A DNA stretch of 64,000 bases from Candidatus Obscuribacterales bacterium (GCA_020050835.1 JAGVKB010000150.1:1-64000), one strand, 5' to 3'. Counted from the first letter of the stretch, positions 1 to 64,000 are shown. Numbers and translations are program-made. The notes: a model not told the origin generated them from the sequence alone.

Positions 1-710
1 CCTCCTCCTCCTCCTGTGCCATGACTGCCGCAGCACGCACCGCCTCCACCACCGCCACCACCTGCTGCCAGCACCGGTCCGGCTATCGACAATGCACCTG
101 CTGCACTTACTGTTATGCTTCCGGCAGCTCCTCCCGCACCACCTGCTGCTCCAGACCAATACCAGCTTCCTGAACCTCCTCCTCCGGACGTATTGATCTC
201 TCCTCCTACTGTTATGCTTCCACTTCCGCCTCCTGAAATGCTCAAATTAACAGCGCCACCTGCACCTCCAGCGGCATTGCTTGTTCCAGGATTCCCTCCA
301 TACGCTCGGACATATCCTGTACTTATGTTGCCCAGTGCGCTAACTGATACAGTCCCACCAGCCCCGAAGGCACTGCTGGCATCTAGGTTTCCAGTCACCA
401 TACCGCCTGCTCCCGTGGCTAGCGTTAAGTTACCGCCAGCACCTGTAGTGCTCGATACATTTACAAGACCCGTCACGATTGAGCCGGTGCCTAGTGCTCC
501 GGCAGTCAGGCTACCCGATATATGCACCCCGCTTGGATTGAACACCATAGAACTGACTGTGGGAGTTACATTCCTAATTTCGACAGGATTGGCTCCGGAA
601 TGCGTACCCTGGCTTGTTACTGACAGGATATTTATGTTTCCTGGAGCATACACAACTATAGATCCACTCGCCCCGCTCGGACTGTTGGACACCAGAGATC
701 CTGTTGTGAT
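1..710 (-). pseudogene. In-frame continuation of the giant repeat protein beyond an internal TAG
   Basis: Immediately after the TAG at 711-713 the same minus-strand frame stays open for all 236 codons to the window edge. The translation has the same character as upstream: I-T-T-G-S-L, then S-G-A-S-G-S, then A-P-G-N-I-N-I, ending in Gly runs with a Cys-Cys pair. It therefore looks like an eighth repeat unit of the same protein. Either the gene carries a nonsense mutation (a CAG-to-TAG change would suffice), or the base is a sequencing error, or the stop is read through. No start codon with a good ribosome site is seen near the TAG that would make this an independent gene. The 3' end lies outside the window. 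Confidence 0.75.
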
Positions 711-3700
711 CTATCCGTTGAAAGCCGCCAGTCGGATCGTACCGCCAGCGCCTGAGCCAGTACCGGATGTGGTAATGCTATTGATTCCCCAGATGCTGCC
801 TGGATTTCCACTGGCGCCAGAGACAGTGGTGTTGCCCGACGTGCTGAACTGTGCTCCCGACAACACGTGAACAGATCCGCTGGCACCTGAACCTGTGGTA
901 TTGATTGTGGTGCCAGTACCCTGCGCACCAAAGATGCTTCTCCCAGCTATGACTGCCAATGATCCGCCACTTGTATTGAGCGAGCCAGAGAGCACCACAT
1001 CATTGGTGCTTGTGATTACGTTAGTTGTGGTCACCATCCCTGATGTATTGGCGAATGAGTTGACCTGGCTCAAGAGCCAAATCGTAGTTGGGCTGTTAAG
1101 TGTAAGTGAACCTCCGTTTGCGGTTACAGATCCAAGCACTTTCAGATCGCCGGTACCACCCGTAGCCTGAATTGCTATCTCACCTCCATACACGGCAGCA
1201 TCTTTGAAAGTGGAGCTGCTGAAGCCGGACCCGCTAAAGAAGCTGTCAACTTTCGAGTTGACTGCAACAGACGAGCCAGACAAAGATATCAGTCCCATTG
1301 CTCCAGCAGCACCGCCAAGTCCAGAACTATTCGCACCAGCCACACCGACATTACCGCCGGCTCCGCCTCCACCGCCGCTCCCACCAGTTCCAAATACTCC
1401 GGCTGTGAAACCGCCACCACTTACATTTCCGAATCCACCAATCCCGAACGAGCCGCCACCATTGCCGACAAAGTTACCGCTGCCAGCAGCGCCACCTCCG
1501 CCACCCCCACCGCCAGCCAGGACAGGTCCGGAGATCGTCAGAACTCCAGGTGCAGCTACGGTTATGCTCCCAGCATTTCCACCTGCTCCACCAGCTCCGG
1601 ACGGATAGGAGCCACCAGAACCGCCTCCGCCAGAGGTGTTGATGTCACCGTGAATCAACATGTTTCCGCTACTGCCGGTTATCTGGGCTGTGACAGCCCC
1701 CCCATGACCACCCGAAGCACCTAAGACTTGCGAGTTGCCACCATAACTGCGAAGATATCCGGTGGTAACTTCACCGAATGCCGATAGGCTTATATCACCT
1801 CCGCTTCCAGAGCTGCTGCTGGTATCGACAGCTCCAACAGCAATCGATCCTGATACCGCTGACAGTAACAGGGCACCGCCGCCCGTCTGAAGCGCCTGAA
1901 CTCTGCTGGATGTAATCGAACCACCACTGCTGGCAAGGACAACGTTTGTATTGGTGTTTCCGGTAAGGCCGCCAATGCTTAGCGACTGCGACGCCTGCAA
2001 GTTCAGGCTCGAATTGTTGTTGCTGTTAACTTGAAGAGCGCAGTTGCTACAAAGCGCGAAATTTGAAACAACCAGACTTACCCCTGCACTGTTTTCCAAT
2101 CCCATGAATGCAGTTGTTGTCGGGCTGGACATACTCAATGTCCCATTCACCGCTGTTACGGTTCCCCTGATATTAATGTCACCGCCTGCAGCCTGAACCG
2201 AAACACTGCCTCCCGCCAGCGCTGAATTCTTATAGGAAGAGCCAGTGAACCCGGCACCAGTAAAGAAAGTGCCAACACTATTAGATACCTGAAGGGACGA
2301 ACCGCCCAAATTGATCGTGCCCATAGATCCGGCTGCACCGCCAGTGCCAGAGCTGTTTGCACCAGCAAGCCCGACATTGCCGCCGGCACCGCCGGAGCCT
2401 CCGCTTGCACCGGCACCAAATGTTCCGAAGGTTAGACTACCTCCGTTGACGTTGCCGAAACCACCAATTCCAAAAGATCCGCCGCCGTTGCCTGCAAAGC
2501 TTCCGCTACTGGACGCACCACCACCACCGCCTCCGCCTGCAGCTAGCACTGGTCCTACAATCTCGATGGCGCCGCCGGTTGTAATTCCAATTCCCCCGGC
2601 GTTTCCGCCTGCGCCACCAGCGCCGGAGGGAGAAGCACCGCCCGAGCCGCCTCCTCCCGAACTGTTGATTTCACCGTTTACCGTTACATTTCCCAGTCCG
2701 CCTAAGCTGAAAAGGGCAATCTGACCACCCGCACCGCCGGCAGAGCCGAGTGCTCCCGAGTTGCCACCATAACTGCGAAGTGCTCCAGTAGTAATACTTC
2801 CGCCCGCTATTGTAAGAATTGTTATGTTTCCACCGCTGGCGGTACTGCTGCTCGTGTCGATCATGCCGGCAGTTAAGGATCCTGCTCCAAACGTGAGGCT
2901 CAAGTTACCGCCGCCGGTCTGAATTGTTCCAGCAGTAATTGAACCACCGCTGCTATTGAGTGAAATGTTAGTGGTGAGGTTGCCAGTTAAAGTGCTCAGA
3001 TTCAGCGCTTGTGTCGAGACAAGGCTGACTGTGGTTGCTGTGTTGTCAGCAATGCTTATCGAACATCCTGAACAAGGTAAGTAATTAGTAAGCGCAAGAC
3101 TGGTTCCAACGCTTCGCTCCACACCCGCCAGGGCAACCGAAGTTGGACTGACGAGACTGATTGTTCCGTTGATCGAGCCTACGGTTCCCTGGAGCACAAC
3201 ACTCCCGCCTGCTCCGGTTGCTTCAACGTTCAGGTCGCCGCCGTAAACCACTACATTTTTGTACGGCGATCCTGTGAAGCCGGACCCGCTGAAAGTTGAG
3301 CCAGTGCTACCTGATACCTGAACCGATGATCCTGTAAGGGTAATAGCTCCCATCGTGCCAGCAGCACCACCGGAGCTACTGGAATTTGCTCCGGCAAATC
3401 CAACATTGCCGCCGGCCGGCGCGCCAGTTCCTCCCAACCCGAATGTTCCAGACGTAAAGCCTCCGCCGCTTACTCCACCAGCTCCACCTACTCCGAACGA
3501 TCCACCGCCTCCACCGGAAGTACAGCAATTGAAAGCACCAGCACCGCCGCCTCCGCCCGCTGCCAGCACTGGTCCCGAAATCGTGACCGTTCCTGGCGCC
3601 GTTACAGTGATGGTTCCGGCATCACCACCTTGTCCGCCGACTCCGGTCGGGCTGGCTCCGCCCGAACCACCGCCTCCTGAGGAATTGATATCGCCACCTA

Positions 3701-6700
3701 CCAAAACAGTTCCTGCTCCACCGGTGACCTGGACCAATACTGCGCCACCAGCTCCACCGGCAGATCCCAAGGCACCGGAATTGCCGCCATAGCTGCGCAG
3801 GAACCCAGTGGAAATGCTGCCTTGCGCCGACAAGCTAAGTCCTCCGCCAGACGCTGTGTAGCTGCTCGTATCGATTGAACCTACGGAGATGGTGCCTGCT
3901 GACGCCGTTAAGGAAAGGGCGCCGCCTCCAGTTTGAAGACTGCCGGCAGTAATCGCGCTGCCTCCACTTGCCAGCGTGATTGAGGTCGATTGGTTACCAG
4001 TACCGGTCAGACTGAGCGCTTGAGAAGTTTGCAGCGCAACCGAGCTTGAAACGTTGTTTGAAGCATTAACGGAAGTTAGGGAGGTGAGATTGGAAATGTT
4101 GACACTCGAGTTAGTGTTGCCAACAAACGAGAACGTGCAACCTGTGCAAGGCGCTAGGAAATTAGAGAATGATAGATTCACTCCCGAGCTGTTTGACAGC
4201 CCAACGAAGCCAACTGTTGTTGAACTTATTAAGTTAACAGGTCCACTGACGGAGCCGACCGCACCCTGCACCGCGACATTGCCGTTCGAAGCAGTAGCCT
4301 GAATCGTAACGCTGCCACCATAAATAGCGTTCGACGCAAAAGGTGAGCTTGTGAATCCTGAGCCACCAAAGAATGTCGAAACTGAGTTTTGGATCTCAAC
4401 AGAAGAACCAATAATCGAAACAGTTCCCATTGCACCGGCAGCTCCTCCCAAGGACAGGTTACCTGTCGACCCAGCCTGCCCGGCTCTCCCACCGGCTCCA
4501 GCACCAGTGCCACCAGCTCCGCCTGCTCCGAACACACCTGAAGTAAACCCACCTCCGGCAGTGCCGTTCGTTCCACCACCCGAAGCTCCGGTTCCTGCCG
4601 CTCCACCAATACCGAAAGAACCGCCACCTCCTCCTCCCGAACAGGCACCGCAACTCAAGAAACCGCCACCGCCACCACCGCCGCCAGCTGCTAGAACTGG
4701 CCCGACAACAGATACTTGACCGATCGCAAACAACGAAACAGCACCGGCATTTCCACCGGCTCCACCTGGCGCGCAACATGCTGCAGCACCACTTCCGCCT
4801 CCGCCAGATGTGTTAATCTCCCCACTCACCGAAATACTTCCGCTGCCGAGCGACCCCACTGTAAAGCTAACTGCACCGCCGCCTCCACCAGCAGCTCCTG
4901 CTACTCCCGAATTGCCGCCATAGGATCTAATGAATCCGCCGATGTTAATGTCTCCAGGCGCAGCAATTATTATGGCTCCGCCTGCTCCAGTGGATTTACT
5001 GGAGTTTAGCGAGCCAGTCGAAATACCTCCGGTTGTTGCAGCGAGAGTGATCGCACCGCCTGGATTGACAATATTGTTGGTTTGAATAGAGGACCCTGTC
5101 AGCGAGATACCAGTGCCACCAGTGATTTGTTGAGAGCCCGATACAGTCAAGGCTTGACTGGTAGAGAAGGACACCAAGCCGCTGGCACTTATGGTGCCGT
5201 TATTGACGATATTGGAGGAGTTCCCTGCAATAGATGCAAATGAGAGGCTAGAACCTGTGCCTACGGTCAAGGTTGGCGATTGAATGTGCAAGCTCGATGT
5301 TCCTGTGATGGACAAACCATTGTCAACCACCACCGAACCAGAACTTGCCGTAACTGAGACGGGACCGGAAAATGTTAGATTTCCACCTAAAGTCAAGGCA
5401 GCGGCAAGCGCCGTTAAGTTGATGCCTCCGGCGGCCGAGATGAGCCCCCCGTCCGACACCGTCAAACCACTGCCGGAGTGGCTGGAAATAGTCAGTACCG
5501 AGTTTGCTCCTTGAGCAGAAATTGTGCCGGCGACTGCAACATTGTTACTTGCAAGAGTCCCCGACGAAGCAAAAGATAGAGTGCCGGTCGAGTTGACAGA
5601 AACACTGCCTGTTACATTCAGTGTTGGAACGGAGACGGTAGCCGTCACACCAGCTGGAATTACAAGCGTACTGAATCCGGCGCCCGGTAGATTGAGAGAG
5701 CCAATTGCTAGGTTGCCTCCGCTGGCTGAGCCATTACTGGTCAGTAATAAGGTTTGAGCGCCAGTCGCGCTCTGTATGGCAGCCACCCATTCAGCGGGCG
5801 TCAACAATTGTCCGTGGGACAGTGTTATGTTGCTAGCTCCTTCCTTTACTACCAGCTGGGAGGTTCCAGTTACGCCATACGCTCCACTCGATACAAGTGT
5901 CCCAGCACTGACTGCATTTATAGTTATTGAAGATCCGGCCTGAACTGATCCATATGTGCCGCTGCCATTAGGTACTGGATTACTGCCCGCTCCCACCTGG
6001 AAAGCGGTTTGCAAGCCCATCACTGCGGACACCGTCTTGTCAGTCGAAAGATAGTCGGCATTGGAATCATAGACAGTTGAGCCAACAGTCCCAGATACAC
6101 TGATGCTGCCACCAGCACCCAGAGCGTTAATGGATTGATCGGCATAGGAGCCAGAGAAACCCAATTCAGTTCCAACCGTTCCATTAACAGCAACTGCCAC
6201 TGCATTCAATCGAACGGCACCACCGCTTCCCATTGCCCCTATCGGTCCGGCTCCTCCGGTGCCCGCACTGCCAAAAGCACCAGCTGCGCCTCCCGCCCCT
6301 GCGCCACCAGAGCCACTGGTTCCATTAGCTCCGCCGCCAGTACCACCGAAACCAAAAGACGCTGCCCCTCCACCCGAGCCTCCGGCTGTACCTCCGCCGC
6401 CTCCTCCCCAGAAGCCACCGCCACCACCACCACCGCTGGCTGTTCCGCCGCCGCCGCCCCCTCCCCCTCCGAAGCCACCGCCGCCAAAGCCACCCGCTGC
6501 AGCAGTGCCGCCGTTACCACCACCACCACCGCTGGCTAGGATCGGACCAGCCACTACCACATTGGTGGAGCCAGCAGATACATTGATATTGCCGGCACTG
6601 CCACCAGCTGGACCTGCCGTTGTAGCACCACCGCCTCCACCGCCGCCGGAGGAGTTGATCTCTCCATCGATATTAACATTACCTAGAGATGAGTTTACGG

Positions 6701-9700
6701 AGATTGCAGCGCCGTCACCACCAGCACCACCTGCGGATGCGTTGCTACCGCCACCGCCGCCCCCGAACGCTCTCAATGATCCTGTGTTGATATTGCCTGC
6801 GGCTGCGAGACTGATTGCTCCAGCTCCTCCGCCGGCTCCAGCACTGGCACCGCTGCCACCGGACGACCCACCGCCGCCTGAAGCATTGATATCGCCGCCA
6901 ACAGAAATAGTTCCATTTGTGGAGGTGACGCTAACAGCTCCACCCAAACCACCAGACGCGAATGCAACACCAGAGTTGCCGCCGAATGATCTTATATAGC
7001 CATCGGGGGAGGAAGCAGTGGAGATGTTGTTAAGCGCAGTGATGGTGATGGCACCGCCATTGCCGCTGGCCGAGCTGGTGTCGATATGCCCGCCGATAAT
7101 GACCGAAGAGTTGGGAGCGGACAAAGTTAGAGAGCCACCATCGGTGTTGATGCTGCCTGTAGTAATGGTGTTGCCGGCATAGCTTGTGAGAGACAGCGAA
7201 CCACCTGACATGGACACGTCCGAGGAAAGGGTGATCGACCCCGCCGATGTAAGCGAGAAGGAAGTGGAGCTTACATTTGTAAACGCGCCTATAGTGACTG
7301 ATTGTGCGAATTGCAGATTGAATGCAGCTGAAGAGATGTTTGTCAGTGACAGGTTGCAGCAAACTGGAGCAAAGTTCTGAACGTTGAATGACGCACGCGA
7401 TGAGTTGTCGAAACCTGAAAAAGTAGCTGGTCCTGTCACCGTGACAGTACTGTTAGCCAGAGCAGTGCCAACCGATGCAATAGCACCGGCAACGGAGACC
7501 GAACCAGTTGGGGAGGTGGATGAGATTGTTATATCGCCACCGAAGACCGAGTTGTTCGCATAGGGTGATCCAGCTTCAGAGCCGAGAAAACCGTTGTCGC
7601 CAGTGGCGAAGAAGGAGCCGATATTACTGCTGATTGAGACACTCGAACCAGAGATAGAAATCGCACCCATGGCGCCCGCAGCACCACCACTAAAGGCGGA
7701 GGAGTTGGCGCCTGCCATTCCCACGTTACCGCCAGCGCCACCAGAGACGGCTCCGGCAGTATTGGGCGGAGCACCCACACCAAAAGCTGGGACGGATGTT
7801 GTGAACCCGCCGCCAGCTTGGCTGCCGCTCAGTCCGGCTACTCCAAAAGAACCGCCGCCGCCTCCGGCCGGATTTGGTGAAGCGCCCGGAGCACCACCAC
7901 CACCGCCACCGGCTGCCAGAGCTGGACCGGATATAGAGACTGCACCTGCTGCTGAGAGTGTTATGCCGCCAGCTGCTCCACCAGCTCCAGCATTGGCACC
8001 GCTAGCGCCCGAGGAACCACCGCCGCCGGAGGCGTTTATCTCCCCGCCTACTGAAATTGCTCCGGTGGTCGATGCAAGACTAATGCCTCCACCTGCTCCT
8101 CCAGCCGAGAATGCCATACCGGGACTTCCACCATAGGATCTTATGTAACCGGCAGAAGAGGCAGCAGTAGAAATGTTTCCGAGTGCAGAGATGTTTATGG
8201 CACCACCGCTTCCTGTGGCGGAGCTCGTGTCAACGTATCCACCGACTGAAATAGTGGAGCTTGGAGTTGACAACGTGACAGAACCACCTGAGGTCTTGAT
8301 GTTAGCAGTTGTAATCGAACCCGCAGAGCTTGTAAGGGAGATTGAGCTGGCAGAGACAGTTATGTCGGACGCAAAAGCAATTGAGCTTGTGGATGAGAAG
8401 AGCAGACTGGACGAGTAGAAGTTGGTGATGGCTCCAAAGTTAGTTGGCTGCGTGGACTGTATGTTAACAGTCGAGGAAGAAATGTTATTCAGGAAAACAT
8501 TTGAAAGTGTGGACAGGGCAGGAATGCTTATAGTCGCAAATCGGGAATTATCCAGACCAGATAGGCTTGTCGGTCCAATCAAGCTGACAGTTGTGCCGAT
8601 CGAGGCAGTGCCTATGGATGCTACAGCTCCCGAGATCGACACTGACCCTGACGCTCCCGTAGCACGGATGGAGATGTCTCCGCCTAAGACAGAGTCGTTA
8701 AGATATGGAGACCCAGAAAGCAAGCCATTGAATCCATTAGTCCCTGCGACGAAGAATGAGCCAATATTGCCATTGATTGCAACGGACGAGCCTGTGACGG
8801 AAACTGCACCCATAGCACCAGCTGCACCGCCAGTGAAACCAGAGCTGTTGGTGCCAGCCGAGCCAACATTGCCGCCCGCGCCACCCGAAATGGCTCCTGC
8901 CGTATTGGGAGGAGCACCTACACCAAATGCATTGGCGGAGGTTGTAAAACCACCGCCAGATTGGCTACCGCCGCTCCAAGCGACACCGAAGGAACCCCCT
9001 CCTCCGCCGGACGGGAACGGAGATACACCGGGCGCACCGCCACCACCTCCACCAGCAGCAAGAACCGGACCCGAAATTGACACCACGCCACCAGCTGCAA
9101 CTGTAATTGATCCGGCAGCACCGCCGGCGCCACCATTAGATCCACTAGCACCAGACGAGCCACCACCGCCCGCACTGTTTATCTCCCCTCCGATAGAAAC
9201 GCCGCCATTCGAAGAGCTAACGCTAATAGCCCCGCCAGAACCTCCGACCGAGAATGCTGTCCCCGGGCTTCCACCGAAGGATCGCAGGTATCCACCAATA
9301 TTGATTGCCCCAGGAGCTGAAACTGTTATGCTTCCGCCGCTTCCTGACGGTCTACTACTATCCAGAGAGCCAGTAGTAATGGTGCTGGCTGTCGCTGTTA
9401 AAGAAATACCAGCGCCGGAAGTAACAATACTGCCTGACTGAATAGATGCGCCTGTGAGTGCAATTCCAGCGCCTGCAACCATCTGCCCAGTCCCGCTTAA
9501 ACTTAGCGCCGAGCTAGTGGAGAGAGACAAAGCGCCAGCGGTGGTCAGCGAGCCATTGTTGACAATCGAAGATGGGTTGCCGGAGATTGACGTAAAGGAA
9601 ACTGTTGAACCACTGGCAAGTGACAATGTTGGAGACTGAATATTGAGGCTCGAAGCACCCGTGACAGAGACACCATTTCCAAACACTACCGAACCAGAGC

Positions 9701-12700
9701 CAGCGCTCATCGTCACCGGAGATGCGAACGTCTGATCGCCATTGAATTGAACATTGCTGGTTGGGGAAGTCAGGATTATTGCTCCTGACTGTGCAGAAAT
9801 ACTTCCTCCACCGCTAACCATCAAGTTGTAGCCCGCTGAACTTGCTACATTCACATTGCCGGCAAGAGCTCTGAGCGATCCAGCATTGGTCAATGCAAGA
9901 TCTGCACCCGCCAATCCACTAACAGTTACCGAGGCTCCCCTCAATGCGCTGTTACTGCTAAGCTGCAGATTGCTTCCCGATAAAGTCAAAGCGCCGGTTG
10001 CTGCAGCAGTGAATTTACCGGTTCCAAGCGTGGGCGGCGTCAGTCCGAGATTGCCTATGCCGGCGATAGTCGCATTGCCATTGCCACTCGTTGTTACCGA
10101 AAGGTTGTCAGTTGCTACAACGGTGACATTGATATTGCCATTTTGTGCCGGGATAGCTGAATTTACCGAAACTACCGGCGCAATTATGGTGGGCATGCGA
10201 ATAACCGAAACATTATTAGAACCGTAATTTGGAAAGTAGCCAGTAAACGTGCTTCCCACAACTCCAAACACGTTTCCGTATGAGTACGGCGTAGTTCCTG
10301 CATTCATAGTCGATACAACTGTGTTTGTAGCCAAATTTATGATCGACACCGTATGACTGAGCGTATTAGAAACATAGGCGCGCGTTCCGGTCGGGTCTAC
10401 AGCTATTCCGGCAGGATTTCCTCCCACACCGAAAGTGGAGACCACCGCATTTGTGGCGGTGTTTATCACCGACACCGTTCCAGCACCAATATGATTGGTG
10501 ACATACGCAAAATCTCCAGTCGGACTGAATGCCACCATGAGTGGGCTCGGCGTATTGACAGTTGCCACAACCATGTTTGTGGCGGTGTTGACAATTGACA
10601 CTGTACTGCTTCCATAGTTCGGCACATAGACAAGCGTCCCGGCAGGGTTGACGGCAATCCCATGCGGCAGCGATCCGACCGGCACAGTTGCAACAACTGT
10701 ATTTGTGGCAGTGCTGATGACGGACATTGAGGCACCGTTGTAGTTCACAACATAAGCAAAGGTACCGGCCGAGTTGACAGCGATGCCATGAGGCTGAGCT
10801 CCCACGCTCACCGTCGCTACCACTGCATTGGTTGAAGTATCTATCACTGACACATTGTTACTGTTGAAGTTTGCCACATATGCAAACGTGCCAGCCGGAT
10901 TGAACGCTACCATAACCGGCTGGCTCCCGACATTTATCGTCGCAACAACAGCGTTCGTCGCCGTGTTGACAACCGAAACAGTGTTTGAGTTGTGGTTCGA
11001 GATGTAAGCGAAGGTACCCGCTGGATTGAGCGCTGCTGCAAGTGGCTGAGCCCCGACTCCGATCGTAGTCAACAAACTATGTACAGCGGTTACGTTAGAA
11101 CCAGCTATAAGGCTCACTTCATTGGCCGAAATATTGCCTGAGAATGTAATCGCGGTGGGTTGTACAGTTGCACTTGCAGAAAATGAATTTCCAGACGTAA
11201 CGGCGCCAGTGCCATCGAAAGTGATGCCATTGTTGTCAGATGTCCCCGGCTGCGCTGTAGCGACAGTCACCCTACCAGTACCAGAAGACGTTCCGGTGCC
11301 ACCGTTCGCATTGATTGTGCCAATATTGATAGCCGAGCTTATTGAAGGTGAATTGCCATTGACAGTGATGGGATTTGTAGTCGACCCACCTACTAAAGTG
11401 ACATTTCCGTTATTCCCCACGCCAAAACCCGATGAATTGATCGTACTGGTCGAGGAAAGATTTATCGAGCCACCAACACCACCATTGCCGAATGCCGCCA
11501 TGGTAATATTGCCACCATTCAGATTTCCTGTTGTGGAGTTGCTCTGAAGTTGCAATTGCGCCAAGCTCGAGAAGTCAATCAATCCACCCGTGCTGGACGC
11601 ACCATTTACTGTCAGTAAGTCTCCTGAAACACTGAAGTTTGCTCCGGCGATCAATGCGATATTCATTCCCTGACCGGAGTTGTTGGCAGTGATCGACTGC
11701 AGCCGTTGACCCACAAGGCTGCCACCAGCAACTGCCACAAGTGACTTGCCAGCCACAGACTGCAATGTGTTTCCACCCAATCGGATCACTCCAGTAGCAG
11801 ACAACGGTCCTCCTAGAGTCAAGGAACCGTTGGACAGCAATGAAACCGAGCCAGTAGTTGAAAGCGAACCATCCACTGTTAATGGTCCATTCGCCACTAA
11901 GGTGAGCGATCCCACCCGGGAAATCGGACCACTCAGCGCCAATGATCCAGTGGCACCAACATAGAGATTACCTCCTCCTACGCTGGATGGTCCAAGAGTG
12001 AGACTGCCAACCACGGAGATTGTGCCAGTACCAGTACCACCAGTACTGGTACTGAGATTGTTGACACCGAAGAGGCTTACATCAATCATTCCATTTTGAG
12101 CTGAAACCATGGAATTAAGTGAAATTGTCGGCGCAATAATACTGGGCATGCGCACAACCGAAACATTGTTAGAGTTGGAATTTGCGAAGTAACCGGTCAT
12201 GGAGTTTCCCACAATTCCAAAGACGTTTCCGTATGAGTACGGTGTATTTCCAGCATTCATAGTCGATTGCAATGTGTTTGTAGCCAAGTTTATAATCGAC
12301 ACTGTATGGCTGAGCGTATTGGAAACATACGCGCGCGTTCCAGTCGGGTCTACAGCTATTCCGGCAGGATTTCCTCCCACACCGATCGTTGCAATGATTG
12401 TGCTCGTAGCTGTGTTAATTACCGATACAGTCCCAGCACCTACGTGATTAGTGACATAAGCAAAATCTCCAGTTGGACTGAACGCCACCATGAGCGGGCT
12501 CGGGGTGGTTACACTTCCTACAACCGTGTTTGTGGCAGCGTTGATAATCGACACTGTACCGCTTCCGTAGTTCGGTACATACACGAGCGTTCCGGAAGGG
12601 TTTACCGCAACTCCATGAGGTTGAGCTCCGACCGGAACAGTTGCAACGACCGAATTGGTAGCAGTATTAATAACCGAAACGGTGGAACTGTTGTAATTAG

Positions 12701-15700
12701 TCACATAGGCAAACGTCCCGGCCGAATTTACGGCAATGCCGTGAGGCTGGGACCCCACGCCCACCGTAGCCACAACTGAATTAGTGGAAGTATTTATCAC
12801 CGACACCGTGTTACTGCTGAAATTCGCAACATATGCAAACGTTCCAGCCTGATTAAAGGCAATCATTACCGGCTGGCTACCGACATTGATCGTCGCAGTG
12901 ACAGCGTTCGTCGCTGTGTTAACAACTGAAATCGTATTTGAGTTGTGGTTCGAGACGTAAGCAAAGGTACCTGCTGGATTGAGCGCTGCTGCCAACGGTC
13001 GAGCTCCCACTCCGATCGTGCTCAATAGTGAATTCACAGCTGTCACGTTTGCCCCGGACATGATACTCACTTCACGGCCCGAAATGTTGCCGCCAAAAGT
13101 GACTGTCGTCGGCTGGGTGGTCGCGCTCGGAATAAACGAATTGCCAGACGTTATGGCACCGGTCGAGTCGAATGTTATACCATTGCCGTTAGATGATGTG
13201 GGCTGCGCTGTCACAATTGTCACCTTGCCGGTACCAGCTGCAGCTCCACTGCCTCCGTTCGCATTGATTGCACCGACATTAATTGCTGAACTTATTGCAG
13301 GCGTATTGCTATTGACGGTTATGGAATTTGTAGTCGACCCACCAATTAAAATGACATTTCCATTGTTGCCGGTCCCGAATCCAGATGAGTTTATCGTGCT
13401 GCTTGCCGATAAATTTATCGATCCTCTGGATGCACCATTAGCATAAGCTACCATCGTAACGTCGCCGCCAGTCAAGTTGCTCGATGTTGAGTTGGCTTGA
13501 ATCTGCAGCTGCGGTGCGGTCGAAAAATCGATACTCCCTCCAGTGCTGGAAGCGCCGGTAATCGTAATGGCACCACTGAGAGCGTTGAAATTTGCCCCTG
13601 CAACCAGCGTGATATTCATTCCTTGACCGGCATTGTTTGCCGTGATTGCCGGCAGTCGCAAGTTCTGGTTCTGGATGTTTCCACCGGCAACAATTGCAAG
13701 CGAGTTGCCAGTCGCCGGTTGAAGACTGGCCGCTCCTATGGTTATCGATCCCGTTGTAGCGAGCGAACCAGCCAACGTCAGGGTGCCGGTAGTACTCACC
13801 AGTAGGTTACCGGTTGGGGTGGCCGACCTTCCCAGGGTGAGATTACCGAGTCCGGATAAGGTGGCTGTACCTGTGCCACCGGTGGAGGCAGTCAGGTTAG
13901 TGGCCGAAACGATACTGGCATCAATATTGCCATTTTGTGCCGGGATGGTCGAATTGAGCGAAACGATTGGAGCAATTATGCTTGGCAGTCGCAAAACTGA
14001 GACGTTGTTACTGCCATAGTTGGGGACATAGGCCGTCATATTGTTGCCTACAGTCCCGATGAAGTTGCCTTGAGAGTACGGGGTAGTTCCCGCATTCAGG
14101 GTGGCGACCACAGTGTTGGTTGACGTGTTAATCACAGATATCGTGTTGCTGGCAGAATTCGTGACATAAGCGTAAGTCCCAGTCGGGTTGACTGCTACTC
14201 CGAGCGGCTGGGTCCCAACAGGTATTGTGGCTGCCACCGTGTTTGTTGCGGTGTTGATGACTGATACCGTAGTGCCACCAAAGTTTGTGACATAGGCAGA
14301 CGATCCCGCCTGGTTTACAGCCACTCCAAACGGACTAGCTCCCACATTCACTGTGGCCACCACAGCATTAGCCGCTATATCTACTACTGATACGGTATTG
14401 CTATAGTAATTCGGAACATAGGCGTGTGTTCCTGCTGGATTCAGCGCTACTCCCACTGGACCAGCTCCCACACTCACTGTCGATATCACGGCATTAGTCG
14501 CTGTGTTAATCACCGCCAGAGAACCGGTACTGCCGCCATTATGAAGTGCAACATAGGCAAGCGTCCCTGCTGCGTTCACTGCCACTGCATATGGGTTCGC
14601 CCCCGCATTAACAGTGGCTACGACAGTGTTGCTTGCCGTGCTGATCACCGACACCGTGTTGCTACCATAATTCGGAACGTACACGAACGTCCCGGCTGGG
14701 TTGACTCCTAGTCCAAGCGGAGTGCTCCCAACGTTCACTGTAGCTACTACGGTATTGGTAGCCGTATTTATGACCGATACAGTACCGGCATTTTGATTGG
14801 CCACGTATGCAAAAGTACCGGCCGGAGTGACTACTGCTCCACGAGCACCAGCGCCCGCGGCAACCGTGGCGATCAAAGTGTTAACTGCAGTGATATTAGA
14901 GCCAGCCGTGACTTCGACTTGGTTGGCAGAAATATTACCGCCGAATGTCACTGCTGTCGGCTGGACGCTAGCGCCTGCAACGAATTTGTTTGGCGTGGGC
15001 TCTGCTATGTTGGCATCCAGTGAAGTAACGTTTCCGTTTGCATCGAAGGTGATGTTGTTTCCGTCTGACGTGGTCGGCTGAGCAGTTGCGATCGTAACCT
15101 TCCCGGTGCCGGCGGCCGTGCCAGTGCCTCCACTAGCATCAATAGCTCCCAAGTTGATCGCCGAAGTAATGCTTGGCGAATTGCCATTCACGGTAATCGT
15201 GTTCGTAGTCGAGCCGCCAATTAAGGTTACATTACCGTTGTTTCCAGCTCCGAAACCGGAACTGTTGATTGTGCTGGAAACCGGCAGATTGATGGTCCCC
15301 CCCGTGCTGCCATTGGCAAAAGCGACCATAGAGACATTGCCTCCACTCAAATCTCCGGAGGTGGAATTGGCGTTAATGGTCAAATTTGGACTGGCAGAGA
15401 AATCAATGTAGCCGCCAGTTGGGGCATTTGGATTAATTGTCACCGCCCCAGTGGACGGACTCCCTGCTGGCAGCAACGAAGCACAAGTTCCACAGCCGGT
15501 AGTAATGTTGGCCCCCGCGACAATCTGGATATCGTAACCTTGTCCCCCATTCCTGGCGGTGATTGAACTCAGTCCGGATGTGCTGGTTATGTTGCCTGTA
15601 GCCAGAATGGCCAACTTCTCACCGACTGAAATGTTGTTTGTAATACTAATATTTCCAATGTTGTAGTAGGTGGGATCTCCAGTTATCTCTATCGCTCCTA

Positions 15701-17237
15701 AACTGAGGGTCGGAGCTTGACTAAGAACATGAGCAATCGCTGCATAAGTGCTCAAAGAGCCGGTTATGTTTTGAACGTCCGCGTTAATTGCACCTTGTCC
15801 GGAAAAGAGATTTACTTGTTGAGCCGAGACATCTCCCCCACTTATGCTCAAATTAGCCGAACCGGCATAACCAGATGCGCGCACATTGATGTTGCCACCG
15901 GCAGCCTGCAAGCTCCCACCGCTGTTTTCGATAACCAAATCCTGCAAGCTTGTCGTGTTTATGCTCAGATTTCCACGTTCGCTAGATACTAGTCCTGAAT
16001 TGATTAATCTTCCTGATCTGGTGTATAGGCTTAGATCATTAACTGCCGATATCACTCCTGTTTGCTCATTCAGAATGCTGATAGCTGTCAGGTCAATACC
16101 CTTTGTTATTTGAGAGCCCGCGGTCAAACTTCCTGAACCGACGAGACTTCCAACCTGTGCAAGGGATGTAATCAGACCTGAATTAACAACGGACGAGGAG
16201 TCAATGTTCAACATCTGTTGAGCCACTATCTGCGCTCCCACGGAGTTTTGCAACTGAGCGGCGGCGTTAATCACAGCCGAGCCCGAGCTGAAGATACTCC
16301 CCTGATTAATGAGCGTGGAAGCACTTATTGCCAGATTGCCAGAACTTGAAATAGCACCCTGATTGATTAGGGAACCTGTCGCGGTCAAGGACAGATTCAG
16401 ATTGGGAGCGACATCAGTAAATCCCGGCAGGCCGCCTGAAGGCAGGTTTGTGGTTAGGAGCCCACCGGAAAGATTCTGAATGTTCATCGCCTGAAACGCT
16501 GCAGTGGAGGCCTGCGTACCGGTGGACAACCCAAAAATGGCACCTGAATTGACGAGATTTCCGGTCAGATTCAAGGCTCCGCTTGTAGCAAAATCACGAA
16601 CTGCAGTCACACCGGCAGGCACAACCAGGTCTGAGACGTACTGGCTGAATTTCGGGCCCATACTAAACGAGCCACCGACAGCGTTGCCGGCTGCACCTAG
16701 CTCGATCAGCTGCTCGCCGGTTCTAGCAACCTGGAATATAGCCAGACGCTCGGCAGGTGTAACCAGGTCTGCACCGGTAATGCTCCGCTGACTACCGCCG
16801 ACATTGATGTTCACCGGACTGTTCTGTACTAGATTGCCGGGCGAGAGGTTTCTAGTTGTCGAGGTCAGGTCTAGATTAACTGGTGATGGTTGGACTGTGG
16901 CAGGGAGGGATGCGGCGGGGAGAGTTGCAGCAGGGGGGACTGTGGACGGCAGAGCTGTGCCAGGCAGAGCTGTGGCAGGCAGATTGGTGGTAGTCAGAGT
17001 CGTGGCGGGCAGGGCGCCGGTGCTGGCATCGAGCAACTGCGGCGAGCCACCGGCAAAGGTTTGAGTGACTGACTCAATCGGCTGAGTCGAGGTTATTGGA
17101 CTGGTGACGCTGGCGGTTTCAGGCAGAGCGACCTGGGCTAACACCTGCGGGGAGAAAACCAACTGAAGGCACAAAAAAAGACACAAAAGTCCCTTCCGTC
17201 TCACCGGATCTGCCCCCCGGATGACTTGTCGACTCAA
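711..17237 (-). CDS. Giant secreted repeat protein (adhesin-like), three YVTN propellers plus Gly-rich repeats
   Basis: 5,508 codons read up to a TAG at 711-713. The N-terminus has an Arg-rich start, a hydrophobic stretch and a V-L-A cleavage site, so it should be exported. Residues about 100-750 are Ser/Thr/Asn/Gly-rich beta-helix-like sequence, as in filamentous-haemagglutinin-type adhesins. Three blocks of YVTN repeats follow at about residues 781-1090, 1399-1702 and 2052-2355. From about residue 2600 there are seven long Gly/Ser-rich units, each with an R-S-(Y/F)-G-G-(N/S)-(S/P) motif and Gly runs. No transporter partner, anchor or autotransporter domain is visible. The longest start is TTG at 17237 without a clear ribosome site; a GTG at 17204 follows a G-run and directly gives an R-R-K signal peptide, so it may be the true start. 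Function as a surface adhesin or matrix protein is inference. Plus-strand open frames over this gene are Pro-rich shadows. Confidence 0.85.
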   Translation of the reverse strand: MSRQVIRGADPVRRKGLLCLFLCLQLVFSPQVLAQVALPETASVTSPITSTQPIESVTQTFAGGSPQLLDASTGALPATTLTTTNLPATALPGTALPSTVPPAATLPAASLPATVQPSPVNLDLTSTTRNLSPGNLVQNSPVNINVGGSQRSITGADLVTPAERLAIFQVARTGEQLIELGAAGNAVGGSFSMGPKFSQYVSDLVVPAGVTAVRDFATSGALNLTGNLVNSGAIFGLSTGTQASTAAFQAMNIQNLSGGLLTTNLPSGGLPGFTDVAPNLNLSLTATGSLINQGAISSSGNLAISASTLINQGSIFSSGSAVINAAAQLQNSVGAQIVAQQMLNIDSSSVVNSGLITSLAQVGSLVGSGSLTAGSQITKGIDLTAISILNEQTGVISAVNDLSLYTRSGRLINSGLVSSERGNLSINTTSLQDLVIENSGGSLQAAGGNINVRASGYAGSANLSISGGDVSAQQVNLFSGQGAINADVQNITGSLSTYAAIAHVLSQAPTLSLGAIEITGDPTYYNIGNISITNNISVGEKLAILATGNITSTSGLSSITARNGGQGYDIQIVAGANITTGCGTCASLLPAGSPSTGAVTINPNAPTGGYIDFSASPNLTINANSTSGDLSGGNVSMVAFANGSTGGTINLPVSSTINSSGFGAGNNGNVTLIGGSTTNTITVNGNSPSITSAINLGAIDASGGTGTAAGTGKVTIATAQPTTSDGNNITFDANGNVTSLDANIAEPTPNKFVAGASVQPTAVTFGGNISANQVEVTAGSNITAVNTLIATVAAGAGARGAVVTPAGTFAYVANQNAGTVSVINTATNTVVATVNVGSTPLGLGVNPAGTFVYVPNYGSNTVSVISTASNTVVATVNAGANPYAVAVNAAGTLAYVALHNGGSTGSLAVINTATNAVISTVSVGAGPVGVALNPAGTHAYVPNYYSNTVSVVDIAANAVVATVNVGASPFGVAVNQAGSSAYVTNFGGTTVSVINTATNTVAATIPVGTQPLGVAVNPTGTYAYVTNSASNTISVINTSTNTVVATLNAGTTPYSQGNFIGTVGNNMTAYVPNYGSNNVSVLRLPSIIAPIVSLNSTIPAQNGNIDASIVSATNLTASTGGTGTATLSGLGNLTLGRSATPTGNLLVSTTGTLTLAGSLATTGSITIGAASLQPATGNSLAIVAGGNIQNQNLRLPAITANNAGQGMNITLVAGANFNALSGAITITGASSTGGSIDFSTAPQLQIQANSTSSNLTGGDVTMVAYANGASRGSINLSASSTINSSGFGTGNNGNVILIGGSTTNSITVNSNTPAISSAINVGAINANGGSGAAAGTGKVTIVTAQPTSSNGNGITFDSTGAITSGNSFIPSATTQPTTVTFGGNISGREVSIMSGANVTAVNSLLSTIGVGARPLAAALNPAGTFAYVSNHNSNTISVVNTATNAVTATINVGSQPVMIAFNQAGTFAYVANFSSNTVSVINTSTNSVVATVGVGSQPHGIAVNSAGTFAYVTNYNSSTVSVINTATNSVVATVPVGAQPHGVAVNPSGTLVYVPNYGSGTVSIINAATNTVVGSVTTPSPLMVAFSPTGDFAYVTNHVGAGTVSVINTATSTIIATIGVGGNPAGIAVDPTGTRAYVSNTLSHTVSIINLATNTLQSTMNAGNTPYSYGNVFGIVGNSMTGYFANSNSNNVSVVRMPSIIAPTISLNSMVSAQNGMIDVSLFGVNNLSTSTGGTGTGTISVVGSLTLGPSSVGGGNLYVGATGSLALSGPISRVGSLTLVANGPLTVDGSLSTTGSVSLLSNGSLTLGGPLSATGVIRLGGNTLQSVAGKSLVAVAGGSLVGQRLQSITANNSGQGMNIALIAGANFSVSGDLLTVNGASSTGGLIDFSSLAQLQLQSNSTTGNLNGGNITMAAFGNGGVGGSINLSSTSTINSSGFGVGNNGNVTLVGGSTTNPITVNGNSPSISSAINIGTINANGGTGTSSGTGRVTVATAQPGTSDNNGITFDGTGAVTSGNSFSASATVQPTAITFSGNISANEVSLIAGSNVTAVHSLLTTIGVGAQPLAAALNPAGTFAYISNHNSNTVSVVNTATNAVVATINVGSQPVMVAFNPAGTFAYVANFNSNNVSVIDTSTNAVVATVSVGAQPHGIAVNSAGTFAYVVNYNGASMSVISTATNTVVATVPVGSLPHGIAVNPAGTLVYVPNYGSSTVSIVNTATNMVVATVNTPSPLMVAFSPTGDFAYVTNHIGAGTVSVINTATNAVVSTFGVGGNPAGIAVDPTGTRAYVSNTLSHTVSIINLATNTVVSTMNAGTTPYSYGNVFGVVGSTFTGYFPNYGSNNVSVIRMPTIIAPVVSVNSAIPAQNGNINVTVVATDNLSVTTSGNGNATIAGIGNLGLTPPTLGTGKFTAAATGALTLSGSNLQLSSNSALRGASVTVSGLAGADLALTNAGSLRALAGNVNVASSAGYNLMVSGGGSISAQSGAIILTSPTSNVQFNGDQTFASPVTMSAGSGSVVFGNGVSVTGASSLNIQSPTLSLASGSTVSFTSISGNPSSIVNNGSLTTAGALSLSTSSALSLSGTGQMVAGAGIALTGASIQSGSIVTSGAGISLTATASTITTGSLDSSRPSGSGGSITVSAPGAINIGGYLRSFGGSPGTAFSVGGSGGAISVSSSNGGVSIGGEINSAGGGGSSGASGSNGGAGGAAGSITVAAGGVVSISGPVLAAGGGGGGAPGVSPFPSGGGGGSFGVAWSGGSQSGGGFTTSANAFGVGAPPNTAGAISGGAGGNVGSAGTNSSGFTGGAAGAMGAVSVTGSSVAINGNIGSFFVAGTNGFNGLLSGSPYLNDSVLGGDISIRATGASGSVSISGAVASIGTASIGTTVSLIGPTSLSGLDNSRFATISIPALSTLSNVFLNNISSSTVNIQSTQPTNFGAITNFYSSSLLFSSTSSIAFASDITVSASSISLTSSAGSITTANIKTSGGSVTLSTPSSTISVGGYVDTSSATGSGGAINISALGNISTAASSAGYIRSYGGSPGMAFSAGGAGGGISLASTTGAISVGGEINASGGGGSSGASGANAGAGGAAGGITLSAAGAVSISGPALAAGGGGGGAPGASPNPAGGGGGSFGVAGLSGSQAGGGFTTSVPAFGVGAPPNTAGAVSGGAGGNVGMAGANSSAFSGGAAGAMGAISISGSSVSISSNIGSFFATGDNGFLGSEAGSPYANNSVFGGDITISSTSPTGSVSVAGAIASVGTALANSTVTVTGPATFSGFDNSSRASFNVQNFAPVCCNLSLTNISSAAFNLQFAQSVTIGAFTNVSSTSFSLTSAGSITLSSDVSMSGGSLSLTSYAGNTITTGSINTDGGSLTLSAPNSSVIIGGHIDTSSASGNGGAITITALNNISTASSPDGYIRSFGGNSGVAFASGGLGGAVSVTSTNGTISVGGDINASGGGGSSGGSGASAGAGGGAGAISLAAAGNINTGSLRAFGGGGGGSNASAGGAGGDGAAISVNSSLGNVNIDGEINSSGGGGGGGATTAGPAGGSAGNINVSAGSTNVVVAGPILASGGGGGNGGTAAAGGFGGGGFGGGGGGGGGTASGGGGGGGFWGGGGGGTAGGSGGGAASFGFGGTGGGANGTSGSGGAGAGGAAGAFGSAGTGGAGPIGAMGSGGAVRLNAVAVAVNGTVGTELGFSGSYADQSINALGAGGSISVSGTVGSTVYDSNADYLSTDKTVSAVMGLQTAFQVGAGSNPVPNGSGTYGSVQAGSSITINAVSAGTLVSSGAYGVTGTSQLVVKEGASNITLSHGQLLTPAEWVAAIQSATGAQTLLLTSNGSASGGNLAIGSLNLPGAGFSTLVIPAGVTATVSVPTLNVTGSVSVNSTGTLSFASSGTLASNNVAVAGTISAQGANSVLTISSHSGSGLTVSDGGLISAAGGINLTALAAALTLGGNLTFSGPVSVTASSGSVVVDNGLSITGTSSLHIQSPTLTVGTGSSLSFASIAGNSSNIVNNGTISASGLVSFSTSQALTVSGSQQITGGTGISLTGSSIQTNNIVNPGGAITLAATTGGISTGSLNSSKSTGAGGAIIIAAPGDINIGGFIRSYGGNSGVAGAAGGGGGAVSFTVGSLGSGSISVSGEINTSGGGGSGAAACCAPGGAGGNAGAVSLFAIGQVSVVGPVLAAGGGGGGGGFLSCGACSGGGGGGSFGIGGAAGTGASGGGTNGTAGGGFTSGVFGAGGAGGTGAGAGGRAGQAGSTGNLSLGGAAGAMGTVSIIGSSVEIQNSVSTFFGGSGFTSSPFASNAIYGGSVTIQATASNGNVAVQGAVGSVSGPVNLISSTTVGFVGLSNSSGVNLSFSNFLAPCTGCTFSFVGNTNSSVNISNLTSLTSVNASNNVSSSVALQTSQALSLTGTGNQSTSITLASGGSAITAGSLQTGGGALSLTASAGTISVGSIDTSSYTASGGGLSLSAQGSISTGFLRSYGGNSGALGSAGGAGGAVLVQVTGGAGTVLVGGDINSSGGGGSGGASPTGVGGQGGDAGTITVTAPGTVTISGPVLAAGGGGGAGAFNCCTSGGGGGSFGVGGAGGVSGGGFTSGTFGLGGTGAPAGGNVGFAGANSSSSGGAAGTMGAITLTGSSVQVSGSTGSTFSGSGFTGSPYKNVVVYGGDLNVEATGAGGSVVLQGTVGSINGTISLVSPTSVALAGVERSVGTSLALTNYLPCSGCSISIADNTATTVSLVSTQALNLSTLTGNLTTNISLNSSGGSITAGTIQTGGGNLSLTFGAGSLTAGMIDTSSSTASGGNITILTIAGGSITTGALRSYGGNSGALGSAGGAGGQIALFSLGGLGNVTVNGEINSSGGGGSGGASPSGAGGAGGNAGGIGITTGGAIEIVGPVLAAGGGGGGGASSSGSFAGNGGGSFGIGGFGNVNGGSLTFGTFGAGASGGSGGAGGNVGLAGANSSGTGGAAGSMGTINLGGSSLQVSNSVGTFFTGAGFTGSSYKNSALAGGSVSVQAAGGDINIRGTVTAVNGTLSMSSPTTTAFMGLENSAGVSLVVSNFALCSNCALQVNSNNNSSLNLQASQSLSIGGLTGNTNTNVVLASSGGSITSSRVQALQTGGGALLLSAVSGSIAVGAVDTSSSSGSGGDISLSAFGEVTTGYLRSYGGNSQVLGASGGHGGAVTAQITGSSGNMLIHGDINTSGGGGSGGSYPSGAGGAGGNAGSITVAAPGVLTISGPVLAGGGGGGGGAAGSGNFVGNGGGSFGIGGFGNVSGGGFTAGVFGTGGSGGGGGAGGNVGVAGANSSGLGGAAGAMGLISLSGSSVAVNSKVDSFFSGSGFSSSTFKDAAVYGGEIAIQATGGTGDLKVLGSVTANGGSLTLNSPTTIWLLSQVNSFANTSGMVTTTNVITSTNDVVLSGSLNTSGGSLAVIAGRSIFGAQGTGTTINTTGSGASGSVHVLSGAQFSTSGNTTVSGASGNPGSIWGINSITTSGTGSGAGGTIRLAAFNG
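1150..9380 (-). repeat. Seven long Gly/Ser-rich repeat units
   Basis: Units begin near 9370, 8230, 7085, 5010, 3870, 2860 and 1820 (reading leftwards on the minus strand); an eighth begins near 690 beyond the TAG. Each carries in order a (D/N)-(T/S)-S motif, R-S-(Y/F)-G-G, G-G-G-G-S, P-x-L-A-x-G-G-G-G, G-G-A-A-G-x-M-G and a short S-P-Y/F segment. Several units also carry adjacent or CxxC cysteine pairs at comparable places. The composition resembles PE_PGRS-like or beta-helical surface proteins, without evidence of homology. Confidence 0.8.
10172..11080 (-). repeat. YVTN beta-propeller block 3 (seven blades)
   Basis: Third set of seven YVTN repeats, very similar to block 2 including the flanking Gly/Ser-rich spacers. 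The whole spacer-plus-propeller module (about 1.9 kb) appears to have been tandemly duplicated inside the gene. Confidence 0.9.
12130..13041 (-). repeat. YVTN beta-propeller block 2 (seven blades)
   Basis: Second set of seven YVTN repeats in the giant protein. The blade order matches block 3 closely: both have an H-N-S-N first blade, a T-P-S-P-L-M-V-A-F-S-P-T-G turn after blade four and an S-H-T-V-S-I-I sixth blade. Blocks 2 and 3 are therefore a more recent duplication of each other than of block 1. Confidence 0.9.
13966..14893 (-). repeat. YVTN beta-propeller block 1 (seven blades)
   Basis: Within the giant protein, seven repeats of about 42 residues follow the pattern A-Y-V-x-N-x(4)-T-V-S-V-I-N-T-x-T-N-x-V-V-A-T-V-x-V-G-x-x-P-x-G-V-A-V-N-P-A-G-T. 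Each matches a YVTN-family blade. Seven units predict one closed propeller. The block is followed by a P-S-I-I-A-P linker that recurs after the other two blocks. Confidence 0.9.
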
Positions 17238-17867
17238 ATGACTATGAAATTGCGTTCAAATGACGACTGCACAATCATCAAGAACGGACGAAACAGCGCT
17301 CCCCAAATCCAACACCCCTCTGTTGCTTTTATATACCCAACCAGAAGAGATGTTAAGCATGATCTATTACCTATATAAATAAGATCATCCAATAAAGTAA
17401 CTTGTTAGCTTTCTACATTTTCTAATTCGAAATATAGACTCTGACTGATTAAAAAACCAGCTATCTTGTTAACAGTCAAGAGTCTGTCAGCTTGATTCAG
17501 GGTGTTTTACGCATCAACTGCTTCTACGAAAGAGCGATCGCTCATGGCGACAGGTTAGGATGTGACACCAGATAGCCCAGCTTGGCGGCAAATCCAGTGG
17601 GTCTAGAACCCATGCTCCGACCAGTGCTTGCCGGATGATATCGCCAGCGGTGACAGGTACGAGACAGTGCCACTATTAGCAGTATCGCATCATCACGCCA
17701 GCGCGGGAGAGGGAGGGGTCGCGGAACCATGGTAAAATCTGGTGTTGCCGAGTTGACGAAGCCAGCACTTTCGCTGCGTATGATTTTGGCAGCCAGTCCA
17801 CACCTAAGCAGACAGGACACAACTCCCGCAAACAGCCACCACCATCGATGTCACCACACGCAATCGG
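17238..17867. other. Gene-free 630 bp between tyrS and the giant protein gene
   Basis: The right half (17542-17820) holds an Arg-rich minus-strand open frame with no ribosome site that resembles no known protein; I regard it as chance. The left part (about 17320-17480) is strikingly AT-rich and probably carries the promoter of the giant gene. On the minus strand a TATATA element near 17330 and a TTGACT near 17480 are possible promoter parts, but no well-spaced pair stands out. A HIP1 octamer GCGATCGC lies near 17535. Confidence 0.5.
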
Positions 17868-19118
17868 TCAGGCGCCGACAAGCTTCACGAACTTTCGCCG
17901 GCCAACCTGCAAGACCATTCCGTCTGCACCGGGAACACCAACTTCAAAGTTAGGATCCTTCGCTTGCTGCCCATCGAGCCGAACCCCTCCTTCCTGAACA
18001 AGTCGCTTCGCTTCGCTCGAGCTGCTCGCCAGCTTAGCTTCCAGGATCAAGCGAAACAGCTGCATCGGGGCCTTCACCACCTGCAGTGGCATTTCCTCCG
18101 GGGCGAGCCGCTGGCTATGAACTCTCTTCCACTCCTCAAGCGCTCTATCAGCGAAGCTTTCTCCGTGATACTGCATGACCACCTGCCGAGCCAGCTCTTC
18201 CTTGGCGTCTTTGGGATTGCCTCCGAGTTCCAGCGCAGATTTGATCTGGTCTATCTCAGCACCGCTCAAGGTAGTGGTTAGCTCGAAGTACTTCAGGATC
18301 AATTCATCGGGAATGCGCATGCACTTGCCGAACATATCGTCCGGTGCGTCTTTCAAACCGATGTAATTATTGTAGGACTTGGACATTTTCTGAATGCCGT
18401 CAGTACCTTCCAGCAGCGGCAAAAGGAGAGCCAACTGCTGTTCTAAACCGTAATGCGGTTGCAGCTCGCGTCCTTGCAGAATGTTAAAGCGTTGATCGGT
18501 GCCACCAAGCTCGACATCAGCTTTGATCGCCACTGAATCGTATCCTTGCGCCAGCGGATAGAACAGTTCATGCAGCCCGATTGGCAGCTGCTTCTCCAGC
18601 CGATCTCCAAATGCTTCCTTCGCCAGCAATTGATTGACCGTCACCAGACTGGCGAGCTTGAGAACATCATTCAAGGTCATTGGGCTGAGCCAATCCGCAT
18701 TGTTTACTACTTCTGTCTTACTCATGTCCAGAATGATTCCCATCTGGTTCAGATAAGTTTCGGCGTTGGCATCCACCTGTTCTCTCGTCAGCGGAGGACG
18801 TGTGGAGTTGCGACCGGACGGGTCTCCAATTTGGGCGGTAAATCCGCCAATGATCAAAACAATTTGGTGACCGAACTCTTGAAACCGTCTCAGCTTTCGA
18901 AATACGACCGCGTGCCCCAGGTGGAGATCGGTCGAGGTTGGATCGACTCCAAGTTTCACTCGCAGTACGCGCCCAGCTTTTCTCGCGGACTGTATCTTTC
19001 GCGCCAGTCCGGTCGGTCCTTCCGGTAATATCTCAGCCCCTCTTGACAGTTCTTGCGCTTCATCCAAGATATCCTGGGTGACAGGCTCAATTTCGGTCTC
19101 AACCTTTGGCTGCGTCAT
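17868..19118 (-). CDS. tyrS: Tyrosyl-tRNA synthetase
   Basis: Charges tRNA-Tyr with tyrosine in the cytoplasm. The 416-residue protein has a class I Rossmann domain with an H-L-G-H signature at residues 66-69 (after G-V-D-P-T-S-T-D-L) and K-M-S-K-S at 244-248, then an S4-like RNA-binding domain at the C-terminus from about residue 350. The V-D-P-T version of the N-terminal motif and the overall length fit the TyrRS type found in Thermus and many other bacteria. It is divergently arranged with leuS across a 248 bp gap, so two aminoacyl-tRNA synthetases share an upstream region. No T-box leader was recognised there. Confidence 0.96.
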   Translation of the reverse strand: MTQPKVETEIEPVTQDILDEAQELSRGAEILPEGPTGLARKIQSARKAGRVLRVKLGVDPTSTDLHLGHAVVFRKLRRFQEFGHQIVLIIGGFTAQIGDPSGRNSTRPPLTREQVDANAETYLNQMGIILDMSKTEVVNNADWLSPMTLNDVLKLASLVTVNQLLAKEAFGDRLEKQLPIGLHELFYPLAQGYDSVAIKADVELGGTDQRFNILQGRELQPHYGLEQQLALLLPLLEGTDGIQKMSKSYNNYIGLKDAPDDMFGKCMRIPDELILKYFELTTTLSGAEIDQIKSALELGGNPKDAKEELARQVVMQYHGESFADRALEEWKRVHSQRLAPEEMPLQVVKAPMQLFRLILEAKLASSSSEAKRLVQEGGVRLDGQQAKDPNFEVGVPGADGMVLQVGRRKFVKLVGA

Positions 19119-19366
19119 GATTCGGTCTCTTATTCAAAATGCATTACACCCTGCGGATTACCATCGGCATGAGAATGCCCTGCATCACCCGGACTAGTTA
19201 ACGGTAAACCCCACCGATGCCACGCTGTTGCGAGCAGTTCAGACCAGCAGGCCCAGCGCAGCAAACAGCTAAGAATCTTAGCATGGAACGGTATATTGCT
19301 TGCCCCACAAATAGCGCTGGGCTAAGATCACTTCTCGGCGCGTTTTGCAGGAGGCGGTGTTAGTCG

Positions 19367-21913
19367 ATGGCAAGTCAGTATAGCCCTCAAGAGCTCGAGG
19401 AGAAGTGGCAGTCCCACTGGGAAAGCCTCGGAATTTATCGCGCCATCGATGGAGACTCGCGACCGAAGTATTACTCCCTGGTCATGTTTCCTTACCCATC
19501 GGGCGACCTTCATATGGGGCATATGCGGGTATACACAATCTCTGATGTCATCAGCCGTCATCGCCGGATGCTGGGTTACAACGTTCTCAATCCGATGGGA
19601 TGGGACTCATTCGGGCTGCCGGCGGAAAACGCCGCCATCGCCCGCAAGCTTCACCCCGAAGTTTGGACAAATCAGAACATACAATTCATGCGGGACGTGC
19701 AGCTCAAAAAGCTCGGCACGAGCTATGACTGGCAGCGCGAGGTCACGACCTCGGCACCTGACTATTACAAGTGGACGCAGTGGATTTTTCTCAAGCTGTA
19801 CAAAGCCGGACTGGCCTACCGGAAACAAGCACCGGTCAACTGGTGTCCGGTTTGTGCAACCGTGCTCGCAAACGAACAGGTCGAGAACGGCGCTTGCTGG
19901 CGGCACCCTGAAACACCTGTGGTTCAAAAACAGATGGAGCAGTGGTTCTTTAAAATCACGGCATTCACCGATGCATTGCTGGAGGACTTGGACACTCTCA
20001 AAGGTTGGCCAGAGCGCGTAAAGGTAATGCAACGCAATTGGATCGGCAAGTCAGTCGGAGCCGAGCTTCATTTCACGGTCGAAAGCAAACCAAACATCCG
20101 AATCACCGTTTTCACAACCAGACCCGATACCGCATTTGGTGTCTCCTATTTGGTGATCGCACCGGAAAATCCGCTCGTTAAAGAGCTCACCACCGACGAA
20201 TGCAAAGAAAAGGTTCGCGAGTACGTGGAGAAGGCAAGCCGAAAGTCCGAGTTGGAGCGAATGGTAACGACCGAAAAATCGAAGACCGGTGTGCCGACCG
20301 GCAGCTTCGCCGTCAATCCGTTTAATGGGGACATCATTCCTATCTGGGTTTCGGATTATGTCTTGATGAGTTACGGAACCGGCGCCGTGATGGGCGTACC
20401 CGCGCACGACGAGCGGGACTTTCAGTTCGCCACAGAGTTCGGTCTACCGATCAAAGAAGTAATCTCACCGACCGGGCAAGCGGCATCTGAATTGAAAGAA
20501 GCCTATCTGGAGCCGGGAGTAATGATCAATTCCGGCATCTTCAACGGCATGGAAAGTGAAGTTGCCAAAGTGAAGATGGTGGACTGGGCCAAGGACAATG
20601 TCTCCGGACAACGCCGGGTTCAGTATCGATTACGTGACTGGTTGATCTCTCGCCAACGTTATTGGGGATGTCCAATTCCGCTGGTTCATTGCGAAAGATG
20701 CGGCATCGTAGCAGTTCCGGACCAAAAACTGCCGGTCGAGCTTCCGATTGAAGGGATCCAAATTACCGGCGAAGGCGGCTCACCACTTGCCAGAACCGAG
20801 TCCTGGATCAACACCGACTGCCCCGCATGCGGCGAAAAGGCCAAACGCGATCCGGACACGATGGATACTTTTATCGACTCCAGCTGGTACTACCTCCGGT
20901 ATGCCGATGCTCACAATGAAAAGAGCGCATTCGATGCCGACAAAGTCAACTACTGGATGCCGGTGGACCAATACGTCGGTGGAATCGAACACGCAATTCT
21001 GCATTTACTTTACTCTCGCTTCTTCACCAAGGCGTTGAAAGGACTCGACCTGGTGCAGTGCGACGAGCCATTCTTGAATCTTCTGTCCCAGGGGATGGTA
21101 ACGAAATTTTCACCGTCGTCCGGACGAATTGAAAAGATGTCCAAATCGAGAGGCAACGTAGTCGGCACCACGGACTTTTTCAAGAAGTTCGGCGCCGACT
21201 CGGCTCGTCTTTTTACGCTCTTCGCAGCGCCGCCCGAGCAGGAGCTGGAATGGTCGGAAGAGGGTGCCGTCGGTCAGTTTCGCTTCCTGTCGAGAATTTG
21301 GCGACTGGTAACTGATGCTTCCGAAAAAGGCTGTCTCGATCCCAAAGCAACCGACGTAAAGCCGCAAGCTCTGGATAGCATCGGCGCAGACCTGTTGAAG
21401 TTGACGCACAAGACCATCAAGGCGGTCTCCCGAGATCTCAGCCAGGAATCCTACAGCTTCAACACGGCGATCGCTCGTTGCATGGAGCTGGTAAACGGTC
21501 TCTACAAATTCGTCTCCGAAAGGTCAAGCGGCGACAAATTAACGCTGTCCGGTGAAGAGAAGGTCCTGTTTTCATTTTCAATCAAGAACTTGCTCTTGCT
21601 GATGGCGCCGATGGCCCCTCACATTTCCGAAGAGCTCTGGCACCAGAGCGGATTTGCCTCCCGGAAAGAGGAATCGATTCATGTGGCTCAGTGGCCAACG
21701 TATTTAGACGAGCTCACCGTGGACAATGAAATCGAGCTGGTTTTGCAAGTCAATGGCAAGATAATAAGCAAAGTAGTTGCACCGCGAGGATTGACCAAAT
21801 CTCAAGCTGAAGAGCTTGCTCTGACTGACGCCAAAATGCAAGGCAAAATCGATGGTCAACCGGTACGCAAAGTAATCGTCGTACCTGACAAGCTAGTCAA
21901 CATTGTCGTCTAG
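19367..21913 (+). CDS. leuS: Leucyl-tRNA synthetase
   Basis: Charges tRNA-Leu. The 848-residue length and domain order are typical of bacterial LeuRS: the P-Y-P-S-G-x-L-H-M-G-H signature at residues 42-52, a zinc-like C-x-x-C segment around residue 160 (W-C-P-V-C), the editing domain with T-T-R-P-D-T near residue 250, K-M-S-K-S-R-G-N near residue 590, and the C-terminal anticodon-binding domain. The ATG start follows an AGGAGG-like site (CAGGAGGCGG) with good spacing. Confidence 0.97.
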
Positions 21914-21915
21914 GC

Positions 21916-21947
21916 AGTCGGTTCTGTGACTGATAACAAAACCGACT
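21916..21947 (+). terminator. Hairpin just after leuS
   Basis: AGTCGGTT at 21916-21923 pairs perfectly with AACCGACT at 21940-21947, starting two bases after the leuS stop. No T-run follows, so it may be an intrinsic terminator of weak type or a 3'-end stabilising hairpin. Confidence 0.45.
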
Positions 21948-22084
21948 CGATTGCTCCGAGCAATTCACCTTTCTGCCATTTACTCCCGCAGATTCACAGC
22001 TTGTCCGGTTGAGCCAGGCAAGCAACCTCCATTAGAAAGAGAAGTTCTTTGTCAACCTAGGCAAAAATATAGTAACTTTTTAGT

Positions 22085-22987
22085 ATGCCTTCACCCCACG
22101 AATTTATAAGAAAGCCCGCCCAAGTGGACCCGGTAAAACCGTGGATCACGGCCTTCATGTTGTTGACGATGGTGTACATGTTCTATACCGAGTCGCAACA
22201 CGGCATGTTGTGGATGAAGATGACCGCCTTCGCTCCCGGCAAGTTTCAACTTTACAACCTCCAACAGCAATACGTTCCGATGTTGAGCATGATGTTCGGA
22301 GCGACATTTTGCCCGGCTAACATCTGGCTAATGTTAGGTAATGCCTACTTCCTCTGGGTTTTCGGCTCGCTGGTGGAGCTCAGGCTTGGATTGGGTCGCT
22401 TCCTCTGCCTGGCAGTATTTGCCATGATCGGCGGCTGGGTGATACAGGCCTACGAAGCAGGACTGATGAGCACCGGTCTTTATCTCGGCCCGGGGCTTTT
22501 GATTTCAAGCGTTATCGGGTCGTACCTGGTCTTCTTTCCCGAAAAGAAGATCAATCCAGGCGGCACGATCGGACGCTCGACTAAGTATTTCAAGAATGAG
22601 CCGAATCCAGATCCTTCGGCTTCCTTCGGCATCTCGCCCTGGGTGATCATCGGCGCCTTTATCGCTTACCAGGTTCTCTGTCACTTCGTCCTGGCAAAAA
22701 TGACGGTTCACTTCGAAAGTATGAGTTTGCCAGCAGCCTTCGGTGCGTTTGTATTGGGTATGGTCTCTTGCGCCATCCTGGTTGCCTCCGCCTCTCGCGG
22801 CATCTCGGGAAATCCGCTCAAAATCCTGGCTATTAAAAAGTATCGCCAGCTCCGAGCGTTGGACTTCAGTCATGAAGAATCGATTATCGGCACTTCCAGA
22901 ATGATGTCCTGTCCGGAAGAGCAAGTTAGAAAGTGGATAGCAAAAGGCAGCGGAGCATTGCCGCAAGCGCCGTCCGAGCAAGCCTAG
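22085..22987 (+). CDS. Rhomboid-family membrane protein lacking catalytic residues (pseudoprotease)
   Basis: A 300-residue integral membrane protein. The stretch L-G-N-A-Y-F-L-W-V-F-G-S-L-V-E at residues 84-98 matches the conserved rhomboid segment before the active site, and I-S-S-V-I-G-S-Y-L-V-F-F-P at 140-152 matches the segment following the catalytic serine. In active rhomboids the intervening motif is G-x-S-G; here residues 135-138 are G-P-G-L, so the serine is absent. The later helix that normally carries the catalytic histidine reads L-P-A-A-F-G-A-F-V-L-G (215-225), also without His. It is thus best read as an inactive rhomboid, which in other organisms bind and regulate membrane proteins. 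The soluble C-terminal tail (from about 245) has a possible helix-turn-helix-like pattern but is not recognised. Confidence 0.7.
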   Translation: MPSPHEFIRKPAQVDPVKPWITAFMLLTMVYMFYTESQHGMLWMKMTAFAPGKFQLYNLQQQYVPMLSMMFGATFCPANIWLMLGNAYFLWVFGSLVELRLGLGRFLCLAVFAMIGGWVIQAYEAGLMSTGLYLGPGLLISSVIGSYLVFFPEKKINPGGTIGRSTKYFKNEPNPDPSASFGISPWVIIGAFIAYQVLCHFVLAKMTVHFESMSLPAAFGAFVLGMVSCAILVASASRGISGNPLKILAIKKYRQLRALDFSHEESIIGTSRMMSCPEEQVRKWIAKGSGALPQAPSEQA

Positions 22988-23112
22988 CTGGATTAAAAAT
23001 CGTAAAGGCTTCAGTCGTAAAGCATTAGAAGATCAAAGCGGATTTCAAGGACTTCAAAGGTTACTATTGAGCCGTTGATGCCCTGGTCTTTCTTAATGCT
23101 AGGCTGACTGTC

Positions 23113-25110
23113 TTGAGCGAATCAGATCTACCAAACCGAAATCTCGCCGAACGGCCCGACCGGCCGATCGACTCCTATGAGTCAATGTCTTGGCTGGAAG
23201 CCTTTCGCTGGAAGCGCTTATTGCAAGTCGCGCTCGACGCAATCGCTTTCTCGTTGGCCCTGACTGGCGCCTACTTGATTCGCTTCGACGGCTCCCTGCT
23301 GCCGCTATACATGCAGCAGTTGATCGTTTTGATTCCGGTGTTTGCTTTGATCCGGGTTACAGCCAACGGAATCTTCGGTGTATACCGCCGGTTGTGGCGT
23401 TATACCGGATTGACTGAAGTCCTGGAACTGGGCATCTCTATTTTGAGCGTCACTACCCTGGTCTTTACCGTCCGCGGACTGCGTTTACTTTCGGTCGAGG
23501 GCAATCAGCTCTCCTTCAGCATTATCTTTATCGAATGCGGACTGGCCTTTTTACTGGCAGTCAGCCAGCGCGTTTTGCGCCGCCTGCAGACCGAGCATAG
23601 CCAGCGCCGGCACTGGCGACAGCCGGTAAGGAAACGAGCCATATTGGTCGGCGCCGGTGAGGCCGGGCAGATGGTGACACGCGAGCTCGCGCAGAGACCG
23701 GACGTCGGGGTAGACATTATCGGTGTCCTGGATGATGATCCCCACAAAGTACACAACCGCATCGGAAATCTCACCGTATTTGGTACCACAGCCGATTTGC
23801 CTCGCCTGGTCGAAGACCTCTTTGTCGACCAGGTGATCATCGCCATGCCGTCAGCACCGCCGGCAGAGATCCGGCGGATTGTCGAGATGTGCCGGAAAGC
23901 GGAGGTGGAAACACGCATTCTTCCGGGACTGTTCGATCTAATCAACGGTCGGGTGAGCGTCAACCAGTTGCGCGACGTTTCACTGGCCGATCTGCTCGGA
24001 AGAGAACCGGTCGAGCTCGACACCGGTTCGATCGCCGGCTACATCGAAGGACGCTGCGTGCTCGTAACCGGAGCCGGCGGTTCAATCGGCAGCGAATTGT
24101 GCCGGCAAATAATGCACTTTCAGCCGAGCTCCTTGATCCTGGTCGGCAAGGGAGAAAACAGCATCTTCTTTATCAGCCAGGAACTCAAGGAGAGAGCAGA
24201 ACCGGTCGAAATCAAGTCAATCATCGCCGATGTCCTCGACCAGCAGCGGATGAGACACATATTTGCCAGATTTAGACCACAAGTGGTTTTCCACGCAGCG
24301 GCTCACAAACACGTCCCACTGATGGAAGACAATGTCAGCGAGGCTATTAGCAACAACGTTGGTGGCACTCAGTCCGTCGCGGAGCTGTCCTCCGAGTTCG
24401 GCGTTGAAACTTTCGTGCTGGTCTCGAGCGACAAGGCTGTTAACCCAAGTTCGGTCATGGGAGCAACAAAGCGGATAGCCGAGTTAATTATTCAGGATCT
24501 CGCCAAGCGCTCCAGTACAAAGTACGTGGCTGTGCGCTTCGGCAACGTGCTGGACAGCAGAGGATCGGTCATACCGACCTGGCGCAAACAGATCGCCGCC
24601 GGCGGCCCGGTGACTGTCACACACCGTGACGCCTATCGATATTTCATGCTGATACCAGAGGCGGTGCAACTGATCATCCAGGCAGGGGCTCTGGGTTCGG
24701 GCGGGGAGATATTCGTTCTGGACATGGGAAAACCGGTTCGCATCGCAGATCTCGCCCACGACTTGATACAACTCTCCGGGCTTCGGCCCGGCCAGGATAT
24801 CGAGATCCGATTCATCGGTCTCAGGCCGGGCGAAAAGCTGCATGAAGAACTACTTACAGCCGAAGAAGGCTTGACCAAGACTATCTATGAAAAGATTTTC
24901 GTTGGCAAACCGCAACCGATCGATCGCAACGACCTGGTGAATCGACTGAGCATCCTCTTGCAAGCAGCAGAGCGTGACGAAGAATCGACCATCCGCAACT
25001 GTTTGAACACAGCGGTAGGCGGCACATTGATGATTCAGCAGCGCGTAGAGGCGGATACGCTGCCAGTGCCGTCGAATAGTACGACTTTCGCGCAACCAAG
25101 TACTCACTAA
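23113..25110 (+). CDS. Nucleotide-sugar 4,6-dehydratase of the WbpM/CapD/PglF type, membrane-anchored
   Basis: 665 residues. About four N-terminal membrane helices (residues 30-150) are followed by a first nucleotide-binding region (I-L-V-G-A-G-E-A-G near 178) and a second Rossmann domain (V-L-V-T-G-A-G-G-S-I-G-S-E near 313). The catalytic-type stretch S-S-D-K-A-V-N-P-S-S-V-M-G-A-T-K (about 437-453) replaces the usual YxxxK Tyr with Met, as in WbpM-like UDP-GlcNAc 4,6-dehydratases. These enzymes begin the synthesis of deoxy-amino sugars for surface polysaccharide or protein glycans. The longest start is TTG with only a weak ribosome site; an ATG about 60 bases further in is possible. The stop overlaps the convergent gene by four bases. 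Confidence 0.88.
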   Translation: MSESDLPNRNLAERPDRPIDSYESMSWLEAFRWKRLLQVALDAIAFSLALTGAYLIRFDGSLLPLYMQQLIVLIPVFALIRVTANGIFGVYRRLWRYTGLTEVLELGISILSVTTLVFTVRGLRLLSVEGNQLSFSIIFIECGLAFLLAVSQRVLRRLQTEHSQRRHWRQPVRKRAILVGAGEAGQMVTRELAQRPDVGVDIIGVLDDDPHKVHNRIGNLTVFGTTADLPRLVEDLFVDQVIIAMPSAPPAEIRRIVEMCRKAEVETRILPGLFDLINGRVSVNQLRDVSLADLLGREPVELDTGSIAGYIEGRCVLVTGAGGSIGSELCRQIMHFQPSSLILVGKGENSIFFISQELKERAEPVEIKSIIADVLDQQRMRHIFARFRPQVVFHAAAHKHVPLMEDNVSEAISNNVGGTQSVAELSSEFGVETFVLVSSDKAVNPSSVMGATKRIAELIIQDLAKRSSTKYVAVRFGNVLDSRGSVIPTWRKQIAAGGPVTVTHRDAYRYFMLIPEAVQLIIQAGALGSGGEIFVLDMGKPVRIADLAHDLIQLSGLRPGQDIEIRFIGLRPGEKLHEELLTAEEGLTKTIYEKIFVGKPQPIDRNDLVNRLSILLQAAERDEESTIRNCLNTAVGGTLMIQQRVEADTLPVPSNSTTFAQPSTH

Positions 25111-26219
25111 TCGATCGGGCGATTCCAAGATCCATGCGGACGGGAATCGTAGTTGCTTGCAACGGTCGAAGACACCGGCTGCTGCTCCTTCGGTTGGCTC
25201 ACACCCTTGGTATCGATGATTACTTCCTTCTTGTCCGCTCCGATTCTATGCTCGCAGCCTTGCGAATCAACCCAAGTCTGAGTTGTGCTATCTGGATTTC
25301 CGGTGCATTCCTTGGTCTTCCACCAATTCTTGCCGGCATCATTGCTCCAATATTCGTCTGTTCCTTGCTTCCAATGATTCAGTTGTGGTGGATTCTTGGA
25401 ATTGTCATATCCGTATTCCGTCTCGGTGCCATTCGCTCGTGCAACATGAGTGATGTTGCCTTTGTTGTCCCGGTCGACAATTACAAGCTTCGGCTCGGCT
25501 GGAATGATTGTTCGTTGACTACCGTCCAATTGCCTTATATTGATGGATCCATCCGCGAGCTTGTTGCGCTCGACTCCCCTGGAATCAACCGTTGTTTCCG
25601 TGTTGGAATCTGCTTTGCCCTGACATTGCTTGTTTTTCCACCAGTGCTTGCCACCATCGTTGCTCCAATACTCATCGGCACCTTGCTTCCAATGATTCAA
25701 TTGCGATGGATGCTTGGTATTGTCGTATCCGTATTCCGTCTCAGTGCCATCACCACGCTTGACGTGAGTCACGTTGCCTTTCGCATCTCGCTTAATGTCA
25801 GACTGGTTGCCGCTTCCACTCGCATGGCCCGCCTTCTCGATCTTCTCGGGACTAAGCTTTCCATCGGCGGTTTTGTGAAATTTGCCGGTAACCTTTCCGT
25901 CGAGATCGACAGCATAGACCTTTCCCGGCTCTTCACTATTGGAGACCAATATCCCGCTTGCTTGACCAGCTTTCGTCTTAGTAAAGCCGACAACATGAAT
26001 ATTGTCTTTCCCGTGGAGCGGTCCCTCCACCGACTTGTGCAACTGCTTGTCAAAATCAGACATTTTTCTTGCAAAGGCTGTATGGTGGCTGTCGGCAGGT
26101 TTGGTCCAATGCGAGTATGCGGCCTGCCATAGCTTGTTTTCTTGATGTCCGTCTTTGACGGTGACTTGGTCGACCTTCTTAGTAAGAATTTGATCGCCCT
26201 GATGAAGCTCTTTGCTCAT
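25107..26219 (-). CDS. Unrecognised hydrophilic protein with a duplicated Trp-rich module
   Basis: 370 residues, no signal peptide or membrane segment. Residues about 144-199 and 249-304 are two copies of a module with the order R-D-x-K-G-N-(V/I)-T-H-V, G-T-E-T-E-Y-G-Y-D-N, Q-L-N-H-W-K-Q-G, E-Y-W-S-N-D-x-G-K-x-W-W-K. The T-E-Y-x-Y-D part recalls YD/RHS repeats, but the Trp-rich second half does not; each module also ends with a cysteine. A GGAGGG site lies nine bases before the ATG, which supports the start. Its stop overlaps the convergent dehydratase gene by four bases. I do not recognise a family and propose no function. Confidence 0.7.
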   Translation of the reverse strand: MSKELHQGDQILTKKVDQVTVKDGHQENKLWQAAYSHWTKPADSHHTAFARKMSDFDKQLHKSVEGPLHGKDNIHVVGFTKTKAGQASGILVSNSEEPGKVYAVDLDGKVTGKFHKTADGKLSPEKIEKAGHASGSGNQSDIKRDAKGNVTHVKRGDGTETEYGYDNTKHPSQLNHWKQGADEYWSNDGGKHWWKNKQCQGKADSNTETTVDSRGVERNKLADGSINIRQLDGSQRTIIPAEPKLVIVDRDNKGNITHVARANGTETEYGYDNSKNPPQLNHWKQGTDEYWSNDAGKNWWKTKECTGNPDSTTQTWVDSQGCEHRIGADKKEVIIDTKGVSQPKEQQPVSSTVASNYDSRPHGSWNRPID

Positions 26220-26408
26220 CGCCGACTACCCTCCGGAATCCGACTGCACCGAGCAATTTGCTCGCAAAGCAACAATAGTGCCGCGAATTGACACCGGCGC
26301 AGCACAGATCTGACAAATTCAGCTCAGGACATTAATTAGGCAAACCGCACTATCCAACCGGCCGAAAGAATCCGCTTGAACGAACTTACGGCGCCGGATA
26401 CGACTTCC

Positions 26409-27668
26409 CTATTCGTTGTCAGGCTCGAGCGGCGACGAGTGATCGTCCTTTTCTGCGGCTATCTTGTCGGGATATTGCCCGATGTTGACTGCCACCGCTT
26501 TTGGTGAGCCGCTTCTGACCACGAAGAAGTTTAGCGTGTCGCTCACCTTATGCGAGCGCACATACTCTTGCACTTCCTTTGGAGCAGTCATATCCTTGCC
26601 ATCTATTTTCTGGATAATATCACCGCGCTCGAGACCGCCAGCTTGTGCCGGGCTTCCATCAATCACTTGCGACACCACTACCCCTTTGGTAGTAGAGGGA
26701 AGTCCAAGACTCTTAGCCATAGTCTCATCGAGATCTGCCATCGCGATCCCCAGCCATGGTCTCGTTACCTTGCGATTCGCAATCAGATCATCGCTAACGG
26801 ATTTAGCAATATCGACCGGAATCGAGAACCCGATGTTTTGTGCGTTGGCTTGAATGGCTGTGTTAACGCCAATGACGTCACCACGCAAATTCAATAGCGG
26901 TCCGCCCGAGTTGCCTGGATTTATAGCCGCATCTGTTTGTATAAAGTTGATATTGCCGTTAACGTCAGTGACCGATCGACCGACCGCCGAGATAATTCCG
27001 AGCGTCACCGTATGATCGAACCCAAGCGGGCTGCCGATCGCCACTGCAAATTCGCCTGGACGCAAAGAGCTTGAACTTCCCATCTTGAGCGTTGGCAGCC
27101 CGGAGCCTTCGACCTTCACCACCGCCAGATCGGAAAAGCTGTCCGTGCCAACCACCTTACCCGAGAAAACTCGTTTGTCGTTGAGAGTCACCTTAATCTT
27201 ATTGGCTCCCCGCACGACATGAGCGTTGGTCAGGATATAACCATCCGGACGAACGATAAAGCCAGAGCCAGTATTATGCTTTTCAATCTTGGGCAGATTC
27301 GATCGCCCACCCTTTCCGCCAGGACCAACACGCTGGCCGTTGAAGAAAAACTCCATACCGTTTGGCATGTTACCGCCCAGAAACGGCATTACAAACCCAG
27401 GTACATTGGCGCTCACTTGTTGATCCACTTCGATATTCACAACCGCCGGCGCCGCCGCCGATGCGATATCGGCAATCGTCTCGCCACCGAGGGCAACAGC
27501 AGCCGATTGACCCGACGCTAACAATTGGTGAGATTGATCTCTTGCTTGTGCGCTTTCGACATCGTTTCCGACACCGCCTGCCATTCGTCCAAGCGCAAAG
27601 CCTCCACCTGCCATTACTAGAATCGTTCCGGCTACAAGTATCTTTTTTACTACTGGCATCTTCATCAT
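26409..27668 (-). CDS. HtrA/DegP-type serine protease with one PDZ domain
   Basis: Envelope quality-control protease. A single N-terminal membrane helix (about residues 8-30) would anchor it facing the periplasm. The trypsin-like domain has all three catalytic residues: His150 in L-T-N-A-H-V-V, Asp180 in S-F-S-D-L-A-V, and Ser254 in G-N-S-G-G-P-L. One PDZ domain (about 285-390) contains the G-L-E-R-G-D-I-I motif. The length of 419 residues and the anchor match cyanobacterial HhoA/HhoB/HtrA and DegS-like forms. The first ATG directly abuts a GGGGAG site, so the ATG three codons later (27659) may be the real start. Confidence 0.93.
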   Translation of the reverse strand: MMKMPVVKKILVAGTILVMAGGGFALGRMAGGVGNDVESAQARDQSHQLLASGQSAAVALGGETIADIASAAAPAVVNIEVDQQVSANVPGFVMPFLGGNMPNGMEFFFNGQRVGPGGKGGRSNLPKIEKHNTGSGFIVRPDGYILTNAHVVRGANKIKVTLNDKRVFSGKVVGTDSFSDLAVVKVEGSGLPTLKMGSSSSLRPGEFAVAIGSPLGFDHTVTLGIISAVGRSVTDVNGNINFIQTDAAINPGNSGGPLLNLRGDVIGVNTAIQANAQNIGFSIPVDIAKSVSDDLIANRKVTRPWLGIAMADLDETMAKSLGLPSTTKGVVVSQVIDGSPAQAGGLERGDIIQKIDGKDMTAPKEVQEYVRSHKVSDTLNFFVVRSGSPKAVAVNIGQYPDKIAAEKDDHSSPLEPDNE

Positions 27669-28037
27669 CTCCCCGTTCCTACAAACCCGACAACACAGAC
27701 ACCCTGCCTATTGAGCAGGTTGCCCGCCGCAGTAAATAGAACTAGCTACGCCCCATTGCCATATACATGTCTCGCAGACGCCACTGGCTTAACTTTGTTC
27801 CTGAGCATTTCATCGCTCTTGACTAATTTCAACTAACACCAGTTTTGTTTGCAATATAATCGCCGATATCGGGGACCAAGGTCGCCAACCTTTATCGTCT
27901 TTTCAAATTGCTCCGGACGATTGGCAGCCGGCCGCCAGCATCCAGCACGAAAGGCTTTTCGTTGGCTCTCTTAAAGACAATCTTCGTCAAGCACAGCGTG
28001 TCAGGACCGGTTCAATTTGTTGCTTGAAAAACGCCTT
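27669..28037. other. Gene-free 369 bp upstream of the HtrA gene
   Basis: No convincing open frame or RNA gene. The part next to the HtrA start should hold its promoter; no strongly matching -35/-10 pair was found by eye. Confidence 0.4.
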
Positions 28038-29204
28038 CTATCGGCCCATGCCGAGGTGTTGAGCATGCTGGAAGACCTTGCCTTCAGTCAAAATGGACGG
28101 CGCGATTATCACTTCGACTTGCTGCATCTCCTTGAGATTAGCAGCTCCTAGCGTTGACATGCTGGTTTTGAGGGCGCCAACCAGATTCTGGCTGCCGTCA
28201 TCAATCCTGGCTGGTCCAAACAATATATCCTCAAGCGATCCTGAACTGCCGACTTTGATGCGAGTCCCCCTGGGCAGCACCGGGCTAGGCGTTGCCATTC
28301 CCCAGTGAAATCCACGTCCGGGGGCCTCCTTCGCTCGTGCAAACGGGGAGCCGATCATGACCGCATCAGCACCGCAAGCTATTGCTTTGCAGACGTCGCC
28401 ACCGACAGCCATTCCACCATCAGCAATCACCACCACGTCCCTGCCCGAGCGCTCTCTGTACTCTCGGCCGGCTGCTGCGCAATCAGCAATTGTGGTTGCC
28501 ATCGGAACTCCAATACCCAGGACGCTGCGGGAAGTGCAGGCCGCACCGGGCCCGACACCCACCAAGATGCCAGCCACGCCGGTTTCGAGCAATCGGTAAG
28601 CCGTGTCATAGGTGACACAATTACCCACTACCACTGGCACTCCGACGGTTTTGCAAAATTCCACCAAGTTGAGCTGCGCTCCAGACTGGGCCGACTTATG
28701 CTCGAGCCCGGTCACGGTCGACTGGACAACAAGGATGTCGCAACCGGCTTTCACGGCGATTGGTCCGTACTTTGCAGCCAGATTAGGTGTCACGGACACA
28801 GCCACCACTACACCCTGAGCTTTAATCTCCTGGACTCTCTTAGCGACAAGCTCATCCTTTACGGGAGCAGAGTAGAGCTTCTGCATAACTTGGACGAAGT
28901 TGCTGTTATCGCACCCAACAGCTTCATCGTAAGCTGCTGTTGGATCCTCATAACGGGTCTGCAGACCTTGAAGATTCAAAACGGCCAGACCGCCGAGCTT
29001 ACCGATCAGCCCGGCTGTCTTTACATCAACCACGCTGTCCATCGCGCTTGCCACGATCGGCATTGCCAGATTGACTCCACCAATGCGACAGGAGACGTCA
29101 CACAGCTCCATGTCTAGAGTTACCGATCCCGGTACCAGAGCAATTTCGTCGAAACCATAGGCACGCCGGCTTGGCTTACCTTTGCCGATGAAGAGATCTA
29201 CCAT
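28038..29204 (-). CDS. guaB3: GuaB3-family IMP dehydrogenase-related protein
   Basis: A (beta/alpha)8 barrel protein of 388 residues, lacking the CBS pair of standard GuaB. The active-site loop G-V-G-P-G-A-A-C-T-S-R (Cys223) and the following G-I-G-V-P-M match IMP dehydrogenases, as do A-D-G-G and G-x-x-x-V-M-I-G-S. The N-terminus (G-K-G-K-P-S-R-R-A-Y-G-F-D-E-I-A-L-V-P) is typical of the GuaB3 class of Actinobacteria and Cyanobacteria, which catalyses the IMP-to-XMP step in the cyanobacterial case studied. An AAGGAAA site lies six bases before the ATG. Confidence 0.9.
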   Translation of the reverse strand: MVDLFIGKGKPSRRAYGFDEIALVPGSVTLDMELCDVSCRIGGVNLAMPIVASAMDSVVDVKTAGLIGKLGGLAVLNLQGLQTRYEDPTAAYDEAVGCDNSNFVQVMQKLYSAPVKDELVAKRVQEIKAQGVVVAVSVTPNLAAKYGPIAVKAGCDILVVQSTVTGLEHKSAQSGAQLNLVEFCKTVGVPVVVGNCVTYDTAYRLLETGVAGILVGVGPGAACTSRSVLGIGVPMATTIADCAAAGREYRERSGRDVVVIADGGMAVGGDVCKAIACGADAVMIGSPFARAKEAPGRGFHWGMATPSPVLPRGTRIKVGSSGSLEDILFGPARIDDGSQNLVGALKTSMSTLGAANLKEMQQVEVIIAPSILTEGKVFQHAQHLGMGR

Positions 29205-29385
29205 GTTCTATTTCCTTAGCAGTCAGAATCCCGTTGCCAGCAGCTAATACCAACCTTCCAGCAATCGGCTTATCTTAACACCGTGACAGCGGTCGACCCG
29301 AATCACGTATACAAGTATGAGCGGTAATGCGTGCGGATATCCGCACTGACAGCGAAAGTAACTGCGCTCCCCATCGTTTCCAGCC

Positions 29386-29521
29386 AGCCCGTCTCCCCGC
29401 CGAAAGAATTCGAAAGCTAGCGCAGCGCAGGAAAGCGAGGAGCTTTCCGCAGCGGAGCGTCTCTCCGCGCGGCGGGGCTGCGGTCTATTTTGCCTCTAGT
29501 TAGCCCGTCTCCCCGCCGCGC
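29386..29521. repeat. GC-rich direct and inverted repeat element
   Basis: AGCCCGTCTCCCCGCCG occurs at 29386-29402 and again at 29502-29518. Between them GCGCGGCGGGG (29467-29477) is perfectly complementary to CCCCGCCGCGC (29511-29521), so the second direct repeat sits in the 3' arm of a hairpin. Shorter inverted pieces (for example AGCTTTCCGC/GCGGAGC) lie inside. This could be a small mobile-element relic or an upstream part of the RNA-like structure that follows. Confidence 0.5.
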
Positions 29522-29524
29522 ATA

Positions 29525-29663
29525 TAAAAAGGACCGCCGGCCCCGCTACCACGGGTGGGCAGTCCTCCACTCCAACTCGGAAACCATCAAATGGACCACA
29601 GAACTTTGCACTTCTAGAAGGTCGGTTTCGGAGTCGTGGATGGCCAGCTGCAGCCGGCCATCT
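29525..29663 (+). ncRNA. Candidate structured RNA between guaB3 and anmK
   Basis: Three consecutive folds can be drawn by eye. First, GGACCGCC at about 29530 pairs with GGGCAGTCC about 30 bases later around a CCCG/CGGG core. Second, a long nested stem pairs TCCAC with GTGGA, then CTCGGAAACC with GGTTTCGGAG (one mismatch), then GGACC with GGTC, then AGAA with TTCT. Third, GATGGCC at 29639-29645 pairs with GGCCATC at 29656-29662. The amount of nested pairing in a 532 bp gene-free gap suggests a non-coding RNA or a leader of anmK. I could not match it to tRNA, SRP RNA, RNase P RNA or a known riboswitch, and the strand is uncertain. Confidence 0.35.
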
Positions 29664-29736
29664 CTTCCAGTATTCCAACAGCATTCAATGATGTCAAGCA
29701 CGCATCATAAGTGAAGGGACTCTTCCGGAGTAAGAA

Positions 29737-30933
29737 ATGAAACCACTAAAGGTTATCGGTCTCAATAGTGGAACCTCAATGGATGGGGTCGATGCAGCAA
29801 TCTTTGAAATTCGCCCGACCGAACAACCGCCACACTTTGAACAGTTCAAGATTCCGGCGCTTAAAGCGGAAATGCTCGGCTCGATTCTCTTTCCCTTCGA
29901 ACCCAACTTTCAGCGCCAGCTTCAAAAAACGCTGGCGAAAGGCAACTCGACTCTCGAGGAGATCTGCCGCTTAAATGTAGCGCTGGGGGAAGTTTTCGCC
30001 CAAAGTGCCGCCGCTCTGATGAAAACATGCAAGCTGAGCCTGACTGACGTCGACTTGATTGGGTCTCACGGCCAGACAATCTGGCACTCACCAGCCTCTA
30101 AGCAATTCTGGGGAGTTTCGTGTCAGGGTAGCCTGCAACTTGGCGAACCTTCAGTAATTGCCGAGAGAACAGGTGTACCGGTAATCGCCGACTTCCGCGC
30201 GGCAGATCTCGCAGCTGGCGGGCAGGGAGCTCCCTTAGTAGCATTTGCAGACCAAGTGTTTTTTGGAGCAAACAGCAAAGCAACCGGCGTTTTGAACATA
30301 GGCGGAATTGCAAACATAACAGTCATTAATGGCAATGGCGAAGCGAAACTGGCGTTCGATACCGGACCAGGCAACATGCTGGTAGACAGAGCGGCCAGAC
30401 TATTGTTTGATTGCGAGTTTGACGAAGACGGCAAACTTGCCAAACAAGGTCAGATCGACCAAGCATGGCTGGCGGAGCTTTTGAACCATCCCTACTTTCA
30501 TAGACGTCCACCCAAGACCACCGGACGCGAAGATTTTGGATACACACAAGCAGACAGGCTCTTGGTCGAAGCTCAAAGGCGCGGGCTATCTGCACACGAC
30601 TGCATCGCCACCCTTACTGGTCTCACGGCAAGGTCCGTGACCCAGGCGTACAGCACATTCATTCAGCCGGTGGTAAAACTAGACAGATTAGTGCTCGGGG
30701 GAGGCGGCGCTGACAATCGGGCGCTTGTAGAACAGCTGAAGGAATTTTGGCCACACGCTATTCAAATCCACCGGCACGAAGACTTCGGGATTTCAACCAA
30801 GTTCAAAGAATCACTGCTCTTTGCTCTTTTGGCTTACACCAGTTATTTTGGAATTCCAAACAACGTACCGCTATGCACCGGAGCCAGGCGCAGAGTATGT
30901 CTCGGGAAGCTATGCAATCCCCAGCGGCTCTAG
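29737..30933 (+). CDS. anmK: Anhydro-N-acetylmuramic acid kinase
   Basis: Phosphorylates and opens 1,6-anhydroMurNAc to MurNAc-6-phosphate in cell-wall recycling. The N-terminal G-L-N-S-G-T-S-M-D-G-V-D (residues 9-20) is the family signature, followed by G-S-H-G-Q-T-I-W-H, V-x-D-F-R-x-x-D-L-A-A-G-G-Q-G-A-P-L and D-T-G-P-G-N, all characteristic. The length (398) is slightly over the usual 365-390 because of a basic tail after the conserved N-N-x-P-x-x-T-G-A-R-R. A GGAG site precedes the ATG. It points towards the solenoid gene, with 43 bp between the two stops. Confidence 0.95.
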   Translation: MKPLKVIGLNSGTSMDGVDAAIFEIRPTEQPPHFEQFKIPALKAEMLGSILFPFEPNFQRQLQKTLAKGNSTLEEICRLNVALGEVFAQSAAALMKTCKLSLTDVDLIGSHGQTIWHSPASKQFWGVSCQGSLQLGEPSVIAERTGVPVIADFRAADLAAGGQGAPLVAFADQVFFGANSKATGVLNIGGIANITVINGNGEAKLAFDTGPGNMLVDRAARLLFDCEFDEDGKLAKQGQIDQAWLAELLNHPYFHRRPPKTTGREDFGYTQADRLLVEAQRRGLSAHDCIATLTGLTARSVTQAYSTFIQPVVKLDRLVLGGGGADNRALVEQLKEFWPHAIQIHRHEDFGISTKFKESLLFALLAYTSYFGIPNNVPLCTGARRRVCLGKLCNPQRL

Positions 30934-30976
30934 TCAGGCACAAGCCGATCGCAACCTTAGGCTTCGGCCGCCTGCC

Positions 30977-33900
30977 TTAGCCGTAACCGCTCCGGCTCGG
31001 CCCGCCGTTAATTTTGCGGAGCATCCGAATGGCAGCCGACTCATACTTAGGATCGTTGAGCATGTTTAACAGCGACTCGCCTTGCGTTCGTTGCTCCTTC
31101 TTGCCGTCTTGAAGCAAACCCATCAAGGTGTTGACCGCAAGATCATCACCATTTTCCATCATTCGCAGGAGAGCATCGCTGGCATTTTTCATTTGAGGAT
31201 TTCGCATGAGTTGCAAAAAGCTCTCGTCTCCTACCAGCAGATTACTGAGCAGTTTTTGGGCCACTGCCCGTTCGGAATCCGAGGAAAGCATTTTGACATA
31301 CTCATTACCGGCTCGCTTTTCTGCCGGGTTGTTACTGCTAAGCAATTCGAGCGCTCGTCGAGCAGGAAAGAGCCCACCGTCCCCATTTTCATTATTGAGC
31401 ATCGATGCCAATTGTTCGAAACCAGCTGGCTGTTTATCTTTTAGCGCCAACATGGCACTGATTTGCTTGGCATTTGGCAAGCTGTCCAACATTGAATTGA
31501 CGGTCTGCGCATCACCGGGAGAACGAGCCATCTCATTGAGTTTCTTAAGATCACCATGAAATCTCTTGTCCGCAAGCATCTCAGTAATGTTGGCCACGTG
31601 CGCTGGCTGGGATATGGTAGACAAGCCCAACTTGGCCAGATCTCGCGTCTCCGGTTTGCCAAGCATCGAAACAACTCGATTGACCCCATCAGTAAGTTTC
31701 TTAGTAAGGTCTCCGCTAAAGCCGACGTTATCGGGGTTGGACAGCGCCCGGATAAAAGCAGTGGCAGATTGAACTTCCTGCGGATTGTTAGACCGCAGCA
31801 TATCGGTCAACATGCGTCCGGCAGCAGCCCTGGACGGGTCTTTCAGAAGACCTGCCAGTCCAACAAGATCACTGGTCCTTTCGAGCTTAGTTAGAATGCC
31901 TCTGGCATTTGCCTGTTCCTTCTGGGCACCGAGCATTCCCAGAAGATGCTTTCCAGCTGCCAACCTTACAGTGTCCTCCGCAGTTCCATATTCGGTATTA
32001 ACCGGTTTCAACATGTCGATAAGATTGCTTACCCCAATCCTTTCCAGGGGATTATTCGAGCCCATCAGCTGAGTCAACTGTTTGGAGATCTCCTTCTGAG
32101 CTGCTGTTTGATTGGGTGCTGAGCTGGTCTGCTTCAAGAACTCGGTCCATTGATCTGTCCGCAAAGAGTCGACTAGATTACGCGCCAGCTTGCTCTTATC
32201 CGGGTCACCCAACATCTGCAACATTATTTCAGCAGTTTGCCGAGTTCTGGGTTCACCGTCGTTCAACTTCGCCATCAGCTCAATAGCGCGCGGGTTGATA
32301 CCATCTTCGCCGGACTTCATCAATTTGATTAGTTCCTGAGCACCTTTGCATTCCTTTTCATTGCCTAAAGCCTGCACCATCCGCTCAAATGTGCTCGAAT
32401 CACCGGTCGAAATGTTTTCAAAGCTAGAAACGAGTTGCTTTGCAATGTCAGATTGCTGAGGATTGGACAACATCTTTACGACAGAAGAAAATGCTTGGCG
32501 GGTAGCTAGCTGATCTGAATCACTCATTCTCAACAGTGCGCGCGCATTGAGGGCACCTTCGGCGCCGCTGGATAACATCTCCTTGATTGCTTCTGCAGTC
32601 GGTTTTGTACCTACGTCCGTTAGCAGCTTGTTGAGAGCCCTGACATTCTTGGCGCTTAAGTCCGCAGACAGGAGACTTTGCACGTCAAAGCGCTCGAGTG
32701 GATTCTGCAATCTCTTCAAGAGCTCTTCGCCAGTAGATCTGGTATCACTGTTTTCAGATACAAGCATTTTCATGAGATTGCCGGTCTTTCCTACTGGCAA
32801 GTATTGCGTCAGCTCCCTTAGCTGATTGGCATCTTTCTCATTTTCCGGCTTGGAAAGAAAGTCGAGCATTTGCTTTATCTCCTGGGAGCTACTCAGGCTT
32901 GACAGCATCTCCTTTCCAACCGCTCTTGTGTCCAACTTCTTGAGCATGGACATCAATTGCTCGCCGTCCTTAGGAGCTTGAGCAATCAGATTTTGCGCTC
33001 GCTTTAGCTCGATCAGTCCCGGCACTTCGGTTACGGGGAAGCCGCGGCTCACTCGTAAATCCAGGGGCTGGTAAACATCAGAAAGCATTTGCTTGGCCGC
33101 ATCACGCTCCTCCGGTTTACCAAGCATCTTCAACAATCCGTTGCCTACATCCGCACGAAGCTTGCGCGAGTCGGCATACAACCCGGCGATACGTTGGCCG
33201 TCCGGATCCACTGAGGCTCTTGCGCCAAGCATTTCCAGTACGGCGGTCGCCGAACGCTGCTCGCTGTAATTCTTCGAGTCGAGCATTTTGAGTAGCTCCC
33301 GAGAGGCATCCTTATGAGCAGGATTATTCATCAAGTCGAATAACTTAGTAGCCTGCGAGATATTCTGGAGGCTTTTCAACATCGTCACTGCTTCGCCTTG
33401 CTCGGCAGGAGACGCAATTTTCTTCAGGAGCGTTTTAATCGTCTCCGCTCCGCTCTTTTGCTCGCTAGCTGAGATGTAAGTTCCCTGAGCGGGGCGATCT
33501 ACTTTGTTGTAAGCAAATTCCAACATGTTTCTTGCAGCTGTCCGCTGGTCGGCACTGCCGTTGAGCATGGAGACAATCTCCTTGCCGGCAGCCGCATTCT
33601 CCTTTGACGCAAGCAAGTTCAACAATTCATTTTGAGGGCCAGGTTCCCTCACGCGGGTCAATACAGTCCTGGCTACGGCTTGTTGTTGCTCATTCCCTCC
33701 GAGCAGTGTGATCAGCTTCTCCGCCCGTCTAGACCCACCTTCTCGAGACGCTTCCGACAAGAGTCCTTCCCCGATCTCTCTTTCCTTCTTGCTGGTCGAA
33801 GACATCATTTCAAGTAATTTCTGAGCGCCACTTTTCGATTCCGGACTTTCCAACTTGTCGATCAAGTAGCGACGCTGATCCGCATTTGGCACAGATTCTA

Positions 33901-35002
33901 AGACTCCGGCAGCATTTGCGCGATCCCGTTGCTCAGGCGCATTCAAGAGTTTGAGCAGGCGCAGGCCATCGGACTTTTCTTCAGGTGACTTCGAGTTGAT
34001 CAAGCGCAGCAGCTCACTAGCACTGCCCGACTTGTCGGAGTCAAGCAACTTGAGCAACTCCTGCCCGGCTTGTTTCAACTCCGATTTGTGCAAAATTGAC
34101 AGTAATTGCCCAACCTGACCATTGTCATCGACATGCGTCAGAATACTCTTAGCGACCGACTTTTGATCGTTATCGCCCAGCATTTTCATCAGCTCTTGCG
34201 CATCTTTTCTTACCAGCGGATTGCGGTCAGAAACCATTCGCACCAATCCCTGGGCAGCTACATTGTCTCCTTCGTTTTTGCTGTTTAACAGATCAAGAAC
34301 CAGCTTTGCGGCATCTTTCTGACCCGGATTGCTCAACAACGCCAAGGTGTCCTGAACTCCCTGCCGATTGAACATGATGCCGTTCAACAGCTGTTTGGCG
34401 ACACCTTCGGTAGATTGATCTCCCAACATCTTCAAGAGGCGTATGCCGTCTTCCTTGTCCTGCTTGTCCGTGCTGGCAAGCATTGACAGCAGAGAAGTTG
34501 CAGCCAGACGCGAATCCACACTTCCTTTGGGATCGAGCATGTCCAGCAACTTCTTAGAACTGGCTGCGAGCGATGGATCTTTCAAGATGGACTGTAATCT
34601 GTCGTTTTGTTCAGGCGTTAGCTCATCCTGACTTGCGTCTCCCCAAAAGGATTGCTTTGACCGAACTTCCGGCTCTGGCTTGCTCTCCTTTTCGCTGCTC
34701 TCAACAATCATGAATGGAGCGTTTTCGTTTAGAGCGGAAAGAAGACTCCCTTCAGAGTGCTTTTGACCAGCGGCCTTTTGCCCACGCGTTAAGCTCTCGA
34801 TGGCGCCCGAACCAAATTCACTGAAAACACCTAAGAGGTTCAGCGAGTTATGCTCTTGCCTGGCTAACTGATTGAGGGCTGGGAAGGGAGAATCGATTCT
34901 ATGTGTGTCGGCAACGGCTGGCGATTCGCTCCGAGATTGAGCAGTCAAATCAGGCTGTTCGCGGTCCGACAGATTCTCTTCAAGTTGCTGGTTTTGTCCC
35001 AT
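30977..35002 (-). CDS. Large alpha-solenoid (HEAT/ARM-like) repeat protein, unrecognised family
   Basis: About 1,341 residues. After a disordered, acidic first 130 residues, almost the whole protein consists of Leu-rich helical repeats of roughly 37-40 residues containing A-x-x-L-L-x-M-L followed by a short polar linker (S-x-N-P-x-x-R or D-x-x-x-R-D-x-A). The L-x-M-L element appears dozens of times. This predicts a long superhelix for protein binding. No signal peptide, membrane segment or enzyme motif is visible. The frame is open to a TTG at 35029, but the ATG at 35002 follows a GAGGGG site with nine-base spacing and is preferred. Codon use and composition are continuous over the gene. The function is unknown. 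Confidence 0.8.
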   Translation of the reverse strand: MGQNQQLEENLSDREQPDLTAQSRSESPAVADTHRIDSPFPALNQLARQEHNSLNLLGVFSEFGSGAIESLTRGQKAAGQKHSEGSLLSALNENAPFMIVESSEKESKPEPEVRSKQSFWGDASQDELTPEQNDRLQSILKDPSLAASSKKLLDMLDPKGSVDSRLAATSLLSMLASTDKQDKEDGIRLLKMLGDQSTEGVAKQLLNGIMFNRQGVQDTLALLSNPGQKDAAKLVLDLLNSKNEGDNVAAQGLVRMVSDRNPLVRKDAQELMKMLGDNDQKSVAKSILTHVDDNGQVGQLLSILHKSELKQAGQELLKLLDSDKSGSASELLRLINSKSPEEKSDGLRLLKLLNAPEQRDRANAAGVLESVPNADQRRYLIDKLESPESKSGAQKLLEMMSSTSKKEREIGEGLLSEASREGGSRRAEKLITLLGGNEQQQAVARTVLTRVREPGPQNELLNLLASKENAAAGKEIVSMLNGSADQRTAARNMLEFAYNKVDRPAQGTYISASEQKSGAETIKTLLKKIASPAEQGEAVTMLKSLQNISQATKLFDLMNNPAHKDASRELLKMLDSKNYSEQRSATAVLEMLGARASVDPDGQRIAGLYADSRKLRADVGNGLLKMLGKPEERDAAKQMLSDVYQPLDLRVSRGFPVTEVPGLIELKRAQNLIAQAPKDGEQLMSMLKKLDTRAVGKEMLSSLSSSQEIKQMLDFLSKPENEKDANQLRELTQYLPVGKTGNLMKMLVSENSDTRSTGEELLKRLQNPLERFDVQSLLSADLSAKNVRALNKLLTDVGTKPTAEAIKEMLSSGAEGALNARALLRMSDSDQLATRQAFSSVVKMLSNPQQSDIAKQLVSSFENISTGDSSTFERMVQALGNEKECKGAQELIKLMKSGEDGINPRAIELMAKLNDGEPRTRQTAEIMLQMLGDPDKSKLARNLVDSLRTDQWTEFLKQTSSAPNQTAAQKEISKQLTQLMGSNNPLERIGVSNLIDMLKPVNTEYGTAEDTVRLAAGKHLLGMLGAQKEQANARGILTKLERTSDLVGLAGLLKDPSRAAAGRMLTDMLRSNNPQEVQSATAFIRALSNPDNVGFSGDLTKKLTDGVNRVVSMLGKPETRDLAKLGLSTISQPAHVANITEMLADKRFHGDLKKLNEMARSPGDAQTVNSMLDSLPNAKQISAMLALKDKQPAGFEQLASMLNNENGDGGLFPARRALELLSSNNPAEKRAGNEYVKMLSSDSERAVAQKLLSNLLVGDESFLQLMRNPQMKNASDALLRMMENGDDLAVNTLMGLLQDGKKEQRTQGESLLNMLNDPKYESAAIRMLRKINGGPSRSGYG

Positions 35003-35243
35003 TGCCAGTGGCCCCTCAGATGAAGTCAACGCCAGACATCATCCCCAATGTAAAGGCAAACTCAATCAGAGAGCCTTGCTTAGTAAATTCCTAGCCGAGG
35101 GATAATGCTTAAACGGCACTATACAGAGCCTTTGTGGCAGGATCGTGGCAGCGCGGCGAAAGGTAATATAATCTGGACTTTCGAACTCCTGCCGTCTCCT
35201 CCCTAGTAGGATCGCGTAGGTTACCCTTTCAACTGGAGCGCGG

Positions 35244-36923
35244 TTGTCTACGACCCTCATACAAGACCAGCCCGTCCGACCAGCCCAACAATCAGGACGG
35301 TCGAGAGCTTCGAGTTGTCTTTGGGCGGCAATAGTAATTACAGTGATCGCCGGAGTGGTACTTCGTTTCGTTAACTTAGACCGTAAAGTCTTTTGGATAG
35401 ATGAAGCTCACTATTCCATCATTGCCAGCGGGCATAGGTACACAGACTTTCAAGACGCCTTGTATGACGGTCACGTCTTCAGCGTTGCAGAGTTGAAATC
35501 CTATCTGAGACCAGAACCAGCAAGTGGCATTCGAGAAGTACTAAGTGCGAAGGCGCAGGATGCGAAGCACACTCCGTTTTCTTACCTTCTCTACAACTGG
35601 TGGGGAAACTGGCAAGGCTTCGACGTGTGCTCGTTGCGATTGCTGACTGCAATCTTGAGTCTTCTGGCCCTACCATTCTTGTATTGGCTATCACTCGAGT
35701 TATTCGAATCGCAGATTGTGTCGGCAATCTACGTCGCATTGATAGCGGCATCACCGTTGCACTACTTATATGCTCAGGAAGCCAGGGGCTACTACCTCTG
35801 GTGTCTAATTACCGCACTGACAGGCGTTCTGCAGCTGCGGGCCTTTCGACTCCGGAAGAATTCCGCGTGGCTAAGCTACTCAGCAGCAGTTGCTTTCGGT
35901 CTTTACTCATTCCTCCTCTCTTGCCTGGTCACCGCGGCCCAGCTGGTTTATTCAATTTACAGGCAAGAGTTCGAAGGCAATCGCTCGTTGACCCGGTGGC
36001 TGGGCTCAGTAGCACTGGCACTCATCGCATTTTCACCCTGGCTTTTCGTGCTGATTAAAAACTGGAACCATACCTTGCATGCCTGGTCCTGGGTAGAGAA
36101 GAAGTTTGACGCAGCTACGTACGCAATGCACTGGCTGGGCAACTTCGGACTCTTATTTTACGACTTGAATTTACCCAGATCTGACCCCTCAGTGCTGCTG
36201 GCCGGACTGACCGCTTTGTTGCTTACAATTTGCGCGATCGCTTTCCTCTGGCATGGACAACGTCGGTCCACTTTTGTATTTGTGGTTCTTCTGATTGCAA
36301 GCACTGCGCTCCCGCTCCTTTGCCTAGATCTATTGTTTGGGGGAAGAAGAGCACTGACAATGCGGTACTTAATGCCATCCTGGCTCGGAATCGAGCTTGC
36401 AATTGCCCACCTGCTGGCTCAGCTATGTATCAACCGCGCTTACCTTGCGCGGCAAATCGGGCTTGCCCTAATCACCGCCATCATAATTGTTGGAATAGGC
36501 TCCTGTATTTATTGCACGCAGGCCTTCACCTGGTGGCACAAGGTTGAGGGACAAGAAATGCTTGACGTTGCCGAAAGGATAAATTCCCGACGATCTCCAC
36601 TTCTCTTGATCGATAAGGCTTGGTGCCTGAGCCCGGGCCGAGTGGCCGCGCTCGGGAATCTGCTAACCGCCAGGGCAAAAATTGCAATCGTAGCTGGCAG
36701 CGCTGATCCGAATATCCCGGACGGATACGAAGATGTTTTTCTCTTTCACATGCCAGAAAGTTACGTTTCAAAGCTGCGCTCGAAGAACAACCGAGCGCTC
36801 AGCCGAGACGCCAAACTCGGTGACAGCCTGTGGTTGGCACGCAGCCCACACAGCAATCCCAGCTCAAGTCCATCAAGCCTTCGATTACCCGAGCAGCCAT
36901 TAACTGGGGTCGGCAAGCGATAG
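35244..36923 (+). CDS. GT39/ArnT-like membrane glycosyltransferase, copy 1
   Basis: 559 residues with about eleven membrane helices. The extracytoplasmic F-W-I-D-E-A motif (near residue 51) after the first helix carries the D-E pair expected of GT-C polyprenyl-phosphate sugar transferases, and Y-A-Q-E-A-R-G-Y follows helices four and five as in the PMT/ArnT superfamily. Members move a sugar from a lipid carrier to a lipid, glycan or protein on the outer face of the membrane. The start is a TTG with GGAG five bases before it. Copy 2 follows directly. Acceptor and donor cannot be read from sequence. Confidence 0.85.
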   Translation: MSTTLIQDQPVRPAQQSGRSRASSCLWAAIVITVIAGVVLRFVNLDRKVFWIDEAHYSIIASGHRYTDFQDALYDGHVFSVAELKSYLRPEPASGIREVLSAKAQDAKHTPFSYLLYNWWGNWQGFDVCSLRLLTAILSLLALPFLYWLSLELFESQIVSAIYVALIAASPLHYLYAQEARGYYLWCLITALTGVLQLRAFRLRKNSAWLSYSAAVAFGLYSFLLSCLVTAAQLVYSIYRQEFEGNRSLTRWLGSVALALIAFSPWLFVLIKNWNHTLHAWSWVEKKFDAATYAMHWLGNFGLLFYDLNLPRSDPSVLLAGLTALLLTICAIAFLWHGQRRSTFVFVVLLIASTALPLLCLDLLFGGRRALTMRYLMPSWLGIELAIAHLLAQLCINRAYLARQIGLALITAIIIVGIGSCIYCTQAFTWWHKVEGQEMLDVAERINSRRSPLLLIDKAWCLSPGRVAALGNLLTARAKIAIVAGSADPNIPDGYEDVFLFHMPESYVSKLRSKNNRALSRDAKLGDSLWLARSPHSNPSSSPSSLRLPEQPLTGVGKR

Positions 36924-37042
36924 ATTATAATGGTCGAATTCATTTCTCTCCGGCTCTCAGAGCCGCGCCTTCGACCGTTACAGTCGAACCATCCGGGTTA
37001 TCTAAGTCTGAGTATTTTGTAGAACAGCTCTCCGAGTGTATT

Positions 37043-38659
37043 TTGTCAAAAGTTTCGGAAGAACATGCCATCACCAGCCGACCGGGTACCGCCAGTCCGG
37101 AAAAGACTCAGCGGCTCGCTTGGTGGGCGATAGCCTTGATTGTGGCAACCGGAGTAATCATTCGTTTCGTCAATCTGGAACACAAAGCATACTGGATCGA
37201 TGAAGCATACACTCTCATTTGCGCGTCCGGACACACCTGTTCCAGCTTGCGAGAGCGTTATTGCGACGGGCATGTTTTTTCAGCCGGTGAGTTGCGAACC
37301 TACATGCAGGTGACACGCGAAATTGACGACACCGGCGTGATTGCTCACCTTTCCGAGGACGCGAAGCACTGCCCATTATTCTTTCTACTTACTCGCCACT
37401 GGGCACAGACTTTCGGCAGCAGCGACGGAAGTCTGAGGTTGCTGCCTGCCTTAATAAGCTTACTAATCTTTCCGGCAATCTTCTGGCTCTGCCGGGAGCT
37501 GTTTCAATCGAGCTACACCGGCGGCATCGCAATGGCGTTGTGCGCAGTTTCTCCACTACACTTCCTGTGGGCACAAGAAGCAAGAAATTACAGCCTCTGG
37601 ACAGTAATCATAATCGTTTCAAGCGCCGTCTTACTTAGAGCAATGCGAGCTTCCAGAATGAAAGCCTGGTTTGCTTATACTCTGATCACTAGTTTGGGTT
37701 TCTATTCCTACCTACTGTCAGTTTTCGTGACCGGCGCTCAGGCTTTATACGTACTTGCAATGCGACGAAAGACTGCAGCCTGCCTGATCTCGATCGCGAT
37801 TGCAGCGTTGTCTTTCGCTCCGTGGTTGGCGATTGTTTCAACCAACTGGGACAGAACCAAAAGAGCCTGGTCCTGGGTGGAAGATCCCGTGACCTTACAC
37901 GAGTTTGTCGGCACCTGGTGTCGCAACCTCAGCCTGCCATTCTTTGATGTAAACGCCGGCTCTCATGCCCCATGGCAGATCGTGCCCAATCTGCTTTGCA
38001 CTGGTCTGGTTGCTGCTGCTGTCATTTATCTCTGCCGAAACACTCAAAAACAAGTCTGGCTCTTTGTTCTGCTCTTAATGACCAGCACTACCTTGCCACT
38101 GCTTGCCGAAGACCTTCTCAGCGGAGGCAGACGCGTTCTGATGGTCCGGTACCTTATCCCATTATGGCTAGGCATACAGCTTTGCGTTGCCTTTCTGCTT
38201 GCAAGCAAAACGGTCTCCCCGGCAGCACCCAGGCGTAAACTCTGGCTGTGCCTGGCATCGGCTTTGATTGGTGCCGGTCTTGTTTCCTGCATAGTTTGCA
38301 GCCAATCTTCATTCTGGTGGAACAAACACCAGGGAAAAGAGATGTCCGAAACAGCCAATCAACTCAATCAATCTCACTCCGCAATCTTGTTAGCCAGCAA
38401 CGAGTGGAGCAAAAGCGCTGGTTCGCTGATCGCCCTGGCAAAGATGCTCACACCCGATACCAAGATGGCAATTATCTCGGACAAAGATGCACCGGAAATT
38501 CCAACCGGATACAAGACGATTTTTTTGTACCATCTGCCCAAAAATTCCATCGAAAAACTCAGGGGAAACGGTAACTACACCTTCAAATACCATCGAGACT
38601 TGAAGGACGTTCTCTGGATAGCAGAACTCAAAGATGCCGGTCGAGCTGTTAAGAATTGA
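37043..38659 (+). CDS. GT39/ArnT-like membrane glycosyltransferase, copy 2
   Basis: A tandem paralogue of the preceding gene, aligning from the first helix to the end: Y-W-I-D-E-A, D-G-H-V-F-S-A-G-E-L, W-A-Q-E-A-R-N-Y-S-L-W, L-S-G-G-R-R and Q-G-K-E-M all have counterparts at the same spacing. The frame is open back to a GTG at 36830 that overlaps copy 1, but residues before 37043 have no counterpart in copy 1. A TTG at 37043 would give the same short N-terminus before the first helix (538 residues), so I prefer it, although its ribosome site is weak. The pair lies just upstream of the pilin-like array, which could supply a substrate; that link is inference. Confidence 0.82.
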   Translation: MSKVSEEHAITSRPGTASPEKTQRLAWWAIALIVATGVIIRFVNLEHKAYWIDEAYTLICASGHTCSSLRERYCDGHVFSAGELRTYMQVTREIDDTGVIAHLSEDAKHCPLFFLLTRHWAQTFGSSDGSLRLLPALISLLIFPAIFWLCRELFQSSYTGGIAMALCAVSPLHFLWAQEARNYSLWTVIIIVSSAVLLRAMRASRMKAWFAYTLITSLGFYSYLLSVFVTGAQALYVLAMRRKTAACLISIAIAALSFAPWLAIVSTNWDRTKRAWSWVEDPVTLHEFVGTWCRNLSLPFFDVNAGSHAPWQIVPNLLCTGLVAAAVIYLCRNTQKQVWLFVLLLMTSTTLPLLAEDLLSGGRRVLMVRYLIPLWLGIQLCVAFLLASKTVSPAAPRRKLWLCLASALIGAGLVSCIVCSQSSFWWNKHQGKEMSETANQLNQSHSAILLASNEWSKSAGSLIALAKMLTPDTKMAIISDKDAPEIPTGYKTIFLYHLPKNSIEKLRGNGNYTFKYHRDLKDVLWIAELKDAGRAVKN

Positions 38660-38670
38660 GAAATCGCCGC

Positions 38671-38699
38671 CTGACAACCCCAACAACTGGGTATATTAC
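38671..38699 (+). promoter_or_regulatory. Promoter upstream of pilin-like gene 1
   Basis: CTGACA (38671-38676) and TATTAC (38694-38699) are separated by 17 bases and match five and four of six consensus bases. About 100 bases remain to the start codon; this leader contains GGCACTT, also found in the leaders of gene copies 3 and 4. Confidence 0.5.
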
Positions 38700-38796
38700 C
38701 CTCGGATAGCTTAAGGGGGAAGTGGGAAACCGTGCCAGGCACTTATCCCTTCATCTATCTTGGTCCTAGCTAGATAGATAGAGGAAACTGAACCAT

Positions 38797-39300
38797 ATGA
38801 AAAACATCATACTAGGCTCGGTTGGACTCATGCTTGCATTGCTACTCAGCGTGCCGGCAAATGCGCAAATGGGCAGCGACGCCTTCTCCGCAGGAGATGC
38901 CGGAACGCAGTCCCGCTCGAACCCGATAACCGGGAGCCAAACTGACACGGTTAACGCCGGTCAGGCTCCTATGTTGCAGGGTGCAACGAACGGCACTATC
39001 GGTCCGCAGGCCGGCGATGCCACAGTTGTGCAGGGTGTTAACACCGCCGGTACGGTCCGGGTGAATAACCTGGCCAACCTTGAAGCATTGCTCAATATCA
39101 TCGCCAACGGGATGGAAATCCTCGGGATAGCCTGGGGTGGTCCAACGATGATCATGGGCTTCATGCACATGGCAGCTGGAACGCAAGATGCGATGAAACG
39201 GGTGCTATTCGGAGCTGCCGGTGTAACCGGCGGCCTCGCAACGCCTGGCTGCATTAACTGGTTGGTGGCATCTTGCCGAGATGCCAACCTGTTCAGTTAA
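38797..39300 (+). CDS. Secreted two-helix pilin-like protein, copy 1
   Basis: 167 residues. A signal peptide (M-K-N-I-I-L through V-P-A-N-A) is followed by a mature part of 144 residues. Its first half is hydrophilic with repeated T-G/N-T motifs; the second half has a hydrophobic helix L-L-N-I-I-A-N-G-M-E-I-L-G-I-A-W, a short loop with the only mature Lys (A-M-K-R), and a second helix ending in P-G-C-I-N-W-L-V-A-S-C-R. Two helices around a short basic loop after a long signal peptide resembles VirB2/TrbC pilins, but the N-terminal extension does not, and no secretion ATPases are nearby. The mature part differs from the other four copies only at the second residue (M for F) and at one A/S position. 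An AGAGGA-type ribosome site precedes the ATG. Confidence 0.8.
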   Translation: MKNIILGSVGLMLALLLSVPANAQMGSDAFSAGDAGTQSRSNPITGSQTDTVNAGQAPMLQGATNGTIGPQAGDATVVQGVNTAGTVRVNNLANLEALLNIIANGMEILGIAWGGPTMIMGFMHMAAGTQDAMKRVLFGAAGVTGGLATPGCINWLVASCRDANLFS

Positions 39301-39334
39301 GCAAGCGAACGTTCAACTCGTAGTAAACCAAAGA

Positions 39335-39368
39335 AAGGGGGCATTCTAAATGCCTCCTTCCTCTTTCG
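39335..39368 (+). terminator. Terminator-like hairpin after pilin-like copy 1
   Basis: GGGGGCATT and AATGCCTCC pair with one G-T wobble around a CTA loop, followed by TTCCTCTTTC. The T-run is interrupted, so termination may be partial. Confidence 0.45.
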
Positions 39369-39429
39369 GGAAGAATCAGCGATGTGCCGCTTCTCGCTGG
39401 GAGCGAGCCACAAAGGAGGATTGAACGAT

Positions 39430-39525
39430 GTGAAGAACATCATAATCGGGGCGGCAGGGCCCATTCTTACGCCACTGCTCAGCTTTCCAACTAATGCACA
39501 CGACACATTCGAGGAAAGGATATGA
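39430..39525 (+). pseudogene. Signal-peptide-only relic of the pilin-like family, 31 codons
   Basis: GTG-initiated frame reading M-K-N-I-I-I-G-A-A-G-P-I-L-T-P-L-L-S-F-P-T-N-A-H, plainly related to the signal peptide of copy 1 (M-K-N-I-I-L-G-S-V-G...V-P-A-N-A), and then only seven more residues before TGA. A strong AAAGGAGG site lies upstream. The TGA overlaps the ATG of the next gene as ATGA, so it could still be translated and couple into that gene. An ATG immediately ahead is followed at once by TGA, suggesting that a two-base insertion damaged the original start. Confidence 0.6.
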
Positions 39526-40013
39526 ACTGCACAACGTTCTGCTTAGGACTGATAGTTGCTTTTCTGTTGAGTACTCTCCCGTCCAATGCGAACAAGGACG
39601 CTGTCACCCGCTCATCACAAAATGTCAAAGCTGAGCACGTTCCAACACCCGAAACGTTTTCAAACGCCTTTTTCGCAGAAGATGGGTCGCCGCCTATCGA
39701 TGGACCCATTCCAATGCTTAAAGGTGTCCACGGAGGCGTAATTGGTCCGAAAGTAGATAGTGTCCCTGTCCCTGAGACTCGGCTAGAGTTGCCGAAGAAA
39801 CTGTCCTACCCCATGGATTGTGTCCTCGAGCTACTAGGTATCATCAGTGGCAGTGTATTGGCAATCATAGGACTTAAGCGCTTGAAAGAACGCAAAATAG
39901 GCTGGTTTTCAATATTGCTGCTCGCGTTGACTTGTGCACTTACCGGACCAGCAGCGCCTTTCATCTACGAGTGGGGTGTGGCAACCTTTGATGCTGCCGG
40001 CAAATTTCAATGA
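39522..40013 (+). CDS. Diverged pilin-like paralogue A
   Basis: 163 residues with a signal peptide (cleavage likely after S-N-A) and two C-terminal hydrophobic helices. The central G-P-I-P-M-L-K-G-V-H-G-G-V-I-G-P-K corresponds to G-Q-A-P-M-L-Q-G-A-T-N-G-T-I-G-P-Q of the five conserved copies, so it belongs to the same family, but the helices are strongly diverged and the paired C-terminal cysteines are absent. The start overlaps the relic before it by ATGA, and GAGGAAAGG lies just upstream. It may be decaying or may have a changed role. Confidence 0.65.
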   Translation: MNCTTFCLGLIVAFLLSTLPSNANKDAVTRSSQNVKAEHVPTPETFSNAFFAEDGSPPIDGPIPMLKGVHGGVIGPKVDSVPVPETRLELPKKLSYPMDCVLELLGIISGSVLAIIGLKRLKERKIGWFSILLLALTCALTGPAAPFIYEWGVATFDAAGKFQ

Positions 40014-40065
40014 TTCAGCGGTCTCCTGAACGACTGATAGCAATTTTGTTGTTATGCAGGATTTC

Positions 40066-40088
40066 GGTGGGTACTGTTGAACTAGTGC
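40066..40088 (+). repeat. Short upstream repeat, copy 1
   Basis: A segment containing TGTTGAACTAGT lies upstream of diverged paralogue B. A nearly identical segment is found at 40810-40834 before the FliB-like gene. It may be a shared promoter or regulator site, or a trace of duplication. Confidence 0.4.
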
Positions 40089-40210
40089 CGTTTTACACAA
40101 GAACGATCGAATGACTTGTGGTGATGGCTGCACTGACAGCCCCACTGATGCAAAAACAAATGAGGCGCTTCGTCTCACTCGGGGAGGCGAAATTGAGAGG
40201 ACTGGACAAA

Positions 40211-40696
40211 GTGAAAAACACCGCAATCGGCGTAGCTGGACTCAGCCTTACACTACTACTCAGCAATCCAGCAAGTGCACAAGACGCAATCGATAAAGAA
40301 GTTGGTGGAGTGAAAACCGGTTCGGAATCGGTCTATAGCCGGGCTGATTCGGTTCCCGCCAATGGAGATCCGTTGATTAAGCCAAACGGAGTTATCGGTC
40401 CGCCAACTTATGAGCCGACAGTTGTGCAAGCCATAAAGACCGCCCGAATTGTACGGCCCAGCGCAGTTGAAGCATGGCGCCAAATCATCGCCTTTGGCCT
40501 TGCCATCCTGGGGATTCTAGGGATCTCTGGTGGCGGTATCTTGCTCTTTAGGGGCTTTCAGCGCAAGCTGGAGGGACTGCCAGGAGCGATGAAATTTATG
40601 CTGTCAGGAGCATTCATTGCACTTGCCGGACTCGCAATGTCCGGATTTGTCTACTTACTGCTGACAGTTGACATGGACTGCCACCTCATCGAATAG
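40211..40696 (+). CDS. Diverged pilin-like paralogue B
   Basis: 161 residues from a GTG with GAGAGG upstream; the frame is open further back but this start gives a signal peptide M-K-N-T-A-I-G-V-A-G...N-P-A-S-A like that of copy 1. N-G-V-I-G-P and T-V-V-Q-A-I-K-T-A align with N-G-T-I-G-P and T-V-V-Q-G-V-N-T-A of the conserved family. Two helices follow around a basic loop (F-Q-R-K-L-E-G-L-P-G-A-M-K), giving the clearest VirB2-like layout in the cluster. The cysteine pair of the conserved copies is missing. Confidence 0.7.
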   Translation: MKNTAIGVAGLSLTLLLSNPASAQDAIDKEVGGVKTGSESVYSRADSVPANGDPLIKPNGVIGPPTYEPTVVQAIKTARIVRPSAVEAWRQIIAFGLAILGILGISGGGILLFRGFQRKLEGLPGAMKFMLSGAFIALAGLAMSGFVYLLLTVDMDCHLIE

Positions 40697-40710
40697 AGTC
40701 AAGTATTTCC

Positions 40711-40766
40711 CGCAACTAAGTTGATGGTGGCATCCTGCCGCAAGACCAACCTGTTCAATAAAGCAG
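40711..40766 (+). pseudogene. Relic of the 3' end of a pilin-like gene
   Basis: Just after paralogue B, about 55 bases (including TGGTGGCATCCTGCCGCAAG and CCAACCTGTTCA) match the last codons of copy 1 (W-L-V-A-S-C-R-D-A-N-L-F-S) with a few substitutions and a damaged stop. There is no open frame leading into it. It suggests that paralogue B was inserted into, or recombined with, a further copy of the conserved gene. Confidence 0.65.
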
Positions 40767-40809
40767 GTGATTGGATTCAATCCCGGTCCACTTTGTTAGC
40801 TACGTAGTC

Positions 40810-40834
40810 AGTGGGGTATTGTTGAACTAGTACT
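40810..40834 (+). repeat. Short upstream repeat, copy 2
   Basis: Second copy of the segment with TGTTGAACTAGT (here ATTGTTGAACTAGTAC), 17 bases before the FliB-like gene; compare 40066-40088. Confidence 0.4.
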
Positions 40835-40850
40835 GTCGAGAGGGCTAGCT

Positions 40851-42050
40851 TTGGTGACGCAAGAACTTCAATTGCATATTCCCGACGGAATCAACTACGA
40901 ATGCACCGGCTGCGGCAAGTGTTGCACCGGCTGGACGGTGCCGATGACTCCAGATGATTATGACCGGGTCTCGTCGGTAGATTGGGGGAAGGAATCGCCA
41001 AGATACGCAGGGCAGGAGCTCTTTCGCGAGCTTAAGGACTATGAGAAGAAGGGCACGCCTTACTCTCATGCTATTCGCCCGGGCGGGGACGGTTACTGCC
41101 CTTTCCTGGTCGACAATTTGTGCTTTGTGCACGGGCAGTATGGCTCGAAGTTCAAACCATCGATGTGCCAGCTCTTTCCTTATTGCTTCAACGAGACCCC
41201 GTCTGGAATCTATGCCACCGTCTCATTCGTAAGCATGGGCGTGCTCTACAACTCGGGCAAGTCGCTTACAGAGCAGCGAGATTACCTCGAAGAAAAGCTC
41301 AAAGCGTTTCAAGAGCTCTATCCGGATCATCATCCTAACTGGTCCGACCTCAAATTGGCAGTCGGAATGCCGATGACCTGGGATGACTACCTTGTGCACG
41401 AAAAGCAGCTCGTCTCGCTGTTACAAGACCGTTCGGTCTCAATCGAAGAACGCATGCTGAAAGGATCTGATTATCTTTGCTCCAAACTCGCAGCAGGTAG
41501 TCCGGCACCCAGCATGCCGACCGAACCTTGCCTCAAGAAATTAGACAAGCATTTACTGGTCGCCCTGCACAAGATGTACTTCCCCTCAAAGCCACTGGGA
41601 AAGGGCGAGTGCGATTTCAACAACCTGAGATTCTTCTACCAGTTTCTTTATCAATCACCCAAGCTGGCATTCCCAACCCAGAAATTCAGCTTCGAAGAGT
41701 TGCAGGAGATTGACTGGCCATCAGGCGATCCGGAGATTGAAGATCTTCTCTACCGTTATTTCTTCTCGCGTATTTTCGGAAAGCTATACTTTGGAGCGGG
41801 CTTTGGACAGCTTAGCCTGATCACCGGATTCCACCACTTGATACTAATACTGGGATTAGTGAAGCTACAGGCCAAAGCCTGGGCTCTCACTAGAGAAGCA
41901 CCAATAGTAAGTTTGTTGGATGTAATAACTACTGTCCGAGAACTGGAGAAGCGACTTGGTGAGTCGCGGCTTGGCGGATACGAAGCTGCGGTTTGGGAAT
42001 TGTTGATGCAGAGCCGCTCTCGAGTCAGGCGAGTGCTTGCTTCTGTGTAA
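40851..42050 (+). CDS. FliB/YkgJ-like cysteine-cluster protein, possible protein lysine N-methylase
   Basis: 399 residues, cytoplasmic. The N-terminus has C-x-x-C-x-x-C-C (Cys18, 21, 24, 25), then C-P-F-L (Cys83), C-F-V-H-G (Cys91) and C-Q-L-F-P-Y-C (Cys106, 112). This pattern is that of the YkgJ/UPF0153 metal-cluster family, which includes FliB, the enzyme linked to lysine methylation of flagellin. The rest is helical and unrecognised. The start is TTG, or GTG one codon later, with GAGAGGG upstream. It sits inside the pilin-like array and no flagellar gene is visible, so a role in modifying the array's products is possible; their mature part has a single lysine. That role is inference. Confidence 0.6.
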   Translation: MVTQELQLHIPDGINYECTGCGKCCTGWTVPMTPDDYDRVSSVDWGKESPRYAGQELFRELKDYEKKGTPYSHAIRPGGDGYCPFLVDNLCFVHGQYGSKFKPSMCQLFPYCFNETPSGIYATVSFVSMGVLYNSGKSLTEQRDYLEEKLKAFQELYPDHHPNWSDLKLAVGMPMTWDDYLVHEKQLVSLLQDRSVSIEERMLKGSDYLCSKLAAGSPAPSMPTEPCLKKLDKHLLVALHKMYFPSKPLGKGECDFNNLRFFYQFLYQSPKLAFPTQKFSFEELQEIDWPSGDPEIEDLLYRYFFSRIFGKLYFGAGFGQLSLITGFHHLILILGLVKLQAKAWALTREAPIVSLLDVITTVRELEKRLGESRLGGYEAAVWELLMQSRSRVRRVLASV

Positions 42051-42403
42051 GTAATTCCTGTCAGAATTGACAACAAGGAGGAAGATCTCCTTTTAGATGA
42101 AGATCTCCTTCTAGAAGTAAGAGGATTTCGAATTAGTAGTCCGCGACGGCCTACTACGATCTATTCCTCTACAAAGTTAAAGGACTCGAAACCTTTATGC
42201 TTCAACAGTTTCGACGGAATCGCTCGACGACTCCGGACAACTCCGAACTAAATTTGTAGTCCAGGCAACAAAATTTTAGTTGACTTGTGTCCGGGGTTGG
42301 TGTAACCTCTGCCCATGATTTCAAGGGGGCGCACTTACTTAGCGCAACCGGGTTCTTTTTTTACTACTTAATACTTATATATTCAGTTGGCAGGAGGTTC
42401 TGC
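42051..42403. other. Gene-free 353 bp before pilin-like copy 2
   Basis: Holds the promoter at 42280-42308 and a leader of about 90 bases. Upstream are short AGAAG/GATCTCC repeats (42078-42115) with GAGGAAGATCTCCTTTT-type self-complementary sequence that could terminate the preceding gene. No open frame is convincing. Confidence 0.5.
42280..42308 (+). promoter_or_regulatory. Promoter of pilin-like copy 2
   Basis: TTGACT (42280-42285), 17 bases, then TAACCT (42303-42308), followed by CTGCCCAT. The same arrangement, TTGACT-17-TAAYCT-N-TGCCCAT, precedes copy 4, in otherwise different sequence. Confidence 0.6.
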
Positions 42404-42922
42404 ATGAATACGTTTTCGAAACATACTATGGCCGCTCTCGGAACATCTTTCGCAATGGCTCTCTTCTTAGGAGCTCCTGCGAACGCTCAATTCGGAAGCG
42501 ACGCTTTCTCCGCTGGTGATGCCGGTACGCAATCGCGCTCGAACCCGATCACCGGCTCCCAAACTGACACGGTCAATGCCGGTCAGTCTCCAATGCTTCA
42601 AGGCGCTACCAACGGTACCATCGGACCGCAAGCCGGTGATGCCACAGTCGTCCAGGGCGTAAACACTGCCGGCACGGTACGTGTAAACAACTTGGCCAAC
42701 TTGGAAGCGTTGTTGAACATCATCGCCAACGGGATGGAAATCCTCGGAATCGCATGGGGTGGTCCGACGATGATCATGGGCTTTATGCACATGGCCGCTG
42801 GTACGCAAGATGCTATGAAGCGTGTTCTGTTCGGTGCTGCTGGTGTTACCGGTGGTTTGGCAACTCCTGGTTGCATCAACTGGCTCGTTGCCTCCTGCCG
42901 CGACGCCAACCTGTTCAGCTAA
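42404..42922 (+). CDS. Secreted two-helix pilin-like protein, copy 2
   Basis: 172 residues from an ATG with AGGAGG six bases ahead (42392-42397); an upstream extension of the frame is ignored for that reason. The signal peptide (M-N-T-F-S-K-H-T through A-P-A-N-A) is unlike that of copy 1, while the mature 144 residues beginning Q-F-G-S-D-A-F-S are identical to copies 3 and 4. Cys residues sit eight apart in the last helix and could form a disulfide. The coding DNA differs from the other copies at many third positions. Confidence 0.85.
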   Translation: MNTFSKHTMAALGTSFAMALFLGAPANAQFGSDAFSAGDAGTQSRSNPITGSQTDTVNAGQSPMLQGATNGTIGPQAGDATVVQGVNTAGTVRVNNLANLEALLNIIANGMEILGIAWGGPTMIMGFMHMAAGTQDAMKRVLFGAAGVTGGLATPGCINWLVASCRDANLFS

Positions 42923-42952
42923 GCAGACAGACAGTTTCAATCAGTACTCGAA

Positions 42953-42982
42953 GAGGGGAGCGCAAGCTCCTCTCTTCTTTTT
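42953..42982 (+). terminator. Intrinsic terminator of pilin-like copy 2
   Basis: GAGGGGAGC and GCTCCTCTC form a nine-pair stem around a GCAA-containing loop, followed by TTCTTTTT. Copy 3 has nearly the same hairpin at the same place. Confidence 0.85.
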
Positions 42983-43365
42983 ACCGGTTCAAATGCTTCC
43001 ACTGCTCTCTCAAGAACACAGCTCGACCCGAATTCCTTTGGTGGATTTAGTTCACAACTTTTGAACAGAAATTGCCGGACACTAAGACGATTTTCATGGG
43101 CTTCCAGTTTCCAAGCAGCCATTGAGCCACTTTTGGCACAATTCCTCTACGAATTTGCCACAAATGAGTGGTTGAATATGCATCGTTAGGGATTTAGAGA
43201 AAGCCGAAATGGCTTTTTTGGATCACTTAATGTGAAACTAGATGTTATGACCCACTTATGTCACACCGCTATGTTTCAATGATTACTATCGAACGGTTGG
43301 CACTTAGCTAAACCAATTTCTTGACCACTTACTATTTTAATCAGGCGTTGCCCAGGAGGCATTTT
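42983..43365. other. Gene-free stretch between pilin-like copies 2 and 3
   Basis: Contains a second terminator at 43200-43219, far from the first, so an undescribed short transcript may run through here. The leader of copy 3 includes CGGTTGGCACTT (about 43293-43305), shared with the leader of copy 4. No convincing open frame. Confidence 0.45.
43200..43219 (+). terminator. Second terminator-like hairpin in the gap
   Basis: AAAGCC pairs with GGCTTT around GAAAT and is followed by TTT. It is 218 bases beyond the copy 2 terminator and no gene ends nearby. Confidence 0.6.
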
Positions 43366-43890
43366 ATGCGTATCTCACTTACCAATCTTCTTTCATCAGT
43401 TGCAATGACTGCTGCAGTCGTCGCCGGACTTTCGTTTGCATCCCCGGCCTACGCTCAGTTCGGGTCTGATGCTTTCTCCGCTGGTGATGCGGGAACCCAA
43501 TCACGTTCCAACCCAATTACAGGCAGTCAAACTGACACCGTCAATGCCGGTCAATCACCGATGTTGCAAGGTGCCACCAACGGTACGATCGGACCGCAAG
43601 CCGGCGATGCTACTGTCGTTCAGGGCGTAAACACTGCTGGTACGGTTCGGGTAAATAACTTGGCTAACTTGGAAGCATTGTTGAACATCATCGCCAACGG
43701 GATGGAAATCCTCGGTATCGCCTGGGGTGGACCGACAATGATCATGGGCTTCATGCACATGGCTGCCGGCACCCAAGACGCTATGAAGCGGGTTCTGTTC
43801 GGCGCCGCTGGTGTTACCGGTGGATTGGCAACACCCGGTTGCATCAACTGGCTCGTTGCTTCTTGCCGCGACGCCAACCTGTTCAGCTAA
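43366..43890 (+). CDS. Secreted two-helix pilin-like protein, copy 3
   Basis: 174 residues from an ATG with AGGAGG seven bases ahead. The signal peptide (M-R-I-S-L-T-N-L-L-S through S-P-A-Y-A) closely resembles that of copy 4 but not copies 1, 2 and 5. The mature protein is identical to copies 2 and 4. The 3' untranslated region and terminator match copy 2, whereas the signal peptide matches copy 4, so the gene is a mosaic, as expected after recombination among copies. Confidence 0.85.
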   Translation: MRISLTNLLSSVAMTAAVVAGLSFASPAYAQFGSDAFSAGDAGTQSRSNPITGSQTDTVNAGQSPMLQGATNGTIGPQAGDATVVQGVNTAGTVRVNNLANLEALLNIIANGMEILGIAWGGPTMIMGFMHMAAGTQDAMKRVLFGAAGVTGGLATPGCINWLVASCRDANLFS

Positions 43891-43919
43891 GCAACCAGAC
43901 GGCTTCAACAAGTAATCGA

Positions 43920-43953
43920 GAGGGGAGCGTTTGCTCCCCTCTTCTTCGTTTTT
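43920..43953 (+). terminator. Intrinsic terminator of pilin-like copy 3
   Basis: GAGGGGAGC pairs perfectly with GCTCCCCTC around GTTT, followed by TTCTTCGTTTTT. Confidence 0.88.
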
Positions 43954-44111
43954 CGTCGCTCCACCCATTAATGCATCCAGCCCAGACTAATTGCCCATGA
44001 AATCATCCTTCATTACCGCCCGGCTGACCGGATTTGGACCAAATTGCGCCATTTGAATGACCGTACAGATCCTTAGACTCATAACAGTCGAGTCAATCGC
44101 AGGGACAAACT

Positions 44112-44690
44112 ATGAATAAGCTTCAAAATGGGATCGATCCCTCAATCAATTTCATTGACGCTCTTTACTATGAAGAAACACACTTACCAATGCGTTCGCA
44201 ATACCTGGCTGTACAGCAGATTCTCGAGTTTGCGTGGTTGGGTCTGGGAATGTGCGGCGACAAGAATCAAGACGGCAGGCTTGAGTATCACGAGCTTCTG
44301 GACTACTGCGAGCACATGCATAGCATGTTCAATTTAGACTCGGATGTGCTCGACGGATTGAAAGTTCTTCTCAAGAAATACTCCTGCTTGGCTGGAGAAA
44401 AGCGATATCTAGACGATCAGGATCTATTCAATTACAGAGATTTGCTGCTCAAGCAACTCTGCATTGAGGGATTATCGAGAGCCTCACTGGTGCCATACAT
44501 CGCTGCCGATACCAGCGAATTGCTAGAGATTGAACTGGTTAGAAACTCCAATTTACAGCCGCTGATTGCACATATAAACGAAGAGCTCGAGTCCCGCCAG
44601 GCTACTGCCAGAATAGACGCTTCTGGAGCGCCGGTTTACAGCAACGCTTCCTGCAACAGCCAAGCCGAGCCACAACTACGCGCCGCATAG
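44112..44690 (+). CDS. EF-hand protein within the pilin-like array
   Basis: 192 residues, no signal peptide, acidic and helical. Residues 50-61 read D-K-N-Q-D-G-R-L-E-Y-H-E, a canonical calcium-binding EF-hand loop with Asp at 1, Asn at 3, Asp at 5, Gly at 6 and Glu at 12; the flanking helices fit. A second, degenerate hand may follow around residues 90-105 (S-C-L-A-G-E-K-R-Y-L-D-D) but lacks the ligands. The ATG follows AGGGAC. It stands alone between copies 3 and 4, and its partner is not known. Confidence 0.7.
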   Translation: MNKLQNGIDPSINFIDALYYEETHLPMRSQYLAVQQILEFAWLGLGMCGDKNQDGRLEYHELLDYCEHMHSMFNLDSDVLDGLKVLLKKYSCLAGEKRYLDDQDLFNYRDLLLKQLCIEGLSRASLVPYIAADTSELLEIELVRNSNLQPLIAHINEELESRQATARIDASGAPVYSNASCNSQAEPQLRAA

Positions 44691-44803
44691 GTTTCCTTTT
44701 TCGGACACATAGTTTCAGCTGTACTATTGCAGTTGGGGCAGATGCAATCAGCTCCTACTGCTTTTTGCGGCGGCCGCAGATTCTTTCCAAAGAATGACTG
44801 CTT

Positions 44804-45052
44804 CTAGATAAGTAGGTTGCTATCAACCGTCGTATTTGGGGCGGTCTGCAACGGTAGAACTGCGTCTATCTTTTCAATCCGGTCTGTTCCTACGGGCGGA
44901 CTGGCATCAAATGTCTCATCACGCCTCATCCGGCTTTGCATGCTTCTCAAGAACTGACGTGCTAGCACTTTATTTATGCAACTCTGCAACGTGTACTTTT
45001 CACTCTTAACTTTCGCTGGTAAGCTCTCAGCCGCTTCTTTCCTTTCTGTCAT
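44804..45052 (-). CDS. Small hypothetical basic protein
   Basis: 82 residues starting with M-T-E-R-K-E-A-A-E-S. It is included because the ATG has a strong GGAGGC site at ideal distance on the minus strand (45061-45066), and the composition (charged, few hydrophobics, one helix rich in Lys/Arg) is protein-like. It is the only minus-strand gene inside the array. No family recognised. An extension of the frame to 45100 lacks a ribosome site. Confidence 0.5.
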   Translation of the reverse strand: MTERKEAAESLPAKVKSEKYTLQSCINKVLARQFLRSMQSRMRRDETFDASPPVGTDRIEKIDAVLPLQTAPNTTVDSNLLI

Positions 45053-45582
45053 TAAAACTAGCCTCCAGGCATATCTGCCACAACACAACGCACCAGCCAT
45101 GGCAAATTGTATCTATCCTTGCTAGCTCAGATCTTCGACATAAGAAGTACCAGGCAGCTCAGCAACGCAGCTGACAGAATGCTTCTACTGCACTAAACGG
45201 CCATGGATTTAGCGCTGCTGATTCCCAATTTAGATAGAATCAGGAACAGAATACCTTTCAGGCAGCTCCTTCCTCGCCTTCCAACTTGGAGACCCTCTCC
45301 TCCAAATATAGAGCCACCTTAGCGCCGTGCCACCAGGATCACCAAACATATTTCCTGCCGCTCCGATGGGAAATTCCGGGTCACTCCGGATATACTTCGG
45401 AACCGGGGTTAGAGAAGCGGCAAACATCTCCTGAAAAAACTCCGAAAATGTATTCCAGCTTACAAAATCACGCTTGACTTCAACCTGAAGTTACCGTAAT
45501 CTATGCCCATCGGTTGGCACTTTCGCCACACCTAGTTGGAAGACTTACTACAAAATTGGCGTTCATACCCAGGAGGTTCTAC
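45053..45582. other. Gap before pilin-like copy 4
   Basis: Holds the promoter at 45474-45502 and the leader of copy 4. A minus-strand open frame at 45230-45427 (65 residues with R-W-L-Y-I-W) looks partly protein-like but has no usable ribosome site; I do not call it. Confidence 0.5.
45474..45502 (+). promoter_or_regulatory. Promoter of pilin-like copy 4
   Basis: TTGACT (45474-45479), 17 bases, TAATCT (45497-45502), then ATGCCCATCGGTTGGCACTT. The first part matches the copy 2 promoter and the last part matches the copy 3 leader. Confidence 0.6.
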
Positions 45583-46107
45583 ATGCGCATCTCTGTTACC
45601 AGTCTTTTGTCTCAAATTTCGGTAGCCGCAGTAATTGTTGCTGGTCTATCGATCGCTTCTCCCGCATACGCTCAATTCGGCAGCGATGCATTCTCGGCTG
45701 GTGATGCAGGAACGCAATCCCGCTCCAACCCGATTACAGGCAGCCAGACAGACACAGTCAACGCCGGTCAATCGCCGATGTTGCAAGGTGCCACCAACGG
45801 TACCATCGGTCCCCAAGCTGGTGACGCGACTGTTGTTCAAGGCGTTAACACCGCTGGCACAGTGCGCGTAAACAACTTGGCTAACTTAGAAGCTTTGCTC
45901 AACATCATTGCTAACGGTATGGAAATCCTCGGTATCGCCTGGGGTGGACCGACCATGATCATGGGCTTCATGCACATGGCTGCCGGCACGCAAGATGCTA
46001 TGAAGCGCGTACTCTTCGGAGCTGCAGGTGTCACCGGTGGTTTGGCAACACCCGGTTGTATCAACTGGCTCGTCGCCTCCTGCCGCGATGCCAACCTGTT
46101 CAGCTAA
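45583..46107 (+). CDS. Secreted two-helix pilin-like protein, copy 4
   Basis: 174 residues from an ATG with AGGAGG six bases ahead (45571-45576). Signal peptide M-R-I-S-V-T-S-L-L-S through S-P-A-Y-A, similar to copy 3; mature part identical to copies 2 and 3. Followed by the terminator at 46144-46165, which belongs to a different type from those of copies 2 and 3. Confidence 0.85.
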   Translation: MRISVTSLLSQISVAAVIVAGLSIASPAYAQFGSDAFSAGDAGTQSRSNPITGSQTDTVNAGQSPMLQGATNGTIGPQAGDATVVQGVNTAGTVRVNNLANLEALLNIIANGMEILGIAWGGPTMIMGFMHMAAGTQDAMKRVLFGAAGVTGGLATPGCINWLVASCRDANLFS

Positions 46108-46118
46108 GCGGACAAACT

Positions 46119-46146
46119 TTTCCCCCGCCAACGCCAGCCAGAGACC
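46119..46146. repeat. 28 bp repeat, copy 1
   Basis: A 28-base sequence (beginning TTTCCCCCGCCAACG and ending CAGAGACC) is repeated exactly at 47273-47300. Both lead into a terminator hairpin, and the TPR gene lies between them, so that gene is bracketed by the repeats. The start, TTTCCCCCG, also occurs after copy 5 (47992-48000). Confidence 0.85.
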
Positions 46147-46165
46147 TCCCGGAAGGGGGGTTTTT
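46144..46165 (+). terminator. Intrinsic terminator of pilin-like copy 4
   Basis: ACCTCCC pairs with GGGGGGT around GGAA and runs into TTTTT. Confidence 0.85.
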
Positions 46166-46268
46166 GGTCTTCGTGTCACATATTTTTCACGACATCGTGT
46201 TGAAATCTACTCAGTCGCAGTTCAGCTTCGCAAAGTCGGAATTGTCCGAAACTTCATAATTGGGCAGT

Positions 46269-47240
46269 ATGAAAGCAATTACTAAACTAACAATCGCATT
46301 TACCGTTCTTACTCTGACGTTTTGCCCATCAGCAGAAACCAGAGCTGAATCCGAAATAGCCACAGAGCAAGCGGCAGCGGATCAAGTCGCGTTAGATCAA
46401 GTACAAGTACCGGCAGAGCAAGTTGCATCGGAGCAAGTCACAACCAATCAGGTAGTGGCAACAAATCAAGTGGCAACAGCACAGCCGATAGCCAGTTCGG
46501 CACCACCAGCAATGCCCGTTGAACCAAAGATTTTCCCACCAGCGGCAGATAGTGCTTACTACCTCGCCGGGCAATACGTTTTAAGTGGAAGGTACCAGGA
46601 AGCGATCTCTTATTTCGATCAAGCGATCAAACTCGCTGCCAACGGGGCCGCCCACTTTCGGATCGCCGACGCATTCTATAGTCGCGGCAACGCACACGTG
46701 TACCTTGGACAATCCGATGCGGCTCTTTGTGACTACTCAAAAGCAATTAGTCTGGATGCCAATTACGCTCTTGCCTATTACATGAGGGGTCAGATTTATC
46801 AGGGTCGCTCTGAATTCCAAAAGGCCATCCCGGACTTCAAAAAGGCAATTGAGATCAATTCAACCTTCGCCCTTGCCTTTGGAGGGCTGGGACTCGCCTA
46901 CCACGGTCTCGGCGAGAATGAGCGAGCCGTGGAGTATTGCAGCAATTCAATCAGCCTGGATAGTCAGAGCGCCTGGTTCTACGATATTCGGGCGCAAGCA
47001 TATAAGGATCTAGGCAACTATGAAAAGTATGCCGAAGATCTCAGTCAAGAGATTCAGCTGCTGTCTCAACCAGGTACCAATCAGATAGCCGCCGATCCTC
47101 GCAGCCTGCTTGCGCCAGCTTATTTCAACCGCGGACAGGCATACCAAAAGCTCGGCAGAAGCGAGCTTGCTCAAAAAGACCTAAATAAAGCAAAAGAGCT
47201 AGGTTACCCGGGAGATTCCAAGAAGACCGGAGCCTCCTAA
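46269..47240 (+). CDS. Secreted TPR protein within the pilin-like array
   Basis: 323 residues. Signal peptide (M-K-A-I-T-K-L through A-E-T-R-A), then a low-complexity stretch in which E-Q-V, D-Q-V and N-Q-V recur about eight times (residues 30-75), then about five TPR units (for example Y-S-R-G-N-A-H-V-Y-L-G, A-Y-Y-M-R-G-Q-I-Y-Q-G, Y-F-N-R-G-Q-A-Y-Q-K-L-G). TPR proteins in the envelope act as assembly scaffolds. The ATG at 46269 is preferred over the TTG three codons upstream because it directly begins a signal peptide; the ribosome site is weak. It is bracketed by the 28 bp repeats. Confidence 0.82.
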   Translation: MKAITKLTIAFTVLTLTFCPSAETRAESEIATEQAAADQVALDQVQVPAEQVASEQVTTNQVVATNQVATAQPIASSAPPAMPVEPKIFPPAADSAYYLAGQYVLSGRYQEAISYFDQAIKLAANGAAHFRIADAFYSRGNAHVYLGQSDAALCDYSKAISLDANYALAYYMRGQIYQGRSEFQKAIPDFKKAIEINSTFALAFGGLGLAYHGLGENERAVEYCSNSISLDSQSAWFYDIRAQAYKDLGNYEKYAEDLSQEIQLLSQPGTNQIAADPRSLLAPAYFNRGQAYQKLGRSELAQKDLNKAKELGYPGDSKKTGAS

Positions 47241-47272
47241 CTACCCAAAAGAGAGCCTACTCTCATTCCGAC

Positions 47273-47300
47273 TTTCCCCCGCCAACGCCAGCCAGAGACC
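47273..47300. repeat. 28 bp repeat, copy 2
   Basis: Exact second copy of the 28-base sequence at 46119-46146. Confidence 0.85.
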
Positions 47301-47320
47301 GCCGCAAGGCGGTTTTTGGT
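47298..47320 (+). terminator. Intrinsic terminator of the TPR gene
   Basis: ACCGCC pairs with GGCGGT around GCAA and is followed by TTTTT. It has the same plan as the copy 4 terminator but compensating stem changes, with the preceding 28 bases identical. Confidence 0.85.
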
Positions 47321-47456
47321 ATCTCTTAGAAATCCTTCAGCCGTTTAATTTTTCGACTTCCCCTAATTACTCCCAGGGCCTCGTAGGACACACAGAGGCT
47401 CGAAAGAAGAAGAGCCAAATTACTAAGGGATGGACCATTTAATAAGGAGAGTTCCA

Positions 47457-47984
47457 ATGTTTACTAAGGTTTTTGGTCAAACGAGAAAAGTCTGGTTGCT
47501 TTCATTAGCTTTCTGTCTCCTACCGCTCACTTGCGGAGCTGCACATGCTCAATTCGGCAGCGATGCTTTCTCAGCCGGTGATGCAGGAACACAATCTCGC
47601 TCAAACCCAATCACAGGCAGCCAGACCGATACAGTAAATGCCGGTCAAGCACCGATGTTGCAAGGTGCCACCAACGGTACCATCGGTCCCCAAGCTGGTG
47701 ACGCTACCGTGGTGCAGGGTGTAAATACAGCCGGTACGGTTCGAGTCAACAACCTCGCCAACCTCGAAGCGTTGTTAAATATCATCGCCAACGGGATGGA
47801 AATCCTCGGTATCGCCTGGGGTGGACCGACCATGATCATGGGCTTCATGCACATGGCTGCCGGCACGCAAGATGCTATGAAGCGAGTTCTGTTCGGCGCC
47901 GCTGGTGTCACCGGTGGTTTGGCAACACCCGGCTGCATCAACTGGCTCGTCGCCTCCTGCCGCGATGCCAACCTGTTCAGCTAA
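47457..47984 (+). CDS. Secreted two-helix pilin-like protein, copy 5
   Basis: 175 residues from an ATG with AAGGAGA six bases ahead. The signal peptide (M-F-T-K-V-F-G-Q-T-R-K through G-A-A-H-A) is unlike all others; the mature part is identical to copies 2-4 except Ala in place of Ser in the Q-A-P-M-L segment, as in copy 1. The promoter does not show the TTGACT-17-TAAYCT pattern, so this copy may be regulated differently. Confidence 0.85.
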   Translation: MFTKVFGQTRKVWLLSLAFCLLPLTCGAAHAQFGSDAFSAGDAGTQSRSNPITGSQTDTVNAGQAPMLQGATNGTIGPQAGDATVVQGVNTAGTVRVNNLANLEALLNIIANGMEILGIAWGGPTMIMGFMHMAAGTQDAMKRVLFGAAGVTGGLATPGCINWLVASCRDANLFS

Positions 47985-48298
47985 CAACTAGTTTCCCCCG
48001 ATCAGCACCTGGTCTGAAACCGCCTCTCTGGCGGCTTCAGCCTTTTGTGGACAAATTCTAAATGGACTGCTTTCAAGCTCTGCTAAGAATTCCACACTCC
48101 ATTTCTGCTCTTCCAATCTAATTTCCGCAGTTTCAAACTACTTTCCCGATTTGGCGCACCGGCGATACCTTGTCCAGATTATGCCGGCAATGACCGTCCT
48201 AAGCATCGCCAGGATATCGGTTGACAAACAGGTCTAGCAGTTCGACCGACGACGCAGATAGAATTGACTAAGCGGATTAAGAGGAGCGACCTTGAGCG
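47985..48298. other. Gap after pilin-like copy 5
   Basis: Contains the terminator at 48014-48046. The remaining 250 bases include the promoter region of the ThiF-like gene; no further feature was seen. Confidence 0.5.
48014..48046 (+). terminator. Intrinsic terminator of pilin-like copy 5
   Basis: CTGAAACCGCC and GGCGGCTTCAG pair with one mismatch around TCTCT, followed by CCTTTT. Confidence 0.75.
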
Positions 48299-49066
48299 AT
48301 GCTGACTCCCGAACAGCTTGAACGTTATCAGAATCAGCTATCCCTGCCCGGGATGGGCGAGCAGGCGCAGATTAAGTTGTCCAATTCGCGCGTTCTGGTG
48401 GCCGGTCTCTCCGGCTCCGGAGCGATTGCGGCTCAGCTGCTCGCTGTCTCTGGCGTCGGTACTATCGGTCTGCTGGACGATTCAGTGATCGCACTGGCGG
48501 ACCTTCACAGAGACATTCTGTCCAGCAGCGACGAGACAGGCAAAAGTCGGATAGAGTCAGCCAAAAGAAGGCTCAATCACTTGAACCCGGACTGTATGGT
48601 AGAGCTTCACGAATTACAGCTCGATGCTCACAATGCGGAAGAACTATTGACACCTTATCATTTGATCCTGGACGGGCTCGACGATTGGCAAAAGAAATTA
48701 CTCGCCAGCGACACCGCCATGCATCTAAACATTCCAATGATTCACTGCGGAATCACCGGCTTTCAGTTTCAAGTTTTTTCGATGGTTCCGGGAAGATCTG
48801 CTTGCTTGCGCTGCCTGTTTCATCAGCTCGGCAGAGAAGATCTGTCGCGCCAGGACAAACCAGCCATCAACTTTGGTCCGGCGGCCACAATGGCCGGATC
48901 GCTGCAGGCCTCCGAAGCGCTCCACATCATAGCCGAGTCGGGCGTAACCGGCTGCGACGAGTTGATTCAATTCGACTGCTTGCGCCGAGAATTTTATACG
49001 GTGCGCGAGCTCGGTCCTCGCGCTGATTGTCCAGACTGCGGCCGCACCACTAATCGGAATCAGTAA
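48299..49066 (+). CDS. ThiF/MoeB/HesA-type adenylyltransferase
   Basis: E1-like enzyme of 255 residues that would adenylate the C-terminus of a ThiS/MoaD-type sulfur carrier. It has the R-Y-x-x-Q-L-x-L-P-G-M-G-x-x-x-Q start, the nucleotide-binding V-L-V-A-G-L-S-G-S-G (32-41), L-D-D-x-x-I-x-L-x-D-L-H-R-D (59-72), and two zinc pairs C-L-R-C (169/172) and C-P-D-C (244/247). The usual G-x-G-G-L-G is altered to G-L-S-G-S-G. It has no rhodanese domain. No thi or moa gene is beside it, so the pathway is not determined. A GAGGAG site lies 12 bases upstream. The 3' end overlaps the convergent gene by 17 bases. Confidence 0.85.
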   Translation: MLTPEQLERYQNQLSLPGMGEQAQIKLSNSRVLVAGLSGSGAIAAQLLAVSGVGTIGLLDDSVIALADLHRDILSSSDETGKSRIESAKRRLNHLNPDCMVELHELQLDAHNAEELLTPYHLILDGLDDWQKKLLASDTAMHLNIPMIHCGITGFQFQVFSMVPGRSACLRCLFHQLGREDLSRQDKPAINFGPAATMAGSLQASEALHIIAESGVTGCDELIQFDCLRREFYTVRELGPRADCPDCGRTTNRNQ

Positions 49067-49847
49067 TTTGAGCTGGGCTCGCTTGCTTGAGAGCAGAGAT
49101 GATTGCATCTGCACGTTGTAGATAACGTCCACGAATCAACGCTTCAAATAAAGTCCACTGCCGCTGAGTCTCGCGTACTGCCAACGCTCTGGCCAGATTA
49201 AAGTAGTTGGTTCCGGGCAATGTCTTCTTTGCCTCCGTCGACTGCGCATTGTCCTTGTTGAGCTCCTGGTAGGAGATGCCGGCCGCAGCCTGACCTGTGG
49301 CGGGCGTCTTCTGACCGGACTTCTTGCCGGAGGTCAAGGCGTCGCCGGCCTTACTGCCGACATAGCCGTCTGGCACCTTTGCCCAGTCTACTACTTCGAT
49401 GCTGTAAGGATTTGCTCGTTTGGCGCCATCTTCCAGCTGAATCTCCAGATAATTGGAGCGACTGTAAAAATCCTGGGCAGTATGAAGGAGCATTCCGAAG
49501 TGCTTGAGGCAGTGAGCGCGATTTTCCGCATCGGTATCGGCATCGGCTGCATAATTCAATGCCTTCTTCTTTTCGCGATCTATATAGCTCAGGGCTGCGC
49601 TCAATTGCCCATCATCAAAGTGCCTACGCGGCTCAGTCGCGCTCTCTTCGCCTGGAGCATCTTGGCTATTGACCGCTTTCACGATGAAAGCGAGATTGGT
49701 ATCAGATACGATGCCGGACAGCGCCTCTTTCGTAATCTGCTCGTGAACATTGCCTCCATCAGCATCGAATGAGCTAAAGCAATGAGCCGGTTGCAAAGCA
49801 AAAGTGGCAACTAATAGAAACACAAAGGAATTTAATCGATCTCGCAT
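49050..49847 (-). CDS. Secreted HET-C/zinc-phospholipase-C-like protein
   Basis: 265 residues. A signal peptide ends near A-H-C-F-S. The mature part has N-V-H-E-Q-I-T-K-E-A-L, R-R-H-F-D-D-G and H-F-G-M-L-L-H-T-A-Q-D-F-Y-S-R-S-N-Y-L-E, a His/Asp spacing resembling the HET-C and zinc-dependent phospholipase C fold, in which these residues bind zinc (family members often read H-S-N where this one has R-S-N). Substrate is unknown. The ATG at 49847 follows GAGG by nine bases and is preferred over the GTG at 49853. Confidence 0.6.
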   Translation of the reverse strand: MRDRLNSFVFLLVATFALQPAHCFSSFDADGGNVHEQITKEALSGIVSDTNLAFIVKAVNSQDAPGEESATEPRRHFDDGQLSAALSYIDREKKKALNYAADADTDAENRAHCLKHFGMLLHTAQDFYSRSNYLEIQLEDGAKRANPYSIEVVDWAKVPDGYVGSKAGDALTSGKKSGQKTPATGQAAAGISYQELNKDNAQSTEAKKTLPGTNYFNLARALAVRETQRQWTLFEALIRGRYLQRADAIISALKQASPAQITDSD

Positions 49848-49950
49848 CGGCACAGACCTCGGCAGCTCCGGCGCTAGTAATCTCCGATAGCCCTAATTTT
49901 ACACAGTCGCGGGTTTATAATGAAAACAACTTTGGGGGCATAGCATATTA

Positions 49951-50805
49951 ATGGCTCATCCAGCTGCGGAGACGGAGCTCAAGGATCTACTTTTTGTCGG
50001 ATTTGACACTGAAACGACTGGATTGTCTCCGCTTGCCTCCAGATTGATCGAGCTGTCAGGAGTCAAATTCCGTTCCGATGGCTCAATCGTCTCCAAATTT
50101 TCGCAATTGATAGACCCAGAATCAGATATTCCAGCCGAGGCGACAGCCGTTCATGGCATTACACCTGACATGGTGCGTGGACAGCCTACCTACCGGCAGG
50201 TCGTTCCGGAATTTCTGAGCTGGCTCGCCGATGACAACATCGTCTTGACGGCTCACAACGCCTCGTTCGACCTGGGATTCCTGGAGGTGGCTTTAGCCAG
50301 ACTCCGGATGCCAGCACCCACTTATCCGGTGATCGATACGCTCAACTTGTGCCGGCGCCTGATTCCCAATGCACCAAATCATCAGCTCAAAACGCTAACC
50401 CAGCATCTCGGACTTGAAGCCGGCGGTTTCCACCGGGCTCTGGCTGACAGCTATCACGTCAAAGATCTCTTCCTGAAAATGCTACCGCTCATGCCCGAAT
50501 GTACCTCGTGGAGCGGGCTGGCTAATCATTGCGGCATCCTGGAATTCGCAGATCTTTGCGAACAAGGCTTTTCTCAAATCGATACGATGCCGGAAGGTTT
50601 CGAGTCGATCAAGGAGGCGATATCGTCCGAAATTCCCGTCCAGCTCGTCTACAACAATGGACACACGTCGAGACGGAAGGTGACACCACATTCAGTGCAT
50701 ACCTGGCGCGGACATCTTTATCTGACGGCATTTTGCCATGACGCTCAGTCTGAACGCACTTTCAGATTGGACAAAATCGTGAGCTTTCGAACCCTGTCAG
50801 AGTGA
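49951..50805 (+). CDS. DnaQ-like 3'-5' exonuclease fused to a WYL domain
   Basis: 284 residues. Residues 13-180 form a DEDDh exonuclease with all ligands visible: Asp19 and Glu21 in F-D-T-E-T-T-G, Asp107 in H-N-A-S-F-D-L-G-F, and His161/Asp166 in H-R-A-L-A-D-S. The C-terminal part (about 225-282) has the WYL pattern: V-Q-L-V-Y-N-N-G, R-R-K-V-T-P-H, W-R-G-H-L-Y-L-T-A-F-C, and R-T-F-R-L-D-K-I. WYL domains sense nucleic-acid or nucleotide ligands and regulate many defence genes. The fusion suggests an exonuclease whose activity depends on a bound ligand. No defence genes are next to it, so a repair role is as likely. Confidence 0.82.
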   Translation: MAHPAAETELKDLLFVGFDTETTGLSPLASRLIELSGVKFRSDGSIVSKFSQLIDPESDIPAEATAVHGITPDMVRGQPTYRQVVPEFLSWLADDNIVLTAHNASFDLGFLEVALARLRMPAPTYPVIDTLNLCRRLIPNAPNHQLKTLTQHLGLEAGGFHRALADSYHVKDLFLKMLPLMPECTSWSGLANHCGILEFADLCEQGFSQIDTMPEGFESIKEAISSEIPVQLVYNNGHTSRRKVTPHSVHTWRGHLYLTAFCHDAQSERTFRLDKIVSFRTLSE

Positions 50806-50899
50806 GCGAACAGTCATCATTATAATTAGATCGAATTAGACAATTCACCGCCGTGATGTTAGATTATTGTCGCTGACGTCCCTCCTGGCAAGTCCCAAA

Positions 50900-52042
50900 A
50901 TGTCGAGAAAGCAACTGGCGGCAATATCGATCACATTTACGCTGGCGCTGGCGCAAACAGCCCCGGCGATGTGCTTTTCGCTGTTCGGCGCTAGACAGCT
51001 TCCCCCCGAAGCTCCGGCAACACAGCCAGCCGAAGTCGAGTCGCAACCGAATCCAGAGAACACTCGCCTGCTAGAAAAACACATGCGGCTGGGTGACGCT
51101 TTCTTCGAGCGCAAGGATTACACCAACTCACTGATCGAATATCAAGCCATCTTGAAACTTGACCCGAACAGCTACAAAGCTCACTTTATGTTGGGCAAGG
51201 TTTTGATGGCTATGTCCGATTACGAAGAAGCGCTCAAGGAATTTACGACTGTGGTCGAACTGCGCCCCCGCAGCAGCGACGGACATTTCATGATGGCCGA
51301 GACACTGCGAATGCAAGGCAACTATCGTGATGCCGCTCACGAATACCGTCACAGCCTGAAGTTAGATACCAAGAACGCTCAGTGTCATGCCTACTTAGCA
51401 GAGTGCTATCGCACCAAAACCTGGTACAGACCGGCAATTGCTGAATGCAAAAAGGCTATTCGCCTCGATCCGAAAATCGTAACACCACATTTGATACTAG
51501 GCCAGTGCTACATTCTAGATCGGCAAACAGACCGAGGTCTGGCTGAATACAAAAAGGCGATCGAGCTGTCACCGGAAGATCCGGTTGTCCACACCCGTTA
51601 CGCTCAAACTTTGTGCAGCTTGGGCAAATGGACCGACGCGCTGCCGCAGTTCGTGCGCGCCACCGATCTCGATCCATCCTATCCGGAAGCGCATATAGGT
51701 CTTTCCTGGGCTTTGGTCAATACTGGACGAGTTGACGAGGCGCTCAAGGAGGCTCGCGAAGCTGTCTCGCGCGCCCCAAACAATGCCGACGCCCATTCCA
51801 ATCTCGCCGCAGTCTTGCAGAAAAAGGGCGACTTTCCAGCAGCCGTGACGCATTGCCGCCTCGCCCTCAAGCTCGACCCCAAAAATCCTCGCATGCACAG
51901 GGCGTTAGGGTTTGCCTTGCGAGACAACGGTGATTTAAACTTGGCAATCGCTGAGCTGCTCACAACCAGCAAACTGCTTCCAAACGATTACGATGTCAAG
52001 CTGTGCCTGCAGTCGCTCATGCAACAACGAAATCAAAATTAA
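50900..52042 (+). CDS. Secreted TPR protein
   Basis: 380 residues from the ATG at 50900, which begins a signal peptide (M-S-R-K-Q-L through A-P-A-M-C); a TTG 33 bases upstream is less likely. After a Pro-rich linker, about nine TPR units of 34 residues run to the end, each with the Y/A-x-x-A-L/I-x-E-Y/C-x-x-A-I/L-x-L-x-P pattern. An envelope scaffold is likely; no enzymatic domain is present. Confidence 0.85.
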   Translation: MSRKQLAAISITFTLALAQTAPAMCFSLFGARQLPPEAPATQPAEVESQPNPENTRLLEKHMRLGDAFFERKDYTNSLIEYQAILKLDPNSYKAHFMLGKVLMAMSDYEEALKEFTTVVELRPRSSDGHFMMAETLRMQGNYRDAAHEYRHSLKLDTKNAQCHAYLAECYRTKTWYRPAIAECKKAIRLDPKIVTPHLILGQCYILDRQTDRGLAEYKKAIELSPEDPVVHTRYAQTLCSLGKWTDALPQFVRATDLDPSYPEAHIGLSWALVNTGRVDEALKEAREAVSRAPNNADAHSNLAAVLQKKGDFPAAVTHCRLALKLDPKNPRMHRALGFALRDNGDLNLAIAELLTTSKLLPNDYDVKLCLQSLMQQRNQN

Positions 52043-52160
52043 GTGGCAGCGGCGGACTTAACTTGACAACGTTTTGATTGAAGACCATAATGGCTTAAGG
52101 CTTACTAGGCTTAATATTATTGATGATGGGTCAAGGTTCCAGCTGGACTGAGGGCATGCC

Positions 52161-52760
52161 ATGGCGGGCAACAATGACAATTTTGTAGACGACATGAAGC
52201 TAGCTGCTCACGATTTGCTCAATGGCGATGTGCTCCAGGCCGGCCAAGATGTCTTGGACGCAGCGAAGGCAGCGGCAGCCGGACGGCTCTTTTCGGCAGC
52301 TTATCAGCCGGGCGTGAGCGCCCAGACATTTAACCCAACGCAGAATCTCGCCCAGACAGCAGCCGACTTAGCAACTGCTGGTGTTGTTGCAAATTTCATA
52401 GAGGGCACGGTCACTACCAGTCCCGAACAGTCAGCAAGCATCGAGGCTGCCAATAAAGCGATTTCGCAAGCTGAATCGCAAGTGAGCGCGGGAGCGGCAG
52501 GTGGTGGCACCGAAGGCGAGCTTCTCGCCGCCTACGGCAACTTGCGCGGTTCCAACCCCGAAGTAGGATTTGCTGCAGCGCGAGTCAGCGCCGCACTCGA
52601 TCGCGTCCGCCAGGAAAATGCCAAGACTCGGGAAGCTGCTGCTCGCGGAGACAGCGTCTCGTCCGTGCGAGGACAGTTCAATACGGTTGATGATTATCTT
52701 GCCTTCAAGGCCAATGAAAAGGCCAAACGCGAATCCATTCAACCAACGGACAAGCCGTAA
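52161..52760 (+). CDS. Hypothetical Ala-rich protein
   Basis: 199 residues, no signal peptide or membrane helix. Ala-rich amphipathic helices, with a Gly-rich hinge (A-G-A-A-G-G-G-T-E-G) near residue 113 and a lysine-rich C-terminus. A GAGGG site precedes the ATG. No family recognised. Confidence 0.6.
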   Translation: MAGNNDNFVDDMKLAAHDLLNGDVLQAGQDVLDAAKAAAAGRLFSAAYQPGVSAQTFNPTQNLAQTAADLATAGVVANFIEGTVTTSPEQSASIEAANKAISQAESQVSAGAAGGGTEGELLAAYGNLRGSNPEVGFAAARVSAALDRVRQENAKTREAAARGDSVSSVRGQFNTVDDYLAFKANEKAKRESIQPTDKP

Positions 52761-52795
52761 GAGCGCTCTCTACCATTTACGCAAACGGCGTCAGC

Positions 52796-53416
52796 CTATT
52801 TCTTGCTGCTGCCTGGCTTGACCAGTGCAGTCCCGGCCTTGCACCAAGGACAATCAGGCTCACTGAAGGTTTCGAGATTCAACTTCACCAAGGAGAGGAA
52901 TGGAATTCCGAAGTCGACTGTCCCACCGCTGCGATCGACGATTGCTCCAACCGCTATCGGCGACCCACCAAGCTGCTTGACCAGCTCTACCACTTTGCGA
53001 GCCGAGCCACCGGTGGTGGTGACATCTTCCACGACCAACACCGGTTCGCCTTCGGAAATCACCACACCACGCCGAATCTCGAAATCGGTTTTACCGTCAG
53101 GACGCTCCGCAAAGATCGCTCGCACCGGATTGCTTTGCAGCGCCTTGTCCAACGCCATTGCCACCAGTAATTCCCAGTGCACGGCTCCGAGAGCCGGTCC
53201 TACCACCACATTCGGCTTCAGCCCGGACTCCAGGATACGCCTGACTAGCTCTTCGGCCAAAACCATGCCATGTCTGGGATACTGCAAAATACGCTGACAT
53301 TGCAGATATTGATTGCTGTGCAGTCCGCTTGCCAGCAAGAAATGTCCGGTGTGCCATGCCCCCAGCTCTTTTAGAAGCTGGCTAATCTTCTGGTCATCAA
53401 CAGCCATTATGCTCAT
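52796..53416 (-). CDS. pyrE: Orotate phosphoribosyltransferase
   Basis: Converts orotate and PRPP to OMP in pyrimidine synthesis. The 206-residue protein has the PRPP loop V-L-V-V-E-D-V-T-T-T-G-G-S, the V-G-P-A-L-G-A-V substrate loop and the C-terminal C-P-W-C-K-A-G-T-A-L-V-K-P-G-S found in the Thermus/cyanobacterial branch. Two in-frame ATGs (53416 and 53407) are possible; the second is better spaced from the AGGAAGAG site. Confidence 0.93.
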   Translation of the reverse strand: MSIMAVDDQKISQLLKELGAWHTGHFLLASGLHSNQYLQCQRILQYPRHGMVLAEELVRRILESGLKPNVVVGPALGAVHWELLVAMALDKALQSNPVRAIFAERPDGKTDFEIRRGVVISEGEPVLVVEDVTTTGGSARKVVELVKQLGGSPIAVGAIVDRSGGTVDFGIPFLSLVKLNLETFSEPDCPWCKAGTALVKPGSSKK

Positions 53417-53550
53417 CTCTTCCTAGCGCTCCTGATTTATGCCTTATGAGGCACCCCCAACTAGCCCGACCGTACTTGGAAATCTTCGCTCTGCGTCCCC
53501 TTATCGGCGTGACATGCAAATTATAGTCCCCTCTGCTATATTCTCGTCTC

Positions 53551-54267
53551 ATGAAGCCGATTATAGGAATCAATCTTGATATCGACGAAGGAACGCCTTC
53601 GCGCGCCTCGGTGTACTGCAACTACTTTCAATCTGTGCAGAAATCCGGCGGAATTCCGATTCTCGTTCCACCGATGCCAAATGATGACTTGGAAGCGCTG
53701 CTCGAGCATATCGACGGAGTACTTCTGATCGGTGGACGCGATTATTCACCGGAGCTCTACGGTGAAGAATTATCAGAGAAAGTCGAGCTTATCAACTGCA
53801 CGCGCCAGGAGTTCGACCACCGGCTCGTAAAGCAGGTGCTCAGCCGCCCGAAACTGCCGGTGCTGGGAATATGCGGTGGGTTGCAACTCTTAAACATCGG
53901 GCTCGGCGGCTCGCTGATTCAAGACATTCCAAGTGCGCTGCCCCAATCCGAAGTCAAGCACAGCAATTCGAACGGCTCGTCGACTGCTTATCAGCGGCAC
54001 CAGGTGAAGTTCGATTCAAACAGCCTGCTTGGCCACATCTATCAACTCGAAACATTCGAGGTAAACAGCTTCCATCATCAGGCGATTAAGAAGATCGGTT
54101 CCGGCTTGAAAGTCTCTGCCAGAGCCGAAGATGGCATCATTGAAGCGGTAGAGGCTCCGGACAGAGCGTTTACGGTAGCCGTTCAATGGCATCCGGAGCG
54201 CGATTTCGAGGGCAACAAGGCCTTGTTCGAGCAATTCTTGAAAGCAAGCAGCAATGCCGGCAGATAA
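53551..54267 (+). CDS. Class I glutamine amidotransferase-like hydrolase (PuuD/peptidase C26 family)
   Basis: 238 residues. Catalytic Cys108 in L-G-I-C-G-G-L-Q and the His214/Glu216 pair in Q-W-H-P-E are present, as is G-G-x-D-Y-x-P near residue 61. PuuD-like members cleave gamma-glutamyl bonds, for example gamma-Glu-GABA; the true substrate cannot be told. It is divergent from pyrE and 16 bases upstream of the epimerase gene, with which it may be cotranscribed. Confidence 0.85.
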   Translation: MKPIIGINLDIDEGTPSRASVYCNYFQSVQKSGGIPILVPPMPNDDLEALLEHIDGVLLIGGRDYSPELYGEELSEKVELINCTRQEFDHRLVKQVLSRPKLPVLGICGGLQLLNIGLGGSLIQDIPSALPQSEVKHSNSNGSSTAYQRHQVKFDSNSLLGHIYQLETFEVNSFHHQAIKKIGSGLKVSARAEDGIIEAVEAPDRAFTVAVQWHPERDFEGNKALFEQFLKASSNAGR

Positions 54268-54283
54268 GCAGGAAAGTCAGACA

Positions 54284-55279
54284 ATGATTTCAGGGAAGTC
54301 CAGCCCAACCGGTCGTAGAGTCTTGATTACAGGTGGGGCCGGGTTCATCGGCAGTCACCTGGTAGACAGATTGCTTGCCGCCGGCGATAGCATCGTCGTG
54401 CTCGACAATTTCAATGACTTTTACAATCCAAACGTAAAGAGGAGCAATGTCGAGCAACATCTCAAGCACTCCCGCTACAAGCTGAGCGAAGGCGATATCC
54501 GAGATGACAACAGTCTTGCCGATACGCTCAAGCTTGGACCGTTTGATGTTGTGGTCCATCTCGCGGCGATGGCCGGAGTGCGCCCATCCATCTCACAGCC
54601 GGCTCATTATATGGACGTCAACGTCACCGGCACGCAGAAGTTGATCGGCGCACTCAACCACGCCGGCTTCGACGGAAGGCTTGTATTCGGCAGCTCGAGC
54701 TCGGTTTACGGAGCCAGATCCGGAGAGTGCTTTCTCGAGACCGACCGAATCGATCAACCGTTGTCGCCCTACGCAACCTCCAAAGCCGCTAGCGAGTTGT
54801 TGTGCTACAGCGCCTTTCATACCACCGGACTGCCGGTAGTGTGCTTGAGATTTTTCACGGTTTTTGGTCCACGGCAAAGACCGGACCTGGCGATCCACAA
54901 ATTTTGCCACTTAATCGAAGCAGGACAGCCAGTCGAGATCTTCGGCGATGGGAAGAGCAAGCGCGACTACACTTTCGTAGGTGATATCGTATCTGGTATC
55001 GAAAGCGCAATCACTTACGATCTGCCCGGCTACGATATCATCAACCTCGGACGCTCTGAGCCGGTTTACTTGCTCGACTTGATCCAAGCGCTCGAGCATG
55101 CTCTAGGCAAAGAAGCAAAGCTCGTACACAAACCGTTTCAAGTCGGAGATGTACCGTACACTTATGCTGGAATTGACAAGGCTAAACAAGTGCTCGGCTA
55201 TAACCCTTCGACCGATTTTTCAGAAGGGATAAAGCTTTTCGTCCAATGGTATCTCGGTAAGCACGCGGCGGTCAGCTAA
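54284..55279 (+). CDS. NAD-dependent sugar epimerase (UDP-glucuronate 4-epimerase-like)
   Basis: 331 residues of the extended SDR type: V-L-I-T-G-G-A-G-F-I-G-S-H near the start, L-D-N-F-N-D-F-Y-N-P, H-L-A-A-M-A-G-V-R-P-S, G-S-S-S-S-V-Y-G and the catalytic Y-A-T-S-K. The F-N-D-F-Y and A-G-V-R-P-S segments are typical of UDP-GlcA 4-epimerases. An earlier ATG at 54254 would overlap the preceding gene; the ATG at 54284 follows AGGAAA and is preferred. Likely role: surface polysaccharide precursor supply. Confidence 0.87.
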   Translation: MISGKSSPTGRRVLITGGAGFIGSHLVDRLLAAGDSIVVLDNFNDFYNPNVKRSNVEQHLKHSRYKLSEGDIRDDNSLADTLKLGPFDVVVHLAAMAGVRPSISQPAHYMDVNVTGTQKLIGALNHAGFDGRLVFGSSSSVYGARSGECFLETDRIDQPLSPYATSKAASELLCYSAFHTTGLPVVCLRFFTVFGPRQRPDLAIHKFCHLIEAGQPVEIFGDGKSKRDYTFVGDIVSGIESAITYDLPGYDIINLGRSEPVYLLDLIQALEHALGKEAKLVHKPFQVGDVPYTYAGIDKAKQVLGYNPSTDFSEGIKLFVQWYLGKHAAVS

Positions 55280-55326
55280 TCAGCAGACCCAGCTCGTGTG
55301 CCAATAGGCTCCGGAGAAAACAAATT

Positions 55327-56124
55327 ATGAATTCCGCCAGATTGTTCTTGCTGCTAGGAGCTATCTCTACTTTATCAGGATGCACCATAGTCGAACCGGG
55401 TGAAAGAGGGGTGAAGGTAAGCTTAGGACAGCTTGACCGCAATCTACTGTCATCGGGCATGCAAACTTACTTTCCGCTGACAGACAGAATAGTTACATAC
55501 TCAGTGAAACAAGAGACTGTGGGCGGTCAAGCTGAACCGCTCACTGCAGACCAGCAGCCAATTACAATCAACTACACGGTTTTGTATCAAATTCCGGAGT
55601 CACAAGTTTTGACTCTATACGAAAAATATGCGGGCAATCCTTACGAACGGCTGGTAGCACCGCAGATTCAAGAAGCTTTCCGCCAGGTGGTCTCGCAGTA
55701 CAAAGCGGACATGGCCACCAAGAATGTCAATTCCATCAAGAACCAGGTGCTTGACATGGTGCGCCAGAACGTTAAGGGTCTGGTGCAGGTCAATGACATT
55801 CCGATCACTCATGTAGGGCTACCAGAAGTGCTTCAGCAAGCGATTGCCCAGAAACAAGTAATGGAGCAGCAGGCTCTGCAAAAATCCTATGAATTGGACA
55901 AAGCCAAGAAGGAAGCGGAGATTACTGTCGCTAACGCGCAAGCGCAAGCTCAAGCCATTTCATTGCAAAGCCAGGCACTGCAGAAGAACCCGGCGCTGAT
56001 CGAATACGAGCGTGTCAAGAAATGGGACGGCGTGATGCCAACCACTCTGGTGACCAGCGGCAGCGGCGGCGGTTTTGGCACTCTCATCCAGGTTCAGCCA
56101 GGAGCAGCTGCCAGGACTAAGTAA
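55327..56124 (+). CDS. SPFH/prohibitin-domain lipoprotein
   Basis: 265 residues. The N-terminal signal ends in a lipobox L-S-G-C (Cys19), so it should be lipid-anchored. An SPFH domain follows (G-E-R-G-V-K-V through residue 170), then a helical Ala/Gln-rich coiled-coil (A-Q-A-Q-A-Q-A) and a Gly-rich tail. Prohibitins usually have a transmembrane anchor, so a lipid anchor is less common. They build large rings and often control FtsH proteases; ftsH is about 3.3 kb downstream but not adjacent. Confidence 0.82.
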   Translation: MNSARLFLLLGAISTLSGCTIVEPGERGVKVSLGQLDRNLLSSGMQTYFPLTDRIVTYSVKQETVGGQAEPLTADQQPITINYTVLYQIPESQVLTLYEKYAGNPYERLVAPQIQEAFRQVVSQYKADMATKNVNSIKNQVLDMVRQNVKGLVQVNDIPITHVGLPEVLQQAIAQKQVMEQQALQKSYELDKAKKEAEITVANAQAQAQAISLQSQALQKNPALIEYERVKKWDGVMPTTLVTSGSGGGFGTLIQVQPGAAARTK

Positions 56125-56170
56125 TAATGCGCCGGCCGAAAATGAAATCAAACGGTTAAGCGGCGCTTCT

Positions 56171-56452
56171 TCAAGCGTCTCGCTTCGTCTCCGGGGCCGA
56201 TGCCCGCTCGGAGGTTTCGATACACTTGGTCATGTATTCGGTCGTCTCTTGAACTTGGCCGAGCTGCCGCTTGAGCTCCATCACTTCGCTTTCCAAGAAC
56301 TGTACCCGCTCCTGAAGCCCGAGCTCCCGGCTCGACTCGGCACCATGGGCGCGCGCCTTCAGCTTTTCTGAAAATGCCTGAGCGACCGGGCGCACGACGA
56401 AAATGACGATCGTCAATCCCAAAAGAAAACCGAATATATCTAGAACAACCAC
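56171..56452 (-). CDS. Small membrane protein with coiled coil
   Basis: 93 residues from a GTG with GGAG seven bases ahead. One membrane helix (I-F-G-F-L-L-G-L-T-I-V-I-F-V-V) at the N-terminus and a charged coiled coil (Q-E-R-V-Q-F-L-E-S-E-V-M-E-L-K-R-Q-L) after it. The layout recalls PspB-like or phage-shock proteins but no homology is claimed. The frame extends to 56503 without a better start. Confidence 0.6.
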   Translation of the reverse strand: MVVLDIFGFLLGLTIVIFVVRPVAQAFSEKLKARAHGAESSRELGLQERVQFLESEVMELKRQLGQVQETTEYMTKCIETSERASAPETKRDA

Positions 56453-56598
56453 TGACTTTCTCCACCGGTCAAGAGAGATACTAACAATTATTATCCAAGG
56501 CATCCCTGTTTAACAGCCCGATCTGCAACGATTCCGCCACCCGGCAAGCGGAGCGCCTTGACAGACGGCATATAGTCTCTGGATAATCACAGATACTC

Positions 56599-56672
56599 GG
56601 CACGGTAGCTCAGTTGGTTAGAGCACGCGACTCATAACCGCGTTGTCGGCAGTTCGATTCTGCCCCGTGCCA
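56599..56672 (+). tRNA. tRNA with CAU anticodon (elongator Met or Ile2)
   Basis: 74 nt forming a full cloverleaf: acceptor GGCACGG/CCGTGCC, D-arm GCTC/GAGC, anticodon loop CTCATAA, T-arm GGCAG/CTGCC and discriminator A. CCA is not encoded. The anticodon stem has one A-C mismatch next to the loop. The 1-72 pair is G-C, which argues against initiator tRNA. Elongator tRNA-Met and tRNA-Ile2 share this anticodon; the arm G-C-G-A-C-T-C-A-T-A-A resembles E. coli Ile2, and tilS, whose product modifies Ile2, lies 1 kb away, but the identity cannot be settled by eye. Confidence 0.92.
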
Positions 56673-56723
56673 GATTTCTTAACCTTGCTCACACTAAAGC
56701 TTCGGCACGAGCATAGTCACCCA

Positions 56724-57593
56724 CTAGAAATTCTCCCGACGGGGAACTCTCTGTCTTTCGACATCTCCGAAGTGGAAATTTCTGTACTCAGCCTGTTCGG
56801 CAGTCTTGATTCCTGCGGTTTGGGTAACTATCAGCCTTCTGGACTTTCGCGGGTAGCGCAATACGCTGCTTCCTTGCAGGGAATCAATCGCATCGAGAAC
56901 GGCCTTGTCGTATGCCGGGTGACCGGACGAGTGCAAGAGCTTGATATGAATGATTTTCAATTCAGGTGTTACCTGGCAGCTGAACCAGGCGATCGTTCCC
57001 ATCGGAAAGGCGCTGACCATCGTTCGTCTGACTGGATCCCAGCGGAGCGTGGTCTCACTTGGGTTGTTGAGCGACTCTTGCATACCGGATTGAATCGCAT
57101 GCAAGAATCGATTGCGCCAGCGATCCCACTCCACCATCAGCTCAGCGTCCGCTACATCAGGATCTTCACCAGCTGCTCCCGCCTGCAAATTGGGATCGTC
57201 CTTGGCGGCGAACCCTTGAATTCTGCCAGTCTTAGGATCCAATTTCCCTGTCAGCGGTGCGCCCGAGCCGCCTGTATCGACCTTGCCATTCAAAGCATCG
57301 TCTTTGGCCGCCCCATTCATCCGGTCCATCGTGCCGGACCCAAAAGACTCATCAAGTTGCCCATGCTGCGGAGTTTTCTTCGGCTTCAAAACTGGCACCG
57401 GCATCGGCTCCGAGATTGCCGGCATCGGATCGGTGCTTGGAAGCACGCCGGTCTCCTGAACATTGCCCTCCAGTTTGGTTCCCTCAGCAAGAGCCGCACC
57501 GGCGGTGACAACCAGAAGTAGGGAAAGCGCAATACCAGACCACAATTGAGCGTTCGATTCGCGCGTTACCGTCCGGGAAACATTCGTTGCCAT
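56724..57593 (-). CDS. Membrane-anchored protein with TonB-C-like domain
   Basis: 289 residues from the ATG at 57593 (AGG upstream; a GTG at 57632 is possible). One N-terminal membrane helix, then a Pro/Gly-rich low-complexity linker (A-I-S-E-P-M-P-V-P-V-L-K-P-K-K), and a C-terminal domain where G-H-P-A-Y-D-K-A-V-L-D-A-I follows a beta-strand, as in TonB C-termini. No ExbB/ExbD or TonB receptor is in view. It is divergent from tilS. Confidence 0.6.
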   Translation of the reverse strand: MATNVSRTVTRESNAQLWSGIALSLLLVVTAGAALAEGTKLEGNVQETGVLPSTDPMPAISEPMPVPVLKPKKTPQHGQLDESFGSGTMDRMNGAAKDDALNGKVDTGGSGAPLTGKLDPKTGRIQGFAAKDDPNLQAGAAGEDPDVADAELMVEWDRWRNRFLHAIQSGMQESLNNPSETTLRWDPVRRTMVSAFPMGTIAWFSCQVTPELKIIHIKLLHSSGHPAYDKAVLDAIDSLQGSSVLRYPRKSRRLIVTQTAGIKTAEQAEYRNFHFGDVERQRVPRRENF

Positions 57594-57668
57594 GTGATGA
57601 GCCTGATACGATACCTTTGCCGACCTATTCACAGTTTTACATAAATCTCCGCAATAAGCGATTTCAAA

Positions 57669-59207
57669 ATGGGCAAAACCGATCCCTCAGGGACTGGACA
57701 GGGCGACAAAGCCCGGACCGAACGGGCCGACAAGCTGGACTTTACACCTGGCTCCGGCCGCTTCATGGAGCTGTTCAAACAGGGACTAAGAGGGGCTTTG
57801 TCCGCCGTTGTCCGTCTGAACTCGGACAGCGTCAACAGCGGCAGTGAAAAATTTCTGCTGGCAATCTCCGGCGGTCCGGATTCAACCGCCCTTCTGCTCG
57901 CAGCCGAACGCCTTGCCAAGGAGCAGGAAATCGACCTCCATCTTTGCCACATCAATCATCAGCTCCGCGGACCTGAGTCCGATTCCGACGAACGCTTTTG
58001 CGCTGAGCTGGCTTACCGGCTGAACCTTCCACTGACGATTCGCCACATGAGCGAATATTGCTCAATCCCGTCCGGGCACGCCGCCGAGGAGCTGCTGAGA
58101 TCGGCGCGTTACGCGCTGTTGAGTCACACAGCCAGTACGGTCGGAGCAAGTTTCATTCTGACCGGACACACCCTGGACGATCAGATCGAAACGATGCTTT
58201 TTCGCCTCTTTCGTGGCACCGGACCGGGTGGTCTGCTGGGAATGGATATCGCTCGGCCGATAGATGAAACGATTTTCCTACTGCGCCCGCTGCTCTCATT
58301 GAGCCGAGCCGACTGTCAGGAATTTCTAGTGCAAGCCGATCAGGCTGCAGTCTTTGATTCATCCAATCAGTCAATGGACTACACCAGAAACTTTATCCGG
58401 CTCCAGATAATGCCGCTGGTGCGGAACCGTTTTCCCGGATTCGAAGAGCGTCTTCAAAACCTTCGCACGATTCTGGAAGAAGACGAACGGCTACTCAACC
58501 AGCTGACGAATGAAGCCCAATCGCGGCTGGAAAGCGACGCAGGTTGCACAAGCGATCGCTGGAAAACTCGGCAGTTTCTGGCATTACCAGGGGCTCTTCG
58601 ACTGCGATTGCTTGCCGCAGCCATGCGGCAACGAGAGATTGGCTTCAGTTTCCAACGTATTCAATCCGCTCTTTTTACCTTAACGAACGGTGGTGCCCTA
58701 ACTTTGAACGGCAGTTGGGACGTTCGAGCGGACGCAGAGTTTATCGACTGGGTAAAAGGACTGCGTGAATCCGCAGCGGTAAAGCTTGAGCCGAGCACGG
58801 CGGTCGCGGTCAGACTGCCCGGGTTGACAATCGCCCCGATCTTTGGCTGCGCCTTGAGAGCCGAACTCTGGCCCGACTGCGATTCAGTCAATCAGTTTCC
58901 CGATAGAGCATCAGCGGAAGCGCTCGTAGATTTAGCAAGCGTGAAGCTCCCGCTTGAGATTCGGCGCAGACGAGGCGGCGATCGGATTCGACCATTTGGA
59001 ATGGATAATCCGGTACGTCTCAAAAAATTTCTTCACAACCTGAAGTCGGAGCAGTCCTGGCGAAAGTCAGCGCTCGTGCTGGCCGATCAAGACGAGGTAC
59101 TTTGGATCCCCGGAATTGGGTTGAGCAATAAAGTTCGCGTTAACAACAAGCCATCTCATCGCCTTTTCTGGCTGGACATCGCGCAGGACGAAGGCGAACT
59201 GTGCTAA
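57669..59207 (+). CDS. tilS: tRNA(Ile)-lysidine synthase
   Basis: Modifies C34 of tRNA-Ile2(CAU) to lysidine so that it reads AUA. The 512-residue protein has the PP-loop S-G-G-P-D-S (residues 67-72), the H-I-N-H-Q-L-R-G motif, G-H-T-L-D-D-Q-I-E-T and F-R-G-T-G-P-G-G-L-L-G, all characteristic, and the C-terminal TilS domain (R-R-R-G-G-D-R-I-R-P near 436). A 50-residue N-terminal extension before the core is rich in charged residues. Ends before ftsH, a common tilS-ftsH order. Confidence 0.95.
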   Translation: MGKTDPSGTGQGDKARTERADKLDFTPGSGRFMELFKQGLRGALSAVVRLNSDSVNSGSEKFLLAISGGPDSTALLLAAERLAKEQEIDLHLCHINHQLRGPESDSDERFCAELAYRLNLPLTIRHMSEYCSIPSGHAAEELLRSARYALLSHTASTVGASFILTGHTLDDQIETMLFRLFRGTGPGGLLGMDIARPIDETIFLLRPLLSLSRADCQEFLVQADQAAVFDSSNQSMDYTRNFIRLQIMPLVRNRFPGFEERLQNLRTILEEDERLLNQLTNEAQSRLESDAGCTSDRWKTRQFLALPGALRLRLLAAAMRQREIGFSFQRIQSALFTLTNGGALTLNGSWDVRADAEFIDWVKGLRESAAVKLEPSTAVAVRLPGLTIAPIFGCALRAELWPDCDSVNQFPDRASAEALVDLASVKLPLEIRRRRGGDRIRPFGMDNPVRLKKFLHNLKSEQSWRKSALVLADQDEVLWIPGIGLSNKVRVNNKPSHRLFWLDIAQDEGELC

Positions 59208-59266
59208 GGTGAGAGCGATAATGAGCGCGAGCTGGAAAACCAGGCTGACTCTGCTTGAACGTTGAT

Positions 59267-59296
59267 ACAAAAGGCGGCTTCGGGAAGCCACTTTTC
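59267..59296 (+). terminator. Terminator-like hairpin after tilS
   Basis: GGCTT pairs with AAGCC around CGGG, with flanking AAAAG and CTTTT extending the stem. It suggests separate transcription of tilS and ftsH. Confidence 0.6.
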
Positions 59297-59382
59297 GTCG
59301 ACCCTAGTGGTTAGTGGCTTTTGTCGTATTATCGCCGAAAACGCCCACCCAGAGCCAAGTTTTAGACACACACTTAGCATGA

Positions 59383-59388
59383 TATAAT
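59383..59388 (+). promoter_or_regulatory. -10 element of ftsH
   Basis: A perfect TATAAT lies 32 bases before the ftsH ATG. The expected -35 place carries TTAGAC, a weak match. Confidence 0.55.
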
Positions 59389-59420
59389 CTGATGACAGAC
59401 TGATTGGAGCTTTTGAGCAG

Positions 59421-61400
59421 ATGAGGAAATACGGAACAACAGGCGCCGTTCTGTTTTTGTTGTTGGTATTGATAGTTTTTGCATTTTCGCTGAACAGCAT
59501 TACCAGGAAAGAGGACCCGCTTACTTATTCGAAGCTTCAGGAGATGATTGACAAGGGTAATGGCCAGATCCAGAGGGTCATCATTACCAACGGCGAGTCA
59601 ATCGTGCAGGTCAAACTGGCCAATCTTGAGCGCGAGCGCCAAGTGATTGTTCCGAGCGAATCGAAAGAAGACCTTGTCAAAGAGCTCAACAAGGCTGGTG
59701 TTCAACTGGAAGTACGAGAGCCGGACAAATCAAGTTTCTGGTTTAGCATGATTAGCTCATTCTTCCTGCCCATCCTACTTTTGGTTGGTTTCCTCTTCAT
59801 GTTCCGGAGCGCCCAATCCGGAGGAAATCAGGCGATGAGCTTCGGCCGCAGCCGCGCGAAGCTCATGGTCGACAGCAAGGTGAAGGTCAGCTTCAACGAT
59901 GTTGCGGGCATTGACGAAGCGAAGCAAGAATTACAAGAAGTAGTGGACTTCTTGAAAAACCCTGAGAAATTCCAGGCGCTTGGCGCCCGGATTCCCAGAG
60001 GGGTCTTGTTGGTGGGTGCTCCCGGAACTGGTAAGACTCTGCTGGCCAAAGCAGTAGCTGGCGAAGCCGGTGTGCCATTTTTCAGCATCTCCGGTTCAGA
60101 CTTCGTAGAAATGTTCGTCGGTGTCGGAGCGTCGCGCGTCAGAGATCTTTTCGACCAAGCAAAAAAACACGCCCCTTGTATCGTGTTCGTAGATGAAATT
60201 GATGCGGTCGGACGCCAACGCGGCGCCGGACTCGGCGGCGGCCATGACGAGCGAGAACAAACACTCAACCAGCTTCTGGTTGAAATGGATGGCTTTGAAG
60301 GAACCACTGGGATTATTGTGGTTGCAGCCACCAACCGCCCTGACATCTTGGATTCGGCGCTGTTGAGACCAGGCCGCTTCGATCGTCAGGTGGTGCTAGA
60401 CCGTCCCGACGTCGGCGGTCGAGAGCAGATTTTGTCAGTGCACGCCAAAGGCAAGCCGCTGGCAAAGGATGTCGATCTCAAAGTATTGGCTCGCCGGACT
60501 CCGGGTTTTACCGGAGCGGATCTCTCCAACCTCATCAACGAAGCGGCTTTGATTGCTGCGCGCCTGGACAAGCGCGAGATTGAAATGCCAGACCTCGAGC
60601 AAGCGATCGACAAAGTGGTGGCAGGTCCGGAAAGGAAGACTCGCATCATATCGGCCAAGGAAAAGGAGATGACCGCTTACCACGAAGTCGGTCACGCCTT
60701 GATGTGCAAGCTTTTACCGCACGCCCATCCGTTGCACAAAGTAAGTATCATTCCGCGCGGATTTGCACTTGGTCTGACGATGTTCCTCCCGGAAGAAGAC
60801 ATCTTGAGCCAGACGAGGTCTCAACTGTTCGACCAGATTGGAGTCAGCCTTGGCGGACGGGTCGCTGAAGAGACTGTCTACAGCGAGATCACTACCGGCG
60901 CTCAAGACGATCTCGAGAAGTGCACCAAGCTCGCTCGCCGCATGGTGACTGAGTTCGGAATGAGTGAACGCCTCGGTCCGATGACATTCGGGAAGCGCTA
61001 CGAACATGTCTTCCTCGGTCGTGACTTTGGACACGAACGCGATTATGGCGAGCAAATTGCCACCATTATCGACGAAGAAGTGAAGCGTATCATAAACAAT
61101 CAGTACGAAATAGTGACGGATCTCCTCAAGAAGCACCGCCCACACATGGATGCAATTGTGAAGGTTCTCCTCGAGAAAGAAACACTCGACGCCAAGGAAG
61201 TCGAGGCGATTATGGTTGAGGTCAATCAGAAGCTGGCTGCAGGAGCTGAAGACCAACCGCCTGATTCGACTCCGCCGTCGGCACAGGCTCCAGCCGGCAC
61301 CGAGGATGGTTATACATTTAGCTTGCAGGAACAGCCGAAGGAGTCGGAGCCGCCGCAAGATCCTGACGTCAAGCCGGAGTTAAAACCTAAATTTGCTTAG
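59421..61400 (+). CDS. ftsH: ATP-dependent zinc metalloprotease FtsH
   Basis: Membrane-bound AAA+ protease for quality control. 659 residues: two N-terminal membrane helices with a periplasmic loop between them, Walker A G-A-P-G-T-G-K-T (about 199), Walker [11 protein letters not shown], second region of homology with R-P-G-R-F-D-R, zinc motif H-E-V-G-H near 420 and a Pro/Gln-rich disordered tail. All catalytic residues are present. Confidence 0.97.
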
Positions 61401-61587
61401 CAGCCTGCGCTGCACAGGGAAGAGCACCAATCCCATTGCGAAAGTTCGCACGGTGTCAGGAATGCACAGCATTGCATATGCGTCGATCGCAGGCATAAGA
61501 ATGCCGCGCATTGTGTTGGCAATGTCTACCTCCGTCCGCTAACGCGCCGATCGCTCCGATACTACATTCGGTATCGATTGCGATCAC

Positions 61588-62736
61588 TTACTTGCTCTTT
61601 TTATCCTTTTCCTTTTCGGCTCCAGGCGGTGGCTTGAGTTTGATCATGTCTCCGAACGACACCCCAAAAGGATTCTGCCCTGCCACTCCCTGCATCAACC
61701 CGGCACCCGGCCCGATAGTACCGATGTTGAATCCACCTCCCACACCGCCCCCGAGCTGCTGGACGTGCAAAGTGATCTGCGCCTTCATGGTGGGGTCGGT
61801 CTCCACCATCAAGCCGTTCTGAAACTCAGTCAACGCCTCGCTCATCTTGCCGGTCTTCTCCAATGCCAGCGCTAATCCATAGAGAATGTTCTTATCAGTT
61901 GAATTCAAGGACTTCGCCTTCCGGAAAGATTCAATGGCTGACTCGTACTCTCCGAGCTGAAATTGGGCGTTGCCGATGCTGTTCCAGGCCTGGGCATTCT
62001 TCGGATCGTCCTTAGAAGCAAGCTTGTACTCTTCAATCGCTTCCTTCCACTTGCCGTCGCTTGCCAGGATGTCCCCCTTGGCATTGTGCGCTTCCGGGTT
62101 TGTCCCCTTTTGTTTGATCGACTCATCAAAGTGCTGGATGCTAGAAGACTTATCGCCCTTCTTAAACTTGACCACTGCCATCGTCAGGTGCGCTTCTGGA
62201 AACTTCTTTTGATGCTTCAAAGCCTCTTCGACATGCTCGTGGGCACCATCTATGTCACCTTTTTGAAGCAGAGTAAGGCCGAGCGCATGGTGCGCCATCG
62301 AGGGATTGGCACCAACCTCAATCGCCTTTTTAAATGCTTTTTCGGCACCGACCAGATCGTTTTGCAATCTCAACAAATTGCCAAGCGCAAGGTGTGTGTC
62401 CTTGTGATTTGGCTTGATCTTGAGAATTGCTTCGCACTCGTCAATCGCTCCTTGATAGTCCTGTTTTTGCACATACATATTGAGCAGGCGAAGATGGGCA
62501 TCTACGAAATCAGGATCCAATTCGATTGACTTCTTGTAGGCCCTGATAGCACCTTCAATATTGCCGTTGAAGAACATCAAGTCACCGAGATCCATCTTGT
62601 GCCCGGCGCTCTCTTTTGCCAACGCCACATTCGGCATTGCTACTCCGGAAACAACCGCAACGAGCAAGAACATCGCAGATGTGCCCAGGCACACCCGTTT
62701 CGCAGAATTTATTCTCTTCAATTTCGTCACCAGCAT
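61588..62736 (-). CDS. Secreted TPR protein
   Basis: 382 residues: a signal peptide (cleavage near N-V-A-L-A-K-E), about eight TPR units (residues 45-320), then a Gly-rich stretch (G-G-G-V-G-G-G-F-N-I-G-T-I-G-P-G-A-G) and a Lys-rich C-terminus. The Gly-rich segment and tail follow the TPR domain, so it may be a scaffold in the envelope. Convergent with ftsH. Confidence 0.85.
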   Translation of the reverse strand: MLVTKLKRINSAKRVCLGTSAMFLLVAVVSGVAMPNVALAKESAGHKMDLGDLMFFNGNIEGAIRAYKKSIELDPDFVDAHLRLLNMYVQKQDYQGAIDECEAILKIKPNHKDTHLALGNLLRLQNDLVGAEKAFKKAIEVGANPSMAHHALGLTLLQKGDIDGAHEHVEEALKHQKKFPEAHLTMAVVKFKKGDKSSSIQHFDESIKQKGTNPEAHNAKGDILASDGKWKEAIEEYKLASKDDPKNAQAWNSIGNAQFQLGEYESAIESFRKAKSLNSTDKNILYGLALALEKTGKMSEALTEFQNGLMVETDPTMKAQITLHVQQLGGGVGGGFNIGTIGPGAGLMQGVAGQNPFGVSFGDMIKLKPPPGAEKEKDKKSK

Positions 62737-62940
62737 CTCAATCCCCGCCTGCCACCCAGCTCTCCTTCAGGTCCGATTGACAGTCCCATTCAATTCAAAT
62801 TAACACAAAAAGCATTCTTATAGTAATCGCCAAAACACTCACCGGCTGACAAGCGGCTGTGATCGAATCAATATTAAGTGATGGTTAGGTTTACTACAAA
62901 TTTTGTAATGGACGAGGATGATACTCTTATGTCCAATCGC

Positions 62941-62961
62941 AGCCGGAGCCAACCTCCGGCT
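62941..62961 (+). promoter_or_regulatory. Hairpin in the leader of the aldehyde dehydrogenase gene
   Basis: AGCCGGAG and CTCCGGCT pair perfectly (eight pairs) around CCAAC, 41 bases ahead of the start codon. No T-run follows, so a regulatory or mRNA-stability role is more likely than termination. Confidence 0.45.
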
Positions 62962-63001
62962 AATTAGAACCTTGACTAGAACCTTTCTGGAGGGTTGAAA
63001 C

Positions 63002-64000
63002 GTGGCCGTTACCCTAGAAAAAGACTTGATTTGCAAAGACTTTCTATCCAAACAGCCCAAAAAGCTGTTGATTGGCGGCAAATGGGTAGATGCCGAATCC
63101 GGTAAAACATTCGAAACACGCAACCCAGCCACCGATGAAGTGCTGGTGAAGGTTGCCGAAGGTGGCAAAGCCGACATCGACAAAGCTGTAAAGGCTGCTC
63201 GTAAGGCTTTCGAGGAAGGTCCGTGGCGCAAGATGAGTGCCGCCGAACGTGCTCGTCTGCTCTTCAAACTTGCCGATTTGCTAGAAAAGAACGCCGAGGA
63301 GTTTGCTCAACTCGAAACGCTCGACAACGGCAAACCAATCAAAGAATCACGTTACGTCGATCTGCCGCAAGCGATCGAAACCTTCCGCTATTACGCCGGT
63401 TGGGTGACCAAACTCGAGGGTGAAACGTTAAACGTCAACTCCAACTTCTTCAACTACACTCTTCGCGAGCCAGTTGGCGTCGTCGGACAGATCATCCCCT
63501 GGAACTTTCCGCTCCTGATGGCAGCCTGGAAGCTTGGACCAGCTCTTGCTTGCGGCAACACCCTCATCCTCAAGCCTGCCGAGCAAACTCCGCTGACTGC
63601 GATTCGTCTCGGAGAGCTTATCTGTGAAGCGGGTTTCCCGGAAGGCGTAGTCAACATCGTCACCGGCTTCGGACCGGATTCCGCAGGACAAGCGCTTGCC
63701 GAGCATATGGATGTCGACAAGATTGCCTTCACCGGAGAAGACAAGACCGGTCGCAAGATCGTCGAGTACTCTGGCGGCAACCTCAAGAGAGTATCGCTGG
63801 AATTGGGCGGCAAGGCTCCTAACATCGTGTTTGCCGATGCCGATATGGACGCAGCCGTCAAAGGCGCGATCATGGGTATCTTCTTCAATCAAGGGCAAGT
63901 CTGCTGCGCGGGCTCCCGCCTCTTCCTTGAGAAGGGCATTCATGACGAGTTCCTCACCAAGCTCGAAGAGCGAGCCAAGGGACTGCGCCAGGGACCTGGT
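63002..64000 (+). CDS. Aldehyde dehydrogenase (5' part, runs off the window)
   Basis: The first 333 codons of an NAD(P)-dependent aldehyde dehydrogenase. It starts at GTG with GGAGG eight bases ahead. Visible motifs: I-G-G-K-W-V-D near the N-terminus, [20 protein letters not shown] (catalytic Glu), and G-Q-V-C-C-A-G-S-R with Cys301/302 (catalytic Cys). The loop usually reading F-T-G-S-T-x-x-G-R is F-T-G-E-D-K-T-G-R here, which changes the residue at the cofactor pyrophosphate. No stop is reached; substrate is not predictable. Confidence 0.93.

Follow-up and report, generated by a model that had tools for sequence, protein, structure and literature searches.

Near-identical exported two-helix proteins encoded in multigene arrays of Obscuribacterales, and their possible role in the cell envelope

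Five genes for virtually the same exported protein were found within 9.2 kb of a genome fragment from Obscuribacterales, a little-studied order of uncultured, non-photosynthetic relatives of cyanobacteria. The fragment (hereafter the window) is a stretch of 64,000 nucleotides (GCA_020050835.1, JAGVKB010000150.1:1-64000). The mature 144-residue proteins differ at residues 2 (M/F) and 33 (A/S) alone, in agreement with the original prediction. A newly recognised feature is that a module of the protein, or its motif APxLQGATNGTIGP, recurs in VIT/vWA surface proteins, in TPR proteins and in five alpha-2-macroglobulins, there within the bait region. No known family includes the array protein, and parts of it recur in large surface proteins and protease traps; it is thus probably a mass-produced component of some unknown surface structure. 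Our tentative reading is that of a self-associating envelope scaffold specific to Obscuribacterales, with which the fused proteins would co-assemble.

The array copies of the window are all on the same strand (Table 1; ORF starts were refined by Shine-Dalgarno sites). Unrelated small genes are interspersed with them, and two diverged paralogues are present, both as predicted. The paralogues belonged to the alignment behind the profile that scored them; both are recovered as well when tblastn starts from the array protein only. Two relics had also been proposed, which is plausible: one would be the N-terminal fragment in Table 1, and in the second paralogue likeness to the array protein extends beyond the stop codon, to about position 40759. 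A sixth copy (C13), about 84% identical, is found on a different contig of the same genome.

Table 1. Features of the array and its surroundings, numbered from the first nucleotide of the window.
Feature	Position	Strand	Remarks
Array copy 1	38797..39300	+	167 aa; signal peptide and mature 144 aa
Relic, N-terminal part	39373..39522	+	45% tblastn match over 51 aa (E 3e-6) to the 40118 paralogue, residues 12-62
Diverged paralogue, 163 aa	39522..40013	+	profile E 1.2e-39; tblastn with array protein E 0.001
Diverged paralogue, 192 aa ORF	40118..40696	+	profile E 4e-43; tblastn with array protein 34%, E 6e-15
CxxCxxCC (PF03692) protein	40851..42050	+	array flank conserved in relatives
Promoter-like TTGACT-N17-TAACCT before copy 2	42280..42308	+	upstream pattern search
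TTACTA element, 5' leader of copy 2	42361..42366	+	upstream pattern search
Array copy 2	42404..42922	+	signal peptide MNTFSKHTMAALGTSFAMALFLGAPANAQ
Intrinsic terminator-like stem-loop after copy 2	42950..42977	+	
TTACTA element, 5' leader of copy 3	43329..43334	+	upstream pattern search
Array copy 3	43366..43890	+	
Intrinsic terminator-like stem-loop after copy 3	43918..43943	+	
Unrelated small gene separating copies 3 and 4	44112..44690	+	weak EF-hand similarity, below cut-off
Promoter-like TTGACT-N17-TAATCT before copy 4	45474..45502	+	upstream pattern search
TTACTA element, 5' leader of copy 4	45545..45550	+	upstream pattern search
Array copy 4	45583..46107	+	
Intrinsic terminator-like stem-loop after copy 4	46145..46160	+	
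Unrelated TPR protein separating copies 4 and 5	46260..47240	+	
TTACTA element, 5' leader of copy 5	47420..47425	+	upstream pattern search
Array copy 5	47457..47984	+	
ThiF-family gene	48299..49066	+	conserved flank downstream of array

A ribosome site is recognisable in 113 copies of the order. Of these, 69 carry a promoter-like sequence TTGAC-N16-18-TANNNT about 115 nt upstream of the start (1.6 expected), and TTACTA occurs in 86, some 40 nt upstream (9.2 expected), although these expected values are no independent test because the patterns were spotted in those same upstream regions. The promoter-like sequences were not flagged in a general promoter scan, whose consensus was stricter. TTACTA is also seen at -40 in the sixth copy and at -5 in a TPR gene, and is absent from the four VIT genes and the alpha-2-macroglobulin gene tested. 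Terminator-like stem-loops follow three of the window copies, and an Rfam search of the array gave no structured-RNA match. Judging from the promoter-like and terminator-like sequences, each copy is probably transcribed independently.

At the DNA level the window copies differ at 49-83 of 429 nucleotides and 45-77 of 143 codons, nearly always silently (pS 0.43-0.73; dS 0.64 to about 2.7; dN is up to 0.025, mostly from path averaging between the two serine codon boxes). Their signal peptides and their intergenic and flanking DNA are unrelated. Silent divergence and unrelated signal peptides and flanks together exclude assembly collapse, duplication of one gene, and chance, and the five copies are thus not an artefact of a single gene, a concern that the original prediction had raised. 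Several copies do lie at contig ends in assemblies, as an assembly artefact or mobile repeat might; however, silent sites are diverged up to saturation, the flanks are unrelated and the arrays are syntenic in independent genomes, which makes such an origin vanishingly improbable. A phage or mobile origin was also rejected, there being no relative in viral contigs and no PHROG match to the array protein.

The same pattern is seen in about 25 arrays, where close copies from one genome have 0-2 differences in 111 residues, with fourfold differences mostly of 0.2-0.7, and more distant copies have up to 17. In three congeneric genomes, four array positions are syntenic and the signal peptides are orthologous (identity 0.76 versus 0.56 for non-orthologous pairs). 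The mature regions differ within these genomes by 1.6% of amino acids and 0.38 of fourfold sites, and between them by 8.3% of amino acids and 0.50 and 0.52 of fourfold sites (expected ceiling near 0.66), orthologous and non-orthologous copies being equally different. Thus, there is concerted evolution that is limited to the mature region, with signal peptides staying orthologous. Homogenisation of the mature region within genomes supports the scaffold, as expected where subunits must match.

One pair of copies, with a fourfold difference of 0.06, looks recently converted. Third codon positions group 9 of 14 arrays by genome, and complete protein homogenisation without DNA homogenisation is therefore not claimed. 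Window copy 1 clusters elsewhere at silent sites and is near silent saturation relative to the other copies, nevertheless with the same tail; between genera, comparable silent distances accompany tail identities of 0.03-0.77. Owing to the saturation at silent sites, no firm claim is made for selection on identity beyond gene conversion. Multicopy genes kept alike by gene conversion include psbA in cyanobacteria and amoCAB in nitrifiers. The arrays resemble these in having paralogues homogenised within a genome while their flanks diverge, but differ in that silent sites are strongly diverged with the mature protein virtually identical, and in that homogenisation takes in the mature region but not the signal peptide. 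Protein-identical, silently diverged copies of this kind offer a good natural test of the parts that gene conversion and selection play in keeping paralogues alike.

The array protein or module is present in all same-order genomes searched (best E 1e-22 to 1e-91), with 1-42 matches each when fused and partial ones are included; a few genomes have fused or fragmentary matches only. Nearly all Obscuribacterales genomes searched carry similar arrays at one conserved locus, which answers the question of whether related genomes have the same array, and copies lie between the CxxCxxCC gene and the ThiF gene in each of the 15 loci where both genes are present. Window copy 1 and the two diverged paralogues fall outside this interval. 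In the 21 genomes searched that represent other families of the class, neither array protein nor module was found, and profile searching gave no match in 385 additional genomes of the phylum. Named records with the array protein are mostly Candidatus Obscuribacterales/Melainabacteria MAGs. A few carry other titles (Actinobacteria, Proteobacteria, Chloroflexi), and the match places of at least two of these (L093, L109) agree with genomes of this family (G003, G007).

The layout foreseen for the protein, a signal peptide and two helices around a short basic loop, is borne out. Signal-peptide-like N-termini were read by eye from the sequence, and an AF2 model (one chain; alignment of 59 sequences) predicts a hairpin of two helices (61-104 and 109-143) joined by a short basic loop, with pLDDT at 84-93 per block across residues 71-140 and about 35-55 over the first ~60 residues. 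The last ~81 residues have a median identity of 0.926 over 45 groups of loci across the order (one per genome as far as assignable), compared with 0.34-0.70 for flanking proteins. The outer ends of the hairpin, TVRVNNLANLEALLNIIAN and PGxINWLVASxRDANLF, are invariant or near-invariant. The N-terminal tail is species-specific between genera and nearly uniform among close copies within one genome. An N-glycosylation sequon (NGT) in the motif was rejected, as its Asn is lost in several carriers.

No credible Pfam match was found in hmmscan of 59 family members, matches up to E 10 considered; NCBIfam gave no match for the array proteins, solved structures include no sequence relative, and a literature search found no paper on the family. 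The array thus corresponds to no known system, as had been suspected. Foldseek and VIA-align returned mainly generic helical hairpins and bundles, with no pilin, among the matches listed, which says nothing on fold novelty. A strikingly conserved exported protein is found throughout the sampled genomes of an uncultured order without family or name.

VirB2/TrbC/TraA pilins have a signal peptide and a two-helix hairpin with a short basic loop and small-residue-rich helices, and the array protein is like them in each of these features. This likeness, noted for the general layout in the original prediction, is not reflected in sequence or profile matches: PF04956 (VirB2/TrbC) was found neither in the genome search nor among the hmmscan matches of the 59 members up to E 10, and T4SS_pilin (PF18895) gave no match over cut-off in the genome, none at the array and none among the 59 members. 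The secretion machinery does not support it either, since VirB4 and VirB6 are missing from the array's own genome and occur in 2/53 and 1/53 genomes of the order, respectively. In the one genome with both, a separate VirB2-like gene adjoins VirB3/VirB4 and has no profile similarity to the array protein, which in addition, unlike these pilins, has an exposed ~60-residue tail and a module fused to VIT/vWA proteins. On machinery, family and separate-pilin evidence, a type IV secretion pilus was rejected, and a conjugation or secretion pilin of VirB2/TrbC type is highly unlikely. Of the pilus or surface layer that had been put forward as an inference, the evidence favours a multicopy surface or envelope protein and not a pilus.

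In the genome of the window, the module or motif was found in four VIT/vWA-type proteins, one alpha-2-macroglobulin, one TPR protein and one small Cys-rich membrane protein. Three of the four VIT/vWA-type proteins match TIGR04477, TIGR03788, VIT or VWA; the fourth (L007) has no library match and a similar layout. Many full-length VIT-type proteins of relatives terminate in the two-TM module, and in others the motif alone precedes a single TM. In type, the large fused relatives correspond to the VIT/vWA proteins known from exosortase and sortase systems (TIGR04477, XrtN; TIGR03788, marine sortase target), with all matches below the curated cut-offs. An exosortase gene (PF09721, 4e-29) comes directly after L011, L164 shows a second pair of this kind by position, and the VIT relative L113, next to an exosortase, ends in a PEP-CTERM-like tail (VPESDT-TM-RNRLRVRKV). 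However, the two-TM module, and not a single-TM sorting tail, forms the end of most fused relatives, and exosortase is found in 29/53 genomes of the order, that is, not in every genome with the array protein. The array proteins end in ...NWLVASCRDANLFS after the second helix, without the features of exosortase substrates (C-terminal PEP motif, single TM, basic end). Identification as an exosortase substrate was rejected, because only one branch of VIT relatives adjoins an exosortase, which is itself patchy.

Under the scaffold reading, each copy would be transcribed separately and exported via a different signal peptide, giving the same mature protein. This would consist of an exposed, disordered tail of ~60 residues, rich in Gly/Ser/Thr/Gln/Asn and ending APxLQGATNGTIGP...NTAGTVRVNN, followed by the membrane hairpin, whose two outer ends, VRVNNLANLEALLNIIAN and PGxINWLVASxRDANLFS, would meet on the outer side. 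Subunits, presumably abundant, may form a homo-oligomeric scaffold or layer by packing side by side through their small-residue-rich helices, and VIT/vWA proteins with the same hairpin ends may co-assemble with it and so place their ectodomains on the surface. Membrane topology, self-association, co-assembly and abundance are here inferred. The reading draws on one protein being made by silently diverged genes that have their own promoter-like sequences, leaders and ribosome sites, on its restriction to the order, on the conservation of its core, and on the large VIT/vWA proteins that end in this hairpin and keep its outer ends. Another candidate is a small protein, required in quantity, that forms a membrane channel or pore or stabilises the membrane; its copies would serve dosage or differential regulation, and fusions would use the hairpin only as an anchor. 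Such a protein would also account for the small-residue-rich hairpin and for the individual promoter-like sequences and leaders. This is rather unlikely: anchors need no near letter-for-letter outer ends, yet the fused VIT/vWA proteins keep these while their membrane segments have diverged, and the exposed tail and motif are left unexplained. High copy number could serve dosage alone, and shortened carriers hold the motif only and not the hairpin; both observations stand against the scaffold.

The shortened carriers (single-TM VIT proteins, alpha-2-macroglobulins and TPR proteins) keep the motif without the hairpin, and the motif therefore has a role apart from hairpin assembly. In VIT/vWA proteins it separates the ectodomain from the membrane anchor; in a TPR protein it lies close to the N-terminus, and in another carrier at a soluble C-terminus. 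In the alpha-2-macroglobulin of the window's genome (L013/L117; A2M_BRD PF07703, E 2e-20; A2M PF00207, E 6e-21), it is placed between PF07703 and PF00207. L187, L188, L196 and L197, together with L106 from a second subfamily, carry the string APxLxGATxGxIG in their bait region, and these five loci come from several genera; other alpha-2-macroglobulins of the order with a readable bait have unrelated baits.

These positions are consistent with the main rival to the scaffold, in which the motif would be a processing site for a protease or transpeptidase and the array proteins would be precursors that release or attach a species-specific peptide of ~35 residues. A cut in VIT/vWA proteins would free the ectodomain, and in alpha-2-macroglobulin the motif would bait the same protease. 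The tail, species-specific between genera and uniform among close copies within a genome, is in keeping with this, as is a family of His-rich multi-TM proteins that follows divergent small carriers in operons. However, no protease or transpeptidase has the right distribution, given the patchiness of exosortase and the presence of the His-rich family in 28 same-order genomes as opposed to all for the array protein or module, and the ultraconservation of the hairpin is left unexplained. This alternative is thus unlikely, if less so than a channel or pore, and the scaffold and the processing or bait reading of the motif may both hold.

A protease-cleaved structure of E. coli alpha-2-macroglobulin has been published (PMC4498604). 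Compared with the known bacterial protein (PMC4498604), the five loci of the order are unusual in that the bait carries a motif common to the organism's own surface proteins, a reuse not described in the abstracts retrieved. One short motif shared by coat protein, VIT/vWA proteins and protease-trap baits suggests a common surface logic that is testable. In a more elaborate and doubtful version, an abundant two-TM coat protein evolving concertedly would define an exposed motif, which would be copied into alpha-2-macroglobulin baits so that coat-attacking proteases get trapped, with VIT/vWA proteins docking via the hairpin ends.

In the VIT protein L009, the C-terminal tail of the array protein (INWLVASSRDANLF) is found ahead of another tail-plus-module, a layout that looks as if it were the product of fusion with a tandem array. 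In several genomes, genes for small, divergent, motif-bearing membrane proteins are directly followed on their 3' side by members of a His-rich family with 5-7 TM segments and the motifs ETHT, HF..Q, FFHGxQY and WKLRDP. Members of this family turned up only in genomes of the same order, and the three scanned had no match in Pfam or NCBIfam. VirB-type T4SS loci such as L182, which carries its own VirB2-like gene, are rare in Obscuribacterales.

A TTACTA element is present about 40 nt ahead of the start, in the 5' leader, in 86 of the 113 array copies with a recognisable ribosome site. Rfam gave no match within the array region. Immediately 5' of the array is a tandem pair of membrane glycosyltransferase-like genes, the first of which matches PMT_2 (6e-06); the other array loci hold no relatives of the pair. 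The 'LLKMLG'-repeat protein of the window likewise has none in the array loci compared. Read by eye, the window's filamentous-haemagglutinin-like Gly-rich ORF contains embedded repeats resembling YVTN beta-propeller blades.

Locations of the loci, genes and elements discussed
Feature	Location	Strand
VirB-type T4SS locus L182	G002:C1:66000-84000	
VirB2-like gene, 120 aa	L182:10426-10785	
VIT protein L009	L115:5145-8048	
His-rich 5-7 TM family	L158, L159/L171, L160, L173, L175, L176, L178, L179	
Own-genome member (L174)	C62:20604-21647	
TTACTA, window examples	42361, 43329, 45545, 47420	
Glycosyltransferase-like gene, first	window 35244-36923	+
Glycosyltransferase-like gene, second	window 36830-38659	+
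Filamentous-haemagglutinin-like Gly-rich ORF, 5508 aa	window 711-17237	-
1350-aa protein, many 'LLKMLG'-like helical repeats	window 30977-35029	-
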